This document shows, piece after piece, positions 1 to 64,000 of a stretch of DNA of 64,000 nt (positions are counted from its first letter, which is position 1; each line of letters starts with the position of its first letter). The DNA is from Anagrus nilaparvatae (Eukaryota > Arthropoda > Insecta > Hymenoptera > Mymaridae), in assembly GCA_022575985.1 (NCBI GenBank), contig JAKSXM010000231.1, positions 4,590,501 through 4,654,500 on the forward strand, read 5' to 3'. The translations under genes were made by a program, and so were the position numbers. The notes beneath the pieces are model-generated. The model was not told the origin of the DNA. It made no database searches and was given only the letters and a program-made list of their open reading frames with translations.

Positions 1-37
1 ACTAGAATATTTAAATAACTCGTTTCGGTATAAACGT

Positions 38-1543
38 TAAAGGACCCCGCACAAAAGGATAGGAAATGGCCGTTCGGTCAAATTAGCTAAATTTTGGATA
101 TGTTATAGATTTCATCATTCTGAACAAAAGTCTCAATGGGCACAAAGCTCAAAAGTCCAAACTTTGGCTGCTACGGAGCTTGAAAGCTCCAAAGCTCCAT
201 CATAAAAAAATTCCTTAAAAACCTTTTTTCTTTTATTTTTAAAGTATATCTTTATATTTTTGAGGTCGCTGACTTCGAATCTGATGTCAGATTCAATTGA
301 CAAAGCTGTCAATTAGCTGTCAAAGCTGTAAATCATGTAAAACTTTATAGATTAGCTGGTATTTGTGTTTTTAAGGTCACCGATTTCAAATTTGCTATCA
401 GATTGACAAGATTATTAATTGGCAGCTGTCAATTAGCTGTCAAAACTCTAAAATACCACAGAAAACTTTATAGATTAGCCGAGATTTATGTTTTTGAGAT
501 CGCTGATTTCAAATCTGATGTCAAATTAACATTATTGATAGTTGACAGCTGTCAATTAACTTTCAAATAGCCAGAAAAAAAACAATATAACAATAGATTT
601 TAAAAAGATTTTATGTTTCTGAAGTCACCAATTGTTAAATATTCTATTATATCATACTAGGCAAAGTTGACAGTTGACCGCTGTCCGTTTTTAGCTTTAT
701 CTAGGATCAACGTCGTGGACGTGACGGATACTGATCCCTGTGTAAAAGAATTCGACAGTTGGCGGCTGTCAAATAAAAGTTAAAATATCTAATAAGAAAC
801 ATATGGTATTGTATATAGGTTTTTAACTTACAAAAAATAATGCATGGCTGATTAATCGCTTTTTATTATTTAAAAGGTAATTGACAGTTGTCAACTGTCA
901 AATGTCAACTTTTTTCAAATTGTTATCTAATTTATAGTCAGTAACCTCAAAAACATTTATTCCCTTTAAAATGTAAAGTTTTTTTTAGCATTTGGTAGCT
1001 AATTGACAGCTGTCAAATGTTAACATTATCAATTCGATGACAAATTCATAATAAGTGACATAATAATAATAAGATCTTTTTAAAATCTATTGTTATATTA
1101 TTATTTTTTTTGGCTATTTGAAAGTTAATTGACAGCTGATTGACAGCTGACAACTATCAATAATGTTAATTTGACATCAGATTTGAAATTAGCGATCTCA
1201 AAAACATAAATCTCGGCTAATCTATAAAGTTTTACATGATTTACAGCTTTGACAGCTAATTGACAGCTGTCAATTGACAATCTTGTCAATCTGACATCAG
1301 ATTCGAAGTCAGCGACCTCAAAAATATAAAGATATACTTTAAAAATAAAAGAAAAAAGGTTTTTAAGGAATTTTGTTATGATGGAGCTTTGGAGCTTTCA
1401 AGCTCCGTAGCAGCCAAAGTTTGGACTTTTGAGCTTTGTGCCCATTGAGACTTTTGTTCAGAATGATGAAATCTATAACATATCCAAAATTCAGCCAATT
1501 TGACCGAACGGCCATTTCCTATCCTTTTGTGCGGGGTCCTTTA
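38..1543. repeat. Foldback element, 1.5 kb imperfect palindrome
   Basis: The two halves are reverse complements, beginning TAAAGGACCCCGC at the left and ending GCGGGGTCCTTTA at the right. Each arm (~700 bp) carries several diverged ~120-bp units that share a TTTTTGAGGTCGCTGA-like block and the palindrome TTGACAGCTGTCAA. No transposase is encoded; the 67-aa open frame at 1436-1639 lies mostly inside the arm and is not a gene. It resembles non-autonomous foldback DNA transposons. The family is unknown. Confidence 0.8.
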
Positions 1544-2607
1544 CAAAAGCTTCGACCATTTCTTTACTATATTATATTAGTGGAAGAAATAATATTGGTA
1601 GACACTTTTTTTTTAGGAAAAAAAAGGAATTTAGTTTGATAAACATGTTTTTACTTATTTATTTATTCTCATGAAAATATGTTTGTACTTTGTAATATAC
1701 TTTTTCACTTATACAACATAATAAAGTAACATTATAAGCTTTTCAGAATTTTTTCTTTTTTTTTGTTATGTTTAAAATTAAGTTATTTACTAGTGTGCAT
1801 GGGTAGATCCAGATTATTCGTTTCGTCTAAATTATGTTAATTCAATTTTTTTTAAAGTTTTTATTGATTTTCACAAGGCAAAAGTTGATATTAAACTAAT
1901 AACTCATAAAATTTATATAAAATACTAATAACTTTTTCAAATGAGTATCATATAAATTTTTAACGTTACTACAATTAATTGGCTTATGCTACATAAGATT
2001 GAGGAATACAAATACACTCAGAAAACGATCCTGCAGAGCAATAAGATAATAGATTTAAAATCAGACCCAAAATTATACTCTATTTGTCAGGAAAGGAATC
2101 CCTTTGACATAAAAAAATGATTTCTGTCAGAAAATGAGATCATTTTCCTGCAAAAGGATTCTTTTTGTAACAAGCATAAAATCACTTTGGGGTTGCTTTT
2201 AAGAATATTTAGTTTTGCCATAAAAGGATCTTTTTCTGAGGGTAATTATTCAAAGTTGATTTTGTATCACTCCCTTAAAAACTCGTGATTTTATACAAAA
2301 CCATTCAAAGCCTCAAATTTATTAAATGTATTATTTATTAAATAAAGCTTTGAAATTTAGCATTTGAAAAAATTCTAAGAAAATTTACTTTCAAATAATC
2401 TGGTTCAGACCATTTTTAATTAAAAAACTACAATATCATAATAATTTATCGTTATAATTATAAAATAAAATTTTTATTAGGTTAATATACAGGTAACAAA
2501 GGATTTAATGCGATAATAAATTATATTCAGAAATTGCAATATATTCTTCTACAAATTCAAGTCTTTTTACCTAAAATAATAAAAAAAATTTTTTTATTAG
2601 TAACAGA
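1544..2607. other. AT-rich intergenic DNA, no gene seen
   Basis: No open frame with a recognisable product and no clear repeat is visible here. The sequence is low-complexity and AT-rich with runs of T and A. Confidence 0.5.
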
Positions 2608-3433
2608 TAGTCCAGACTCCAGAAACCTAGAATTATGCACTTTTTTTCTAAAATTTGTGTAAGGCTAGTAGTATATGTTATAGATAAGTTTTTCGATATG
2701 CTGATTTCAAATTTGTAGGACCCTACCCCGAATAATTAGTTCGAATACCGAAAAACTGTATTTTTTGGTCAACTTTAAAGGTTATTTTGACACATATTTC
2801 ATAAGAAACTTTTGTAATTGTCCTCAAAATAATAGACAATGTGTTTTTGAGGTTGCTGAATAAAAATATTTAGGTCCTGACTTCATAGACATATTAACTA
2901 TTTTATTTGAGAACAATAAATTAGAAATATTTTTTATGAAACATGTCAAAATAACCTTCTAAAATGACCAAAAGATACGGTTTTTTAGTGTTAAGGATAA
3001 TTATTCGTGGTCAGAACCTGAAAATTTGAAACCAGTGACCCAAAAATCCTTAACTCAGTGACTTGTAAAAAAAATTTAGAAAAGTAACTTTAATAAAATT
3101 TAAAAAAATGCAAAAACTAACCGTTAAATACCCGTAAATTGCATTAGAAGAAAGTCTATGGGGTAGGGACCTAAATATTCTTATTCAGCAAAATAAAAAG
3201 CATAATGGTTATGATTTTAAGGATGATTACAAAAAATTTTTATGAGATATGCCAAAACAATCTTCAAAATCGACTGAGAAATACAGTTTTTTGGTATTAG
3301 GGCTAATTATTCGGGTTCGGGACCTAAAAATTTGAAATCAGCGTATCGAAAAACGTACCTATCACACATAAGTAGCCTTGCACATGCTTTGGAAAAAAAA
3401 TGCATACATCTAACATATATGGCTTCTGGACTA
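2608..3433. repeat. Foldback element, ~0.83 kb
   Basis: The left arm starts TAGTCCAGA and the right arm ends TTCTGGACTA. Inside, GTTTTTCGATATGCTGATTTC on the left matches the reverse complement of GAAATCAGCGTATCGAAAAAC on the right, and both arms hold a block with CGAATAATTA or TAATTATTCG. The arms are diverged, so the copy is old. No coding capacity. Confidence 0.7.
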
Positions 3434-3930
3434 AAATGGTAAAATCAAATAATTTAATAAAATAATATAATAACGAACTAAATAATCCTCGATAGCTCGA
3501 ATTTTACTTTTATCTCGTACAGGTAAATTGTCATACTCGTTTAATAAATTTTTTAATAATATCGCATAATCTTTAAATTCATCTAAATTTGGTATCCAAT
3601 TATATGGTTTATAATCAGCAATAATTAATGCTTGTTTTATTTTATCTTCGTTTGTTAATCCATCATTTAGCTAGAAAAATTAATGAGAATAAAATCCTCT
3701 AAAATTTTTATAAAATATTTGAAAAATTGATTTTATTACCTCGCCAATTAAAAATTTTAAATAATCATTTAAATCTAATGTTAAATCAATGCATGATTTT
3801 ATATTTATTTCTTTATGTATTAATTGTTTTATTAATTGAAATATTTCTTGGGTTATAATTTCTGTTTTATTTATCTTAAATTTAAATATAAAATTAAAAA
3901 TATTCGTATCATTTTTATGACATAGAGCGC
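3434..3930 (-). CDS. Possible two-exon gene fragment, unknown
   Basis: On the minus strand an open frame of ~57 codons (about 3930 to 3740) ends at a GAG|GTAATA donor, and a second open frame of ~75 codons starts after a TTTCTAG acceptor (3670 downward). The two stay in the same phase across a 69-bp intron. Two long stop-free stretches joined by consensus splice sites are unexpected by chance in DNA this AT-rich. The encoded peptide is Ile/Leu/Asp/Lys-rich; I recognise no domain. The 3' exon runs to a TAG at the edge of the neighbouring foldback, and the 5' start is not visible. It could be a fragment of a host gene or of a transposon protein. Confidence 0.3.
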
Positions 3931-4162
3931 CCTCAAAAATATATTTTTAGAGTCATTTTTATTTTTTATTATTTCAGTTAGATACTAAAAAAAGAAGTTA
4001 GCTTTTCATATTATTATAAAGTGTGGATTGTAATTTTGTAATGGGTAATTCTAATTTTGTTTTCATTCAATATGTCAGATTCTTTTGTAAATTATTACCC
4101 CAATATAACAGTTTCCACTTCTAGGTGTCAAATTATAAATTATGGTCCAGGCTCCCATTAAG

Positions 4163-4600
4163 TACACAGTAAAAAATAATGAACACAATATTACTATTTA
4201 GTAATTTTACTACGATTTAGTAATATTACTACAAAAATAGTAAATTTACTACAATTTTTAGTAATTTTACTACTAGTAGTAATTTTACTATTTCGTAGTA
4301 ATATTACTACAAGTGTAGTAAATTTTAAATTTCTTGGCATTTGACACATACATCCGCGGTAGAGCTGCTTTGGTTGAATATTTGAGCAAGTGATTGAAAA
4401 GCAGCTCTACCGTGGGTGTCTAGGTGAAATGTCAATAAATTTTAAATTTACTACAAGTGTAGTAAAATAACTACACTTGTAGTAATATTACTACGAAATA
4501 GTAAAATTACTAAAAATTGTAGTAAATTTACTATTTTTGTAGTAATATTACTAAATTACTAAACGGTAGTAATATTGTGTTAATTATTTTTTACTGTGTA
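4163..4600. mobile_element. Palindromic MITE with TA flanks
   Basis: The element has ~17-bp perfect terminal inverted repeats (ACACAGTAAAAAATAA at the left) flanked by TA. Both arms are built of short palindromes of the type GTAGTAATATTACTAC. A central hairpin lies around 4345-4430 and contains CGGTAGAGCTGCTTT with its complement. TA flanks fit Tc1/mariner-type mobilisation. No coding capacity. Confidence 0.8.
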
Positions 4601-4639
4601 CCTAATATTTAATTTATCGATGTCTGCTAATAATTTTTT

Positions 4640-7110
4640 ATTTTTGACCATTGTGATGGGTCAAATTTTGATTTTTGATTTTTTGGCATATAAGCACGTT
4701 TTGGGACCTCAGGAAGCTAAAAAACTGGTTTTTAAAAAAAAGAAATTTCACAACCATTATGGAATTAAGACCTAATTTTTTTTTCAAAAATTTTTTCATC
4801 AAAAAATCTCAAACTACTTTTTTTTTTTTAATTTGGATGTAATACCTCATTTATTTCCAAGAAAGTACTTATATGTGAAAGTACGATTTTTACTCGATAT
4901 CTCGAATCTTAAAACTAATTTTTTGAAAATTTTTTTCTCAAAATTTTTTTCACCAAAAAATACAAGAAATGCCAATTTTTTTCTTCTTCATGGATGCAGT
5001 ACTTAATTTATTTCTGTGGAAGTACAAGTTTTAGAAATATCGTTTATAGTAATTTTTTGGACCTGATACTTAATTATTTCAAAATTTTTTTTTCAAAATT
5101 TTTGTCGCCAAAAAATACAAAAAACTCCAAATTTTTTTTTATTTTAGGACGTAATACTTAATTTTTTCCTATGAAAGTACGAGTATCTAGAATTATCGTT
5201 TGTAAAGAATTTTTCCATCTGATACGTAATTTTTCTAAATTTTTTTTTTCTAAATTTTTTACATAAAATAATTAAAAGAATACCATAATTTTTTTTCTTT
5301 TTGGACTTAGTACCTCATTTTTTTCCATGAAAGTACTGATATCTAGAAGTATCGTTTTTACTCTATAACTCGAATCATATAATTTATTTTTTGAAAATTT
5401 TTTTCTCAAAATTTTTTTCACAAAAAATTACAAAAAATACCAATTTTCTTTTTCTTTATGGACGCAGTACTTAATTTCTTTCTATGAAAGTACGAATATC
5501 TAGAATTATCGTTTGTAAAGGATTTCTCCATCTGATACGTAATTTTTCGAAATTTTTTTTTATTTTAGGACGAAGTACTTAATTTATTTCTATGAAATTA
5601 CTAATATCTAGAATTAACGTTTTTACTAGGTATCATTTTTATTCCTCAATTTAAACATAGCAAAAATTTTTTCTTTATTCCTACAGCTGGTGTAATTATG
5701 TCTTCAAGATATAACTACACCAGCTACACCAAAAACTGTCTAGCAGACATAAAAATTATAAAAGAAGATAATGTACTGGTGTAGAAAAATCTTTTTTTTT
5801 TTTTATGTAAAAACCCTAATTTTTTCCATGAGATGTTAAACTAACAGTATCAAGGATAAGATCATTCAAAGATCATTCTTAGTTTTTCTTATGACATTAT
5901 ACTTTGTTAGATAAAATAGACCATTAAGAACATTTTGTTATTGCTAATGAGGAACAATAGTGCCAATTACTTGGCAGCGTTTTTTTATATTTTATTTACT
6001 TTTTTTTTTTAATTTGGATGTAACACCTCATTTATTTCCACGAAACTACTTATATTTGAAAGTATAGTTTTTACTCCATATCTCGAATCTGATACTTAAT
6101 TTTCTGAAAATTTTTTTTCTAAAATTTTTATCACACAAAAATACAAAAAATACCAATTTTTTTTTTCTTTTTGGACGAAATACCTAATTTATTTCCATGG
6201 AAGTACTAGTTTTAAGAACCTCGTTTATAGTAATTTTTTGGATCTGATACTTAGTTTTTTCAAAATTTTTTTCTCAAGATTAAAAATAAAGAAAAATAAA
6301 AAAAACTGCAATATTTTTTTTTTTGGTGTAATACCTTATTTAATTCTATGAAAGTACTAGTATCTGAAAATATTATAACTAGTGATATTTCAAAACCATT
6401 ATCGAATTAAGACCTAATTTTTTTTCCAAAAATTTTTTTATTAAAAAAATCTCAAACCCCCCTTTTTTTTTTAATTTGGATTTAATACCTCATTCATTTC
6501 CATGAAAGTACTTATACTTGAAAGTATGGTTTTTACTCGATATCTCCAATCTGATACTTAATTTTTTGAAAATTTATTTCCTAAAATTTTTTTCACAAAA
6601 AAATACAAAAAATACGAAATTTTTTTTTCTTTTTGGACTTAGTACCTAATTTATTTCCCCATGGAAGTACTAGTTTTAAGAACCTCGTTTATAGTAATTT
6701 TTTGGAACTGATACTGAATTTTTTAAAATTTTTTTCTCAAAATTAAAAAAAAAAAAAAATAAAAAAAATTGCAATATTTATTTTTTTTTTTTTGGTGTAA
6801 TACCTCATTAAATTATATGAAAGTAATAATATTTTAAAATATTGTAACCAGTGATATTTCGAAACAATAAATTATCGAATGAATACCTAACTTTTTTTTC
6901 CAAAAATTTGTTTATTAAAAAAATCTAAAAATACTTTTTTTTTTTTAATTTAGATGTAATACCTCATTTATTTCTATGAAATTACTTATATTTGAAATTA
7001 TGATTTTTACTCGATATCTTGAATCTGATAATTAATTTTTTGAAAATTTTAAGTTTTATAAATTTAGTTTATAGTAATTTTTTGTATCCGATCACAATTT
7101 TTTTATTTAT
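4640..7110. repeat. Degenerate AT-rich tandem repeat tract
   Basis: Loosely repeated blocks recur many times: a T-run with TTTTGGACG, then TAATACCTAATTTATTTCC, then ATGAAAGTACTAGTATCTAG, then CTCGATATCTCGAATCTGAT. Unit length is roughly 150-200 bp but varies with insertions and deletions. A small palindrome around CTGGTGTAATTATG and CATAACTACACCAG interrupts it near 5690-5740. No gene is present. Confidence 0.65.
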
Positions 7111-7916
7111 TTTGATATAAATTATAACACACAAGAAAGAGTGATGGAAATCTTGCCTCTTTTTGACTTCCTTGGATTAGTTTGCTCGTTGCTATGTTTA
7201 TTTATGTATGCAGCTTAATGAAATTATAAACAATAATAAACAGCCTAAAAATATTAAATGGTTATGTTTGCATTTTAAAATTAAGATTTAAAAGCTATAT
7301 TGGCATTTTTTAAAGAATCAAACAATTTATAGAATTAAATAATTTATTATTTTGTGATTAATAGAAATAATATAAATAATGTTAAAATCTTGAAGCAATT
7401 AATGTGGTTATTTTTTTTATTACAAAATATTATTATTATTATTATTATCATTGTTGCGGAAGATTGGTCAAATGCAAGAAATACACTGAGGAAATAAATT
7501 ATAAGAAATTATTATAAATTCTGGTAAAAACCCCTATCTTTTTATAATAATTGAGCGAATATTTGTAATTTTCGCCTCGTTACCAACCATTTCTTTGACA
7601 AAACAAAAAAATCATGTTACCCAATGTTTTAATTATTAAGGGATAATTATATATTCTAATAAAATAAAATTTTATAAAAAAAAATAAAATTAGCTTTTTT
7701 TATATTTGTCTCTTTTTAATTATGCAAAAATGATTTAAAATCCATTAACGCCGACGCGACCAATCCATGGACTCTAGAATTTTCACTTTAATAACAAAAT
7801 GATCTTAATAATCTACTTTACCAGCTACTAAAAACGAAAAATGTATGAATAATTGCATGGTTGTAATCAATAATATTTGTTGTAAATTAAGATTGCCGCC
7901 CATTGTTTGAGGAACC
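7111..7916. other. Non-coding AT-rich spacer
   Basis: No gene seen. It holds a short (TTA)n/(TTATTA) microsatellite at about 7427-7451. Confidence 0.5.
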
Positions 7917-10047
7917 TCAGTGCCAGCTACTTGGCAGGGTATTTTTTATGTAATCATTTAATAAATTTTTATTTTTGTTATTAGATTCAAAATTAATATC
8001 CGTTGCTTCAACTTTATTGCTAGTTTTATTGAAAATATTTTCACAGTCGAATATTGTTACGTTCAATTTATCATCAATTACTTCTGAAAAATTATTTTTA
8101 GGTATGTCATTCAAAATTTTAATAGCAATTGTTTCTGTCAACTTTGATTTCATTAGCATTTCCGAATTTATTTCTAACAAATCATCATAACAAGAGTTAT
8201 TATTTATTTTAGCTTTGCCTCTCCAATTTTCTGTTTGTCTTAAAAATGTTCTTTTATTTTCTAAGTTATCTGACATTTTTAATACATTTTTCAGAGCCTT
8301 TTTTTTAGATTTTTTTGGTATCTTAGCTAATATTTGCCTGGCCTCTTCCAAATTACCCGCAATGAAATTAATATGTTTGAAAACAAATTTGTCTACCCTT
8401 ATAGTTTTTTTATTATCTAAAATATTATCAATTAATTTAGAAAAGTAGGATTCTGATCTCGTGCAAGAAATTTCATTAAAATCGGAGTCAAAATATTTTA
8501 ACATGATATTTGTCCATGTAGGGAACTGCTGGCTCAAATTAATTAAACTATCGATTATTTCAGGGAAAAAAAATTGATTCTGGGTTAAATCAAAGTCTGT
8601 ACTTTCGTTAGGTGATGATGCAACATTTATCTCTCTACTTTTTAAGTTGTTTATAAATACAGTGGAACCTCCCATAACCGGATCAATTAAAATCACTAGT
8701 AGTCCGGATATTAGAATTATCCGGATACGGGAGCAACTTCAATTTTTTAATAAATGATTAGGATAAAAAGATTTATTTTAACAAGAAGATTTTTTTTTTC
8801 TTTAAAATTTTTCTCTTTATTTATCTAAGCAAACTGTAAATATTTTAATCTTTTTTTTACAATCAAAAATATAAAAAACATAATTTATTTATCCATATTT
8901 ATTTATATTCTCCTTGGTGTTGTCATCTTAAAGTTTCAAATTGAAATAAACTATTTTAAAATGTACAAATTTTCATAAATTTAAAATTAAAAAAAAAAAA
9001 TCATGAAAATTGGTGAATTTTTCGCCCATTTTAAATAATAAAATATAATGTAGATGAATTTTTCGACCAAGAGGGCTATTAAGAAATAAAAAACTAAGAA
9101 TCTTTCATGTAAACGTTACGTTTCGTGTATATACCATACACCTTTTCAAACTAAAAATTTATTAAGTATGATTTATTAATTACATAATATTACAAAAAAA
9201 GTATTTTTTATAAATTATTTCACATACCAACAATATGTAATTATGATAACTTATACTACATTTTTATTAAAATTAAATAAATTTTTCTTTGGAAAAAAGA
9301 ACAACATTGTTCTAGTCAAAATGTATGTGAAATAATTTATAAAAAATACTTTTTTTGTAATATTATGTAATTAATAAATCATACTTAATAAATTTTTAGT
9401 TTGAAAAGGTGTATGGTATATACACGAAACGTAACGTTTACATGAAAGATTCTTAGTTTTTTATTTCTTAATAGCCCTCTTGGTCGAAAAATTCGTCTAC
9501 ATTATATTTAAAAAAAAAAAAAAATATCCTGAACACCGATCCGGATATGGGAGGGTCCGGTTACGGGAGGTCCGGTTATGGGAGGTTTCACTGTACATTT
9601 ATTTCATCATTTTCATTTAAAGAAATGTTTTCAAAATCATACAGTGATTGAGTTTTCAACTGAGCATCTTTTATATATGTAAAATCATAATTTTATTAAA
9701 TTATTAAAAATACCTTTTCTATGCTGCTTGCAGTTATTGTGCTCTAAATACCTGGTTTGACAAACTACAAAAACAGATTCCAAAATTTTATAAAATAAAT
9801 TTGCGTCTTCTAATTGACTAAGTATTCCAATGCATCTCAAATAAAAATCTTTATATTTTCTATAATTATTTGCAAAGCATTTCCACTGACAAACACTGGC
9901 TATTAGCTGGTCAATATCGATTCTTACCCAGCAATTAAGTTTACAAATATTATTTTTTGTTAATACTTTAAAACACTTAGATAAATACTTTCTATAAGTC
10001 ATTTCGGTGAAAGAAAAACAAACAGCATTCAATAAGGTAAGAGACAT
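7917..10047 (-). pseudogene. Transposase-like gene, broken by a MITE
   Basis: Two minus-strand frames, 10047-9685 (120 aa) and 8696-7917 (259 aa), look like consecutive parts of one protein. The first has an FYLRCIGILSQL stretch and the second a FPTWTNIMLKYF stretch followed by a Ser-rich block. From memory of arthropod genomes this pattern is typical of large unclassified transposon-encoded proteins. The second frame continues in phase beyond the pogo-like MITE at 8660-9593 into about 9600-9660, so that insertion is one lesion; at least one further frame break lies between 9600 and 9685. Assignment to a superfamily is uncertain and no DDE residues could be placed. Confidence 0.5.
8660..9593. 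mobile_element. pogo/Tigger-like MITE with TA target duplication
   Basis: Termini are CAGTGGAACCTCCCATAACC at the left and the complement of CAGTGAAACCTCCCATAACC at the right, flanked by TA on both sides. Extra copies of the CCGGTTATGGGAGG-type motif sit just inside each end. The core (about 9053-9500) is itself a ~440-bp near-perfect palindrome. CAGTG termini with TA duplication fit the pogo/Tigger branch of Tc1/mariner. No transposase is encoded. Confidence 0.8.
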
Positions 10048-10076
10048 CCTTCTATTTGTTTTTTAAAATATTTTAA

Positions 10077-10790
10077 TGGGGTTTCGTTTTGAAATGCCTA
10101 AATTTCAAGGAATCTTTGGGAATGTTTTTAAAAAAATCTACTGTATGTAATGACATAATTTTTTTTTATTATTTTTGTACATTATTAAACATTAAATTTT
10201 TATGATTATTTTTTTTTTGGCCTTGAATAAGTACTTCAAAGATGGTGCCAAAGTGATGAAGTCAAAAAATAAAAAAAAAGTTGTCCGCACGATTACAAAA
10301 AAACTACTCGCTCGATTTGAATTTTCTTTTTTTTGTTTTGTTTAATATTTATCTAAGATGGCATTTACCTACGGAGAAAGAAAAATCTTGAATAATAAAA
10401 AAGTTACACATAAAAAACGAAAATAGTCGAGAGCAGACCTCATTTTTTGGCATTCTCCCCTCTAAAAATTTTTTTATTAATATTCCGATCAACTTCTCCG
10501 TAGGTAAATGCCATCTTAGATAAATATTAAACAAAATAAAAAAAAGAAAATTCAAATCGAGCAAGTAGTTTTTTTGTAATCGTGCGGACAACTTTTTTTT
10601 AACTTTATCGCTTGGTCGCCATCTTTGAAGTACTTATTCAAGGCCAAAAAAAAAATAATCATAAAAATTTAATGTTTAATAATAAACAAAAATATTGCAA
10701 AAAAAATTATTTCATTACATCCAGCAGATTTTTTTTAAAAAAATCCCAAAAGTTTCCTTGAAATCTAAGCATTTCAAAACGAAACCCCCC
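10077..10790. mobile_element. Palindromic MITE with TTAA flanks
   Basis: The ends TGGGGTTTCGTTTTGAAATG and CATTTCAAAACGAAACCCC are inverted repeats flanked by TTAA at 10073-10076 and 10791-10794. Almost the whole 714 bp folds on itself: the block AGATGGCATTTACCTACGGAG at 10356-10376 pairs with its complement near 10495-10516. TTAA duplication fits piggyBac-type mobilisation. The 80-aa frame at 10349-10591 crosses the palindrome and is not a gene. Confidence 0.8.
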
Positions 10791-12189
10791 TTAAGATAAT
10801 TTTCTGAATGAAAAGTATTCTTATAAGTAATTAATTAAGTGGTTTATTCACGGATGAAAGTTGTTAGCTGAAAAATGTTCATTTTATTATATTACTAAAC
10901 GTGGTATACCTTTAAATACTCACATAGTAAATATCGGCATTTATTGATAGAAAATTATTGAAAATTTTTTTATCAATTTTCCAAGATATTTTTTTTTTTT
11001 TTTTTAATCAGAATATTGTGCAATGATGTTATAAACACAAATTATTGAAAATAAGTGGATTTTATAAATATTTCTCGAATCAAAAAAATTCCAGAGCCGG
11101 GGGATTTGAACCCACGATTTTTTCATTTCTAATGAAATCGCTTTTAGTCAATTAAGACCGTGCCTGGGACCATCTACCGACTTTATTTTTAAATTTTCTT
11201 CAATTCTAGAAGATCGGTTTAGACTTAGCTTGAAACAAATGGAACATGCTTTTACCTCGATGTGTTACCTTTGAATATATACATATTTGTATGCTTTATC
11301 TGACGCGTCCACAAACCCATAAGTTCAAATTTCTACAACCAAAGGGTAACGATAACCCTCGTCTAATTTTAATTGTCTAGCAACAATTGTCAGATTTTTT
11401 TAAAATAAAACCTTATGTGTCCAAAACTAAAAAAATAAATATTTACTTGGTTAATATTAAAAATTAAAATTTTTAAATTTATTTTCATTGTAGGCAATAA
11501 TAAATATATTACCATTTGTGGGCAAAATTAATAATAATAAATTTGAAAAAGAAATTATACATCTTAAACAATTAACAAATAGATGATTTCTGATGACCGA
11601 TTATAAATACTATTTTGTTTTAAATTTTGAAAAGAATGATTAAAAAAGTTTTAAATAAAAATATTTGATTTCTGAACTAACAATTATTTGCTTTATTTTT
11701 TCAATAAATTGTCCACGTTTCGAAGACCTTCAGTCTTCATTATCTTCATTACCTTCATAAAAATTTACAATATTTTAAAATTTTATAAAAAATTTTTTAC
11801 ACAATTTCAAATTTAAAATTTAGCTTTACCTTATTAAATATTTACAAGTAAAGAATATATAATATTCTTCACTGAGTAACGATCTTATACTAATCATTGA
11901 GTTTTTAAAAAATTTTACAAGTGCTAGATTTTTTTACACAAAAGAACATAATATAAACAAAAAATAAAGATTGTAACTCTAACGTACATTTTTTAATGAC
12001 TATTTTTTAATATGAAACTTATTACTCATTATTAAGTACCCTGAATCTATAAATTTTCAAAATAATTTTTTTGTCGGTCTCTCAATTCTTCTATATGATT
12101 TTTGACATATATCAAAATGTTCAAGTGCTCTAGGTCTAAAAAAACTTTTTTTATTTCCGTTTTCTTATTATTCTACTCTTTTTATTTAA
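10791..12189. other. Non-coding stretch with tRNA relic
   Basis: No gene seen apart from the tRNA-like relic at 11091-11172. Around 11716-11760 the text GTTTCGAAGACCTTCAGTC contains a short palindrome of the kind often found at the 3' ends of Penelope-like elements, but no element body could be joined to it. Confidence 0.4.
11091..11172 (-). tRNA. tRNA-Ser(AGA)-like relic
   Basis: On the minus strand a B-box-like GGTTCAAATCCC follows an anticodon arm TTTCA-TTAGAAA-TGAAA, giving anticodon AGA (Ser). A weak D-arm-like GGTCTTAATTGACTAAAAGC lies upstream. The long variable arm expected for tRNA-Ser is shortened and the acceptor halves pair poorly, so this is more likely a tRNA pseudogene or SINE head than a working tRNA. 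Confidence 0.4.
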
Positions 12190-13850
12190 TCCCAGTCAAA
12201 ACTATATTGGTTCCTGGTGACCAATTATAAAATTTATTTTATGAAATAATATAATAAAATTTTAAATAAAGAAAAATATAATATAATACATTTGAAGTGA
12301 TAGAGATGATAAGTTTACCAAAATTAATTATTTTATTATTGGGTAGAAAATAAAGCTTATCCGTATTAGTTCTTACCTTCAAAAGTTTTGGCTTTTCATA
12401 ATGTTATACAAAAAGTCTAGCTACTTTTGGGTACTTAATATTATTTTAAAATTAAAAGAATTTATATAATGCAATTACTTACCTGAAAATTATGGAATAA
12501 AATATCTGTATATTACAGTAATAGAAAAAAATTGTAATATTTAAATTTTTTAATGGTATTCATTTAGGTATAGAAATTTATTTTTCTATATTAATTTTAT
12601 TCTTTTAATATATTTTTAATTATAAATAATTACAATATAATAGTTACAAAAAGATTTAACATTAGAAAACATGTAAAATTTATTTGAAAAAAACTTATAA
12701 TTGGGCTTTTTACGGTATTCAGGTTTTTGGATATTCTAAAAATATTCAAAAAAATATTCGATACGTATTTTTTTTATTTTTAATAAAAATGATTTTTAAC
12801 TAAGATATAGCGATTTTAAAACGTTAAAACCTGGTAGTGGGGGGTATCGACGCCATATTGCTAAAAACGCTTCATATAACTCTGTATAAATTTCTGACGT
12901 CACTTAGCTAATTCTAAATAAATCTTTTATTTCTCGGTTTAAACTTTGTTTAAATTAAAAGTAAAAAAATACGTATTAAATATTTTAAAGCCATCTACAA
13001 AACCAACCAAATAGAATTTAAAAATTTTTTTCATGATAAAACCCAATTATGTACGTTATTGTTTAGTTTCAAGCGAATTAAGTATAAAACAATTTTAATC
13101 AATAAATTTAACTAAGAAAACTATAAACATAGTAATTTATAAAAGTATATGTAAATATAAAAAAAAACATACTAATAATAGTTAGTAAATAGATAATAAT
13201 GCAATCTATACAAATAGCTTAAAAACTGAAAAATCATTTTTTTTATTCATGCTACTAATTATTACAGCATTTCAGTAGAAAAATAAATAACTGTTAAACA
13301 TCAGCTAATATTGAAAAATAATGATTGATATAAAAATATCTGAATACATTGAAAAAAAAAAAATAATAATAGGGAATCAATTAAACCAAAAAGGCGTTAA
13401 AAACTCTGTTTAAGGGTTTTTTTTTATTTAAAATTTTTTTTTAAGAAGATAATAAGACATGAAGCTGAGAGATAGCTTAAAGTTAATAAGACGTCAACGG
13501 GTTAACGATAAGAGAGCTTCATAAAAACTATACCTAAAATTATTTATTGCGTTAATTTATTATTACTTGAAATTTTTAAGAGTATGTTTATATTCACGTA
13601 CAAAGTCAAAGTCAAGTTTTAAGTTGAATTGTGTTTAGTATTTTAAGGTAATACTAAGCTTTATATAACCTTTATTTTAGTGACTTTTTTAAATACACAA
13701 GGAGGCAAATCCCTTGCACGCTAAACTTCTCTAACCCCTCTGATCATATTTCATGTTTTAATATAGTAAATCTGTGGTACAATTCATAAATAAAAACAGT
13801 TACACTTCAAAATATAAAATCCAAATAAAAAAATTTTTCTATAATTTTAA
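12190..13850 (+). repeat. Unknown dispersed repeat, copy 1
   Basis: This segment aligns by eye with 19455-20795 in the same orientation. Shared blocks include AAAATAAAGCTTATC, CTTACCTTCAAAAGTTTT, TTTCAAGCGAATT and TTTTTCTATAATTTTAATAA. Copy 1 is longer because a MITE sits at 12703-13044. Both end at TTTTAATAAAAA, where the Penelope-like element begins in this copy. No coding capacity was found. Confidence 0.65.
12703..13044. mobile_element. Small MITE with AATT duplication
   Basis: Present in repeat copy 1 and absent at the matching place in copy 2 (near 19980), which gives an empty site. The insert begins GGGCTTTTTAC and ends AAAACCC and is flanked by AATT on both sides. No open frame. Confidence 0.6.
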
Positions 13851-14985
13851 TAAAAATAACCGTGGGGGTGAAATCCAACTTACTTAGGCATTCAGTTTCA
13901 AGATTTTCTAAGACTATGTCAGCAAATATGGAAGAGACTGAAGAACCCATAGGGCTGCCATAAATTTGCTTATAATATCGATTGTTAAATTGTAGAAATA
14001 TGTTACTGTTTAAAAAATCAATTGCATTAAAAAATTCAGATAAAGGAATGTTTGTGTGTTTTATGATTTGAGCATATCTTCTTTCGGTACCTGATTTTAC
14101 TAGATCAAAAGGAACATTAGTAAATAACGATGTTGCATCTAAACTAACCAGTATGTGACTATCAGGGATTTTTAAACCTTTAATCTTATGGATAAACTCA
14201 TTACTATTTTTTATGTATGAAGCTGGTTTTTTAGTACTTTTATTGAGTAAAGAAGTAATATACTTTGAAAAAAATTGTGTGGGAGTATTATATATATTTA
14301 TAGTTGATAAAACTGGCCTGAACTTGAAACATAATTTACCATCTGCACCATAGAAAAGGTTATGTATTTTTGGTAACCCATAAAGTCCAGGGACAATAGT
14401 ATCTGTTTGTGTGAAGGCATATCTATGATACTCTTTATCCAAGAAACCTTTCAAGTTCCAAATCTGCATGAAATCTTTTGTTGGATCTTAGTTCTTTGAG
14501 AGGGTTGTAATCTAATTCAATATAGGTTGACGTATCACTTAATAGTATTACCATTTCTCTGATATAATCATTTATATTGACAGCTACTGTGATGTTTCCT
14601 TTATCAGAATTAGTAAAAAACAATTTGTGATCATTGATTTTTAAAAACTCTTTTGTAAAAACGATGTCATTCTGGAAATTTTTATCATATTGGTTTAGAT
14701 GTTTTTTATTATTTAGATGGTTATTTATACTAGAAATCACGCCATATCTAATTTCATCTATAGTCACAGTGGGAAGTTCAGTGTGTTGAATTAAGTTTTC
14801 TATGCTTTTGATGGTATCAATGGCACTTTTATTTTGTAAACCTTGATTGGTACAAAATTTTTGTCCCATAGAAACAGTGTTGGCAACTCTCTCAGGAATA
14901 GGTATGTCAGTTAAGTTTATGAACCATTTATTATTGTTATTATTGTCATTTGATTTACTTTGAGTATTACTTGGTTCATTGACAC
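13807..14985 (-). pseudogene. Penelope-like element, 5' half of ORF (inverted)
   Basis: Minus-strand frames 14869-14435 and 14469-13807 encode the N-terminal part and reverse transcriptase core of a Penelope-like retroelement. Visible motifs are GLPKIHN, FRPVLS, SYIKNSNEF, LVSLDATSLFTNVP (first catalytic Asp) and GSPMGSSVSSIFA. A frameshift lies near 14460. The frame decays just before where the second catalytic motif would be; that motif is at 15085 on the opposite strand. Together the two parts cover nearly a whole element with its 5' half inverted. Confidence 0.8.
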
Positions 14986-15039
14986 TGATGCTACTGGGGA
15001 GAATGTCATTGCAATTGTTATTATTATTTTTATCAGCAT

Positions 15040-16133
15040 TATTGATATTAATGTTAAGAGGACAATTAATTTCTATAGATATATGGATGACATCATTACA
15101 TGCATCCCGAATAATTAAATTGATAGTATGTTACAAGTCTTTAATAGTTACCACCCTCGTCTGCAGTTCACTCATGAAATTGAAATTAATAATACTATAA
15201 ATTTTTTGGATGTCAGTATCTTCAGAAATAATGGAAAACTTACTCATAATTGGTATAGAAAACCTTTTTTGGTCGTTTTTTAAATTTTAATTCCAGTCAT
15301 ACAAAATACCAAAAAATTGACATGGTATACACTTTAATTGATAAAGTCATTTTACTATCTGACCCTATTCATCATCAAGAGAATGTAAATATTGTCAAAC
15401 AGTATTTAACCCAAAACAATTACCCCATAAAGTTTATAAATTATTATGTTAAAAAAAGATTGGATCACATCAAATATAGGACTGATAATAGTATCAGCAA
15501 TAACGATGTTATTGATATAGAAAGGAATATTTTACTAAAAAAACTAAAAGTAAGCATCCCATTTATTCCTGGCTTCTTTCAAAGTATTCAAAGAATTCTA
15601 AAGCAACACAACATTATTGCTATACCTATAACACCAAACAATTTAAATCATGTTGTGATCAAAGCCAAAGATAAATTAAATAAAGGTGTTCATCCTAAAG
15701 TAGTATATAAAATTGAGTGTAATGATTGCAATGCATCTTATGTAGGTGAGTAAAAAAGACAATGCCTTGTAAGAATTGATGAACATGAAAATGGTGTTAA
15801 AAACTGATAGAATTGGATAAAAAACGAAAACAAGGCAATTCACATAACATGTTGACTAGATCCAGGGCCAATGCTCCTGGTAATAATACACTCAATGATA
15901 ATACTATAAATGAAGATGACCCGGTAATTATAAAACATCATAAAAGCACTAAACACAACTTTGATTTGCAAAATTTCAAGATATTAGATCATGAACCATC
16001 TTTCCACAAAAGAAGAATTAGTGAAAGATTACATATAAACATGCAATCTAATTCTATAAATAAACAGGAGGACTTTCATAAATTATTTAAACCGTATCTT
16101 TTTACATTAAATAAAATGAAAAAGCATATGTGA
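15040..16133 (+). pseudogene. Penelope-like element, 3' half: RT end and GIY-YIG nuclease
   Basis: Plus-strand coding begins with FYRYMDDI, the catalytic YMDD of reverse transcriptase, near 15075-15100. RT thumb-like sequence follows, then a GIY-YIG-type endonuclease: YKIECNDCNASYVGE at 15710-15753, a stop, and then the frame 15813-16133 with ILDHEPSFHKRRISE. Stops and frameshifts at about 15110, 15280 and 15751 make it dead. A GIY-YIG domain after the RT is the hallmark of animal Penelope-like elements. The region to about 16800, ending in an AATAATAAATAC tail, is probably its 3' untranslated part. Confidence 0.8.
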
Positions 16134-16964
16134 AAACATCTCATGCATTGATGTTAAATTTCATCCTTTAAAATAATGTATCAGTTTGTTTACATTTTTT
16201 GTTTAGTTACATACAATATGTGACAGTCACCTGTTTTATCCACACGAACTTAAACTCTAAATTATATTCATTATTCATTAACAGAGGGCATAATTAGCAT
16301 TTAATTACATAAAATATGGTTTTTAAATTAACGTGTTTTTTATTCTATTGTTATCTACAAAAATAGCAAAAATTTTCATATCAACATGTACAGATATATA
16401 TATATTTTTTCATAGTTTTTTTATATTTAATCTAATTATAATATATTTTTAACTCATTTCTCAATGGATAATATATTTAAAAATAATTTTTACTGGTATG
16501 TTAAAAAATGTTACTGTGATATAATTGTTAATAGAAAGATTTAATTATTTATATAATTTTAATTTTTAGGTTACATCATAATTTTTGTTGACTAATACAT
16601 TTTTTGTATTTTTATGTAAATATTTTTATCATCTTGTAAGTATTACATTTAGTTTTGCAATTACATTTTATTTTATTATATTTTATACATAATTTATCTA
16701 TATGTTAGGATATGATATGACACTATTATTTTTAGTATTGATAAGGAAGCTATGTGCTTCGAAACATCTAAAATTTGAAAAATAATAAATACATTCACTC
16801 GCAAAAAATTGTCTTTATAAGTATAATTAAAATTATTGAAATTTAATGACTACATGTTCAAATAAGTTCTAAAATGAAAGATAATCTAAAAATATTATCT
16901 AGTGGATTAATTTCAAAGCGCATTTTTACGTTTAGAAACGTTTTAGAAATATTGGAAACCAGGT
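16134..16964 (+). other. Non-coding, probable Penelope 3' UTR and spacer
   Basis: No gene seen. The 3' boundary of the Penelope-like element is probably near 16745-16800, where GCTTCGAAACATC is followed by an A-rich end. Confidence 0.4.
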
Positions 16965-17734
16965 AAATTCTTTCATTCAGACATTTATAATCCTATGTCA
17001 GTACAGTCTTCAAGTGGCAAAAGATACTTCGCTCTTTTCAAAGATGTTTCAACGGGTTATACTTATGTATATTCTTTAAAATATAAAAATGTTATTTTTC
17101 AGATTTTTAAAGAGTTTGATAGAGATAACATAAATAACAAATTAGAGAAGCCAATGAAAATTTTAAGAATTGATAATGGAAGGGAGTATATATGCAACAA
17201 CATGATACAACATAAGAAGAATTATGGAATCAAACTAGAAAGAACAGCGTAATATATAACACAACAGAACGGTACATCTGAAAGAGCAAACTGGACTCTC
17301 ATGGAAAGCGAGAACTTTAATGATATCATTCCACCTTTTCTATGGGCTGAATCGGTTAACACTGCAGTATATATTCAGAATAGGTTAATAAATAAGCGTT
17401 CACCTGACATAACTCCTTTTGAAAGCTGAACTGGTAACAAACCTAATTTCAATAATTTTAAAATTTTTGTCTGTCAAGCTTATAAAAAACATACCAGATC
17501 AATTCAGTAAAAAGTTAGATGAAAAATCTGAACCAGAAAGTCTTTATAGGATATGAAAATGATTCTGATAATTATAGGCAATACTATGCAGATAAAAGAA
17601 AAGTCTCAGTATCTAGGAATGTAAATTTTAATGAAAATATTAAAGCATATGTTGCAGCCCAGAAACCTCAAGACATTTTTGAACATGTATTTAAAAATTT
17701 TGTAAATAATAATGTTCTGGCCAATTTGGCCTAA
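16965..17734 (+). pseudogene. Ty1/copia integrase fragment
   Basis: The frame starts in an integrase core with HSDIYNPM (first Asp), then DNGREY (second Asp, ~17171) and QQNGTSERANW (catalytic Glu, ~17280), followed by FLWAESVNTAVYIQNR, all characteristic of copia integrases. The next part, 17519-17734, holds KVFIGYENDSDNYRQYY and SRNVNFNE, the usual region after the integrase. Stops at 17250 and 17427 and frameshifts near 17500 break it. No LTR or RT could be assigned. Confidence 0.85.
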
Positions 17735-18859
17735 TTAAATTTAATATTAATTATTAGCCATTAGTTCATTAACAAGAATTTCTCACGAGTCATTATTTAC
17801 AGTTGTAAACGACTTTTATTTCCTATTTTTTTTTTGATATCGATTAATTTTTATACTTTTTCTATTTATTAAAATCTGTCGAGTAAAATCTGTGTTCTTT
17901 TTCTGGTAATTACGAGTTTTTTTATTATCTTATTTTTTCTATTTTTTGGAAATTCCAAGAAAAAATAAATCACCTACGTGAGAAATGACTAGTAATAACT
18001 TATTTTTTTTATTAATCTAATCTTATTTTTAAGATATAAATTGCACCTTTTTTTTGAACAATGTTAGTTCAGTTAACGAAAATTTCAAGTACGCACAAAT
18101 ACTTTATCATACTATCATATTTTCTTGCATCAAAGTAATTATATGAATACAGTTTCAGAAACATATGATATTAATGAATGTCATCCAATTAGCACACAAA
18201 AGTGTAAATATAATCTATAAACTGAAAGTTCACTTTAGCTAAAATTAATAAATCAACTTTTTTTCTTGTAAAAATTAATTCTGACTACTGAATAATAAAT
18301 TAATTGACAAATATTTTAAAAGAGAAAAGTGCAAAGTGCAGAAATGCATGCAAACCATACGAATTGAGGGGAAATTTATAAAGTAATGGGGGAAAATTTT
18401 TTTGTAACATTAGATTTTGCGTAAAATTATCCTTTCTATTTATGAGCATTGTCTTGTAAGGCTAAAAGCCTTCTCTTATTTCGGATGCAATTTAATGGCC
18501 ATAATTTACCTAAATATATCAAGATTCTATATTAATGAATTAAATAATGATATTTAGGTCTTAAATGAATTTAAATACTGACATAAATTCTTTGTGGTGC
18601 TTTGTTACTATTTTTTTAAGCTCATTTATTAATTAATTATTTTCATATCTTCTAGTTAGGAGAAATGTTATTTTCCTTTTTATTAACTAAATAATAACGG
18701 TTGGTATTTCCTACCTACAAAGACATTCAAAAAGGTCATGCATCAGACAAGCATAAATATTTTTTATTAAATAAAAATTTGTCAATCTATGAAATAAACA
18801 ATATCCATTTACCGCATTGATTTAATTCGTGGAATCGTGAAACTAGTTTGTTATATTTC
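17735..18859. other. Non-coding AT-rich spacer
   Basis: No gene, RNA or clear repeat was recognised. Confidence 0.4.
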
Positions 18860-19252
18860 TTAAGTTTTTAATATTTTTTCGACTTGCTTTCTCATGATAT
18901 ATTTATTTTCTCTACAAAGACTACAATAATTATTACTTTTAAAACTCTCATGAAAACCATGCACCATGTGCATGGCCTTACCTCCAGTAACCAAAACTGT
19001 AGCAAAATAAGCAGTTCGTTTACAATTCTCTATTTCTATATTTAGACCTTCCTTTTCCAATAATTCTAGCTTATCAACTAAGTAATTTAATATAATATCT
19101 ATTACTTTTTCAGTGTCAGTAGTATTCCTAACAATGCTTACATGCAATGAAAAAAGAAAAATATTTTCCAACATTAAAGAATAATAAGAAGAAATATTCA
19201 ATAATTTATATAAAATGAGACCTAATTCGCTTATTCTTTTATGAGAACCCAA
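18860..19252 (-). pseudogene. Unclassified transposon protein fragment
   Basis: A 130-aa minus-strand frame holds MVHGFHESFKSNNYCSLCREN, a Gly-Phe-x-Glu-Ser-Phe and Cys-x2-Cys arrangement that I associate with uncharacterised transposon-encoded proteins abundant in arthropods. The frame opens after a stop near 19255 and similar coding may continue upstream to about 19400, so it is a fragment. Family assignment is from memory of the motif only. Confidence 0.35.
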
Positions 19253-19454
19253 TAAATAATTGAACTAGAATCTTTGTTTTCATAATATTTTTGTTCTTCA
19301 TTTAACGTTTTAAATACATCAGGTAAATCTAAAAAATTCTTAAGAACCTCTTTCATTAGTGCAAATTCTGCTGTAGCAAAATCAACCTTTAATATAAGTT
19401 TTATTACGAGATCTACAAGATAAATTTTATAAATTATATAAATATGTCAGTAAT

Positions 19455-20795
19455 TAAACTTTCGAGACTATATTGGTTTCTCCTGAACGATTATAAAAAT
19501 TATTATGGTTAAAAAAAAGCCTTAAATAAAGAAAATATAAGATAATACATTTCAAGTGATTGAGACGATAAGTTTATTAAAATTCATTGTTTTGTATTTG
19601 CTTCAAAATAAAGCTTATCGCGTATTAGTCCTTACCTTCAAAAGTTTTTGTTTTTTCATAATGTTATATGAGCAGTCTAGGTATTTTTAGCTACTGAATA
19701 TTATTTAAATATTAAAAGAATTTATATAAAGCAATTATTTACCTGAAAATTATGGATAAAAATATCAGTAAATTACAATAAATAGAGAAAAATTGAAATA
19801 TTTAAATTTTTGAAAGGTATTCATTTGGGTATAAAAATTTATTTTTATATATCAAGTTCATTCTTTTAATATATTTTTAAGTATAAATAATTACAATATA
19901 AAATCTACAAAAAGTATATAATGATTTAGCATTAAAAAACATTTAAAATTTATTTAATTAAAGAAAACTTATAATTATGTAAATTATTGTTTTGTTTCAA
20001 GCGAATTTAGTATAAAACAATTTAAATCAACAAACTTAATTAACAAACTATTAAAATTGTAATTTACAGAAATACATATAAATATAAAAAAAAACATACA
20101 AATAATAGTTAGTAAATAGGTAATAACAGAATCTATACAAATAGCTTAAAACTAAAAAATCATTTTTTTTTTTGATGCTACTAATTATTACAGGATATTA
20201 GTAGAAAAATAAATAAATTTAAAACATTAGCTAATATTCAAAAATAATGATTGATTTAAAAATAACTAAATACACTGATATGCTGATAAAAAACAAATGA
20301 TAATAAGGGGAAATCATTTAAACCAAAAATGTGTTAAAAAATCAGTTTAAGGGTTTTTTTTAATTTTAAATTTCTTTTTAAGAAGATAATAAGACTTGAA
20401 CCTGAGAGTAGCTTAATGTTAAAAAGGAGACAACGGGTGAATGATAAAAGAGCTTTATAAAAACTATACCTTGAATTATTTAATGCATTAATTTATTATT
20501 GATTGAAATTTTTAAGAGTATGTTTATATTCGCGTACACAGTCAAAGTCAAGTTTCAAATTGACTTGTGTTTAGTATTTTAAGAGACTAATAAACTTTAC
20601 AAAAGTTTTTTTGGTGTTTTTTTAAATACACTTAGAGGTAAGTCCACTGCACGCTAAAGTTCGCTAACCGTTTTGATCATATTTCATGTTTAATCACAGT
20701 AAAACTGTGACTTACTTTATGAATAAAAACAGTTATACAGCAAAATGTAGAATGCAAATAAAAAACTTTTTCTATAATTTTAATAAAAACCATAA
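19455..20795 (+). repeat. Unknown dispersed repeat, copy 2
   Basis: Direct copy of 12190-13850 without the internal MITE. No coding capacity and no terminal repeats could be defined. Confidence 0.65.
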
Positions 20796-21654
20796 TTATT
20801 TTTATTTTAAAAATTTATCTCAAGAAAAAAATATTTAATATCAAATTTAAATGCAAATACTTTTTACTGTCCCTCAAAATAAATTTTTAAGGATTTAATG
20901 ATAAAATACTTTAATGAGTTTTTATTTATTATTTTCATAGTTTATTATAAATTACAAAATAATTATTTAAAATAAAGAATAAGACAATTGTATAAAAAAT
21001 TTTCATACAGCACGCTGCTGAAACTACAGAGAGCATCAATGAATCAACTAATTACATAACAAATTGTAGCAACAAATTGCATGTAATAAAAAAGTAATTT
21101 TTATACTAGATCCGTCTAGACTTCACTAGCGTTCAAAACTTGTTTATTAATAATTATTTAAAATCTAATTAAGTTTTAACACAAAATTTAAACGATGTTG
21201 TTTTTTATATTTGGTATTCACAGCACTTAATTTTTATTGCTTAAATTTTTTACCGATGAGGCAATATTAAATCAGTTTGTATTGAATGTATGAACTATTT
21301 ATGAATTAATTACCAACTTATATATTTTATTGCCACACCGGTAAACTAAGTTAATTTTAACAAACTAAGTATTCTTCATACTGAAAACTATATACTACCA
21401 TCGCTTAAATTTTCTGCTAAAATTTTGGGTTTAAAAAATGAAAACACAATTTGTTACAACAGGTTATTTATTCTATGAAAATATTAATAGTATAATGCTA
21501 CTCTAAAAAAACAGATAAAAATTTTAGTTTCTATAGTTGTGGTAAAGTACTATAAATTTAGTCATTTCATTTTTAATCCATATCTGATATCTCATACAAC
21601 TCTGACATAAATTTCTGACGAAGAAGCCGCTACGCGACAGGAACAGTATATTAA
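20796..21654. other. Non-coding spacer before the retroelement cluster
   Basis: No gene or recognisable repeat. It borders the inverted LTR remnant that starts at about 21655. Confidence 0.4.
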
Positions 21655-22005
21655 GTATTGTAACGGTTAAAGGTTTTGCTGTAGGTTACAAACTGATATT
21701 AATGCATTTTAATGTGGATTCAAATACTTGCAACTAATTCCTTTTGTAATAAGCAAACGGTAATTAAGAGGACAATATTTAAGGATAGATTATATCAAAT
21801 AAAACTTATACCTTTAATGTATATGAGTATAAAGAATTATTTTTAGAATTAATATATAAGTGTTGAATAATACAAATAATTTCCGTACAATAATAAATGC
21901 AAGTCAAGCTTTAAGATAGAGTTCAATAGAGTATCGAGTTTAAGTTAGCCTGTAGTTGGCCTCGAGTTTTGGCGGTTTGGTGCCTTCACTTGTATACCAG
22001 TCGTG
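21655..22005 (-). repeat. Diverged, truncated LTR in minus orientation
   Basis: The segment begins TGTAACGGTTAA and continues GGTTACAAACTGAT, which is the reverse complement of the LTR right end seen at 56167-56215. Further matches to the inverted LTR include GGATTCAA, GAGGACAA, AAACTTATACCTTTAAT and AATAATAAATGCAAGTCAA. Only the right part of an LTR is present. It marks an element copy that runs on the minus strand from about 25.6 kb to here. Confidence 0.6.
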
Positions 22006-22029
22006 TTTGAACAAATTATTTACAAATTT

Positions 22030-22600
22030 ACTTATGTTGGCTTTTAGCTTTGTAAGTATTTTTTTACACAAAAATTGTCAAATTTTTGTAAGAAATGTGT
22101 AAAAGTTACCAACATCTTAAGAGAATTTTGGAATATCATTAAGAAATATTAATCCAGTTTTTTGAATGATTGAGATGTTTGAACAGGTAGTTGTCAGTAT
22201 TTTGCTAATGTTTATTCATAGTACATCTCAATTAATCAAATAAAGGAAAAAAAAATCTTGTGTAATCTAAATCATGTATATCAAAGTAAGTATTATTTTG
22301 TTATTTTAATAAAATAAAAATGTTAAGTCATTAAGCATATTTATTTAATAATTAATTTGTTATTCGTAAGAGCTCATATCAATCATAAACTTAAGATTAT
22401 ATACAAGAAGAAGAGAGAAATGACCCGTTATTTTGACATGTTTGTAACTCATATACGATCCAAGTGCTCTCGGAACTTCTCGTGTGTGTTCGGAAGTGTC
22501 GAGTTTTTCGTTAAACATTCATCGAATTACTATGTAAAATATATGGACGTGTATGTATATATACAGGGTGTCAATTAACTATAAAACCATACCTTATCTA
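22030..22600 (-). other. Inverted copy of the element's 3' internal region
   Basis: The text matches the reverse complement of about 54480-55060. Shared blocks are AAAATTGTCAAATTTTTGT, TTTTTTGAATGATTGAGATG, ACATCTCAATTAATCAAA, GAAATGACCCGTTATTTT and GTTCGGAAGTGTCGAGTTTT. The position next to an LTR remnant is the same as in copy D, so this segment is a stable part of the element. The 73-aa frame at 22357-22578 is probably not a gene; the matching place in copy D has no such frame. Confidence 0.7.
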
Positions 22601-22738
22601 CAGATAGATCTCAAAAAGGTAAACAAAAAATATGCAATAAGTATTGGGATAAAATCAATTAATTTGGCAGTAATTAATTAGTAAAGATACACCAATTGAG
22701 ATTTAAATAATATTGAAATATTACAAATTTTTTCTAAG

Positions 22739-23215
22739 GACGCTATTTCCCGTGAGATGGTGATCATTGGGGTCATCGGCCGCTTTGCGAAACTAGAATT
22801 TCCAGCTATTTCCACGGTCGACGTCGGAGAATACATTTGTTCCCGTTCCTGATTGCAAAAACCTTGAAGATTTGACTAGTTTCGCTAAGACGGCTCTGGA
22901 TAACCGGGCAGATAGTTGTGCTCCGTGGATGATTGCTTGAAACTTGGGCTTCTATATGGAAAAAGCTATCTTGATATCAGATCTGATCATTACGCTATTG
23001 ACGTTTTGGTTGGAGGTTTGTCCTATTCCCCTAGTAAGTTTTTTTTTTTTTTTAAAAGTCACTTATTAAATATTATTTTTAATTTTTATTTTAGGCATAA
23101 ATACTTCGATGTGATATGTTGGGAAAAAAGAAGCGAGCTCAGTCATGCTTCTTGAGAGGGGAGACGTTGGTACGAGGCTGTTGGTATGAACTCCCACTAA
23201 TGATTCGCGGTAGTG
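22739..23215 (+). pseudogene. JmjC-like zinc-finger gene, fragment (type 2)
   Basis: The reading REMVIIGVIGRFAKL, then SYLDIRSDHYAIDVLVGGL, matches exon 3 of the copy at 29192-29570 almost residue for residue. The exon ends near 23033 at an A|GTAAG donor, and after a 61-bp intron exon 4 restarts at 23095 with a GINTSM-like start. Frameshifts near 22830 and 23130 and a TGA at ~22938 kill it. It stops at about 23215, before the zinc fingers. It probably shares an origin with the inverted LTR remnant to its left. Confidence 0.75.
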
Positions 23216-23279
23216 TTTAATTATATCTTTTCTTTCGCTCTCTCTTAGTATCGTGATTTCTCATAAACAGACTATTATA

Positions 23280-23676
23280 TTAGTAACTCAATAAAGTTAG
23301 ATAATAATCTTTAAAAATGTTTTTTAGTAATCTCAAAACGTCTATCCAATCAATATTACATCTGACTTTAGATTTTGCCATGCTGAATGATTTTATTTCT
23401 TTTTCTATTGATAATTTAAATAATTTCTGGAATAAAATTTTCATATTTTCAGTAGCTTGTGATATACTGATGGACATTTCGCTTCATATGGGCATAAAAC
23501 TCAGGCTTGACAAAAATCAGGCCTTTCTCGATAAAAGTCACACTGGAAATGATTCCTAAGTTCAGTGGAAAGACAGAAGAATTAGAATCGTTCGTAATAG
23601 GATGCGGGCGAGCCCGGAATATGATTCCACGGGAAAACGAGTACGAACTCACACAGTTAATAATTAACTCACACAT
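23280..23676 (-). pseudogene. pol fragment: RNase H-integrase linker (inverted)
   Basis: The minus-strand frame at 23477-23280 contains ISISQATENMKILF and IKSFSMAKSKVRCNIDWIDV, near-identical to the stretch just before and inside the integrase frame of copy D (44600-44760). One in-frame TGA lies just upstream, and the frame is cut soon after VLRLLKNIFKD. It belongs to a minus-strand copy and lies between two antisense-gene copies. The 75-aa frame 23449-23676 overlaps its 5' side in a shifted phase. Confidence 0.75.
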
Positions 23677-23862
23677 TTGAGACTTTTAGGTTAGGTTTTT
23701 TTTTCGTGTGTATGCATGTTTTTTCTTAAATGTATTTTTTTTTATAATAGAAATAATAAGAAAGAAAAATTTTTTGCTTCCAATTAGGTACATCTGTTGT
23801 GCTTAATTACTTCCGGAAAAAATTTTTGTGATTGCTTTGATTAAAGAAAAATTTTCTTTCAG

Positions 23863-25318
23863 GCTAAAAATGTTTTATTTGGTCGTTCCTCTTTGTATGT
23901 GGAGAAAGAGAAATTGTGCCTCGACGATTTTGGCTCATATTTGAAGCGAAATTCCGAGGGATTGTAGTGGAATTCTGCAATGCTGGTAAGTTGGATAACA
24001 AAAAAAAAATGTTTCTTAGATTATCTCATCTGTCTCTGTGTATAATCTATATATATTTTTTTTTCATAAATTGTTTAGTTTCCAGGTATTTTGCCTGTTG
24101 ACGGAAATATAGCTATTGGTCTATATTTGATTCAGATTCCTAAGGAATTGATTTTCCGGGAAATGGTACGTGTTGGGCGCATTGGCCGCTATACGAGACT
24201 GTTTTTATCCAAGGATAGTGTTTCGGTGTTTAAAGAATCCGTGCTTTCAAGGAATTCTTATGTTCCTTATTCAGGGGCTACTGACCCGGAGGATCTGACA
24301 GAATTAGCTACTAGTGCTCTAGATAAGAGGGCCAAGAGTGGTGATTCTTGGATGATAGCTCGAGATTTACAGCAGCGTTTTGGTAGGTCGGAACATTATG
24401 CTACTGATGTTTCGCATAGTCATCTTTCTTCTTTTCCAGGTAAAAAAAAAAATTTACACTTGTGATTTTTACTTGTTATTTTTCTTTATTTCACTGTAAC
24501 TATATTTTTAGGTTATAACTCGTCTATGTGGTATGTTGGTGAGAAGGGTACGATCACTGGGATGCTTATGGGCAAAGGAGCTGTGCCGATGGTCAATTTG
24601 AGTAGATATCTACTGCTTGAATGATTATCTTGAGCTCGAGCGTGCCTCGTTGTTGCCAAAGGATTCGCTTAATGCATTTGAAGACTAATCTGTGTAACCG
24701 CGCTTCCTGTAGAGATGGAGCTCCTTGTCCAATGTGTTCCTGTGATATGGCGGCTTTTCATAGTCCTGGGCTGTTTTCTGACTCCAGATTTTTGAGTGAA
24801 AATAAAATTGCCTTTTATGACTTCTTGCAACAGCCCAGAGATTTGATATATATATAAGTCCATGGACTCCGCATTTCTTGATTAATTTACAGGGAAATAT
24901 TTCGGAGTCTACCAATATATTGCCTCGATTGTTGACTGCGTTGAAAATGCCTTATATGACATGTAAATGTCCCATAATTTCTGGTGGCTTGAAAGATTTA
25001 GCGGTAAGAAAATCTCTTGTATTTGTTCAAGAGATTCCTGAATTGATCTGTTCAAAGTGAAAATGCGGTATGCAGTTTATTACTCCGGAAGAACTTGATG
25101 CACATATGTTGATTTCTCACACCTATTGGTGTGAATTTTGCGATTACCGTATTTCAATAAAATTTAATTTTATAAGCCACATGGCAACTTGTGTTAATGA
25201 ATTAAGAAGCCAGCAGGTTTGTTAATGCGGCCCTAAGCTGGTACCTGAAGGACTGGACAGACATCGTGTGACGAAGAGTCATAAGAAAAAATTGTTCATG
25301 TTAAATATTATTTTATGA
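23863..25318 (+). pseudogene. JmjC-like zinc-finger gene, decayed copy (type 1)
   Basis: Three exons match copy D at 52279-53734: exon 23863-23985 (123 nt, same as D), exon 24079-24439, and exon 24512-25318, with GT-AG introns in the same phases. Readable parts are FREMVRVGRIGRY, RNSYVPYSG, SSMWYVGEKG, CRDGAPCPMCSCDMA and ISESTNILPRLLTA. A TAG at 23965, frameshifts near 24607 and 24860, and stops near 25059 and 25220 in the zinc-finger part make it a pseudogene. It runs opposite to the inverted LTR remnant at 21655, the same antisense relation as in copy D. Confidence 0.8.
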
Positions 25319-25375
25319 TTGTTATTTATAATATATATTAGATATAATAAAAAGAATTTTATTATTTTTTTGGTA

Positions 25376-25633
25376 GCTGATGTACATAATCATCGCGGTC
25401 GGTACATTACTGTGCTAAATAATGAAGACTTTTTTGAGGCAGAATACTTGGTGCGTTTAAAAGAAAATTTTGCACTATATTTTTAATTTATTAAGCTTTA
25501 CTTTAATCCTCTCTTTTTGTCTAATAGGAATTATTATTGTATTATTGCGTCTTACACGAGAAGGCTTTCTTTAGACCATGTGATTGAGCGGATACCAAAC
25601 CGTGGGCCTCGCGATGAATGGTGGTATAGTCTG
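25376..25633 (+). pseudogene. Tiny spliced DEWW gene, broken copy
   Basis: Exon 1 (25376-25450) reads NHRGRYITVLNNEDFFEAEYL and ends at a GT donor. Exon 2 (25528-25633) reads LDHVIERIPNRGPRDEWWYSL and ends CTG|GTGAG. It matches the intact paralog at 51119-51542 exon for exon. The start ATG is lost, exon 2 is 106 nt instead of 108 (a frameshift), and the third exon was not found. It follows the JmjC-like copy on the same strand, as in copy D read on the minus strand. Confidence 0.75.
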
Positions 25634-25769
25634 GTGAGTTTAATTGATACACATATTTTGTTACAAGCATACTCACTATACTCTTACGAATTTCAAAAAA
25701 AGAAAAAAAAAATAAACATTTAAAAAATAAACACAAATTATATAATCAAAGTTTTCTCTCTTTATGTTT

Positions 25770-26190
25770 AATTTTAGGCAGACATACAGCTCGACTAAAA
25801 CATAAAAATAAACTTTTAAATGGAAAAAACAAGTCTTTACATCGACTTGGTTAAAAAAGCTATCCTATCACTCATCAAGGCCGCAACAGGCCCAGAAGGT
25901 CAATGTCCGTACAAAACGGCAAAACTGTTCAAAGTTATAACCAGTAAAATAACGAAAAGAAATTAGGAAGATGTATGGAGTAATAGTAATAGTACTAATG
26001 CTGGAAGAAATATGTGAAATTCTAGAAACTCTAGAACCACATTCATCTTTACACACATCTTAGACTTAAGCAAACATAAAAACGAAATTTGTAAGGCCAC
26101 CGCCAAAGCAATAGAAGAAATTGATGAACGATTAACCATTAGTAAATCTGAAATTATATCTGAAGAAAAATGTAAATTAAAATAGAAATA
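25770..26190 (+). pseudogene. ORF3 family copy, broken (copy A)
   Basis: ATG at 25820 opens a frame with SLYIDLVKKAILSLIKA and GPEGQCPYKTAKL, matching the start of ORF3 in copies B and D. A stop occurs after ITKRN at ~25963, followed by an insertion or frameshift; AKAIEEIDE resumes near 26110. The upstream text TTTTAG|GCAGACATACAGCT is the same splice-acceptor region that precedes ORF3 in copies B and D. Function is unknown. Confidence 0.7.
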
Positions 26191-26458
26191 AAAATAAGGA
26201 GATTGGGCAATGAAACTTTAGCCTTCATTTTCAAAGTAACTAAGTTGGTATTAATTGGGGTGTACCCCGAATACCGATTACGTCTTATGCCAAACTTTAA
26301 GAACATAAGACTTCAAATATTAGCTCTAAGGGTGCCCTACAAAAATGATTTTCTGGTCATTAATAACCAAGAGGTCGGTCATTTTTCTTATCAGAAGCAG
26401 AAACTCAGGATTCGAGGGACTGCAATAGTAAAGATCTATACCTAAGGAGAGCACCAAT
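26191..26458 (+). pseudogene. Envelope-like protein 2 fragment
   Basis: The reading NETLAFIFKV, LRLMPNF, LALRVPYKNDF and GHFSYQKQ corresponds to residues of about 205-290 of envelope-like protein 2 in copy D. It is cut at both ends: ORF3 precedes it and envelope-like protein 1 follows within the same codon run (26455-26462), so the junction is a recombination breakpoint. The order ORF3, env2 piece, env1 differs from that of an intact element. Confidence 0.7.
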
Positions 26459-27975
26459 TATAGCCTTTGATTGTGCTCAACAGTACAACAACATCTCTAC
26501 TTTTTTATTATTGATATTGGGGAATGCCATGTCGCCATGAACCCAAAAGTTTTTGTCGAAAAGACAAAAATAGGATCTGGCCACATTTTTCCCAATCTTT
26601 TTTTCCCAACGGGATTTTTTCCCAAACTATTATTTTTCCCAAAGCCTTTTTTTCCAACGTATTATTTTTCCCAAAAAAAATAAGTTCCAAAATAAAAATT
26701 CCCAAAGTAAAAATTCCCAAAATAAAAATTTCCCAAATTTTTATTCCTCACCATCAATTTTTTTACAATTGTTCACCATCTTAGGATCCACAAATCAATC
26801 AGTTGATGAGAATCCGCAAATCGTAGCCTTGCCATATGTTTATTCTGTTTTAGAGATAAAGGAAGAGATTGCATATTCAAAAGTTTTTGAAATTGTGCGT
26901 GAATACTTCAAATAGTTAGATGCAGATTTTGAGCCACCAGAAATGATAATGCCTGATTTTGAGGTGTCTATTATTGATTCTGCACGCAAAATGAATACGC
27001 AAGTAAAAGCCTGTTTTTTCCACTTGCGGCAAAATGTGTTTAGGAAAATCCAAAGTGAAGGGTTGAAGGTGGCATATAATGACGATAATGACAGGGCTAT
27101 CAAAAATGCCGATCAAAAACTGTGTTCGTTAGAATTCGTTCCAGAAGAAGATATATATATATTATATATAATAATATATATAATCGATGATATATAATAT
27201 TGTTTTGAAATATTATAATGTGTATGTAGAGAGTGGAAAAGAACTTGAATATTTAGAATTCATAGGTTACCATATAAAATTTTAAACTATATAAAAAATT
27301 AACAATAAATTAAATAAATAATTGTATTTGATTAAGCATTTTGTAACGTTTAATTAAAATTTATTTGAAAAAAAAATTATTTTTGGAAATTAATGGTTCA
27401 TTGGGAATTTTTTTTTTGGAAAAAAAAGTTTTTGGGAAAAAATATTTTGGGAAAAAATCCTTGGGAAAAAGTCATTGGGAAAAAAAGATTGGGAAAAATG
27501 TCGCCAGACGCAAAAATAGCATTACTTCAACTTAATGATTATGCAAAAGTACATGTTAAATTGTGCAAGGTAGAAGTTACAAGGGAAATAAGTTATTGTG
27601 ATGCAGCCTGGTATAAGAGAACAAGAATATCAGGAATACCAGGAGGAAAAATTTTGAATATTCAACACGTAACTCGATTACAATGTGACACTATGCATAA
27701 TACTTTAAGTTTTTATTTCAGAAATCAAATTAGTACCTAACTTAATGACCAATAATTCTAGATCAATGCCCGTTCAGTTGGCAGGGCATCGGAGCGACAA
27801 AGGCATGAGCTACATGATTGGCTATTATTTTGACCCATACGGTAGCTGGAGTGAGGTGGTAGCAGATGGTTGGATAAAAATTACCTTAGAAGTTTATGAA
27901 GCAACGGTAGACATCGATAATAACAATGTAATTTTGAATACAGGTGTGAAATGCAAGCTAAATGTTATTATTTAA
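26459..27975 (+). pseudogene. Envelope-like protein 1, copy A, split by a MULE
   Basis: The mature N-terminus (IIAFDC-like, then a Gln-Gln-Tyr and an Asn-rich part) is at 26459-26573. After a Mutator-like insert, coding resumes at 27511 with IALLQLNDYAKVHVKLC and runs on through CDAAWYKRTR, then the shifted frame 27745-27975 with MPVQLAGHRSDKG and DPYGSWSEVV. It ends near residue 190 of ~660, fused to the leader of the next gene. The signal peptide and C-terminal two thirds are missing. Lesions: the insertion, a frameshift in the first part, a small deletion near 27735 and the 3' truncation. It is closest to copy C. Confidence 0.85.
26574..27510 (+). mobile_element. Mutator-like element (MULE) with 9-bp target duplication
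   Basis: The insert is bounded by the 9-bp direct duplication CAAAAATAG (26565-26573 and 27511-27519). Its long terminal inverted repeats are built of TTTTTCCCAA-type units (left CACATTTTTCCCAATC, right GATTGGGAAAAATGT). Inside, 26800-27170 encodes part of a MULE transposase: a run ending VFEIVREYF, then MPDFEVSI, then CFFHLRQNVFRKIQSEGL and a following AYN. A TAG at ~26913 breaks it and the 5' and 3' parts are missing, so it is non-autonomous. Nine-bp duplications are diagnostic for Mutator-like transposons. Confidence 0.9.
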
Positions 27976-27983
27976 GGTGAAAT

Positions 27984-28800
27984 ATGCAGTCCTTCCTGGG
28001 AGTATTGTTATTAATAGGACTTATAAGTGGGTCGAAAAATAGACCAATAGTATTACCCATAGAAAATAATCCGGGTATAACTTTTAAAGAAATAGGAAAA
28101 GTGAAAATAATTAACGTTCCATTTATTTTATTTACATTAGTAGATATAAATATTATCGATGAAGTATACTTGAATTATTTAAAAGAGATAAAAGGTAAAG
28201 TCAGCAACCTTATAATGTCAAGTCTCAAGTATACTGAAGAGCTTAAAGGAGTAGCAATAGAAGAAAACGAAAATTTTAGTAAATTAATCATTAAAACACA
28301 TATGCAATTCACTGAAAATCCTACAGCTTTATTTTTTGTAAATGAAGCTCAAAGGAGCTTCAGAGAAGCCTATGCAGAAATTCAAGTCGTCAACAACACA
28401 ATAGAAGATACATTAAGAATAGCAAAGAAGTCTGATTATTTGGCAACCGCCATGGGAGCAATAGCAAGGAATAAAACACCCAAAGAGTTTGTAAATAGAA
28501 TTGATTGGGTAAAAATAAAAAATCACTTAAAACGATTTTTTGGAGAGGAGTTGCTGCCAATAGACCAGTGTAATTAAGTAATTGATTTCAAAGTAGCCAG
28601 ATTAAACAAGAAAACTTAGGGTTCATGATTAATGTACCAACCATACAAAAAGGCGAGTATTCTCTTTATAAACTACATAGAATGCCATCATTTATAAATA
28701 TAGAAATTAATTTTGTTTATACAAAAATATTATATAATAATGATTATTTAGGTGTAGGCAAATCTGGTCATAGGACTTTCTTTCTATCGGAAGAGTATTT
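27984..28800 (+). pseudogene. Envelope-like protein 2, copy A
   Basis: A 197-aa frame (27984-28577) starts with a short hydrophobic leader, followed by NRPIVLPIENNPGITF and a long helical region ending LLPIDQCN. After a stop at 28575 a second frame (28625-28795) holds MINVPTIQKGEYSLYKLHRM and KSGHRTFFLSEE. It aligns with copy C and, more distantly, with copy D. It is truncated at about residue 280 of ~470, so the Cys-rich part and membrane anchor are gone. The gene sits 9 bp after the env1 remnant. Confidence 0.85.
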
Positions 28801-29020
28801 CGTTTTACTATTCCAAAAAAAATTATCTTTTGACGCGTAGATATATATTTCTTTGTTTGTTTATAATAATTTGAAATTTAATTTTGGGAGAGTATTTCGT
28901 TCCACTCTTCCCAAAAAAAAAATTTTGGCTATTTGGAGAAATTAAATTTTTGGATGAGTCTTCTGGTTAAAAAAAAAATTTTAAATTTTTGGCGAAATCT
29001 TATTTTAAATTGTTTTTCAG

Positions 29021-30460
29021 GCTGGAAAACTTTTTGGATGCCCTTCCTTGACTATAGTTTCTGAGAAGGTACCTTTAGGTGAATTTGGCTCTTTTCTTGA
29101 TCGAGAATCAGCTCTTCTTCAGTGGGCTTCTTGTATGTTGGTAAGTGGGTTTATTGTCATCTTGTTTTTGGATGTATCTATTTTTCTATAGTTTCCAGAT
29201 TTTGTGGCTGTTGATGAATCTTTTGATGATGGACCGTATCTTAAAAATATATCTAAGTATGATATTACTCGTGAGATGGTGATCACTGGGGTCATTGGTC
29301 GATATGCAAAACTAGGATCTCTTGCTATTTCTGCAGTCGATTTTAGGACTTCTATGATGTCGGGGGATATCTTTGTTCCTGTACCTGATTGTGAGAAACT
29401 CGAAGATTTGGCAAGGTTGGCTAAGACGGCTCTGGATAATCGGGCGAATAGTTGTGTTCCGTGGATGATTGCTCGAGATTTGGAGCTCTGTTATGGAAAA
29501 AGTTATTTAGATATCAGGTCTGACCATTTCGCTAGTGATGTTTTGGTTGGAGGCTTATCCTATACACCTGGTGAGTTGTTGGTTTTTTTTTTGAAAAGAA
29601 TTTTGTTGCTAATTGAATATTATTACTAATTTTTTTTTATTCTAGGCATAAATACTTCGATGTGGTATGTTGGTGAAAGAGGGGCTGGTTCGGCCATGCG
29701 TCTAGAGAGAGGAGCCGTTGGTGCAGCTCATTTGCTTAGATCTGGTGGAGCCAACGCTTGGCGGATTATTCTGCGTTCAAGTGTGCCTGATTATCGTAAG
29801 GCGATTGGTTCTTTATTATTACAAGCCAACCAATGCACAAATGAATTTTGCAGTAATGGATATCTGTGCTTGAATTGTTCTTGTCCGCGTGCGGCATTAC
29901 ACAGTCCTGGCTTCTTCCCTTCATCGAAGTTCTTAGATGATAATCATATACAATATTATGACTTTATCCAAAAGCCATCGGATTTGGTGTATGTAAGTCC
30001 GCACACACCCTATTTTACAGTCAGAATATCGGCTAATATTAGTGAATCTACTAATATTATGCCTCGATTGTTGACTGCAGTGAGGCTTCAACCATCTTTG
30101 TGTTACTGTGATACGAATATTGGTGGTATAGGAGAGTTGGAGACCGATTAGCCATTAGTCCTTCTTGAGGAGAATCGCTGTTTAACTCGTCGTAGGCGGA
30201 AGTGTGGTAGGCAATTTTTGACCGAAGATGCTCTTGAAGATCACGTGAAGAATTTTCACGTTTTTCGTTGTGATCTTTGTGATTACGAAACTGATTTGAG
30301 GTTTAATTTTGAGCGACACAAGAATACTTATGGTGTTAGTCCACTAGATCAACGTGTATGTGAGTTTGGGGCACTCGTGCGGTCTGGAAATTTACCTAAA
30401 CATCGGTTAACCAAGAAGAAGTTAACCAAGAAGCATAGAAAAAAGTTGCGTTTACTTTAA
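29021..30460 (+). pseudogene. JmjC-like zinc-finger gene, near-intact copy (type 2)
   Basis: Three exons: 29021-29140 (120 nt), 29192-29570 (379 nt, same length as in copy D) and 29646-30460, joined by 51-bp and 75-bp GT-AG introns in phase. The protein runs AGKLFGC, then FPDFVAVDE, ITREMVITGVIGRY, INTSMWYVGERG (cupin start), CSCPRAALHSPGFFPSSKF, IQYYDFIQKPSDLVYVSP and ISESTNIMPRLLTAV, and ends in zinc-finger-like repeats such as FRCDLCDYETDLRFNFERHK. Only one clear disabling change was seen, a TAG at 30149-30151; the first Cys of the first finger is also replaced. A start exon was not found. AATAAA lies near 30508. It is ~50-60% alike to copy D by eye, so two lineages of the gene exist here. 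Confidence 0.8.
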
Positions 30461-30559
30461 TTATTTTGTTTCTGTTTTTTTTTTGTAGATGTGTATATAT
30501 TTTATATAAATAAAGTTTTTTATTTATTTTTTTTAAAAAAATTTTGTTTTATTACTTTT

Positions 30560-30738
30560 TTTATTGTTTGCGGATTCCCTACTCTAAGGGACTAATTTAA
30601 TTTTCGGATTCCTTTCTTTCTAAGGAAATTGTTTTTCTCTTTTTTTTTTTGTTTACGGATTCCCTACTCTGGGGAAATAGTCATGGATTTTTGTTTCAGA
30701 ATCCCTACTCTAAGGGACTAATTTAATTTAGTCCGTAG
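30560..30738. repeat. Short minisatellite
   Basis: Units containing GGATTCCCTACTCTAAGGGA recur about four times in diverged form, with the linker CTAATTTAATTT. It lies between the JmjC-like copy and the integrase fragment and may mark the junction between two element pieces. Confidence 0.6.
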
Positions 30739-31364
30739 TTTTGAGCGACAGAGGTAGTAATTTCATGTCTAAATTATTCACCCAGGTAGCTAAAATATTC
30801 AAAATAAAACAAGTAAAAACAAGTTATACGGTCGAGAGATTTCACCATACACTTACGCAACAGCTTAAATTTTACATAAACAAGCAAAGAGATAATTGAG
30901 ACGAGTTTGTCAACATCGCGACATTCTCTTACAACACGTCCTATCATGAATTAACTGAAGCCACACCATTCGAGTTAACTTACGCTCGAATCGCCAGAGT
31001 ACCTGAAAATTTCGATGATCCCGAACCAGAATCCACAGTCGATGACTACCTGAAAGATATTCTCCAAAAATTACATGAAGTACAAAAAGTAGCAAGAGAA
31101 AATATTATTAAATCAAAAGAAGAAAATAAACATTATTACGATCAGAAACTGGTTATCATTGATTTTAAGATGGGAGATAATATATACTTAACGGAGGGAG
31201 GCAAGATTCACAAGTTCAATTACCAAAGTAGGGGGCCTTTCGCCGTAGCAGAAACATATCCAGACGGAAATTTGAAAATTCAAATAGGGCGAGATCATTA
31301 TGAGGTAATGAGAAATAGAACTCGAAAATATTATAGACCTGCCAAATTTCTTTTAGACGTTTAA
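30739..31364 (+). pseudogene. Integrase C-terminal fragment (copy B)
   Basis: Coding starts near the second catalytic Asp (LS-DRGSNF; the first residues are shifted) and reads YTVERFHHTL with the catalytic Glu, then FSYNTSYHELTEATPFELTYAR, a charged linker, and the C-terminal domain FKMGDNIYLTEGGKIHKFN. It aligns with residues ~180-395 of the copy D integrase. A few residues before the Glu are deleted, TGG has become TGA at ~30897, and the N-terminal half is missing. The env1 gene of copy B follows 310 bp downstream. Confidence 0.85.
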
Positions 31365-31426
31365 CTAATTTCTTTTTAAAATAAATTCAAATACATTTTT
31401 ACAACAATTACTTGACAATTTATTTT

Positions 31427-31463
<37 letters not shown>

Positions 31464-31676
31464 CAATAAGCTTAATAAGACAGTTGAAAACAGACTACAA
31501 AAAAAAATTCTTTTGGGACAGATTTCTTTTTGGCTACTTTCACCGCAAAATTTTTTTTTGAGGAAGGGGAAATAGCCAAAATTTAGTTAAAATAATCCTT
31601 TACAAAACTATGCTGCTTTTTACATATATATATAAATTCTTAATAAAAATTTAATTTTTTTTTTTAGCCTATAATA
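31365..31676 (+). other. Leader region before env1 of copy B
   Basis: It contains a ~35-nt T-run (31430-31462), then sequence similar to 46450-46610 in copy D, ending in a pyrimidine-rich TTTTTTTTTAG acceptor a few bases before the env1 ATG. The antisense small gene that occupies this gap in copy D is absent. A spliced env mRNA is a reasonable inference. Confidence 0.5.
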
Positions 31677-33547
31677 ATGCAAACAAAATGTATCGCAATT
31701 CTATGCCTGGCTTCGTGTTTAAAAATAATCATTGCACAATCCATAATAGCCTACGACTGCGGTCAACAATATACAAATATAACTACATTTTCTCTTATCG
31801 ACGTGGGAGAATGTCGCGTACCAGATAAACCAAATGTAAAAATAGAAAAAACAAAAATTGCATTGTTACAATTAAACGATTACTCAAAAGTAAAGGCATA
31901 TTTATGCAAAATCAAAGTTACTCGACAAATATCCTAAAGCATCCCTAAAGACATTGAAATGGGAAAAGTGTCTTACATTGAACTCACAACATGAATGCTA
32001 TGTGACCAAATGCATCGCACTAGGACCTTAGCCTTTAGAAACACCATAAATAATCCAGGGCTAAGAGCTAACGGAACCATCACTACACCTGTTCAATTAG
32101 CAGGGCATAAAGGCGAAAAAGGTTCAAAATGCAAAAACACTCCTTACATAGATCCGTATGGAGCTTGGAAGTAATTGTAGACGGGTACATAAAAGTAACA
32201 CTAGAAGATTATTACGCCACAGTAGACCTTAACAACGACCAAGTAATTTTAAACACAGGAACACGTTGTAGGTTATCAGATGAATCATGCACAGACCTTT
32301 ATGGGGGCGAAATGTACTGGGACGCCACACCAAGAGATAATTGCAGAGAAAAATATACAATATTATAAACCGGCATAGTTGATAAAATAACAGATTTTGA
32401 AAAACCAAACAGCCCAGTATTTGCTTTGGAAACATCGATTGTATTCGCATTTACGGTGCAAGGCAACACCAACATCTGTTCTAACCAGGTGTATCGAACG
32501 GAACATCCGAAAATTTCGATTTTTGAAGGAGAGAGACCAGAATTACTTGAAATAGCGGAAGACACCTCTCCAGAAAATTTAGATCTGTTGACATACATGA
32601 ACTCTAAGTTCATTTATGTAGAAAAGCATCTTAAGGTTCAGATGCAAAATTGCCTGATTTATTTAGTATGCAGATTTTAAATCGTGCAGGTCACATGGGT
32701 TTAATCTCAGGCGAAACTATAAATCTAATGAAATGTGTAGGAGTTCCGGTGACCTACCGTAAGGTAGACACCTGTTATCAAGAAATGCCAGTATACAAAG
32801 ATGGAAAACCTTATTTCATGACTCCTAGGTCACACATCTTGTTAACTACGGGTACAAGAACCACCTGCAACGCATTAGTTCCACCCATGTACTTTTTGGG
32901 TCAAAAATGGTTCAAGCTGTTGCCAGAAGCAGTAGAAGCCCCAGCACCGCAAATTCTATCACCAGAGACCAAAGGATCATGGAAATACATAGATCCAAAG
33001 AATTTAGCCGAAACCGGGATATACACCCCATCCCAATTAAAAAAATTAAAGGACTACGTAATGTTCCCGTTAGAACGTGCACGATAGCCAGAGGCATGTT
33101 GGTAAGGAATGTCACAGGCGAAAGTTTTAATCCTTCGTATTTATTTAACGGTGAATCGTTAAAAAAGATAATAAAGTCAATATTGGAGCATTTCTGGGGG
33201 CGATTCGTAGCATTTGGGACGTTATCAAGTGGCATACTAGGAATATTTGTAATGTGTAGGCTTATAAAATTTTTTATTGATACAAGTTTACATGCAGTTG
33301 AACTTTATAGCGTGTATAAATTCTCAATCCATATAATAGGCGCGGTGTGGGACTCAGTCACACAGTTATTATTACATATAGGGGCAGAACTTGATAGGCA
33401 AACTAATACTAAGCCCACTGAAACGCCAGTAGCAACCCCCACGGCTCCTGAACCAGTTATAGAACCACAGGTGGAAATGATGGACGCCACAGGTACTCTA
33501 TATCCGTTACTTGGCAGACGACTGCTTGAAAATAATCATAATGTATA
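31677..33547 (+). pseudogene. Envelope-like protein 1, copy B
   Basis: It starts with the same hydrophobic leader as copy D (ATG 31677) and is recognisable to its C-terminus (TLYPLLGRR near 33515), with the membrane-proximal block FWGRFVAFGTLSSGILGIFV at about 33195-33255. Disabling changes: a short deletion with a stop at ~31935, shifts near 32170 and 32365, a ~100-nt deletion near 32650, and a shift near 33085. Adjacent env2 starts 133 bp downstream. Confidence 0.85.
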
Positions 33548-33679
33548 AAGCGTCAGAATAAGTTAAAAAAAAAAAAAAAACACCTTTCTCTTTTACTGTC
33601 CTAAAAACTATCTATCTCTATGTATCTATTTTTTTTTATATAATATTATGTTCCTAATGAGATAATAATTAATTTTAAG

Positions 33680-34539
33680 ATGGTCCTCACAATCTGGATT
33701 ATATTATGCTTAGGAGTTGCTCTAGCGTCAAACCGACCAAAAATATTTGAATTAGACAATAATGCAGGAATATACTACGAGGAAGAAGCAAAGATCAAAA
33801 TTCTCAATCAACCAATTGAAATTTTTACATTATTCAACTTAAAAATTCATAATGATTTAACACACACATATATAAAAAAATCAGGCAACGCGTCAAAATT
33901 AATTTATGCAGGCGAAGAATTCCGGTCTCTAATGAAAGACATTCCAATTATAGAAAATATAATATTCGCAGACATGCTAAATGAAACTGAAATAAAATTC
34001 ATGGACAATCCAAGAGCTATTTACTTTTTGAACCAACAAGAAGCTCAACTCAGAAATATTTGGGCCGAAACTTATACCACCTCCAATATTACTGAAAAGG
34101 ACACGGAAACATTAGCAGAAATCATAGAGAAAATATCAGAAGTGATAGAAACAACAAGAAAATTCGAACAACCCTTAGATTTTTTCAAAACTATCGATTT
34201 TATAGGCATCCGAAACAGATTAAACAAATTTTTTAAAGAAGAAGTTATACCTGTAGAAAAATGTAAATTCCGGATAGAAACAGAAATAGCAAGATTAAAT
34301 AATAAAACCTTGGCTTTTATATTCAAGGTACCGACGGTGCTAAACGAAGAGTACACTGCGTACCGTCTACATCGCATGCCAAACTTTCTTGATATTGGCC
34401 TAATGACATTATCTCTTAGAATAGTATACAAGAATGTTACCGGCGTCATAGCGTACTGGCATATTCTCAGATTGTCGCTCTTGAAAGTTAAGCAACGTTT
34501 ACGGCGCTGCTCAATCGGATGGGTGACCACTGAAAAATA

Positions 34540-34575
<36 letters not shown>

Positions 34576-35563
34576 AGTATAGATGGCGCTGGTTAGGACT
34601 GAGGCATCCGCATAATGTCTATAGATATATATAGGCATTATGTAGATAACGCAGTCCGGGTGCGACCATGTGCACTATAAGCCGGCATGGGGACAGGAGA
34701 AATTGTGTGAATTCTCTGAGGCCATAGGTTGACAACGCACACACATAACACTGACACACAGACACAACACAGACACTTACACTGACACAACACACACCGC
34801 CCATGCACAGGCGTAAGCCTCCTGTGGGATGCATGTGGACTATCCTCATGTATACGTAAAAGTCGGTAGAACAATATACAATATATATACAATATAGAAT
34901 GACTTTTTAGCTATCAACAAAGAAGGAGAGCGATCTTTCTTTCTGTCAGAAACAGACATACTTAATTCAAAATATTGTAGTAACGAAAATATTTACTTAA
35001 AAAGAGCACCTATTATCAATATCAAAATGAGCTGCGAGGAAGAACTACTCAGATTTAATAACATGAAATGCCCCACCGAAGCATCAATCGCAGTTGGTCC
35101 AATAATTGAGAAAACGAGGGCAGGAGTCGTCTACTCCGTTACAGGGGAAGAGAAAGTTAATATTAAATGCGCAAATTATAATCAGCCTAAAATTTTGAAA
35201 GGCCATGGATTAGTAAAACTCCCCTCTTCTTGCGAAATATTAATACGGGATAAAATCTACAAAGGAACAGTCAACTCTATGCCCCGATTTATCACGCCCC
35301 AGGGCAATCTCGAATTTGGGGTTATAAGCAAGTTCTTGACGACTCCTGAACCCATTACAGAGTCAGTCGTTACTAAAGACGAATCAAGTGATATAGAACC
35401 TGAAAATAACAAAATCTTGGCCGGATTGGCGCTAGTCGTGTTATCACTAATCATATTAGTTGTACTATCGCATTATCTCATTAAGAAAAAAAGTTACAAG
35501 AGAATAAACGACCAAAATCTAATTAACGAAAGCTACGTAAGTGCTATAGAATTTAAGCCTTAG
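33680..35563 (+). pseudogene. Envelope-like protein 2, copy B, interrupted by a SINE
   Basis: ATG 33680 opens a short hydrophobic leader followed by NRPKIFELDNNAGIYYEEEA. The frame is interrupted by a SINE at 34437-34895 and is otherwise open on both sides to the stop at 35563. The C-terminal part has paired Cys residues, VKLPSSCEI, a membrane segment around ILAGLALVVLSLIILVVLSH and a charged tail ending ESYVSAIEF. It is closest to copy D. The good preservation of the frame argues for a young copy before the SINE hit. Confidence 0.85.
34437..34895 (+). mobile_element. 5S rRNA-derived SINE (SINE3-like) in env2
   Basis: The insert is flanked by the 6-bp duplication AGAATG (34431-34436 and 34896-34901). 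The head holds GAAAGTTAAGCAACG and GGATGGGTGACCAC, the internal promoter region of 5S rRNA, at the spacing found in 5S genes. An A-run (34542-34573) separates the head from an unrelated body with CA-rich repeats (34735-34800) and an AT-rich tail. A 5S-derived Pol III head defines SINE3-type elements. The internal A-run hints at a composite or a second insertion. Confidence 0.85.
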
Positions 35564-35659
35564 GAACAAAATATTTACTCCTCTCTCACATTTTCGTTTT
35601 TCTCTCTCAAATTTCAAAAAAAAAAAACACACTTTTAACATCATCTGTTTTTCTCTTTA

Positions 35660-35895
35660 TGTTTAACTATAGGCAGATATACAACTAGACTCAAATATAA
35701 AAATAATATTTTAATGGAAAGTTCTATACTCAACACCGACTTGGTTAAGGAAGCAATTCCTTCGCTCATCAAGGCCGCAGCAGAACCAGAGGGTCAATGC
35801 CCATTTAAAACGGCAAAATTAGTCAAAATAATAGCCAATAGAATAACCAAAAGAAACCTGTTACAACGAATTTGTGATATTCTCGAAACTCAAGA
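35660..35895 (+). pseudogene. ORF3 family copy, truncated (copy B)
   Basis: ATG 35714 opens MESSILNTDLVKEAIPSLIK and continues to DILETQEA, matching the first ~60 residues of ORF3 in copy D. At about 35895 the sequence jumps into the gag of copy C. It follows env2 by 150 bp and is preceded by TATAG|GCAGATATACAACT, the conserved acceptor-like leader. Function unknown. Confidence 0.8.
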
Positions 35896-36365
35896 AGCAA
35901 GGAGAGTCTTGCTCGTATGAAGAAGTAAAAACGTCAAAAACAGAAGAGATAAAAGTTGTAAGTACACACACCACTCCAAATAATAATTATTGTTTTTTAT
36001 GCCTTAGACAAGACCACACGACTCTTCTGTGTCCGGAGCTGCCAAAATTTGTAGAAGGCAGAAAGCAGCAGGCTAGTGAAAAGGACAGTAGAGGACAACT
36101 AAAGTGTAGCCATTGTTCAAAAAATGTTCATGTAAAGGAGAATTGTTGGACCAACCCTGGTAATCCTAACAAAACAGAGTGGATAGTTAAGCGTCAGCAA
36201 ATGGAATGCCATAACTGTAAGAGAAAAGGACACACAGCTCGTTTTTGCAGATCAAGGCCTGCCAATACAGGAAGGGCAGAGGAAAATAATCAGGGAAACG
36301 GCAGCAGCCAACCGATGAGCGTGAATCGGGAGGCTCCAAGTACATCGAACACACAATCTATCTAA
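35896..36365 (+). pseudogene. Gag C-terminal part with three zinc knuckles (copy C)
   Basis: The frame 35874-36365 carries three canonical CX2CX4HX4C knuckles: CFLCLRQDHTTLLC (Cys at ~35991), CSHCSKNVHVKENC and CHNCKRKGHTARFC (~36207). These are nucleocapsid motifs that bind genomic RNA in Ty3/Gypsy and retroviral Gag. Matrix and capsid regions are absent because the left end is the junction with copy B ORF3. The frame ends at a TAA at 36363 and overlaps the protease frame, which is open from 36290 in the -1 phase. A consensus slippery site lies in the overlap. Confidence 0.85.
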
Positions 36366-38182
36366 GTAGAAATAGCAACGCGCCAACAGTCTTCTTATCT
36401 TCTGCCAGTCTAGGTAAAGAATTTGACTACCTCTTGGATTCAGGAGCCAGCGCGAATTTATTGAAGCAAAAAGCAGTGCCAGATAAGGTAAAAATCTGTA
36501 AAAATGAAATAGTTAAGCTAATTGGAATTTCAGATACTGCAGTCAAGTCATTGGGAAGCATAGAAATAAAAATTTGCGGAATTTTAAAAAAATTTCATGT
36601 AGTAGAAAACAACTTTCCAATTGATGAAACAGGGCTAATAGGAAACAGGTTTTTAGACGGCAACAACGCAAGGTTATATTTTGACGAACGCTGTTTAGTG
36701 CTTCAAGGACACAAGTACCCCTTCCAATCAAAAAACGAGGTATTAAAAATTTCATCAGAAGAAGTAAAGGCCGGAGAAGACAAGGAAGACTGTATAATCC
36801 AGGTAATAAGAGTGGGAGAACAGGTTAAAAGAAAAAAATCTCCTACTCTAAAAATAAAAGTTAAAAATAAAAAGAATAATAAGAGTGGTAAAACTGCAAA
36901 GCAAGTAATAAGTAGGGATAATAGTTTGAAGAAAAAAATTTTAGTAGCATTAAAAAGTGCAAATAGATTATTAAGTAAAGCAAGCAAAATGCAAAATAAT
37001 GAAACCATGAATGAAAATTTTTCCAAAAAGGCTCCTATAGTAGAGAAAACTGCAGATGAGTTTATAAATAAAAGGCCTTTGTTGGAAGAATTTTCAAACA
37101 TGGATCCTGCAGTAGCGGAGAAAACTGCAGAAGTGGCATTAAATAGTAAAACCAGTTTAGAAAATTTTTCCAAAAAGGGTCCTGTAGTAGAGAAAACTGC
37201 AGATGAGTTTATAAATGAAAAGCCTTTGTTGGAAGAATTTTCGTGTAGGGCTCCTGCAGTAGTGGAGAAAACTGCAGATGAGATTATAAATAAAAGGCCC
37301 TTGTTTGAAAATTTTTCAAATAAGGCTCCTGCAGTAGAAGAGAAAACTGCAGATGAAGTTATAAATAAGAGGCCTTTGTTTGAAAATTTTTCAAATGAGG
37401 CTCCTGCTGTAGAAGAGAAAACTGCAGATGAAGTTAAAAATAAAAGGCCACTGTTTGAAAATTTTGCAAACAAGGATAACGTAGTGGTCGATAAAAAAAC
37501 TACAGTTGTGTATAACAATACTGCAGAAATTTTAGAGTATATGAATTTTCTTGCAAGTAATTTTTTAGTAATAGTAAAATTACTAAATTTTATAATGTTG
37601 TGGATAATTTATTTTGTTGGTTTAAATAAAAATATTTTAGAAAATGCTATAAGTAATTCAGTAGAAGATAAAATTATTGTAAAAGATAAAAAGAATTTCC
37701 ATGATATACAGTTAAAATTTTATGATAAAAAAAGTTCTAGACTGGAAAATTGGCATAAAGCAGGTGTTACAGGCAAGATACAAGGCAGTTTCAGAGCAAG
37801 CAGAACAAGGAATGGTAAAGAAAGCAGTGAAGAAAATTTGGATGAAAATAAAATTGAGAAAGAAGAAGATTTATGTTTAGAGCATCTTAATATATTAGAG
37901 GGGTTAGTAAATGAGTCTTTAATTACTAAAAAGGTAAATTGTAAAAATGATTTTATAGCAATTACTAGCAATATAATAAACGAGGTTAATCATTGTAAAT
38001 TATACGAATTTATTGAACCATTTGATAATTTAAATACTATTATTGAAATGGATAATTTATCAAATAATATGCAATTTTTAGAGCAAATCAAGGTCTTAAT
38101 AAACGAAGTAAGAAAAGAGTTAAGTAATAGTGAAAGAATACTGTACTTGGAACTAACACCTGACCAGCAGTCCGGTAAATAA
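36290..38182 (+). CDS. Retropepsin followed by 25-residue repeats and unknown region (copy C)
   Basis: Open from 36290 to the stop at 38182 without a needed ATG, since it would be entered by -1 frameshift. The protease has the catalytic LLDSGAS (36431-36451), then an LIGISDTAV flap region and GLIGNRFLDGNNARLYF, as in Ty3/Gypsy aspartic proteases. A Lys-rich stretch follows, then about six ~25-residue repeats (37012-37470) with KTADEFINKRPLLEEFS as the theme, one hydrophobic segment (~FLVIVKLLNFIMLWIIYFVG) and a polar acidic tail. No reverse transcriptase motif is present where one is expected. Either RT was replaced or this is a rearranged pol. The frame is intact over 600 codons despite this. 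Confidence 0.75.
   Translation, partial: SGKRQQPTDERESGGSKYIEHTIYLSRNSNAPTVFLSSASLGKEFDYLLDSGASANLLKQKAVPDKVKICKNEIVKLIGISDTAVKSLGSIEIKICGILKKFHVVENNFPIDETGLIGNRFLDGNNARLYFDERCLVLQGHKYPFQSKNEVLKISSEEVKAGEDKEDCIIQVIRVGEQVKRKKSPTLKIKVKNKKNNKSGKTAKQVISRDNSLKKKILVALKSANRLLSKASKMQNNETMNENFSKKAPIVEKTADEFINKRPLLEEFSNMDPAVAEKTAEVALNSKTSLENFSKKGPVVEKTADEFINEKPLLEEFSCRAPAVVEKTADEIINKRPLFENFSNKAPAVEEKTADEVINKRPLFENFSNEAPAVEEKTADEVKNKRPLFENFANKDNVVVDKKTTVVYNNTAEILEYMNFLASNFLVIVKLLNFIMLWIIYFVGLNKNILENAISNSVEDKIIVKDKKNFHDIQLKFYDKKSSRLENWHKAGVTGKIQGSFRASRTRNGKESSEENLDENKIEKEEDLCLEHLNILEGLVNESLITKKVNCKNDFIAITSNIINEVNHCKLYEFIEPFDNLNTIIEMDNLSNNMQFLEQIKVLINEVRKELSNSERILYLELTPDQQSGK
36293..36335 (+). promoter_or_regulatory. 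Programmed -1 ribosomal frameshift signal
   Basis: GGGAAAC at 36293-36299 is in the gag phase as G-GGA-AAC, the X-XXY-YYZ form. Six nucleotides later a stem can form: AGCC (36306-36309) with GGCT (36332-36335) and CCGAT (36312-36316) with ATCGG (36325-36329), leaving an 8-nt loop and a small internal bulge. The protease frame opens just upstream, after a stop at ~36287, and is in the -1 phase. Sequence, phase and spacing all fit. Function is inferred. Confidence 0.8.
37012..37470 (+). repeat. In-frame coding minisatellite, ~75-nt unit
   Basis: Six units encode variants of ENFSNKAPAVEEKTADEVI, mostly 24-25 residues long, differing at a few positions each. The frame is kept in every unit. The last two full units are nearly identical, suggesting recent expansion by unequal exchange or strand slippage. 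Confidence 0.9.
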
Positions 38183-38650
38183 TACATTTGATTTTACTGT
38201 AGATGTGGTAGGACAAGAATTAAATAATCCTGAAGTATTAGATGACTTGCCTTTTGCAAGTGCTGACTTAAATACTTCAGAATTAAATAATTTTAGGGAC
38301 TTAGTAAAGGCTGATAATTTTGTCTATAATAGGGACAAAATTTTCATGAGAAAAGACAATTGGGCCTATTTCGTAACGTCTTCTGGTAAACCTGTATGCA
38401 CTGGAGCTTTAGAACTGGATGCTCTTAATAAAATTCCCATAAATTTATAACTAAATGTGTGTGAACCTAAAATTATTAAAATAGGTAGTAGATATCACAT
38501 TTTACTGCCTATTAGGGAAAATGACCCTATTTCTATGACAGAGGTAAGTGAAAATATCTCAAAATTATTTAATAATTTAAAAACTCTGTTAAAGGAATAT
38601 GGAATTAAGTCGTTCAGCATAGCCAAATCAAACAGGAGCAGAAAAATCAA
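38183..38650 (+). pseudogene. pol fragment: region between RNase H and integrase (copy C)
   Basis: Frames 38205-38450 and 38457-38663 read continuously apart from a TAA at 38448 and hold NWAYFVTSSGKPVCTG, KIGSRYHILLPIR and GIKSFSIAKSN. The last two match the start of the pol piece in copy D (GSKSHVILPIR, IKSFSMAKSK). In related Ty3/Gypsy elements this lies between RNase H and the integrase zinc-binding domain. The whole integrase is deleted: after SIAKSN the sequence joins env1 codons within ~30 nt. Confidence 0.65.
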
Positions 38651-40594
38651 TAATAGCCTTTGATTGTGCTCAGCAGTATAATAACATCTCTACTTTCTCC
38701 TTAATTGATGTACGGGAATGTCATGTCGCTATGAACCCAAAAGTTTTTGTCGAAAAGACAAAAATAGCATTACTACAACTTAACGATTATGCAAAAACAC
38801 ATGTAAAACTATGCAAAGTCGAAGTTACCAGAGATGTAAGTTACTGGGATGCAGCCTGGTACAAAAGAACAAGAATATCCGGTATACCAGAAGGAAAAAT
38901 CTCGTACATTGAACATGTAACCAGGTTACAATGTGACACTATGCATAATACGTTAAATTTTCATTTTAGAAACCAAATTTTAGTTTCTAATTTAATGCCT
39001 AATAATTCAAGATCAATGCCCGTTCAATTGGCAGGACATCGAAGCGACAGAGGCATGAGCTGTATGAATGGCTATTATTCTGATCCATACGGTACCTGGA
39101 GTGAGGTGGTAGTAGATGGATGGATTAAAGTTACCTTAGAGGACTACGAAGCTACTGTGGACATCGGTAACAACAATGTGATTTTGAATACAGGAATAAA
39201 ATGCAAACTAAATTCAGAACAATGTATTGATCTGTACGGTGGTTATGCATTCTGGAACGCTGCTCCAAGAGATCGCTGCGCAGATAAGTATTCAAAGTTG
39301 TATGCAGGTCCAGTTGACAAGATAATAGATCCAGAAGTACCGGAACGACCAATATATGCCTTGGAGTCTTTAATTATGTTTGCTTTTACTGCAAAAGGTA
39401 AATTTTCGGCCTGCTCGAATGAATTCACCAGGACAGATGACCCACGCATTTTTATAGCTGAAATGGAGAATTCTGAGTACTTGGAAGTGCAGGATTCGAT
39501 ATCACCTGAAAATTTAGACTTAATGGCTTACATGAACTCAAAATTTTTATATGTAGAAAAACACCATAAAATACAATTAAAAAATTTATATCATGATGTT
39601 ATGTTACAGAAGTGCAATTTAGAAAAGAAAGTAATAGCTAACGCCTTAAGTCTAGCAATACTAGACCCAGCTAGCTTTGCTTACCAGGTTGTTGGGGGTC
39701 CAGGTTTTGTCGGATTGGTCTCTGGTGAATCAGTAAACATCATAAAATGTATCAGCGTACCAGTAAAATACCGGAAGACAACATCCTGTTATCAGGAACT
39801 CCCGGTGTACAAAGATGACGAAGAATACTTCATGGCTCCAAGAACTCATATACTAACTGGTACATCTGTAGAATGTAATAATTTGGTACCCAGCATGTTC
39901 TTTTTAGGTGAAACATGGTTCAAATTTTCACCTGACATCTCTGAAGCAAAGAAGCCTCAGGTCTTACAGCCGGGTACACAAGCTACCTGGAAATATGTAG
40001 ACCCTAAAAATTTAGCCGAAGCTGGCATATACACCGCTGACCAGTTGAAGAGCCTTAAAGAATACATGAGATTTCCATTGGAAAAATCTGCTGTATTAAA
40101 CAGTGTAGCAAGAGGTATGATGGGGCAGAACATAACTGGAGACAAGTTGTATCCTGCATTCTTGCTAGATGCAGATTCCATCAGTAAGATCATCCAATCA
40201 ACATGGGAACAGTTCTGGGGAAAATTTATGGCATTTGGCACGGCTTCAGCAGGTATTCTAGGTTTAATAATGATAGCTAGACTAATCAAATTTTGTGCAG
40301 ATACCGCCATCCATACTATTACCTTATATAATATATGGAGTTTCGTTACATTTGTTGGGAGCTGTGTGGGATTCAGTTACCCAACTTCTAATTCATTTAG
40401 GACAAGAAGCAAATAACAGAAGGACACAGGTGCCATCGGGAGAACAAGAGCAAGTTAATGATACAGGACCAACGGCACCTGTAATGCAAGAGGAAACAAA
40501 TCAGGGAACACCGATATACCCCTTATTAGGGTTAACTATCGGTAACCAAGATTTGGTTCAAGAGCAAGAAAGAGAAAGAAGACATTTTAATTAA
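38651..40594 (+). pseudogene. Envelope-like protein 1, copy C
   Basis: Coding begins at the mature N-terminus (IIAFDC at ~38655) without a signal peptide, which was removed with the integrase. The frame is open over 38731-40416; the continuation 40295-40594 is in another phase, so a single frameshift lies near 40340, within the membrane region. Cys positions match copy D through most of its length, and it has LGAVWDSVTQLLIHLG and a YPLLG motif near the C-terminus. It is diverged from D but clearly homologous, and closest to copy A. Without a start codon and signal it is unlikely to be functional. Confidence 0.85.
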
Positions 40595-40795
40595 TTATTG
40601 TACATAAAAGCATTTAATTCAAAATTGATTTTCTTTTAAATTTTTCTTCTTTCTAATATGGTTAAGGTGTTTCACTTCTTTATGATATGGTTTAAATTAA
40701 AAGGATAAAAATTATAAACAGTAGATTGTAATAAATTATAAAATAGTCTTTCTTTTTGGTATAATTATTTGGTTCATTTTGTTTTAAGGTGAATC

Positions 40796-42214
40796 ATGCA
40801 GTACCTTTTGGGAATTATTATACTAACAGCTACAGTATATGCAGACATGAATAGACCAATGGTATTAACTATAGAAAACAACCCAGGAATAGTTTTCGAA
40901 CGAGTAGGCAAAATGAAAATTATAAATGATCCATTTATTATTTTTACTTTGGTTGATAATAAAATCATTAATGAGGTGTTTTTGAGGTACCTAAGCATGG
41001 TAAAAGGAAACGTTAGTGAACTAGTAGTAAATAGCCTCAAATACACTTCAGCATTGAAAGACATAACCATCGAAGAAAACGAAAGCTTTGGAAAATTAAT
41101 AAATGTAACTCACATGCAATTTACGGAAAACCCTAGAGCATTATATTTCGTAAATGAAGCCCAGAAGAGGTTTAGAAATGCCTATGCGGAGTTATCACTC
41201 AACAACGTTACATTAGAAGACACCATAAGGATAGGAAAGGAATTTGATTATTTAGCTACAGCAATGGTAGCTATATCTAGAAATGAAACACCGAAGGAAT
41301 TTTTTAATAAAATTGACTGAGTAGGAGTAAAAGGGCATTTAAAGAAACTTTTTAATGAAGAGCTACTACCGGTAGATCAGTGCAACTTTGTAGTAGATTT
41401 CAAGGTAGTAAGGCTAAACAACAGAACTCTAGCTTTTATGGTGAATGTGCCAACTATTCAAAAGGAGGAATATTCACTTTACAAGTTGCACAGATTACCA
41501 TCTTTTACCGATATAGGTTACAATGTTATTTTTTCTAAAGTTATTTATAATAATGATTACTTAGGTGTAGACAAGTCAGGGCACAGATCATTCTTCCTAT
41601 CAGAACAAGAGAAGGGGAACAGCATCGACTGCAGGTCAGAAAATATTTATCAAAAGGTAGCTCCTGTCATCAGCCTAGAGGCCGATTGCGAAACAGAATT
41701 GTTAGTAAGGGACTTAATGACCTGTCCAAGGAAGGAAGATTTCGCCATAGAGTCAGTTCTTGAAATAGTGGAAGGAGGAATGTTGTATTCAATGGTGGAA
41801 GAGACCAAGGTAAAAATTAAGTCCAATGGATATTCGCAAGTTAACAGATTGTCAGGATTTGGTGTTGTAAATCTACCATCTTCTTGCGAAATGACGGTGG
41901 GCTCACTCGTTTACAAGGGCAGTGGGAATAAAAAACCAAACTTGATTATCCCCAAAGGTAATTTGATTGTAAGTAATATAGCTAAGTTTTTAACTACGCA
42001 AAAGAGTCTGGTTTTTCCTACCGAAAAACCAGTAGTTAAAACGAACTGGAGAGCCGTTTTAGAGGTGCACAAGTTTGAAACTATATTAGTAATAACCTTT
42101 GGTCTAACTCTGATAAACATGTCTTTATTAATAATAAAAATAACGAAAGGAAATAAAGTATATAATCCTATTGAACAGTGTCCCATGGAGGCCGGCATAG
42201 ATTCACCAAATTAA
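40796..42214 (+). pseudogene. Envelope-like protein 2, copy C (one stop codon)
   Basis: ATG 40796 opens a hydrophobic leader (MQYLLGIIILTATVYA), NRPMVLTIENNPGIVF and a helical ectodomain. A TGA at 41318-41320 replaces a Trp seen in copy A. Reading continues in the same phase to 42214 with the Cys-rich part, VVNLPSSCEM, a membrane segment around TILVITFGLTLINMSLLII and a short tail. The single stop is the only visible lesion. It is preceded by TTTTAAG, a possible 3' splice site. Confidence 0.85.
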
Positions 42215-42279
42215 GGTCTAATAAGGAAAAGGAGTTGGAATTAGTAAATAAGGATTAAGTATAGGTTAAAAATAAAATA

Positions 42280-42834
42280 ATGTATAAAAATGTTCTTGTT
42301 ACAGGAAAAATTTCAAACATAATGGCAGTTTTCGATTTACAACTATTCAAAGAGGCAGTACCCGGTTTATGTTCAATTTACAAAGACATAAAGAATAAGT
42401 ATCCTAGTAAATTAAAAAAGTTAATTAAAGCTTTGCGTCATGTATCAAAAAAGGCGCTTTTAAAACAAATAAACAAGTTGCTAGTATCAGGTGACTACGA
42501 TGTATTTTCTACACCAGCAGAAGTTATGACGCTACTTTTAAGCAAGGATGGGAACCCAAGACAATTTCTGGTAATTCTATCAGAGGCAATAGAAGAAATA
42601 GACGAAGTGATAGGACATAAAGGGACGGAAAGTGCAAAGGACCAGGCTAAGTGGGTCAACAGAGAATTATTAGAACGGTACGCATGGGATATACCGGTCC
42701 CAGAAAAATCAAGTAAATACAAGTATTTTTATTGTATTAAAAATAATGAAAATAAGGGTTATATAGTAGGAGGTACTAACAAGTACTTATGTAAAAGTTG
42801 TAAAAAAGCGCTGAATTTAAATATCCTAAACTGA
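42280..42834 (+). CDS. ORF3, unknown small protein (copy C)
   Basis: A 184-aa frame; alignment with the other copies favours the internal ATG at 42322 (MAVFDLQLFKEAVPGL), giving 170 aa. The N-terminal half is helical and Lys-rich, the middle has ILSEAIEEIDE, which matches AITEAVEEID in copy D, and the C-terminus has YKYFYCIKNN and CKSCKKALN, a possible zinc-binding Cys pair set. It is intact. It lies directly after env2, as in the other copies, so it is a regular accessory gene of this element. I do not recognise the family. Confidence 0.75.
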   Translation: MYKNVLVTGKISNIMAVFDLQLFKEAVPGLCSIYKDIKNKYPSKLKKLIKALRHVSKKALLKQINKLLVSGDYDVFSTPAEVMTLLLSKDGNPRQFLVILSEAIEEIDEVIGHKGTESAKDQAKWVNRELLERYAWDIPVPEKSSKYKYFYCIKNNENKGYIVGGTNKYLCKSCKKALNLNILN

Positions 42835-43669
42835 AAGTTGTACCCAATAACACACGGTTTTTGTCATCTCAGTCTCAGTTACTTCAGTTAATTCAGTTAT
42901 CTCTGTTATTTCAGTAAATTTGGTATAAGCATATACTTGCTAATCTTGTAATAATTTATAATTTTATAAATAGTCAAACAGTCTCTACTTTATTAATTAA
43001 ATAAAACATTCAATTCACGGTTAGTTAAAAGATTATGCATTATACATATTTAGTAATTCTTTTAATTGCTGTAATTAGTTTATTAAGTTTTTATTATATT
43101 TGCATTTATCAATAAATACTTATTTTGGTTTATTGGTTGTTCTATTATAATTAAAAGTGTTTTTATTTGTCTTCCTCTTTATCTATCCAATTCTATTTTC
43201 AGCTATCAATTAACCATAAGTTTGCTATTTCAATCATAGAAAAACACGCCTTCCCGGATACAAGTAACTTCAATAAGTTACAAGTATAAAAATAGGCAAA
43301 TAAAATATTCAAATGTTACGCATTTATATCCATATGTATATATGGTATATATATGTATATATAAGTATAATAAGTTATTTTATTATATTAAAGTATATTT
43401 TCATCCTAAGCCTACATTAAAATATCAGAATCATTAAATAAATAATTAAGTAATTAATATTTCAAAAGTCAATTAAATAAATAAATAACTTCAATTATCA
43501 ATTATTATAACATCATAATCGTAACACAATCTCAAAACGAGAGAAAAATTGTCAAGTAAGCAATTAGATAATAACAGGTCAAACAATTAAATTAGCGAGT
43601 AGTTAAAAAATCAGAAAAGGCATTCTATAAAAAAACTTTACGAAAAGTTTTTTTTTATAAGGAGAGGAG
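42835..43669 (+). other. Copy C 3' internal region and polypurine tract
   Basis: AT-rich, non-coding, with short repeats of CAGTTA(T)CTCTGTTATTTCAG type near 42870-42915. It ends in AAGGAGAGGAG (43659-43669) directly before the LTR, a typical polypurine tract for plus-strand priming. The antisense genes found here in copy D are missing from copy C. The last ~45 bp match the same place in copy D (about 55515-55559). Confidence 0.7.
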
Positions 43670-44246
43670 TGTAACAGCTGGCAAAGCAAAAAGCCAGCTT
43701 TACCATAAGTCATCGACCACGAGAGATCGACGCAAGCGTCGATTAAACAGAAATTCACAGATATTAATTCGCTAATACAATATGTAAAAACGAAAGTAAG
43801 CTGGGACTTATGTAAGGCATCGGACCACGTAATAACGAGGTCAACCACAAAAAGAGAAACTGGGTCCTGTTTGGAGATCCATGATGCCCCACTAAACCAG
43901 CTTAACATGAATCATACAAATACTGCCGGATTTGTCAGAACAGCATTCGATCTCCGGTCGAGCTTCCGAACAGTCGCAAATTATCTATCTTAAATCTCTA
44001 TTTTCGCTACTACTCTAATTATCTGTTTGACTTGTAACGATTTATTGTACTTTAACTTGTAAACCATTTAAACATTTATTTTATAATAAAGTCTAAGTTT
44101 TAATCAAAGGTATAAGATTTATTTAGTAAATATAGTCCTAAACATTTGTCCTCTTATTACAGTTTTGCCTTATTCCTTACGGGAATTTGTCGCTAGTTGT
44201 TGAATCCGACTTAATTAAATAGCAAATCAGTAGAATCTATTACAAC
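43670..44246 (+). repeat. 3' LTR of copy C, left part
   Basis: It begins TGTAACAGCTGGCAAAGC directly after the polypurine tract and holds CCTGTTTGGAGATCC, CATTCGATCTCCGGTCGAGC and TTATAATAAAGTCT (polyadenylation signal). It is interrupted at 44246 by copy D; the missing right end is at 56167-56215. Total length would be ~626 bp. It differs from the copy D LTR by many substitutions and small indels, so copy C is older. Confidence 0.9.
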
Positions 44247-44569
44247 TGTAACAGCTGGCAAAGCATAAAGCCAGCTTTACCATAAATCACCGACCCAGAG
44301 TCATCTTGCGTCGATCAAGAAGAAAAACACAGATATTAAAATCGCCGTTAATACTTAAAAACGAAAGTAAGCTGGAGCATCAGGCCACGTAATAATGAGG
44401 TCAACCACAAAAAGTGAAACGGGTCCTGTTTGGAGATCCTTGATGCCCCACTAGCAACCAGCTCATCAGGAATCATATAAATACTGCCAAAATTGTATTA
44501 ACAGCATTCGATCTCCGGTCGAGCTAACGAACAGTCGCAAATAGCTATCCTAAACTCTATTTAAGCTAC
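44247..44569 (+). repeat. 5' LTR of copy D, truncated to U3
   Basis: Nearly identical to 55560-55882 of the 3' LTR up to CTATTTAAGCTAC. After that the 3' LTR continues TTGTCTATTT, while here the text jumps to pol codons. TATTTAAG (44558-44565) is the likely TATA box, so the break is close to the expected transcription start. The R and U5 parts, primer binding site and gag are lost. Confidence 0.9.
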
Positions 44570-45896
44570 AATTGGCTCGAAATCACACGTTATACTTCCC
44601 ATACGGGGTGATACGACCATAAGCATATCCCAAGCAACTGACAATTTAAAAACATTATTCGAAAAATTATGTAAACTTACAATAGATAAAAACATAAAAT
44701 CGTTTAGCATGGCCAAATCAAAGGTCATATGTAATATAGATTGGATAGATGTCTTAAGACTATTGAAAAATAGTTTTAAAGACAATAATGAAACAAAGAT
44801 AATAATATGCTTAGGCGAAATCACGATACCCAAAGAAAGTGAAAGGGAAAGTATAATAAGGTACTACCACGAGTCACTTATAGGAGGTCACAAGGGACGC
44901 ACCAAGGTATTACGCAGAATCAAAACGAAATATTTTTGGGAAGGCATGCAGGAGCAGATCCAAGATTTCATAAACCAATGCTTGGATTGTCAACTAAAAA
45001 AGTTGGTCAGAGTAAAAACAAAACAGCCAATGATTTTAACGGATACTCCTAAGCAGGCAGGTTACAAAATTTGCCTGGACATTGTAGGTCCATTAAAAGA
45101 GACTAAAAACGGCAACACCTGCATCCTAACAATAATGGACAACTTGACCAAGTTTAGCGTCGCCGTACCCTTACCAAATTCAACAGCTAGCACCGTCGCT
45201 GACGCTCTAATTAAGAGATACATCTGTTATTTCGGATCTCCGGCCGTGGTTTTGAGTGACAAGGGATCTAATTTTATGTCTAAGTTGTTTGCACAGGTAG
45301 CAAAAGTATTTAAAATAAAGCAAGTACAAACATGTAGCTACCACCACCAAAGCTGCACCGTGGAACGTTTTCATCATACCTTGACTGAACACCTTAAAAT
45401 GTTCATCAATAAACAGAGAGATAATTGGGACGAGTTCATCGATCTCGCAACATTCTCTTACAACACCCAATATCACGAGGCAACTAAAGCAACTCCGTTC
45501 GAGCTGACTTTCGCTAGGGTTGCCAGAATTCCATCAAATGTCAATGACCCTGAGCAAGAATCAACCATCGACGATTACTTGAAAGATCTCCTTCTTAAAC
45601 TACATGAAATTCAAAGAATAGCAAGAGAAAACATCATAAAAGCTAAGGAAAGAAACAAACAATATTACGACCAAAGACTGGTTTGCGTTGATTTTAAAGT
45701 AGGAGACAATATTTGTTTGACGGAGGGAGGTAAAATACATAAGTTCAGCGACCAAAGCAGAGGACCTTTCGCCGTAGCGGAAACTTACCCAGATGGGAAT
45801 CTAAAAATCAAGACAGGGCCAGATCATTACGATATAATCCATTCCAATAGAGCTCGAAAATCAAACATATTGGCCAAATTTCCTTTAGATGATTAA
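44570..45896 (+). CDS. Integrase, Ty3/Gypsy type (copy D)
   Basis: The coding text enters at 44570 in phase (IGSKSHVILPIR) and has its first ATG at 44709, giving 395 aa. It inserts retroelement cDNA into chromosomes. An HHCC zinc-binding domain is visible (His54, His61, Cys91, Cys94 counted from that ATG), then the catalytic core with Asp124 in LDIVGP, Asp184 in LSDKGSNF and Glu219 in TVERFHH, the DD(34)E spacing. The C-terminal domain has VGDNICLTEGGKIHKF. The usual Asn-Gly before the Glu is replaced by Cys-Thr. The core resembles integrases of insect Ty3/Gypsy elements of the mdg3/Blastopia kind (from memory). No stop is present. Confidence 0.9.
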
Positions 45897-45998
45897 ATAA
45901 TCTAATAAATAAAAATAAAGCAGGAATAAAATTTTTTAAAATAATTTTATTAAAAACAGTACACAACTTTTTTACACACATACAATTATCATTTTTAT

Positions 45999-46410
45999 TT
46001 AAAATAAAGTATGATCCTCGAAACGATCAAGACCCCTTAACCAGCGTAATTCCCGTTTACATAGCTAGAAAAAAACAATAAAAACTTTAAAACTTTCAAG
46101 TTTTTTTTTTATATAAAATAAATTAGATATAATTACTTACGATCGGCCACCACCACTCATCATCGTCCTGATATCCATGTAATTGCCGTAACACCCATGC
46201 AAAGGGTGTATCCCCGTCATAAAACGCCCTTATCAGTGCAAAGTTCCACTATAAATAATAATACATTGTTTTTTAGTCAAAAAGAGAAAAAAATAAACAA
46301 GCAACAATATTCGTCTCTTTAGAACTTACCAAACGATTCATAGTAGTTTTATCCACGATTCTTGTAATATTTCGTCCAGAATGGTTATTCATATAAACTT
46401 CGCGATTCAT
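45999..46410 (-). CDS. Tiny 3-exon DEWW-family gene, first paralog
   Basis: Minus strand: exon 1 46410-46330 (ATG, 27 codons), exon 2 46248-46141 (36 codons), exon 3 46064-45999 (21 codons and TAA). All splice sites are GT-AG and all introns are phase 0, giving 84 aa. It reads NHSGRNITRI, WVLRQLHGYQDDDEWWWPI and ELRWLRGLDRFEDHTLF. Exon 2 has exactly the same length as in the paralog at 51119-51542, and both share the Asp-Glu-Trp-Trp end. It sits between integrase and env1, antisense to the element. Unknown function and no family recognised. Confidence 0.75.
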
Positions 46411-46610
46411 TTTTTTTTCTCTTTCACCTTTACGATAGTTAAAGACAGACTGTAGAGAATTTGAAATTTTTTTTTTCTTCAGCCACTTTCACCATACAAA
46501 AATGGAAGGGGCAAAAGACAGATTCTAGTTTTTACATTTCTTTAAAATCACGTTTTTTATTTTTTATTAAAAATATTTAATTAAAACTCTATTTTTTTTA
46601 GCTTATAATA
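46411..46610 (+). promoter_or_regulatory. env1 leader with splice-acceptor-like site
   Basis: The stretch ends in CTCTATTTTTTTTAG followed by CTTATAAT and the env1 ATG at 46611. The equivalent in copy B is also a pyrimidine tract with TTTTTTTAG just before the env1 ATG, so the site is conserved. It also carries the upstream region of the antisense small gene. A spliced subgenomic env mRNA is inferred. Confidence 0.5.
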
Positions 46611-48599
46611 ATGCAGTTAATATGTATCGCAATTCTATGCCTGGCTACGTATTTAAAAATAATCATTGCACAATCTATAATAGCCTACGATTGCGGACAA
46701 CAATATACAAACGTAACTACCTTTTCACTTATAGATGTGGGAGAATGTCGTATCCCAGATAAACCAAACGTAATAATAGAAAAAGCAAAGATAGCACTTG
46801 TACAATTAAATGATTATTCAAAAGTAAAAACATATTTATGCAAAATAGAAGTTACCAGACAAATATCTTATTGTGATGAGTCATGGTATCGATCAAGTAT
46901 TCCTAAAGATATCGAAATGGGAAAAGTATCGTATATTGAACCCACAACAAGAATGATATGTGACCAAATGCATCGCACTAGGACCTTAGCATTTAGGAAT
47001 TCAATAACTATCCCTGGGCTAAGAGCTAATGGATCTATTACTACACCAGTACAACTAGCAGGACACAAAGGCGAAAAGGGCACTAAATGCACGAATGCTC
47101 CTTACATAGACCCGTATGGAGCTTGGACCGAAGTAATAGTCGATGGTTATGTAAAAATAACTTTAGAGGATTATTATGCCACAGTAGATCTTAACAACGA
47201 TCAAGTAATCTTAAATACAGGAACTCGTTGCAAACTATCAGACGAATCTTGTACGGATCTTTACGGAGGAGAGGTCTACTGGGACGCTACACCAAGAGAT
47301 AACTGTAGAGAAAAATACTCAAAGTTATATACCGGCATAGTGGACAAAATTATAGACCCGCTAAAACCAGATAATCCCGTTTTTGCCTTAGAGACATCAA
47401 TAGTATTCGCTTTTACGGTTCAAGGCACAACCACTATATGCTCTAATCAGCTATATAGGACATCACATCCGAGGATTACCATCTACGAAGGAGAAAGACC
47501 AGAATTATTGGAAATTCCTGAAGATACTTCTCCAGAAAATATTGACCTTTTAACCTATATGAATTCTAAATTCATTTACGTTGAAAAACACCTGAAGGTA
47601 CAAATGCAAAACATATATCACGATTTGCTTTTACAAAAATGCAACCTCGAGAAGAAGGTAATTAGAAATGCACTAAATATAGCGCAATTGCAACCAGACT
47701 TATTCAGCATGCAAGTTCTTAACCGTGGAGGCCACATGGGTTTAATCAGTGGAGAAACCATAAACCTCATAAAATGTGTAGGTGTACCAGTAACCTACCG
47801 AAAGGTAGACACCTGCTACCAAGAAATGCCTGTCTACAAGGACGGTAAGCCATATTTTATGACACCTCGGTCACACATCTTACTAACTACCGGAACAAGA
47901 ACCACTTGCAATGCACTGGTACCACCAATGTACTACTTAGGTCGAAAATGGTTCAAACTCATGCCTGAAGCCGTAGAAGCCCCTGCACCACAGATCTTAT
48001 CCCCAGAAACCAAAGGTTCATGGAAATATGTCGATCCAAAAAATCTAGCTGAGGCCGGAATATATACCCCATCACAATTGAAAAAGCTAAAGGACTATGT
48101 AATGTTCCCATTAGAAAGAGCAGCAGTTTTAAATACGATAGCCAGAGGCATGTTAGGAAGGAACGTAACAGGTGAAAATTACAACCCATCATATTTATTT
48201 AACTCAGAATCCTTACAAAAAATAATAAAATCAACATGGGAGCATTTTTGGGGCCGTTTCGTAGCTTTCGGCACACTATCTAGTGGTATATTAGGCATAT
48301 TCGTAATATGCAGGCTAGTAAAATTCTTTATAGATACTAGTTTACATGCTGTAGCACTTTATACCGTTTATGGATTCTCGATTCATATAATCGGCGCGGT
48401 TTGGGATTCATTAACGCAATTATTATTACACATAGGAACGGAGCTAAATCGTCAAACAGAGAATCCACCCACTGAAAATCCAGTCACAATCCCCACCGCT
48501 CCGGAACCAGTAGTGGAACCACACATAGAAATAGACGCCACACATACGCTATATCCACTACTGGGCAGAAGACAACCCGAAAATGTCAATAATGAATAA
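46611..48599 (+). CDS. Envelope-like glycoprotein 1 (env1, copy D, intact)
   Basis: 662 aa and no stop. A signal peptide covers residues ~1-21 (MQLICIAILCLATYLKIIIA), then a Cys-rich ectodomain with several N-glycosylation sites (the first is Asn in YTNVTTF), VQLAGHKGEKGTKC, DPYGAWTEVIVDGYVKITL and a long coiled or helical part near residues 335-360. Hydrophobic segments lie at about residues 548-575 and 585-605, followed by a Pro/Thr-rich tail with YPLLGRR. The overall pattern reminds me of glycoproteins of chuvirus-like (Jingchuvirales) viruses captured by arthropod retroelements; this is from memory and unverified. It follows integrase, the standard env position. Confidence 0.75.
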   Translation: MQLICIAILCLATYLKIIIAQSIIAYDCGQQYTNVTTFSLIDVGECRIPDKPNVIIEKAKIALVQLNDYSKVKTYLCKIEVTRQISYCDESWYRSSIPKDIEMGKVSYIEPTTRMICDQMHRTRTLAFRNSITIPGLRANGSITTPVQLAGHKGEKGTKCTNAPYIDPYGAWTEVIVDGYVKITLEDYYATVDLNNDQVILNTGTRCKLSDESCTDLYGGEVYWDATPRDNCREKYSKLYTGIVDKIIDPLKPDNPVFALETSIVFAFTVQGTTTICSNQLYRTSHPRITIYEGERPELLEIPEDTSPENIDLLTYMNSKFIYVEKHLKVQMQNIYHDLLLQKCNLEKKVIRNALNIAQLQPDLFSMQVLNRGGHMGLISGETINLIKCVGVPVTYRKVDTCYQEMPVYKDGKPYFMTPRSHILLTTGTRTTCNALVPPMYYLGRKWFKLMPEAVEAPAPQILSPETKGSWKYVDPKNLAEAGIYTPSQLKKLKDYVMFPLERAAVLNTIARGMLGRNVTGENYNPSYLFNSESLQKIIKSTWEHFWGRFVAFGTLSSGILGIFVICRLVKFFIDTSLHAVALYTVYGFSIHIIGAVWDSLTQLLLHIGTELNRQTENPPTENPVTIPTAPEPVVEPHIEIDATHTLYPLLGRRQPENVNNE

Positions 48600-48726
48600 T
48601 TCATTAACAAAAAAAAAAAAAATCTTCTTTTTACTTTACTATAAATATCTCTTTCTGTCTCTATTCTTTATAAATATATAATATTATTGTTCCTAATAAA
48701 AAAAATGTATATAATTAAAATTCAAG

Positions 48727-50133
48727 ATGATCCTCACAATTTGGATTACGTTATGCTTAGGACAAGAACTAGCATCAAACCGACCCAAAATCTTCGATTT
48801 ACAAAATAACGCCGGAATATTTTACGAAGAGGAAGCTAAAATCAAGATTCTTAACCAACCTATACAAATATTCACACTATTTGATTTAAACATACAAAAT
48901 GATCTAGTCCAGTTACATATAAAAAAATCAACCAATGCCTCAAGACTCATTTATGTCGGCAACAAATTCCGCTCTCTTATGCGAGACGTAGAAATTCAAG
49001 AAAACAGTAAATTTGAAGCATTGAGCAACGAAACAGAAATGCAATTTACAAACGACCCAAGAGCAATATATTTCTTAAATAAATACGAATTACAGCTCAA
49101 AAATATCTGGGCTGAAACATACTCATATACCAATGTCAGCGAATCAGATACAGAAGCATTAACTGAAATTTTAAAAAAAATCACAGAAATAATGGAAATC
49201 ACAAGAAAATTCGAACAGCCTCTAGAATTTTTCAAAACCATAGATTTTATAGGAATACGCAATAGACTTGACCGATTTTTTAAGGAAGAAATATTGCCCA
49301 TAGAAAAATGCAAATTTAGGATAGACATGGAAATAAAGAAACTAAGCAATAAAACCCTAGCTTTCATCCTCAAAGTTCCAACAGTACAGAATGAAGAATT
49401 CACCGCATATAGACTACACCGTATGCCAAACTTTCTAGAAATAGGACAACAAACATTAGCTATACGAGTAGCCTACAAAAACGATTTTCTAGCCATCACT
49501 CAAGAAGGGGGCCGGTCATTTTTTTTATCCGAATCCGAAATGCAGCACTCGATAGACTGCAATAGCGAAGATTTATATTTAAAAAGAGCACCTATAATTA
49601 GCACAAAGATAAGCTGTGAAGAAGAATTATTAAAATTAAATACATTAAGGTGCCCCACCGAAACACAAATTGCTACCGGACCGGTTATTGAAAGAACTAG
49701 GTCAAGGATCGTCTATTCATTTATAGACGAGGAAAAAACAAAAATCAAGTGCGTTAATTTCAATCAAATCAAATATTTGAAAGGTTACGGAATAGTGAAA
49801 CTCCCCTCCTCTTGTGAAATCATTATTGGATCCGAAATTTATAAGGGGACAGACAACACTATGCCACGCTTAGTCACGCCCCATGGCAATCTAGAATTTG
49901 GAGATATATCAGAATTTTTAACAACCCCCGAAACTATCACGGAGCCAATCATAGAAGACGAAAAAGATCCTCAGAATGATAATCTGTGGCTCGGAGTGAT
50001 GCTAGTCATTGTCACATTAAATATCGTAGGCTGTCTAGCACGTTACTTATACTCAAAAAGAAGGTATAGAAGAATTAACGACCCAAATCTCATTAGCGAG
50101 AGTTACGTAAGTGCAGTAGAATTTAAAAATTAG
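48727..50133 (+). CDS. Envelope-like glycoprotein 2 (env2, copy D, intact)
   Basis: 468 aa, starting 128 bp after env1, with a leader (MILTIWITLCLG), then NRPKIFDLQNNAGIFYEEEA, a long helical N-terminal half, and a Cys-containing second half with LHRMPNF, SFFLSESEM and VKLPSSCEIIIG. One membrane anchor at about residues 420-440 (WLGVMLVIVTLNIVGCLARY) is followed by a basic and Tyr-containing tail. The architecture suggests the F-like Env of insect errantiviruses and baculoviruses, but no furin site or fusion peptide was spotted, so the family is uncertain. AAG|ATG at the start could be a 3' splice site. It is not related to env1. Confidence 0.7.
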   Translation: MILTIWITLCLGQELASNRPKIFDLQNNAGIFYEEEAKIKILNQPIQIFTLFDLNIQNDLVQLHIKKSTNASRLIYVGNKFRSLMRDVEIQENSKFEALSNETEMQFTNDPRAIYFLNKYELQLKNIWAETYSYTNVSESDTEALTEILKKITEIMEITRKFEQPLEFFKTIDFIGIRNRLDRFFKEEILPIEKCKFRIDMEIKKLSNKTLAFILKVPTVQNEEFTAYRLHRMPNFLEIGQQTLAIRVAYKNDFLAITQEGGRSFFLSESEMQHSIDCNSEDLYLKRAPIISTKISCEEELLKLNTLRCPTETQIATGPVIERTRSRIVYSFIDEEKTKIKCVNFNQIKYLKGYGIVKLPSSCEIIIGSEIYKGTDNTMPRLVTPHGNLEFGDISEFLTTPETITEPIIEDEKDPQNDNLWLGVMLVIVTLNIVGCLARYLYSKRRYRRINDPNLISESYVSAVEFKN

Positions 50134-50211
50134 GAACAATACCTCTTCTTACTATCACTCTTACCTTTTTACAATAATATCAAAAAAAAAACAAATTTAC
50201 CAGTCTTCGCT

Positions 50212-50275
50212 CTCTTTTCTTTTTATTCATAGGCAGACATACAGCTTGATCAAGAAATAAAAATAAACTTTTAAC
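50212..50275 (+). promoter_or_regulatory. ORF3 leader with conserved splice-acceptor-like site
   Basis: TTTTTATTCATAG|GCAGACATACAGCTTGA precedes the ORF3 ATG. Copies A (25780) and B (35672) have the same TAG|GCAGAYATACARCT element after a pyrimidine-rich run. Conservation of a non-coding leader in three copies argues for use as a 3' splice site. Confidence 0.55.
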
Positions 50276-50989
50276 ATGGCAAGCTCAATTCTCAACGTAG
50301 ATCTAGTCAAGAAGGCTATCCCATCACTTATTAGGGCAATTTCAGAACCAGAAGGTCACTGCCCTTTTAAGACCGAGAAGTTAATGAAAATCATAACCAG
50401 TAAGATCTCGAAAAGGCATATACTTGAGGGAATATGCGAAATAGTAAAAACACAAGAAATTAATACGCCTACCAACCCCACCATAATTTTCACTCAAATA
50501 CTAGCCTTAAGCAAACATCGTAGAAAGATTTTTAAAGCAATCACTGAAGCGGTAGAGGAAATCGACAATTAGTTAAAATTTGCCAACCCACCCCGCTGGT
50601 TATATGATATAAACTATGACACCTTAGAACTTCTGGACAGATATGCTGAGAATATAACTAAATCATTAACCAAAATTGATACTCACTACTATTGCATGAA
50701 AACATCTAAAGAAACAGTATTTATTGCTAAAGCCAAGCTGTCACATAATTCAGAAAGATTAAAGCTACTCTGCCAAGACTGTTATTCGAATTTAAACTGG
50801 AACATAGTAAGTTGGAATCTAGTAGGATGTTCACATGCATTAGTTTTTAGGAAAAGAGTAAGCAAATGCCTCAATTGTAAAAGGAAAGTGGTAAATTTTT
50901 TGGAAATATCACACTGTTCAAAATGCACGAAAAAGTTAAGAATAAACAAAAAAGAAGTCTTTAAGAGAGGATATGTAACCATACAATAA
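50276..50989 (+). pseudogene. ORF3, unknown small protein (copy D, one stop codon)
   Basis: ATG 50276 opens MASSILNVDLVKKAIPSLIR and runs to a TAG at 50570-50572. The same frame stays open from there to 50989, with HYYCMKTSKE and Cys-rich stretches (CLNCKRKVV, HCSKCTKKL) that look like a zinc ribbon. Copy C is intact across the same point, so the TAG is a single nonsense change or, less likely, a readthrough site. The full length would be about 237 codons. No family recognised. Confidence 0.7.
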
Positions 50990-51118
50990 GTAGTAGTTAA
51001 GTAAATAAGGATAAAATAATTTCGGTATACGGGTAATAAAATTAAGTATAATCAATCAAGTTTAAAATAAATAAGAAATATATTAGATTATTCGTACAAA
51101 TAAATAAAATTACATAGA

Positions 51119-51542
51119 TTAGTCAAAAAAGAGGTCAAAAACACCTTGTGAATCCGAAAGCTGACCTTCTTCATACAACCAGATGCGGTTATTAGTATCA
51201 AACTAAAACAATATATAAATAAAACATTTTTTTTGTGCTATTATAAGGAGTAAACACACACAGGAAACAACTTACCAAATTATACCACCATTCGTCTTGA
51301 TCTCCTCGATAAGGGATCCGTTGCAATACATGTTGTAAAGGAGTCTTTTTGGAAAACTTAGACAAAATACAACAATAGTCCCACTACAAAAATACAAAAA
51401 GAGAAAGATCTTTTAGCAAAAATCAACCATTTATTTTGAACAACAGTTTTAATCATACCAGATACTCCGCTTCAAAGGCATCTCCATCATTCAGCACGGT
51501 CACATAACGGCCTTTGTGGTTGCAAAGATCCATAACTCGCAT
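51119..51542 (-). CDS. Tiny 3-exon DEWW-family gene, second paralog
   Basis: Minus strand: exon 1 51542-51459 (ATG, 28 codons), exon 2 51383-51276 (36 codons), exon 3 51202-51119 (27 codons and TAA). GT-AG introns of 75 and 73 bp are all phase 0, giving 91 aa. It reads NHKGRYVTVLNDGDAFEAEYL, LQRIPYRGDQDEWWYNL and RIWLYEEGQLSDSQG. It is paralogous to 45999-46410 and near-identical in structure to the broken copy at 25376-25633. It lies upstream of the JmjC-like gene's 3' side, on the same strand. Function unknown. Confidence 0.8.
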
Positions 51543-51810
51543 ATTTTTAAATTATATCAGTTTAATTATCGAAGCTACTCACACAAGGTATAAATTGGTA
51601 CTAAAGGAATCAATCAGAAAGGACCAATATTAAAATCCAAAGTTCGAAGCAAAAAACTCATAAAATAAAGAATTTTTTTTTAATTCAAATTAAGATTTCG
51701 TAGAAGAATAAAAAATCATTAAATACAAAAAAAAAATATATATATATTCGAAAATAAAAAACTAGAAACGCAATAAAGTTATTTATTTTTGCCAGTACAA
51801 TTTAAGAACA

Positions 51811-52152
51811 GTGATCGTCAACATGAGTGCCTTGAACAAGCTAAGATTATATCAGAAATCTTTAAGAAAAAATTTACATAACAAATTTAGATTTTTGTTA
51901 ACATTAAAAAAAATTGAGAAACTGCCGTTAACAACATATGATCTCAGAAAATCGGATGTAAGAGATGAACTGGTAATAATAAGGAAAATGAATAGTGAAC
52001 TCAGCGGGCCCATATCAAGATTGCTATGGAAGTGGGCTTGGGAGTCCATACACGTGTACGGATTACACATTCCAGATGACGGGTATTCATCAGGAGATAT
52101 ATTAGGCTACAGTAGTGATAGTGATATCAGTACAGAGGACGAGGACGAGTAA
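51811..52152 (+). CDS. Small ORF with acidic tail, unknown
   Basis: 113-aa frame starting at 51811, or at the second ATG at 51823 (MSALNKLRLY). The N-terminal half is strongly basic (KSLRKNLHNKFRFLL, TLKKIEKL), the middle has SRLLWKWAWESIHVYGLHIP, and the tail is acidic and Ser-rich (YSSDSDISTEDEDE). It lies between the two antisense genes, on the plus strand. No second copy was found in the window, so coding status is less certain, but the compositional layering looks protein-like. Function unknown. Confidence 0.5.
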   Translation: MIVNMSALNKLRLYQKSLRKNLHNKFRFLLTLKKIEKLPLTTYDLRKSDVRDELVIIRKMNSELSGPISRLLWKWAWESIHVYGLHIPDDGYSSGDILGYSSDSDISTEDEDE

Positions 52153-52278
52153 AAAAGATTGATATACAAGAGTACTAAGAAAAAACATAAAAAAAAAAAA
52201 AAAAAAAGAAGTAACAAAACAAATTATTTTTTTTAAAAACAATAAAAATCTTTTATTCTAATAAATACAAAATAACAA

Positions 52279-53734
52279 TCATAAGACACCTAACATCAAC
52301 AATTTCTTCCGGTGACTCTTTGTCGCACGATGCCTAACCAATCCTCCAGCTACCACCCTAGTTCCACATTCACAAACGTGCTGATTTCTCAAAGTCTGGT
52401 CATGAGTAGCCATATGTTTTGTCAAATTAAATTTTCTAGAAAAACTATGGTCACAAAGCTCGCATCGATAAGCGTGAGCAGCCAACTTGTGTACATCAAG
52501 AGCTGCTGGACCAAGAAACTGTTTACCACAATATTTCTCTGGACAGGTCAGCTCATGAATCTCGTCAACCAGTACGAGAGATCGCCTCACCGCTAGTTCC
52601 CTCAAACCACCAAGGCTTACAGGACATTTACAAGACATATAAGGCGTTTTTACCGCAGTCAACAATCGCGGCAAAATGTTGGTAGACTCCGAAATATTCC
52701 CTTGCAAGTTAACGGAAAAATACGGAGTCCACGGACTAATATATATTAAATCTCCGGGCTGTTGCAAAAAGTCATAGTAGGCAATTCTATTCTTTTTCAA
52801 AAATAAAGAGTCAGGAAACAGCCCAGGACTATGCAGAGCCGCCATATCACATGAACAGATAGCACAAGGAGCTCCATCTCTACAAGAAGCCTGAGCACAT
52901 AGATTAGTCTTCATTCGCATCGAACCAATCAGTTGGCAATAGCGAGGCACGCTAGTGCTTAAGATGACCCTCCAAGCAGTAGGGCCACCATATCTACTTA
53001 GATTAATCAAAGGCATGGCTCCTCTGCTTATAAGCATGCCTGTGCTCGAGCCCCTCTCACCAACGTACCACATGGACGAATTATAACCTAAAAATATAAT
53101 TACAGTAAAATAAGGAATAATCATAACACAAAATTTTTTTTTTTATTTTTTTTTATTTTACCCGGAGCAGATGAAAGATGGCTATGCAAAACGTCAGTCA
53201 CATAATGCTCCGTCCGAAATCCAAAGGCACTTCCACCAAAAGGCAGCTCCAAATCTCGGGCCATCAACCAAGGTTCGCCACTTTTGGCCCTCTTATCTAG
53301 CGCATCAGTAGCCAACTCCGTCAGATACTCAGGACCAATAACACCAGAATACGGGACATAAGAATTTCTTGATACCACAGACTCCTTGAATACCGAAACA
53401 CTATCCGGAGATAAAAGCAGTCTTTCGAAACGGCCAATACGCCCAACACGTACCATCTCCCGGAAAATTGATTCTGCAGGAATCTGGTCCAAATATAGAC
53501 CTACATCTACACCTCCGTCAACCGGCAAAATACCTGGAAACTAAACCAATTGTGAAGAAAATAAATACAACAAAAGGAAAAGAAATAAAACTAAGAAAAT
53601 TTTTTTTTTACCAGCATTGCAGAATTCCACTGCAGTCCCACAGAATTACGCTTCAAAAATAAGCCAAGATCGTCCAAACTCAGCCTCTCCTTATCCACAC
53701 ATAAAGTAGAACGGCCAAATAAAACATTTTCTGC
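52279..53734 (-). CDS. JmjC-like zinc-finger protein, antisense gene (copy D, intact)
   Basis: Minus strand: exon 53734-53612 (41 codons), exon 53540-53162, exon 53087-52279 with the stop. Introns are 71 and 74 bp and GT-AG; AATAAA follows at ~52254. The last exon has NSSMWYVGERG, then GPTAWRVI, a Cys-rich insert (CRDGAPCAICSCDM), LFPDSLFLKKNRIAYYDFLQ, QPGDLIYISP and ISESTNILPRLL. This order (cupin start, LISP-like, QxPGD, N-x-SESTN) matches JmjC domains of the KDM4/5 type. The His-x-Asp/Glu pair and the distal His of the iron site are not seen, so it is probably catalytically dead. Two C2H2 fingers (~CPEKYCGKQF and CELCDHSFSRKFNLTKH) and a degenerate third follow. The starting exon is unresolved. 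Confidence 0.7.
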
Positions 53735-55548
53735 CTAAAAGAATAATTTTTTTGGGTATATCAAAGCAATCATCAAATTTTTTTTTCTCTCCGAAAATAA
53801 CCAAACCGGAAGTACGTATAAGGAAATAAGATTTTTTTTTTACAAAAAAAAAAAATAAAAACCCTTATTACCTTTGTAAAAAAAAAAAAAATTTTTTTTT
53901 TCGTGACGTCAGTTTCGCGGAGTACTCCGCGTAAATCAAAGATTTTTTTTAAGTAAAAGAGAGAAACAAAAATCACTACGTCATTTTAGCGAAGTACTCC
54001 GCCTAAATCAAATAATCTTTTAAGTAAGAGAGAGAAAAAAAAAAAAAAAAAAAAAAATTTTTTTTTACTTTTTCTTGTCATTACATCATCCATTCAGTTC
54101 AAAACAAAAAAAAGAAAATTTTTTTTTACATGGGTAAAAGAGAGAAACAAAAATCACTACGTCATTTTAGCGAAGTACTCCGCGTAAATTAAAATTTTTT
54201 TTTGTATCTAGCAAAATATATACACACTTTCTCTTACTTAATTGAATAAAAATTATACGTGTCATAACAAATTACGGGTCATTAACGTTAACATAGCAAT
54301 TAAGATAAATAACTACCTCAATAAATTTTTTTTTACTATGATTATTATTATTGAATTTTTTTTTCCCATATAAGAAATACACACACAAAAAAAAATATAA
54401 TAATAATATGTATATAAATAATAATGATAATAGTAACGATATATTAATAATAATAATTAATACCAGTAATAAATTTAATAATAATCATAATAATTAACCA
54501 AAAAGAAATGATACGGCAATAATATACATTGATATATATATACGTTTACATATATATTACACACATTTTTTTAACGAAAAACTCGACACTTCCGAACGCT
54601 CACGAAAGTTTACGAGAACACTCGGCTCGTATACAAGTTACAAATATGTAAAATAACGGGTCTTTCTCGCTTCTTTTTGTGTATACACTATAAGCTTACC
54701 TTGCATGATTGATATAAGTCAATAATAAATTAATTATTAGATAAATATGATCATGATTAATGACTTAACATTATTTTTTTTATTTTTTTTATATATAATA
54801 TTATACTTACTTCAGTACACATTTTTTCTTTTAAATATACAAATACCGGTAAAACACAAAATCTTTTTTGTTTGATTAATTGAGATGTACAATTAAGAAG
54901 GATTAGTAAGACACTGTCAAATACCTGTCGAAACATCTCAATCATTCAAAAAACCGGATTAATAAATTTCTAATGTTATTCAAAATTTTTTAAGGTGATG
55001 GTAACTTTATATTTTTTTTTAAACACACAAAAATTTGACAATTTTTATGCAAAAAATACTTTCAGTATTTTTTTTCAGTAGCGCAGAAGGGATAAGGGGA
55101 TGTAAAATAGACATATTTTACTAAAAAAATAAAATCAAATTAAATTAGCAATTTTACATCTCCTCCCACACTAATTAAATTTTTTTCAAATCTCAGCTAA
55201 GAAATTCAAGGCTAAAAACATTATTTAAAAAATTATAGTAATTAATTAAATACAATTATACTTTGCAAAAATACTAAAATTATATAGAAACATAAAAATA
55301 GAATCATTTATTATTATATCAAGTCAGCAATCTTGTACATTGTATAGAGCCATAAATCAGCATACTTTGTATTATATAGAGCCAAAATTTTTTGAGATTA
55401 CAAAAAACAAATCAAACGAGAGAAATTGTCAAAACTTAAAATAAATAAGCAATTAGTTCATAAAACAGGTCAAGCAATTAAATTAGCAAGTAATTAAGTC
55501 TAGAAAAAAGCCACCCTATAAAAAACTTTATGAAAAGTTTTTTTTTGT
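53735..55548. other. 3' internal non-coding region of copy D
   Basis: It holds three spaced regulatory-looking repeats (53901-54186) and AT-rich sequence with TAA microsatellites (about 54340-54480). A conserved block follows at 54480-55060 whose inverted copy is at 22030-22600, then a stretch leading to the polypurine tract. On the minus strand ATGCAAG|GTAAGC at about 54702-54714 could be an upstream exon end of the JmjC-like gene, but its phase does not fit the next exon, so it may be untranslated. Confidence 0.6.
53901..54186 (-). promoter_or_regulatory. Tandem CRE-like / AGTACT repeats upstream of the JmjC-like gene
   Basis: Three units: TGACGTCA (53904-53911) with GCGGAGTACTCCGC (53917-53930); TACGTCA (53977) with GCGAAGTACTCCGC (53989-54002); TACGTCA (54158) with GCGAAGTACTCCGC (54170-54183). 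AGAGAGAAA precedes the last two units. TGACGTCA is the full cAMP-response-element palindrome and the AGTACT core is a 14-bp palindrome in the first unit. The cluster sits just upstream of the antisense gene's visible exons. A promoter or enhancer role is inferred. Confidence 0.5.
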
Positions 55549-55559
55549 AAGAAGAGGGG
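55549..55559 (+). promoter_or_regulatory. Polypurine tract of copy D
   Basis: AAGAAGAGGGG abuts the LTR start TGTAAC. The equivalent in copy C is AAGGAGAGGAG at 43659-43669. Confidence 0.85.
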
Positions 55560-56162
55560 TGTAACAGCTGGCAAAGCATAAAGCCAGCTTTACCATAAAT
55601 CACCGACCAAGAGTCATCTTGCGTCGATCAAGAAGAAAAACACAGATATTAAAATCGCCGTTAATACTTAAAAACGAAAGTAAGCTGGAGCATCAGGCCA
55701 CGTAATAATGAGGTCAACCACAAAAAGTGAAACGGGTCCTGTTTGGAGATCCTTGATGCCCCACTAGCAACCAGCTCATCAGGAATCATATAAATACTGC
55801 CAAAATTGTATTAACAGCATTCGATCTCCGGTCGAGCTAACGAACAGTCGCAAATAGCTATCCTAAACTCTATTTAAGCTACTTGTCTATTTAATTGTTG
55901 ACTTGTAATAATTTATTGTAATTTACGTGTAAACCATTTAAGTAATTAGTTATAATAAACTCTCAGTTTTAAATAAAGGTATAAGTTTCATTTAGTACTT
56001 TCCGACCCTATTCATTTGTCCTTTAGTACAGTTTGCCTTATTCCTAACGGGAATAACTGCAATTAGTTGAATCCAACATAAAAATATAGTAAACATTAGA
56101 ATCCAGTATAAACATACAGTAAAATCAGTTTGTAATCGGTACTAAAATAATTAACCGTTACA
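55560..56162 (+). repeat. 3' LTR of copy D, complete (603 bp)
   Basis: Begins TGTAACAGCTGG and ends TTAACCGTTACA, with 6-bp inverted ends. A TATA-like TATTTAAG lies at ~55871, AATAAA at 55954-55959 and again at ~55972. The 323 bp shared with the 5' LTR differ at only a couple of positions by eye, which suggests a recent insertion. CAAC follows at 56163-56166. Confidence 0.9.
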
Positions 56163-56166
56163 CAAC

Positions 56167-56215
56167 ATACATTAAAATCAGTTTGTAACCGGTAGTAAAA
56201 TACTTAACCGTTACA
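56167..56215 (+). repeat. 3' LTR of copy C, right end
   Basis: ATACATTAAAATCAGTTTGT through TTAACCGTTACA continues the LTR broken at 44246 and parallels the end of the copy D LTR. This shows that copy D is nested in copy C. Confidence 0.85.
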
Positions 56216-56807
56216 CTTTTTACAAAAAATAGTAACTAATTTTAACTTATGAAAGTTTCTAATTTTAAAGATTGGTATATATGCCAATCATTTCTGATTT
56301 TCTTAGAAAATGAATAGAGTTTATATTAAAATACAAAGATTTATCAAAAAAATTGTGTTTACCGTATACAAACTCCACAGAGATAAAAAGACCAATACCT
56401 ATTTTATATTATAATTAAAAATGAATTTCTTGATGCAAAATCTTTTTTAATCTATTTTTTTTTAAACTTCTTCAAATTTTTTTGACTCTTTAAATTACAA
56501 AAGTTATGCTTTACTTTTTAATTTGAAGTGACTGTAATTATCTTGATCAAACTATCTATCTTGACTACTGTCATTTTCAAATAATCCTTTTGAATGGTAG
56601 AATCTCTCTAAAAAATTGAAATTTAAAATTAAAATTTTAATAAATATTTAAAAAAATATTATTTTGATCGGCCATAATTTACTATTTATTTATGAATACT
56701 TTTATTTTTTAATGATCAATACTGGGCAGGCGTGAAAAAAATAAGATTTTTACCATGAATGAGGTATTTTTATTAGACGTTTTGCCTATTTTTATATAGT
56801 TCTTATT
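56216..56807. other. Non-coding flank right of the cluster
   Basis: No gene or repeat recognised. Confidence 0.4.
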
Positions 56808-59024
56808 AAAAAACCGGATTTTCAAGGATAAAATTTTTATCAAATTTAAAAAAAAAACTAGAAAACTGAAAACCGAAGAAAAATTTTTTTATTAAAAAGA
56901 ATTTCATTCGATTTGGGTATATTTTTGACGCATCCACCCAAATTTTCAAGGCGGTAGGCTCGATCTGTCAAAAGTTACAGTAATTTTTCGAAATTTATAA
57001 AAGTTTAGAACTAATATTATATATATTTCTAATTTTTATCAGTAACTTATTTAGTAAATGAATATAGTAACTAGAAGAAGCTTGAACAGCTATTATCAGG
57101 CAGAATCCTAGAATGGGTGTCGAGGGTAACAACGACTGCTTGTGGTTCCTACGGAAGAGTTGCGAAGCTTTTTATTGCTATTCACTAATTATCCGACTGG
57201 GTTCATATCTGTAATTTTTTTGGTTCAGTAAATTTTAGATAATATTTCGGGTAAAAAAGGTTATTTTACAAAATATTGAGTAACCTAAAGCCCTCTCTCC
57301 ACATAGGTTTAAAAGAACGTAAAATCGATAAAAATAAACCTGTAGAGAATTAATTTTTGTTTGCCATTAACGAAAAACCTGCCATCTCTTATTCGTCAGC
57401 ATAAGAGATGGTGTAATATTCGCTATTGGGACGGGTTTATTATTTCATTTTTTTTTTATGATTCTTCCGGCTACACTAGGCGACTTTTGAGTTTCTGTAA
57501 ATTTAAATCTATGTGTAGAGAGGGCTTAAGACAACATGTTTTTGGAAAAACCAAGTCGCGAGAGTCCAGTGGGGCGTAGACCCTTTGGTGAGCGAAGCAA
57601 GCAGGAGGCAGCTAGTACTATATATATTTGAAAATTTATTTGCCTGTCTGTCTGTACTCAGTTAAATTTTTATTATTTTTTCTATTATAATTATAGAATC
57701 AATCAGAATCTACAATTTTTCATTAATGTTTCACCTACGCTACTCTGAAAAGTTTGGATATGTTTGCATAATTACAAATTTGTAGTGAAACATAATTTTT
57801 TTAAGCAACGCAAACAAAAGTAAATGCGACACAGGGGGGCGGAGCCTCCCCTATCACCTATGCTAGATTATATATACTAGCTGCCTCCGGCTCGCTACGC
57901 TCGCCCCATCAACCACCGATGGGGCTGCGCCCCCTGGACCCCTACCCAGGCCTGCCCCTACCCCTTTATTTTTTAAAAAATATGTTGTTTTACTCGTTGT
58001 TTTAGATGTGATAGTTGGGTTTTATTGATCAATAAAAGAACAAATATTTCAAAAATAAATAAAAATGTTTTTTATTTTTCTGGACGTTTCAATAGTTTAA
58101 TTACAATCTTTTTCAACAGAATCTAAATAAATATATAAAAAATTAATTCATTAACGAAAACTATAATATAATACAGTATCATTGAAAAAACATACCAACA
58201 AAATTTATATTATATTTTAAAAATTTTTATAAAAAATTAATAAATTTTCATGTATTGCTTCAATATTAATTTAAGATTTTTGAAGTTTGTCATCTTTTTC
58301 TTATTAAATATTCACCTAACTTATCAAAAGCCTTCTTATTACTAACAAATTTTTAGACATAAAAATTTTTTGTAACAAGTGGAGATAACTTTAAACTGAA
58401 AACTTATTTAGAAAAGATAAATTTACTCAATAACCAAACTTAACAACTTATAAATTTCTTAATCAAATCAATGATATTTATGCATATATATTTTAAATTT
58501 TTTAAATCTTCCATTCTGTTCAATGTAATAAGATGACTTCTGATATTTTAGGTAAATATTTAATAAGAAAAAGATTATTTATATTAAGGTTAGGTTAGGT
58601 TTTAGGTTACTCAATATTTTCTAAAATAACCTTTTTTTACCCAAAGTATTATCTAAAATTTACTGTATCATAAAAATTACGGGCATATAAACCCAGACAG
58701 ATAATTAGTGATTAGCAATACAGGGCTACGATACCCTTCCATAGGATCCACAAGCAGTAGCTGTTTTCCTTCACTACCTGTTCTAGGGTTCTGTCTGATA
58801 ATAGCTGTTCAAGTTTCTTTTATAATTTAGGAAAAATTATTGTAACTTTAGACAGATCGAGCCGATCGCCTTGAAAATTTAGGTGGATACGTACCCATAC
58901 CAAAAAAATACACCCGAATCGAATGAAATTCTTTTTGATAAAAAAATTTTTCCTCGGTTTTCAGTTTTTTAGGTTTTTTTTTAAAATTTGATAAAATTTT
59001 TATCCTTGGAAATTCAGTTCTTTT
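56808..59024. repeat. Large foldback element, 2.2 kb
   Basis: Left arm 56808-57286 and right arm ~58600-59024 are diverged inverted copies. Matched blocks include CAAGGATAAAATTTTTATCA, GAATTTCATTCGATT, GCTTGAACAGCTATTATCAG and AATATTGAGTAACCTA with their complements. The unpaired middle has a Harbinger-like MITE (57289-57526), two diverged inverted copies of a CTAGCTGCCTCC block (57600 and 57880), and small hairpins. Frames inside it are not genes. GACAAACAAACAAACAAAC follows at 59155. Confidence 0.7.
57289..57526. mobile_element. Harbinger-like MITE with TAA duplication
   Basis: Ends AGCCCTCTCTCCACATAGG and CTATGTGTAGAGAGGGCT are inverted repeats, flanked by TAA at 57286-57288 and 57527-57529. 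A 3-bp TWA-type duplication and 238 bp length fit PIF/Harbinger MITEs. It sits next to the inner edge of the foldback's left arm. Confidence 0.75.
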
Positions 59025-60112
59025 AACATAAAAATTTTTTTTCGTTATCAATCGAAACGAAACCTAGCCTATGTTTTGACCGGTAATTTTTGCCATCTTT
59101 TGACGTAGACCCCACGTCTCTAACTTTTATCGCGTTCTAGTTCATCCATTTCGGACAAACAAACAAACAAACAAACATACAAAATTAAAGATTTTATATA
59201 GTCAAGGCGCCATCCATACTAATCACGCCCAAAAATTAAAAAATTAAATTTCTTTTTCCGAGGGTAAAAATAGGCGGTATTTATGTTTTTTGACCCGCTG
59301 AACACGAATCCGGGGTCCGTTTTGCGAATTTCGTGGTCAATTTTTTGTTATTGACAAATTATTGCAAAATTGGCCAATAATTTGTTAATAACAAAATCAG
59401 CTAAAATTAGTTCGAAATCAGCCAAATTTAGCTCGAAAACAGCCAAAAATATCGTATAAATTAATTATTGGTCTTTTTTGGTCAATTTTACCGATAATTA
59501 ATTATATTGATACTGATTTTAAATTGATTGGACAAAAAAAAAACAAATTCCGCCCTCTGTTCTGGCTAATTTTGGCTGTTTTTGCAGACTAAAATAATGA
59601 TTGTGAGCGCTCATTTGAGTATCACATACCCAAAAATTTTTTGGATAAAACTGACACATAGGCCAACATTCTAGGAAAATTTGAGCAAAAATAATTAAGG
59701 CGAACTTGACTTCCGGTCATTTTGAAAATTTCAAACCATTAAAAATGAAACCGGAAGTGGTCAAAATAAAAAAAAAATTTTTTTTGGGTAGGCCAGTTAA
59801 AAACAAAATTTTTTCCCAATCATATGTATATGTTGAAAGTTTCATGGTTTTGAGTTATTTCAGTTTGAACTGGGCAGCTGAAATCAAGAAATTGAAAAAA
59901 TCCAACTTTGGAGCAGCTGTATCTCAAAATTATGCATCAGGAAGTGTGTGTATGTAAAGTATGAGTGATTTCACAAATCCCAGGTAAAAAATGACCCAAA
60001 AAAATATTTTTTTATTTCTTTATTTTTCCTTGGACGTACCCATATATATATATGATATATATAACCACTGTTTACCATATAAGTAATTTAAAAAGAGCCA
60101 GTTATCCATACT
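59025..60112. other. Non-coding repeat-like stretch
   Basis: It contains the (ACAA)n run at 59157 and many short GTCAATTTT / TTAATTATTGG motifs around 59330-59560. The 83-aa frame at 59706-59957 has no recognisable features. No gene is supported. Confidence 0.4.
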
Positions 60113-60935
60113 CCAGTCAAAACGCGGTTTAGGGTGTATTTTCTACTGGCGGCTTGAAATTTGCTCTACTCGATCGATCTAGGGAAAAAAAAAGAAGAAA
60201 AAAATTCGATTTGATCGAGGTTACGTGCTATTTTGACGCGGCTTACGGCGTTTTAAAGCTAGACTTCTCTATTTTACGAAAAGTACGACGAGAAAGTTTT
60301 TGATATACATTTTTCCCCCCTAAATTGAAAAAAACTTCCCCTTATGTATGAAATTTAATATAAAATAATATTTTTGCGCAAATAAGTATCTAAGTGGATT
60401 TATTATGCTGAAGAACGAAAATTTTGCAAACAAATAACGTATTTATTAAAAAAAAAAAAAAAAATCAACCCTTAAAAACCCCCCAACAAGCCTGAAATAC
60501 GCCTGAAAGTGAGAATTGCCGTAGTTGTTCAAAAATTATGAAATTTCTCATGAAATTTTATTAAATATTTATAAAATGCATTAAAATTAATTTTTTTATT
60601 TATCTTATACTCTTTTCAACCCCGATTTTCGGGATCAGCGACCCAAATAGTATATTTTTACCCATGGCCACAAAAGTAAAGAATGGCTCAAATCGCACGT
60701 AAATTACCGTCCGAGGCGAAGCCGAGGATGGTAAACTGCGATTTGGGGCATCCTTTTTTTGTGGCCAAGGACAAAACATAATTTTTCTTGCTCAGTGTCG
60801 AGAAAATGCGTTTTTTCGAATAGCGCAGCGGCCAGAAAACACGCACTTTCTGGACACTAACAAGAAAAAACATATAGTAGAGCAAATCTCATGTCACTAG
60901 TAGAAAATACACCCCCCCCCCCGCGTTTTGACTGG
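60113..60935. mobile_element. Non-autonomous TIR element
   Basis: Inverted ends CCAGTCAAAACGCGG (left) and CCGCGTTTTGACTGG (right); the inversion extends inward through TGTATTTTCTACT and AGTAGAAAATACA and GCTCTACT / AGTAGAGC. No target duplication is clear. One of the two inverted 220-bp repeats (60648-60867) lies inside its right half. No transposase. Confidence 0.65.
60648..60867 (-). repeat. 220-bp near-identical inverted repeat, left copy
   Basis: Practically identical to the reverse complement of 63481-63700. Its core is an imperfect ~110-bp palindrome running from TGGCCACAAAAGTAAAG to CTTTTTTTGTGGCCA, centred on CGAGGCGAAGCCGAGG. The high GC of the core contrasts with the surroundings. 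The open frame it gives is a by-product of the palindrome. Confidence 0.85.
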
Positions 60936-61409
60936 ATTACCAGTTGAATTCATCATTAAAATATCATAACTTTATCAAAGGGCCTATTTTTGAAAAAATT
61001 AGAATTAGAGTTATTTTTCGGCGTAAGTGAAATATTTACGAAAATTTTATATTTTATTAATACCTAAAGTTAAATTTAATTAAGAATAAACTAGTAGTTA
61101 AATTTACTTTCGATAAAACTATAAATTAAATATATATTTTATAGATTAGTTTCTATGCAATAAAGTTCTGCGATTAAATCAAATTTGCTGTATTAGCATT
61201 AAAAAGTAAAATAAGAAAACTTTTTATTAATAAAGACATTTAATAATTTAATTTTTTAAATTATTAAATTTAAAAAGCACTCCTAAATTATTAGCACTAC
61301 GATTTCTTAATGAAATTTGAGCCTTTTTATATGCAACCCGAGTGATTGTTGAAATTTTAAAAATTAATTACAAATTAATTAGGTATCTATTAATATAATG
61401 TTCATTGCA
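60936..61409. other. Non-coding spacer
   Basis: No gene or repeat recognised. Confidence 0.4.
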
Positions 61410-62199
61410 TGCACTCCGTAAAAGTCTATAGTTTAATAGAAAACAAAAAAATTAACATTTATAATTAAGGTGGCAGATACAATTGAAGAGAAAAAAAAAT
61501 CGATTTTCTGTTTATTGTTTTTTTGGGTTCAAAAACATCTCAAGAAAATAGAAAAAAAATTTTATAATGATATCTTGAATAATAAAGAAGTTACAGAAGA
61601 CTAAGCGAGACACCGCGAAAGGAGTAAGATGCAGTATTCTAAACTTTAAACGCGTTTTTCTCGAAACAACGTTTTTTAAATTTGCGGACACGAAAACTCA
61701 AAAAATAATTAAGATATCTTCCTAATTTTTTGGCTATACTTTTAAAATACAATTATCTTCTGGATTGATGGAATTGTTTTTCAAATAAATGTGCCAATTT
61801 TTTTTATTACAAAAAAACATGTCCAAAAAATTTAATAATTTTCACAATTTTCCATTTTCCGAAATTTGAATCCATCAATCCAGAAGAAAAATGTTTCACA
61901 AACATAAAAAATTTAATTTGGTATGGTTCAGAATGAGTTGGAGGCTGCAATCACGCCCGCAATCAAAAGTGAGGCCTAATTTTGAGCACCTGTATTTGGC
62001 GCCATTTTGAAAATAAGAAAAAAAAATAAATAAAAAAATGTTTAGTAACTTAAAATCTGCTAAATGCCAATTTTGAAAAAATAATCTCAATTTTTTCTAC
62101 CCGAAAAACCTATCCAGAAAAAGTAACGTTTTTTTGTTCTCCAATTGTATCTGCCACCTTAATTGCCTATAATTAAACTTTATACTTTTACGGAGTGCA
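61410..62199. mobile_element. Outer MITE, interrupted by a TTAA MITE
   Basis: Ends TGCACTCCGTAAAAGTCTAT and ATACTTTTACGGAGTGCA are inverted; only ~55 bp remain on the left and ~40 bp on the right of the inner element. The inner element's target TTAA lies within it. Confidence 0.65.
61469..62158. mobile_element. Inner MITE with TTAA duplication
   Basis: Perfect 17-bp ends GGTGGCAGATACAATTG and CAATTGTATCTGCCACC are flanked by TTAA at 61465-61468 and 62159-62162, as in piggyBac-type elements. The 690-bp interior has CCATCAATCCAGAAG near 61872 opposed by its complement near 61755, a partial palindrome. No transposase. Confidence 0.8.
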
Positions 62200-63480
62200 C
62201 GTAATTAAAATTATGCTAAATACCGTCAAAGACGGGTAGAGTGAAGCTGATCATTTTAGAAAAAAGTCTAAGTAATTTTTTAAAATTGAGGTATTGAAAG
62301 TTTTTATTGGATTAAGTTTAATATTTATATGTAAATGAGAAAATGAAAAATATATAATTGAGAACATAAAGATTGACCGATAAAAAAAAATCAAAAGTCT
62401 ACCCCTTTTTTGTAACCTCGTTATTTGTTTGCTAAACAGATCTTAACTAACATATTTTGCAGTATTTCTCTTTATAAAGTGCTTTTTAAAAAAAATTCGA
62501 TAATAATCCAAAACTTTTCTTTCTACGATAAAATTTAAGCGAGTTGAGTATTTTATTAGTTATAATATTCGTTATAGAGCCTAAAATTGAAATCAGTATA
62601 AATATTTAACAGTATCTTTACTTACCATAAGTTGGTTAATTTTCATCTAAAATAGTAATTTTTTTTTATTTAGGACTACTTTTTCCCTGGCTATTTGATT
62701 CTGAAAGAAAAAAAGTTAATTATTTTTAATTATTTAAGCCTTTATGGTTTCTTAAATATATAAGTATTAAAAATGCGAAATTAATCTAAAACCGGCTAAA
62801 ATCGACCTTAATGATCGAAACAAAAAACAAATTTCAAAAAAAAAATAGCGGAAAATGAGATATTGCGATTATATTAAAACTCGTTTTTTCATTTTCCGGG
62901 ATTTCCGGGGGTTTTCCGAAAAACGAATGGCAGAAATCAATTTACCAGGGATTTCACTACATACCTGCTTTTTCAGTATTTTTTTCAAACTTATATTTAT
63001 GATTTTTAATAATTTCACCGAAAAACACTAACGCTGGCTAAGAGCCGCCCACCATCGCTACTTTGTTCAAATGTAATAATATAATAGGTTGCATTATCTA
63101 CAAGTCTATTTTTTTTTGAACAGAAAATTAATTTTAGCATTTTAATTATTTGAAAATGTCTCAATTTTCCGAAGCTTAAATCAAATTTACTGATAAAATC
63201 AACTGTAAAACCAATACTGTGGGTCATAGTTGACAACTAAAAAAATCGTAACTTTACTTATCAGCATTCTAAATAATATATAAAAAAAGTATATTTCATG
63301 AAAAATAATTAAATTTTCATCTCCTGTGTGTTCTAGGACACATTTTTTTCTTACATATTATTCTCTTTTAGTTCCGAAATGCGAAAACTATTACTAATAA
63401 TAAATAATCTAAGACAACTTGTTTTTAGTAACTTTTTTACAGTTTTCCATCAATAAAAAGAATTCTGAATAAAAAAATAT
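62200..63480. other. Non-coding AT-rich spacer
   Basis: No gene or clear repeat recognised. Confidence 0.4.
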
Positions 63481-63700
63481 TTTCTTGTTAGTGTCCAGAA
63501 AGTGCGTGTTTTCTGGCCGCTGCGCTATTCGAAAAAACGCATTTTCTCGACACTGAGCAAGAAAAATTATGTTTTGTCCTTGGCCACAAAAAAAGGATGC
63601 CCCAAATCGCAGTTTACCATCCTCGGCTTCGCCTCGGACGGTAATTTACGTGCGATTTGGGCCATTCTTTACTTTTGTGGCCATGGGTAAAAATATACTA
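63481..63700 (+). repeat. 220-bp near-identical inverted repeat, right copy
   Basis: Reverse complement of 60648-60867. It begins TTTCTTGTTAGTGTCCAG and ends GGTAAAAATATACTA. No clear target duplication; the two copies are 2.6 kb apart and could drive inversion of the sequence between them. Confidence 0.85.
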
Positions 63701-64000
63701 TTTTATAACACACAAGAGTTTGAAAAATGATTTTTGATAAAATATATACCTTTTTTGTTATAAAGCTGATATTCAAGAAGTTGATTATTTTTAGTGGTCA
63801 ATTTTGACCCGAAATATTGATTTCCCGGTTGATTTTATCGTAAAATTGACATTAGATTCTGATAATAGAGGTTTTTTTGGCTCAGGGATATATTTTTAAA
63901 ATTAATTTAATTTGCAAAAAGAAAACGAAGATAAGCTCTTTAGTGTTAATCGTTTAATTCAATAAAATGCGAAATAATTAATAATGATTAAAAATATATC
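63701..64000. other. Non-coding window end
   Basis: Nothing recognised. Confidence 0.4.

Follow-up and report, generated by a model that had tools for sequence, protein, structure and literature searches.

Copy D, an LTR element on the plus strand at positions 44247-56162 of a 64,000-nucleotide stretch of Anagrus nilaparvatae DNA (the window), is very probably an internally deleted member of a Ty3/gypsy lineage that carries intron-bearing genes on its antisense strand. Retroelements usually hold their captured genes on the sense strand and without introns. The borders named in the original prediction—LTRs, a polypurine tract and a 4-bp CAAC duplication—were all read in the sequence, with the correction that the 5′ LTR is truncated, and the three intron-containing minus-strand genes that it had claimed correspond to TA, TB and a JmjC/zinc-finger gene. 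As an observation, an LTR element with antisense genes of the spliced type is confirmed at the level of sequence. The features of D and of related copies in the window are as follows.

43670-44245, plus: LTR belonging to a related but older copy, 80% identical to the D LTR, adjoining the start of D
44243-44246: CAAC target-site duplication, left side
44247-44569, plus: truncated 5′ LTR, the first 323 of 603 bp, matching the 3′ LTR
44571-45896, plus: 3′ end of pol, codons 1033-1473, with integrase H2C2 zinc-binding and rve domains (Pfam 3.1e-19, 1.1e-13) and GPF; 99% to the pol of L017
46410-45999, minus (exons 46410-46330, 46248-46141, 46064-45999): TA, small antisense gene, from sequence comparison with relatives
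46611-48599, plus: env1, chuvirus-type fusion glycoprotein, 662 aa (Pfam Monjiviricetes_fusion 2.1e-191)
48727-50133, plus: ORF3, second glycoprotein-like gene, 468 aa, with a signal-like start and a C-terminal hydrophobic stretch (by eye)
50276-50572, plus: p98, 98 aa, between ORF3 and TB, kept in 5 of 7 relatives
50696-50989, plus: p97, 97 aa, cysteine-rich and zinc-ribbon-like, between ORF3 and TB, kept in 6 of 7 relatives
51542-51119, minus (exons 51542-51459, 51383-51276, 51202-51119): TB, small antisense gene, 91 aa, clean translation
51823-52152, plus: p113, 109 aa from ATG, acidic C-terminus, kept in 7 of 7 relatives and duplicated in 5
54822-52279, minus (exons 54822-54811, 53734-53612, 53540-53162, 53087-52279): JmjC/C2H2 gene, 440 aa (Pfam JmjC 3.1e-8, zf-C2H2 3.4e-7)
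55549-55559, plus: polypurine tract AAGAAGAGGGG, just before the 3′ LTR
55560-56162, plus: full-length 3′ LTR, 603 bp, TGTAAC...GTTACA
56163-56166: CAAC target-site duplication, right side
21651-25640, minus: inverted, scrambled remnant matching D (LTR piece, 3′ region, JmjC, TB)
23863-25291, plus: JmjC pieces of the remnant, introns at the same places as in D
25373-25633, plus: TB of the remnant, matching D TB
29021-30460, plus: third, more diverged JmjC copy

The truncated 5′ LTR shares 322 of 323 bases with the corresponding part of the 3′ LTR (44247-44569 versus 55560-55882) and is fused to pol codon 1033 at 44571. The PBS, gag, protease and RT are all absent, since the 5′ LTR joins late pol. 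As read, D is a defective, internally deleted insertion that cannot be autonomous, and it seems to have been inserted at the end of the older copy's LTR.

Downstream of integrase the original prediction named two env-like genes, ORF3 and a small plus-strand ORF; the sense ORFs p98 and p97 are to be added to it. The zinc-ribbon matches of p97 in Pfam fall under the curated cut-offs. D's own ORF3 gave no match in the Pfam scan. Two of eight other family members scanned passed the Baculo_F cut-off (L047, 1.6e-9; L048, 6e-10) and the remaining six did not reach it; an ORF3 piece at 41438-42211 has a Baculo_F match below cut-off (6.8e-4). The ORF3 family is probably baculovirus-F-like.

The JmjC gene of D is very likely divided into four exons rather than three, the first consisting of the four codons MCTE. 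The pattern MCTE or MCTA followed by GTAAGT, framed after three of the copies had been seen, occurs in D and five of seven relatives, the expectation per shuffled region being 0.064; L013, L015 and the 29-kb window copy gave no match to this exon. Exons 2-4 are present in all seven relatives read, and because of this conservation chance is very unlikely as their source. Splice sites lie at the same places across copies (GT-AG, once GC-AG), with the exception of the exon 3 end in L013, which is disturbed; a stop interrupts exon 3 in L014. In a tree, the eight D-type genes included form one supported clade (100/99). For the last exon, dN/dS ranges from 0.15 to 0.24 across eight diverged pairs (all pairs with pS > 0.5), close pairs being uninformative on selection (D-L010, 0.62; D-L009, undefined). 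By this measure the JmjC protein is under constraint in this lineage. JmjC histone demethylases share the iron-binding motif His-x-Asp/Glu ... His. Pfam scores for the domain are 3.1e-8 in D, 8.4e-15 in L020 and 6.5e-16 in L023. Inspection by eye found LIS/LMS or RLE/CLE at the first iron position of the D-type proteins and no second His in D, and an intact HIE...H in L020, L021, L040 and L043 as well as at loci not linked to the element, among them L023 and L027-L033. The iron-binding residues appear to have been lost from the D-type proteins and kept in other families.

The small antisense genes are retained unevenly. All three exons of TA occur in D and E2 (L010 + L016), exons 1 and 2 partly in L013 and L020, and just part of exon 1, at 42-45%, in the L017, L018 and L015 elements. 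TB is kept in six of the seven relatives read and was not found in the seventh, L015.

The original prediction called for numerous copies sharing gene order and LTR borders, and seven long LTR-bounded relatives with the cassette were found in the same genome. Among the matches listed there are nine further LTR pairs on the same strand and less than 25 kb apart. Seven span 14-20 kb, and all seven have env (in one, its first 162 aa only), p113 and an antisense, intron-containing JmjC gene, in the same order and on the same strands (env, p113 and three JmjC exons tested). At the two short pairs (~7 kb) env, ORF3 and JmjC were not found among the matches listed; one of them, when read, holds gag and pol scraps. 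Both gag and pol are open in L016, L017 and L018, and pol defects are seen in E1 (two stops), E7 (one stop), E4 and E5 (gaps or stops). Three elements combine open gag and pol with LTR pairs that are 100% identical over 603-623 bp; transposition in this lineage has been recent. Target duplications of 4 bp flank six of six elements examined (CAAC, ATAT, GTAT, TTAC, GTAG, AATT), and the same 20 bases, TGGGGGCCCATCATCCGGAC, follow the 5′ LTR at the PBS position in five of five elements read.

The pol domains are ordered RVT_1, RNase H, rve in L017 and L018, with RVP exactly at cut-off in L017, where a 704-aa ORF before pol, without a Pfam match, is assigned to gag from its location and from zinc knuckles seen by eye. 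Among solved structures pol comes nearest to Ty3 (1.8e-113), with retroviral RTs behind it. The integrase C-terminus carries, by eye, a GPY/F motif (RGPFAV in D, KGPYAV in L022), given as a hallmark of Metaviridae integrases in the available text of PMC12440569. Together with TG...CA LTRs, 4-bp duplications (family norm 4-6 bp) and the protease-RT-RNase H-integrase order of L017, these features suggest that the lineage belongs to Ty3/gypsy (Metaviridae), the affinity of pol being one of best match. The Ty3 match among solved structures and the integrase GPF speak against a BEL/Pao pol.

Genome-wide matches were scored for only part of the candidates, so that the following counts, all among the matches listed, are lower bounds. 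JmjC lies within 12 kb of 48 ORF3 loci and is antisense and downstream in 46, both exceptions being in the scrambled part of this window; for 25 of 73 ORF3 loci no JmjC locus lies that close. Loci sharing the layout have ORF3 identities of 23-100%. At 47 env loci with at least 48% identity, ORF3 follows on the same strand in 43. A downstream JmjC is present at 37 of them, always on the strand opposite to env, and is missing at 10. Downstream JmjC genes accompany 18 of 32 pol loci, all 18 antisense. The layout, its recurrence over diverged families and the fixed antisense orientation of JmjC are apparent from these comparisons of sequence. Identity between D and L011 is 98-100% as far as 51.4 kb, drops to 87-90% until 52.2 kb and to 64-73% across JmjC and past it, and is 97% in the last 400 bp. 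Since the relatives are mosaics, cassettes would have been swapped between elements by template switching.

A fuller form of ~18-20 kb would comprise LTR, gag, pol, TA (minus), chuvirus-type env, baculovirus-F-like ORF3, p98, p97, TB (minus), p113, JmjC (minus) and LTR. Genomic RNA started in the 5′ LTR would hold the antisense genes as their reverse complement, where their introns would not be introns and hence would survive reverse transcription; the same proposal in the original prediction fits splice sites that lie at the same places, on a strand that would be unspliceable in genomic RNA. After integration, the antisense genes would be transcribed from their own internal promoters and then spliced. 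With moderate confidence, the JmjC/zinc-finger protein would have begun as a chromatin enzyme and would now, encoded by the element, regulate the provirus or host silencing; D-type proteins, lacking the iron ligands, would act by binding, not demethylating. More tentatively, and with somewhat less than an even chance of being right as a whole, the antisense strand may be a protected gene compartment of a long-lived lineage. Its intron-bearing genes with their own promoters would be kept because introns on that strand are not lost when the sense RNA is reverse-transcribed; the chromatin-type JmjC/zinc-finger protein would counter or redirect host silencing of the provirus, and the elements would bear two glycoprotein genes of different viral origin and exchange cassettes by recombination.

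It is very improbable that the antisense genes are foreign to the element and belong to a duplicated host block of JmjC and its neighbours, with LTR elements flanking it or nested in it by accident. Such a block would suit the 73 of 122 merged JmjC loci with no env, ORF3 or pol nearby among the matches listed—either the family has members outside the element as well, or the lists of scored matches do not reach far enough—and the occurrence of the family as ORFs of 500-600 aa whose catalytic residues are intact. However, independent insertions, each with its own target duplication, have the cassette enclosed by LTRs, its order and orientation are fixed at 46 of the 48 loci, and the D-type genes form a single clade, which refutes this reading for D-type copies. 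The narrower case named beforehand as fatal, a cassette confined to two copies from one duplication, is excluded by the differing target duplications and by ORF3 identities down to 23%. Practically negligible is the chance that a large DNA virus or Polinton-like element, equipped with an integrase of retroviral type, has integrated here: several virus-type genes share one 12-kb block and D lacks RT, but the fuller relatives have LTRs, the common 20-base sequence, a purine tract, gag, RT and RNase H, and the reading is refuted.

That the antisense genes are passengers, captured once and without function for the element, is unlikely. Some copies are damaged, the iron ligands are gone from the D-type proteins and 14 of the 32 pol loci lack a JmjC match among those listed, yet dN/dS stays well under 1 across deep divergence, introns are conserved, and JmjC is retained in families with only ~30% JmjC identity and at two loci without env or ORF3 matches among those listed (C47:2662867, L022). 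Slightly less likely still is antisense RNA control of the sense genes, in which transcripts and not proteins would matter; sense genes alternate with TB and JmjC, whose transcription, from the map, would run towards them, but protein-level constraint and conserved splice sites would then be unnecessary, and for JmjC amino-acid constraint exceeds nucleotide constraint.

In a limited search of open-licence literature no named element with this gene set was found, as had been predicted. The closest parallels appear to be HTLV-1 HBZ, the antisense ORFs of plant Retand elements, Anakin and insect errantiviruses. HBZ is a minus-strand, spliced, protein-coding gene in the 3′ part of the provirus and encodes a bZIP factor. 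The antisense genes of D are likewise minus-strand, intron-containing and, as predicted from sequence, coding. HTLV-I antisense transcripts begin in the 3′ LTR (PMC1459196, available text), whereas the first coding exon of D's largest antisense gene lies 738 bp before it, and D's three antisense genes are interrupted by three, two and two introns, the largest gene encoding JmjC and C2H2 domains. Retand/Grande-type plant elements resemble D as Ty3/gypsy elements with antisense ORFs between pol and the 3′ LTR, a stable lineage trait; the accessible part of PMC11963269 suspects DNA-binding proteins, gives the ORFs a TRP28 domain and describes no env-like sense proteins, and the word 'intron' occurs zero times in its text. 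By Pfam, D's largest antisense protein carries JmjC and C2H2 domains, not TRP28. Anakin, a mosquito BEL/Pao element, has captured a chuvirus-type glycoprotein comparable to env1, but its pol is BEL/Pao and neither a second glycoprotein nor antisense genes are described in the portion available (PMC7642597); the available text of a later paper reports no clear capture by Gypsy (PMC10084718). Insect errantiviruses are gypsy-kind LTR elements with an F-type viral envelope as third ORF (PMC12992720, in part), whereas here a chuvirus-type env follows pol, the probably F-like ORF3 comes next and antisense genes are added. Extra ORFs, some enzymatic, are common to diverse LTR elements of bdelloid rotifers (Vesta, Juno, TelKA), but the ORF3 types in the part of PMC5408684 at hand are GDSL, DEDDy or env-like, JmjC is not described there, and 'intron' occurs zero times in its text. 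Several intron-bearing opposite-strand genes kept over deep divergence would give retroelements a route to gain and hold fully eukaryotic genes; the lineage would also serve to test, in nature, whether chromatin regulators can be encoded by retroelements themselves, and would exemplify a single provirus carrying a pair of viral-type glycoprotein genes unrelated to each other.

The remnant at 21.65-25.64 kb had been described as repeating the arrangement of D; the inverted LTR, 3′ region, JmjC and TB with the same introns bear this out, but the copy is scrambled, with IN and gag pieces inside and broken JmjC frames. The third JmjC copy has the same intron positions as D.

Copy D, the LTR element at 44247-56162, contains sense genes and three antisense genes with predicted introns in addition to pol:

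Features of copy D
from 44247, plus strand: 5′ LTR, first 323 bases, the same as the start of the 3′ LTR at 322/323 positions
from pol codon 1033, plus strand: 3′ end of pol (integrase), Pfam Integrase_H2C2 3.1e-19, rve 1.1e-13
46410-45999, minus strand: TA, two predicted introns
46611-48599, plus strand: env1, chuvirus-type fusion glycoprotein, Pfam Monjiviricetes_fusion 2.1e-191
48727-50133, plus strand: ORF3, glycoprotein-like by homology within its family
after ORF3, plus strand: p98, p97 and p113, sense ORFs
51542-51119, minus strand: TB, two predicted introns
54822-52279, minus strand: JmjC gene, four exons, three predicted introns, 440 aa, reading MCTE/AENVLF...
55560-56162, plus strand: 3′ LTR, 603 bases

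The original prediction described an element bounded by LTRs and a 4-bp CAAC duplication. CAAC is read at both outer flanks and the LTRs match, but the 5′ LTR is incomplete and the start of pol is deleted. Copy D is therefore an internally deleted insertion, its truncated 5′ LTR being joined to pol codon 1033 (open pol frames in relatives have at least 1473 codons). An older related LTR (43670-44245, 80% identity) seems to have received the insertion at its end.

All three intron-containing minus-strand genes expected by the prediction are present, their introns being predicted from sequence, while the single small plus-strand ORF turns out to be three. In the Pfam scan the product of the JmjC gene has a JmjC match at 3.1e-8 and a C2H2 zinc-finger match at 3.4e-7. 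Its exon 1, an ATG plus three codons followed by GTAAGT, is found in copy D and in five of seven relatives; this pattern, defined after three copies had been inspected, is expected 0.064 times per region of shuffled bases. An alternative first exon, ATGCAAG/GTAAGC, was rejected as its phase is wrong and it is absent from one relative, L012. Exon 2 of TB is 32% identical to exon 2 of TA (E 3e-5), and the two genes look like paralogues on this similarity. Scans of viral_contigs and genome_contigs with the JmjC protein gave no relative; PDB searches with the protein and its alignment gave zinc-finger chains and no JmjC chain among the matches listed.

A search with the LTR over the 488.7-Mb genome yielded at least 43 matches (40 of 121 candidates scored), and the last ten kb (3′) were read for the seven relatives whose two LTRs lie 14-20 kb from each other. 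All seven contain p113, each of the three JmjC exons that were tested, and env, which is cut off by the locus end in five and comprises only residues 1-162 in L015. ORF3 is found in six (shortened in L013, split in two in L010, with one stop in L012), p97 and TB in six each, and p98 in five. Order and strands of these genes are identical wherever they are present, so that the expectation of many copies with one gene order and LTR borders is borne out. Shorter LTR pairs (~7 kb) on contigs C62 and C234 gave no match to these genes, the one on C62 containing only gag and scraps of pol. A 29-kb pair on C373 (11462709/11491718) with two pol matches and one JmjC match was excluded from the pair count. 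Among the 5′ halves of four relatives, gag (~700 aa) and pol (~1470-1530 aa) are both open in L016, L017 and L018; the fourth, L019 (element E7), has a gag frame of 478 aa and a pol match over residues 1-893 with one stop. Pol of element E1 has two stops, and that of E4 and E5 is broken. Reverse transcriptase, RNase H and integrase occur in gypsy order in both relatives scanned, one of which also has a protease match exactly at the threshold. The target duplications read ATAT, GTAT, TTAC, GTAG, AATT and CAAC (copy D included; E4 and E5 outside the sample). Assignment to Troyka, elements with 3-bp duplications and CG...CG ends (PMC12440569), was ruled out by the TG...CA ends and 4-bp duplications of the copy D lineage. 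LTR pair identities of 602/603, 603/603, 617/617, 623/623 and 618/623 indicate that some insertions are very recent. Within the window, 21651-44245 holds at least three older nested, scrambled relatives, with env pieces at 26457-27963, 31677-33542 and 38644-40531, ORF3 pieces and two JmjC copies; this stretch is a graveyard of copy D's own lineage.

Genome matches number at least 140 for JmjC (138 of 991 candidates scored), 93 for ORF3 (91 of 135), 70 for env (67 of 535) and 37 for pol (32 of 3288); matches within 4 kb of each other (env 2 kb, pol 3 kb) were then merged into loci for the counts that follow. Among scored matches, a JmjC locus lies within 12 kb of 48 of 73 merged ORF3 loci and is antisense and downstream in 46 of these 48, on which duplication of a host gene block was rejected as an alternative; the two exceptions lie in the scrambled part of the window. 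The 46 correspond to 44 distinct antisense JmjC loci, because C95:4631347 (in the window) and C62:33454627 each share a JmjC locus with another ORF3 locus. At the 47 scored env loci of at least 48% identity, ORF3 follows on the same strand in 43 and JmjC follows on the opposite strand in 37 and on the same strand in none. The 20 env loci below 48% have neither ORF3 nor JmjC within 12 kb among scored matches. For two of them (L025 and L026, loci of the sister env clade) the 4-5 kb downstream were read without an ORF3 or JmjC match, a reading that tests ORF3 well and JmjC in part, since the JmjC gene of copy D lies 3.7-6.2 kb behind env. At ORF3's place, both carry sense ORFs of ~240-280 aa with cysteine-rich ends, and the ORF end in L025 is weakly p97-like. 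JmjC is downstream of 18 of the 32 scored pol loci and antisense in all 18, and 10 of the remaining 14 also lack an env or ORF3 match. At C47:2662867 and L022 (C62:36845500-36853499), antisense JmjC directly follows pol and env and ORF3 matches are absent; as judged from these matches, the antisense JmjC gene persists where glycoprotein genes are not found.

The last JmjC exon shows dN/dS values of 0.15-0.24 in eight pairs with pS above 0.5, although synonymous sites are close to saturation in some pairs, and 0.25-0.32 in closer pairs (L013, L014, L015). The exon before it gives 0.15-0.56 where defined in the same eight pairs, and env gives 0.04-0.08 at pS above 0.5. Very similar pairs (copy D with L010, 0.62; with L009, undefined) contain too few changes to be informative. 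Undefined pairs and the env pair L014-L015, whose compared parts do not overlap, were left out of these ranges. Chance occurrence of the antisense ORFs is made highly improbable by their conservation, dN/dS and intron positions. Identity between copy D and L011 is 98-100% to ~51.4 kb, 87-90% to 52.2 kb and 64-73% across the JmjC gene and the adjoining downstream stretch; it then rises to 81-87% and reaches 97% over the last 400 bases. L012 and L014 switch at other places. Such mosaicism would be the expected trace of template switching between co-packaged RNAs.

Of the two env-like genes proposed for copy D, the second is supported by family homology: copy D's own ORF3 gave no match in the Pfam scan, nor did its alignment against PDB. 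Baculo_F scored above the curated cut-off in two of eight other ORF3 family members scanned (1.6e-9, 6e-10), both 38-39% identical to the ORF3 of copy D. Given the chuvirus-type match of env1 and these Baculo_F matches, the two glycoprotein-like genes appear to stem from different viral sources. A source is named for 3 of 14 env matches, with 36-43% identity: Osmia lignaria, Temnothorax longispinosus and Venturia canescens, which makes an insect host likely; scans of viral_contigs and a phage collection gave no env relative. Predicted structures of ORF3 and of the JmjC relative P0002 are of low confidence (pLDDT 33 and 31). The BEL/Pao element Anakin is reported to have captured a chuvirus glycoprotein (PMC7642597), and a later survey reports no clear capture by Gypsy (PMC10084718).

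The antisense position explains the persistence of the predicted introns, since in the genomic RNA these stretches do not act as introns. These genes would be driven by their own promoters, located before the 3′ LTR. HTLV-1 carries a spliced antisense gene, HBZ. By analogy with HBZ and the antisense proteins of Retand, the JmjC/zinc-finger protein may have a regulatory role. The Retand proteins are suggested to bind DNA (PMC11963269), and antisense ORFs are described in plant elements (PMC11963269, PMC7264820). HTLV-1 apart, the titles and abstract starts listed for open-licence papers revealed no animal LTR element with spliced antisense genes or a JmjC gene, and no named element with the gene set of copy D, in line with the original prediction.

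In a tree of 32 JmjC sequences (root not known, long branches flagged, the 100-aa L046 excluded), the eight genes of the copy D type form one clade (support 100/99). Eleven of the 15 unlinked genes, those without a scored env or ORF3 match nearby, lie on one side of a supported branch; the other side comprises 21 sequences, including every element-linked gene and the remaining four unlinked ones. The JmjC catalytic motif is an iron-binding His-x-Asp/Glu ... His. By eye, HIE or HVE and a later His are present in the eleven unlinked genes and in L020, L021, L034, L039, L040 and L043, and parts of the motif are missing from the copy D type and from the group L022/L037/L038/L041/L042/L044. Four unlinked loci on three contigs (L023, L027, L028, L029) carry almost identical JmjC/zinc-finger ORFs in which the motif is intact; the ORF in L023 is 508 aa long. 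Given these near-identical copies, this type may be mobile too, a second mobile setting of the family. The element gene may derive from such a JmjC/zinc-finger gene, introns included. Tandem arrays of 64 bp and 150 bp lie beside the ORF in L023, and six 300-bp JmjC fragments stand in a row on one strand at C62:66759932-66765361.

Elsewhere in the window, tandem-like repeats with spacings of ~155 and ~468 bp occupy 4199-7120. Three inverted-repeat pairs of 187-256 bp with 99-100% complementarity (38-293/1288-1543, 9041-9227/9323-9509 and 60645-60868/63480-63703) are perhaps young terminal-inverted-repeat elements or hairpins.
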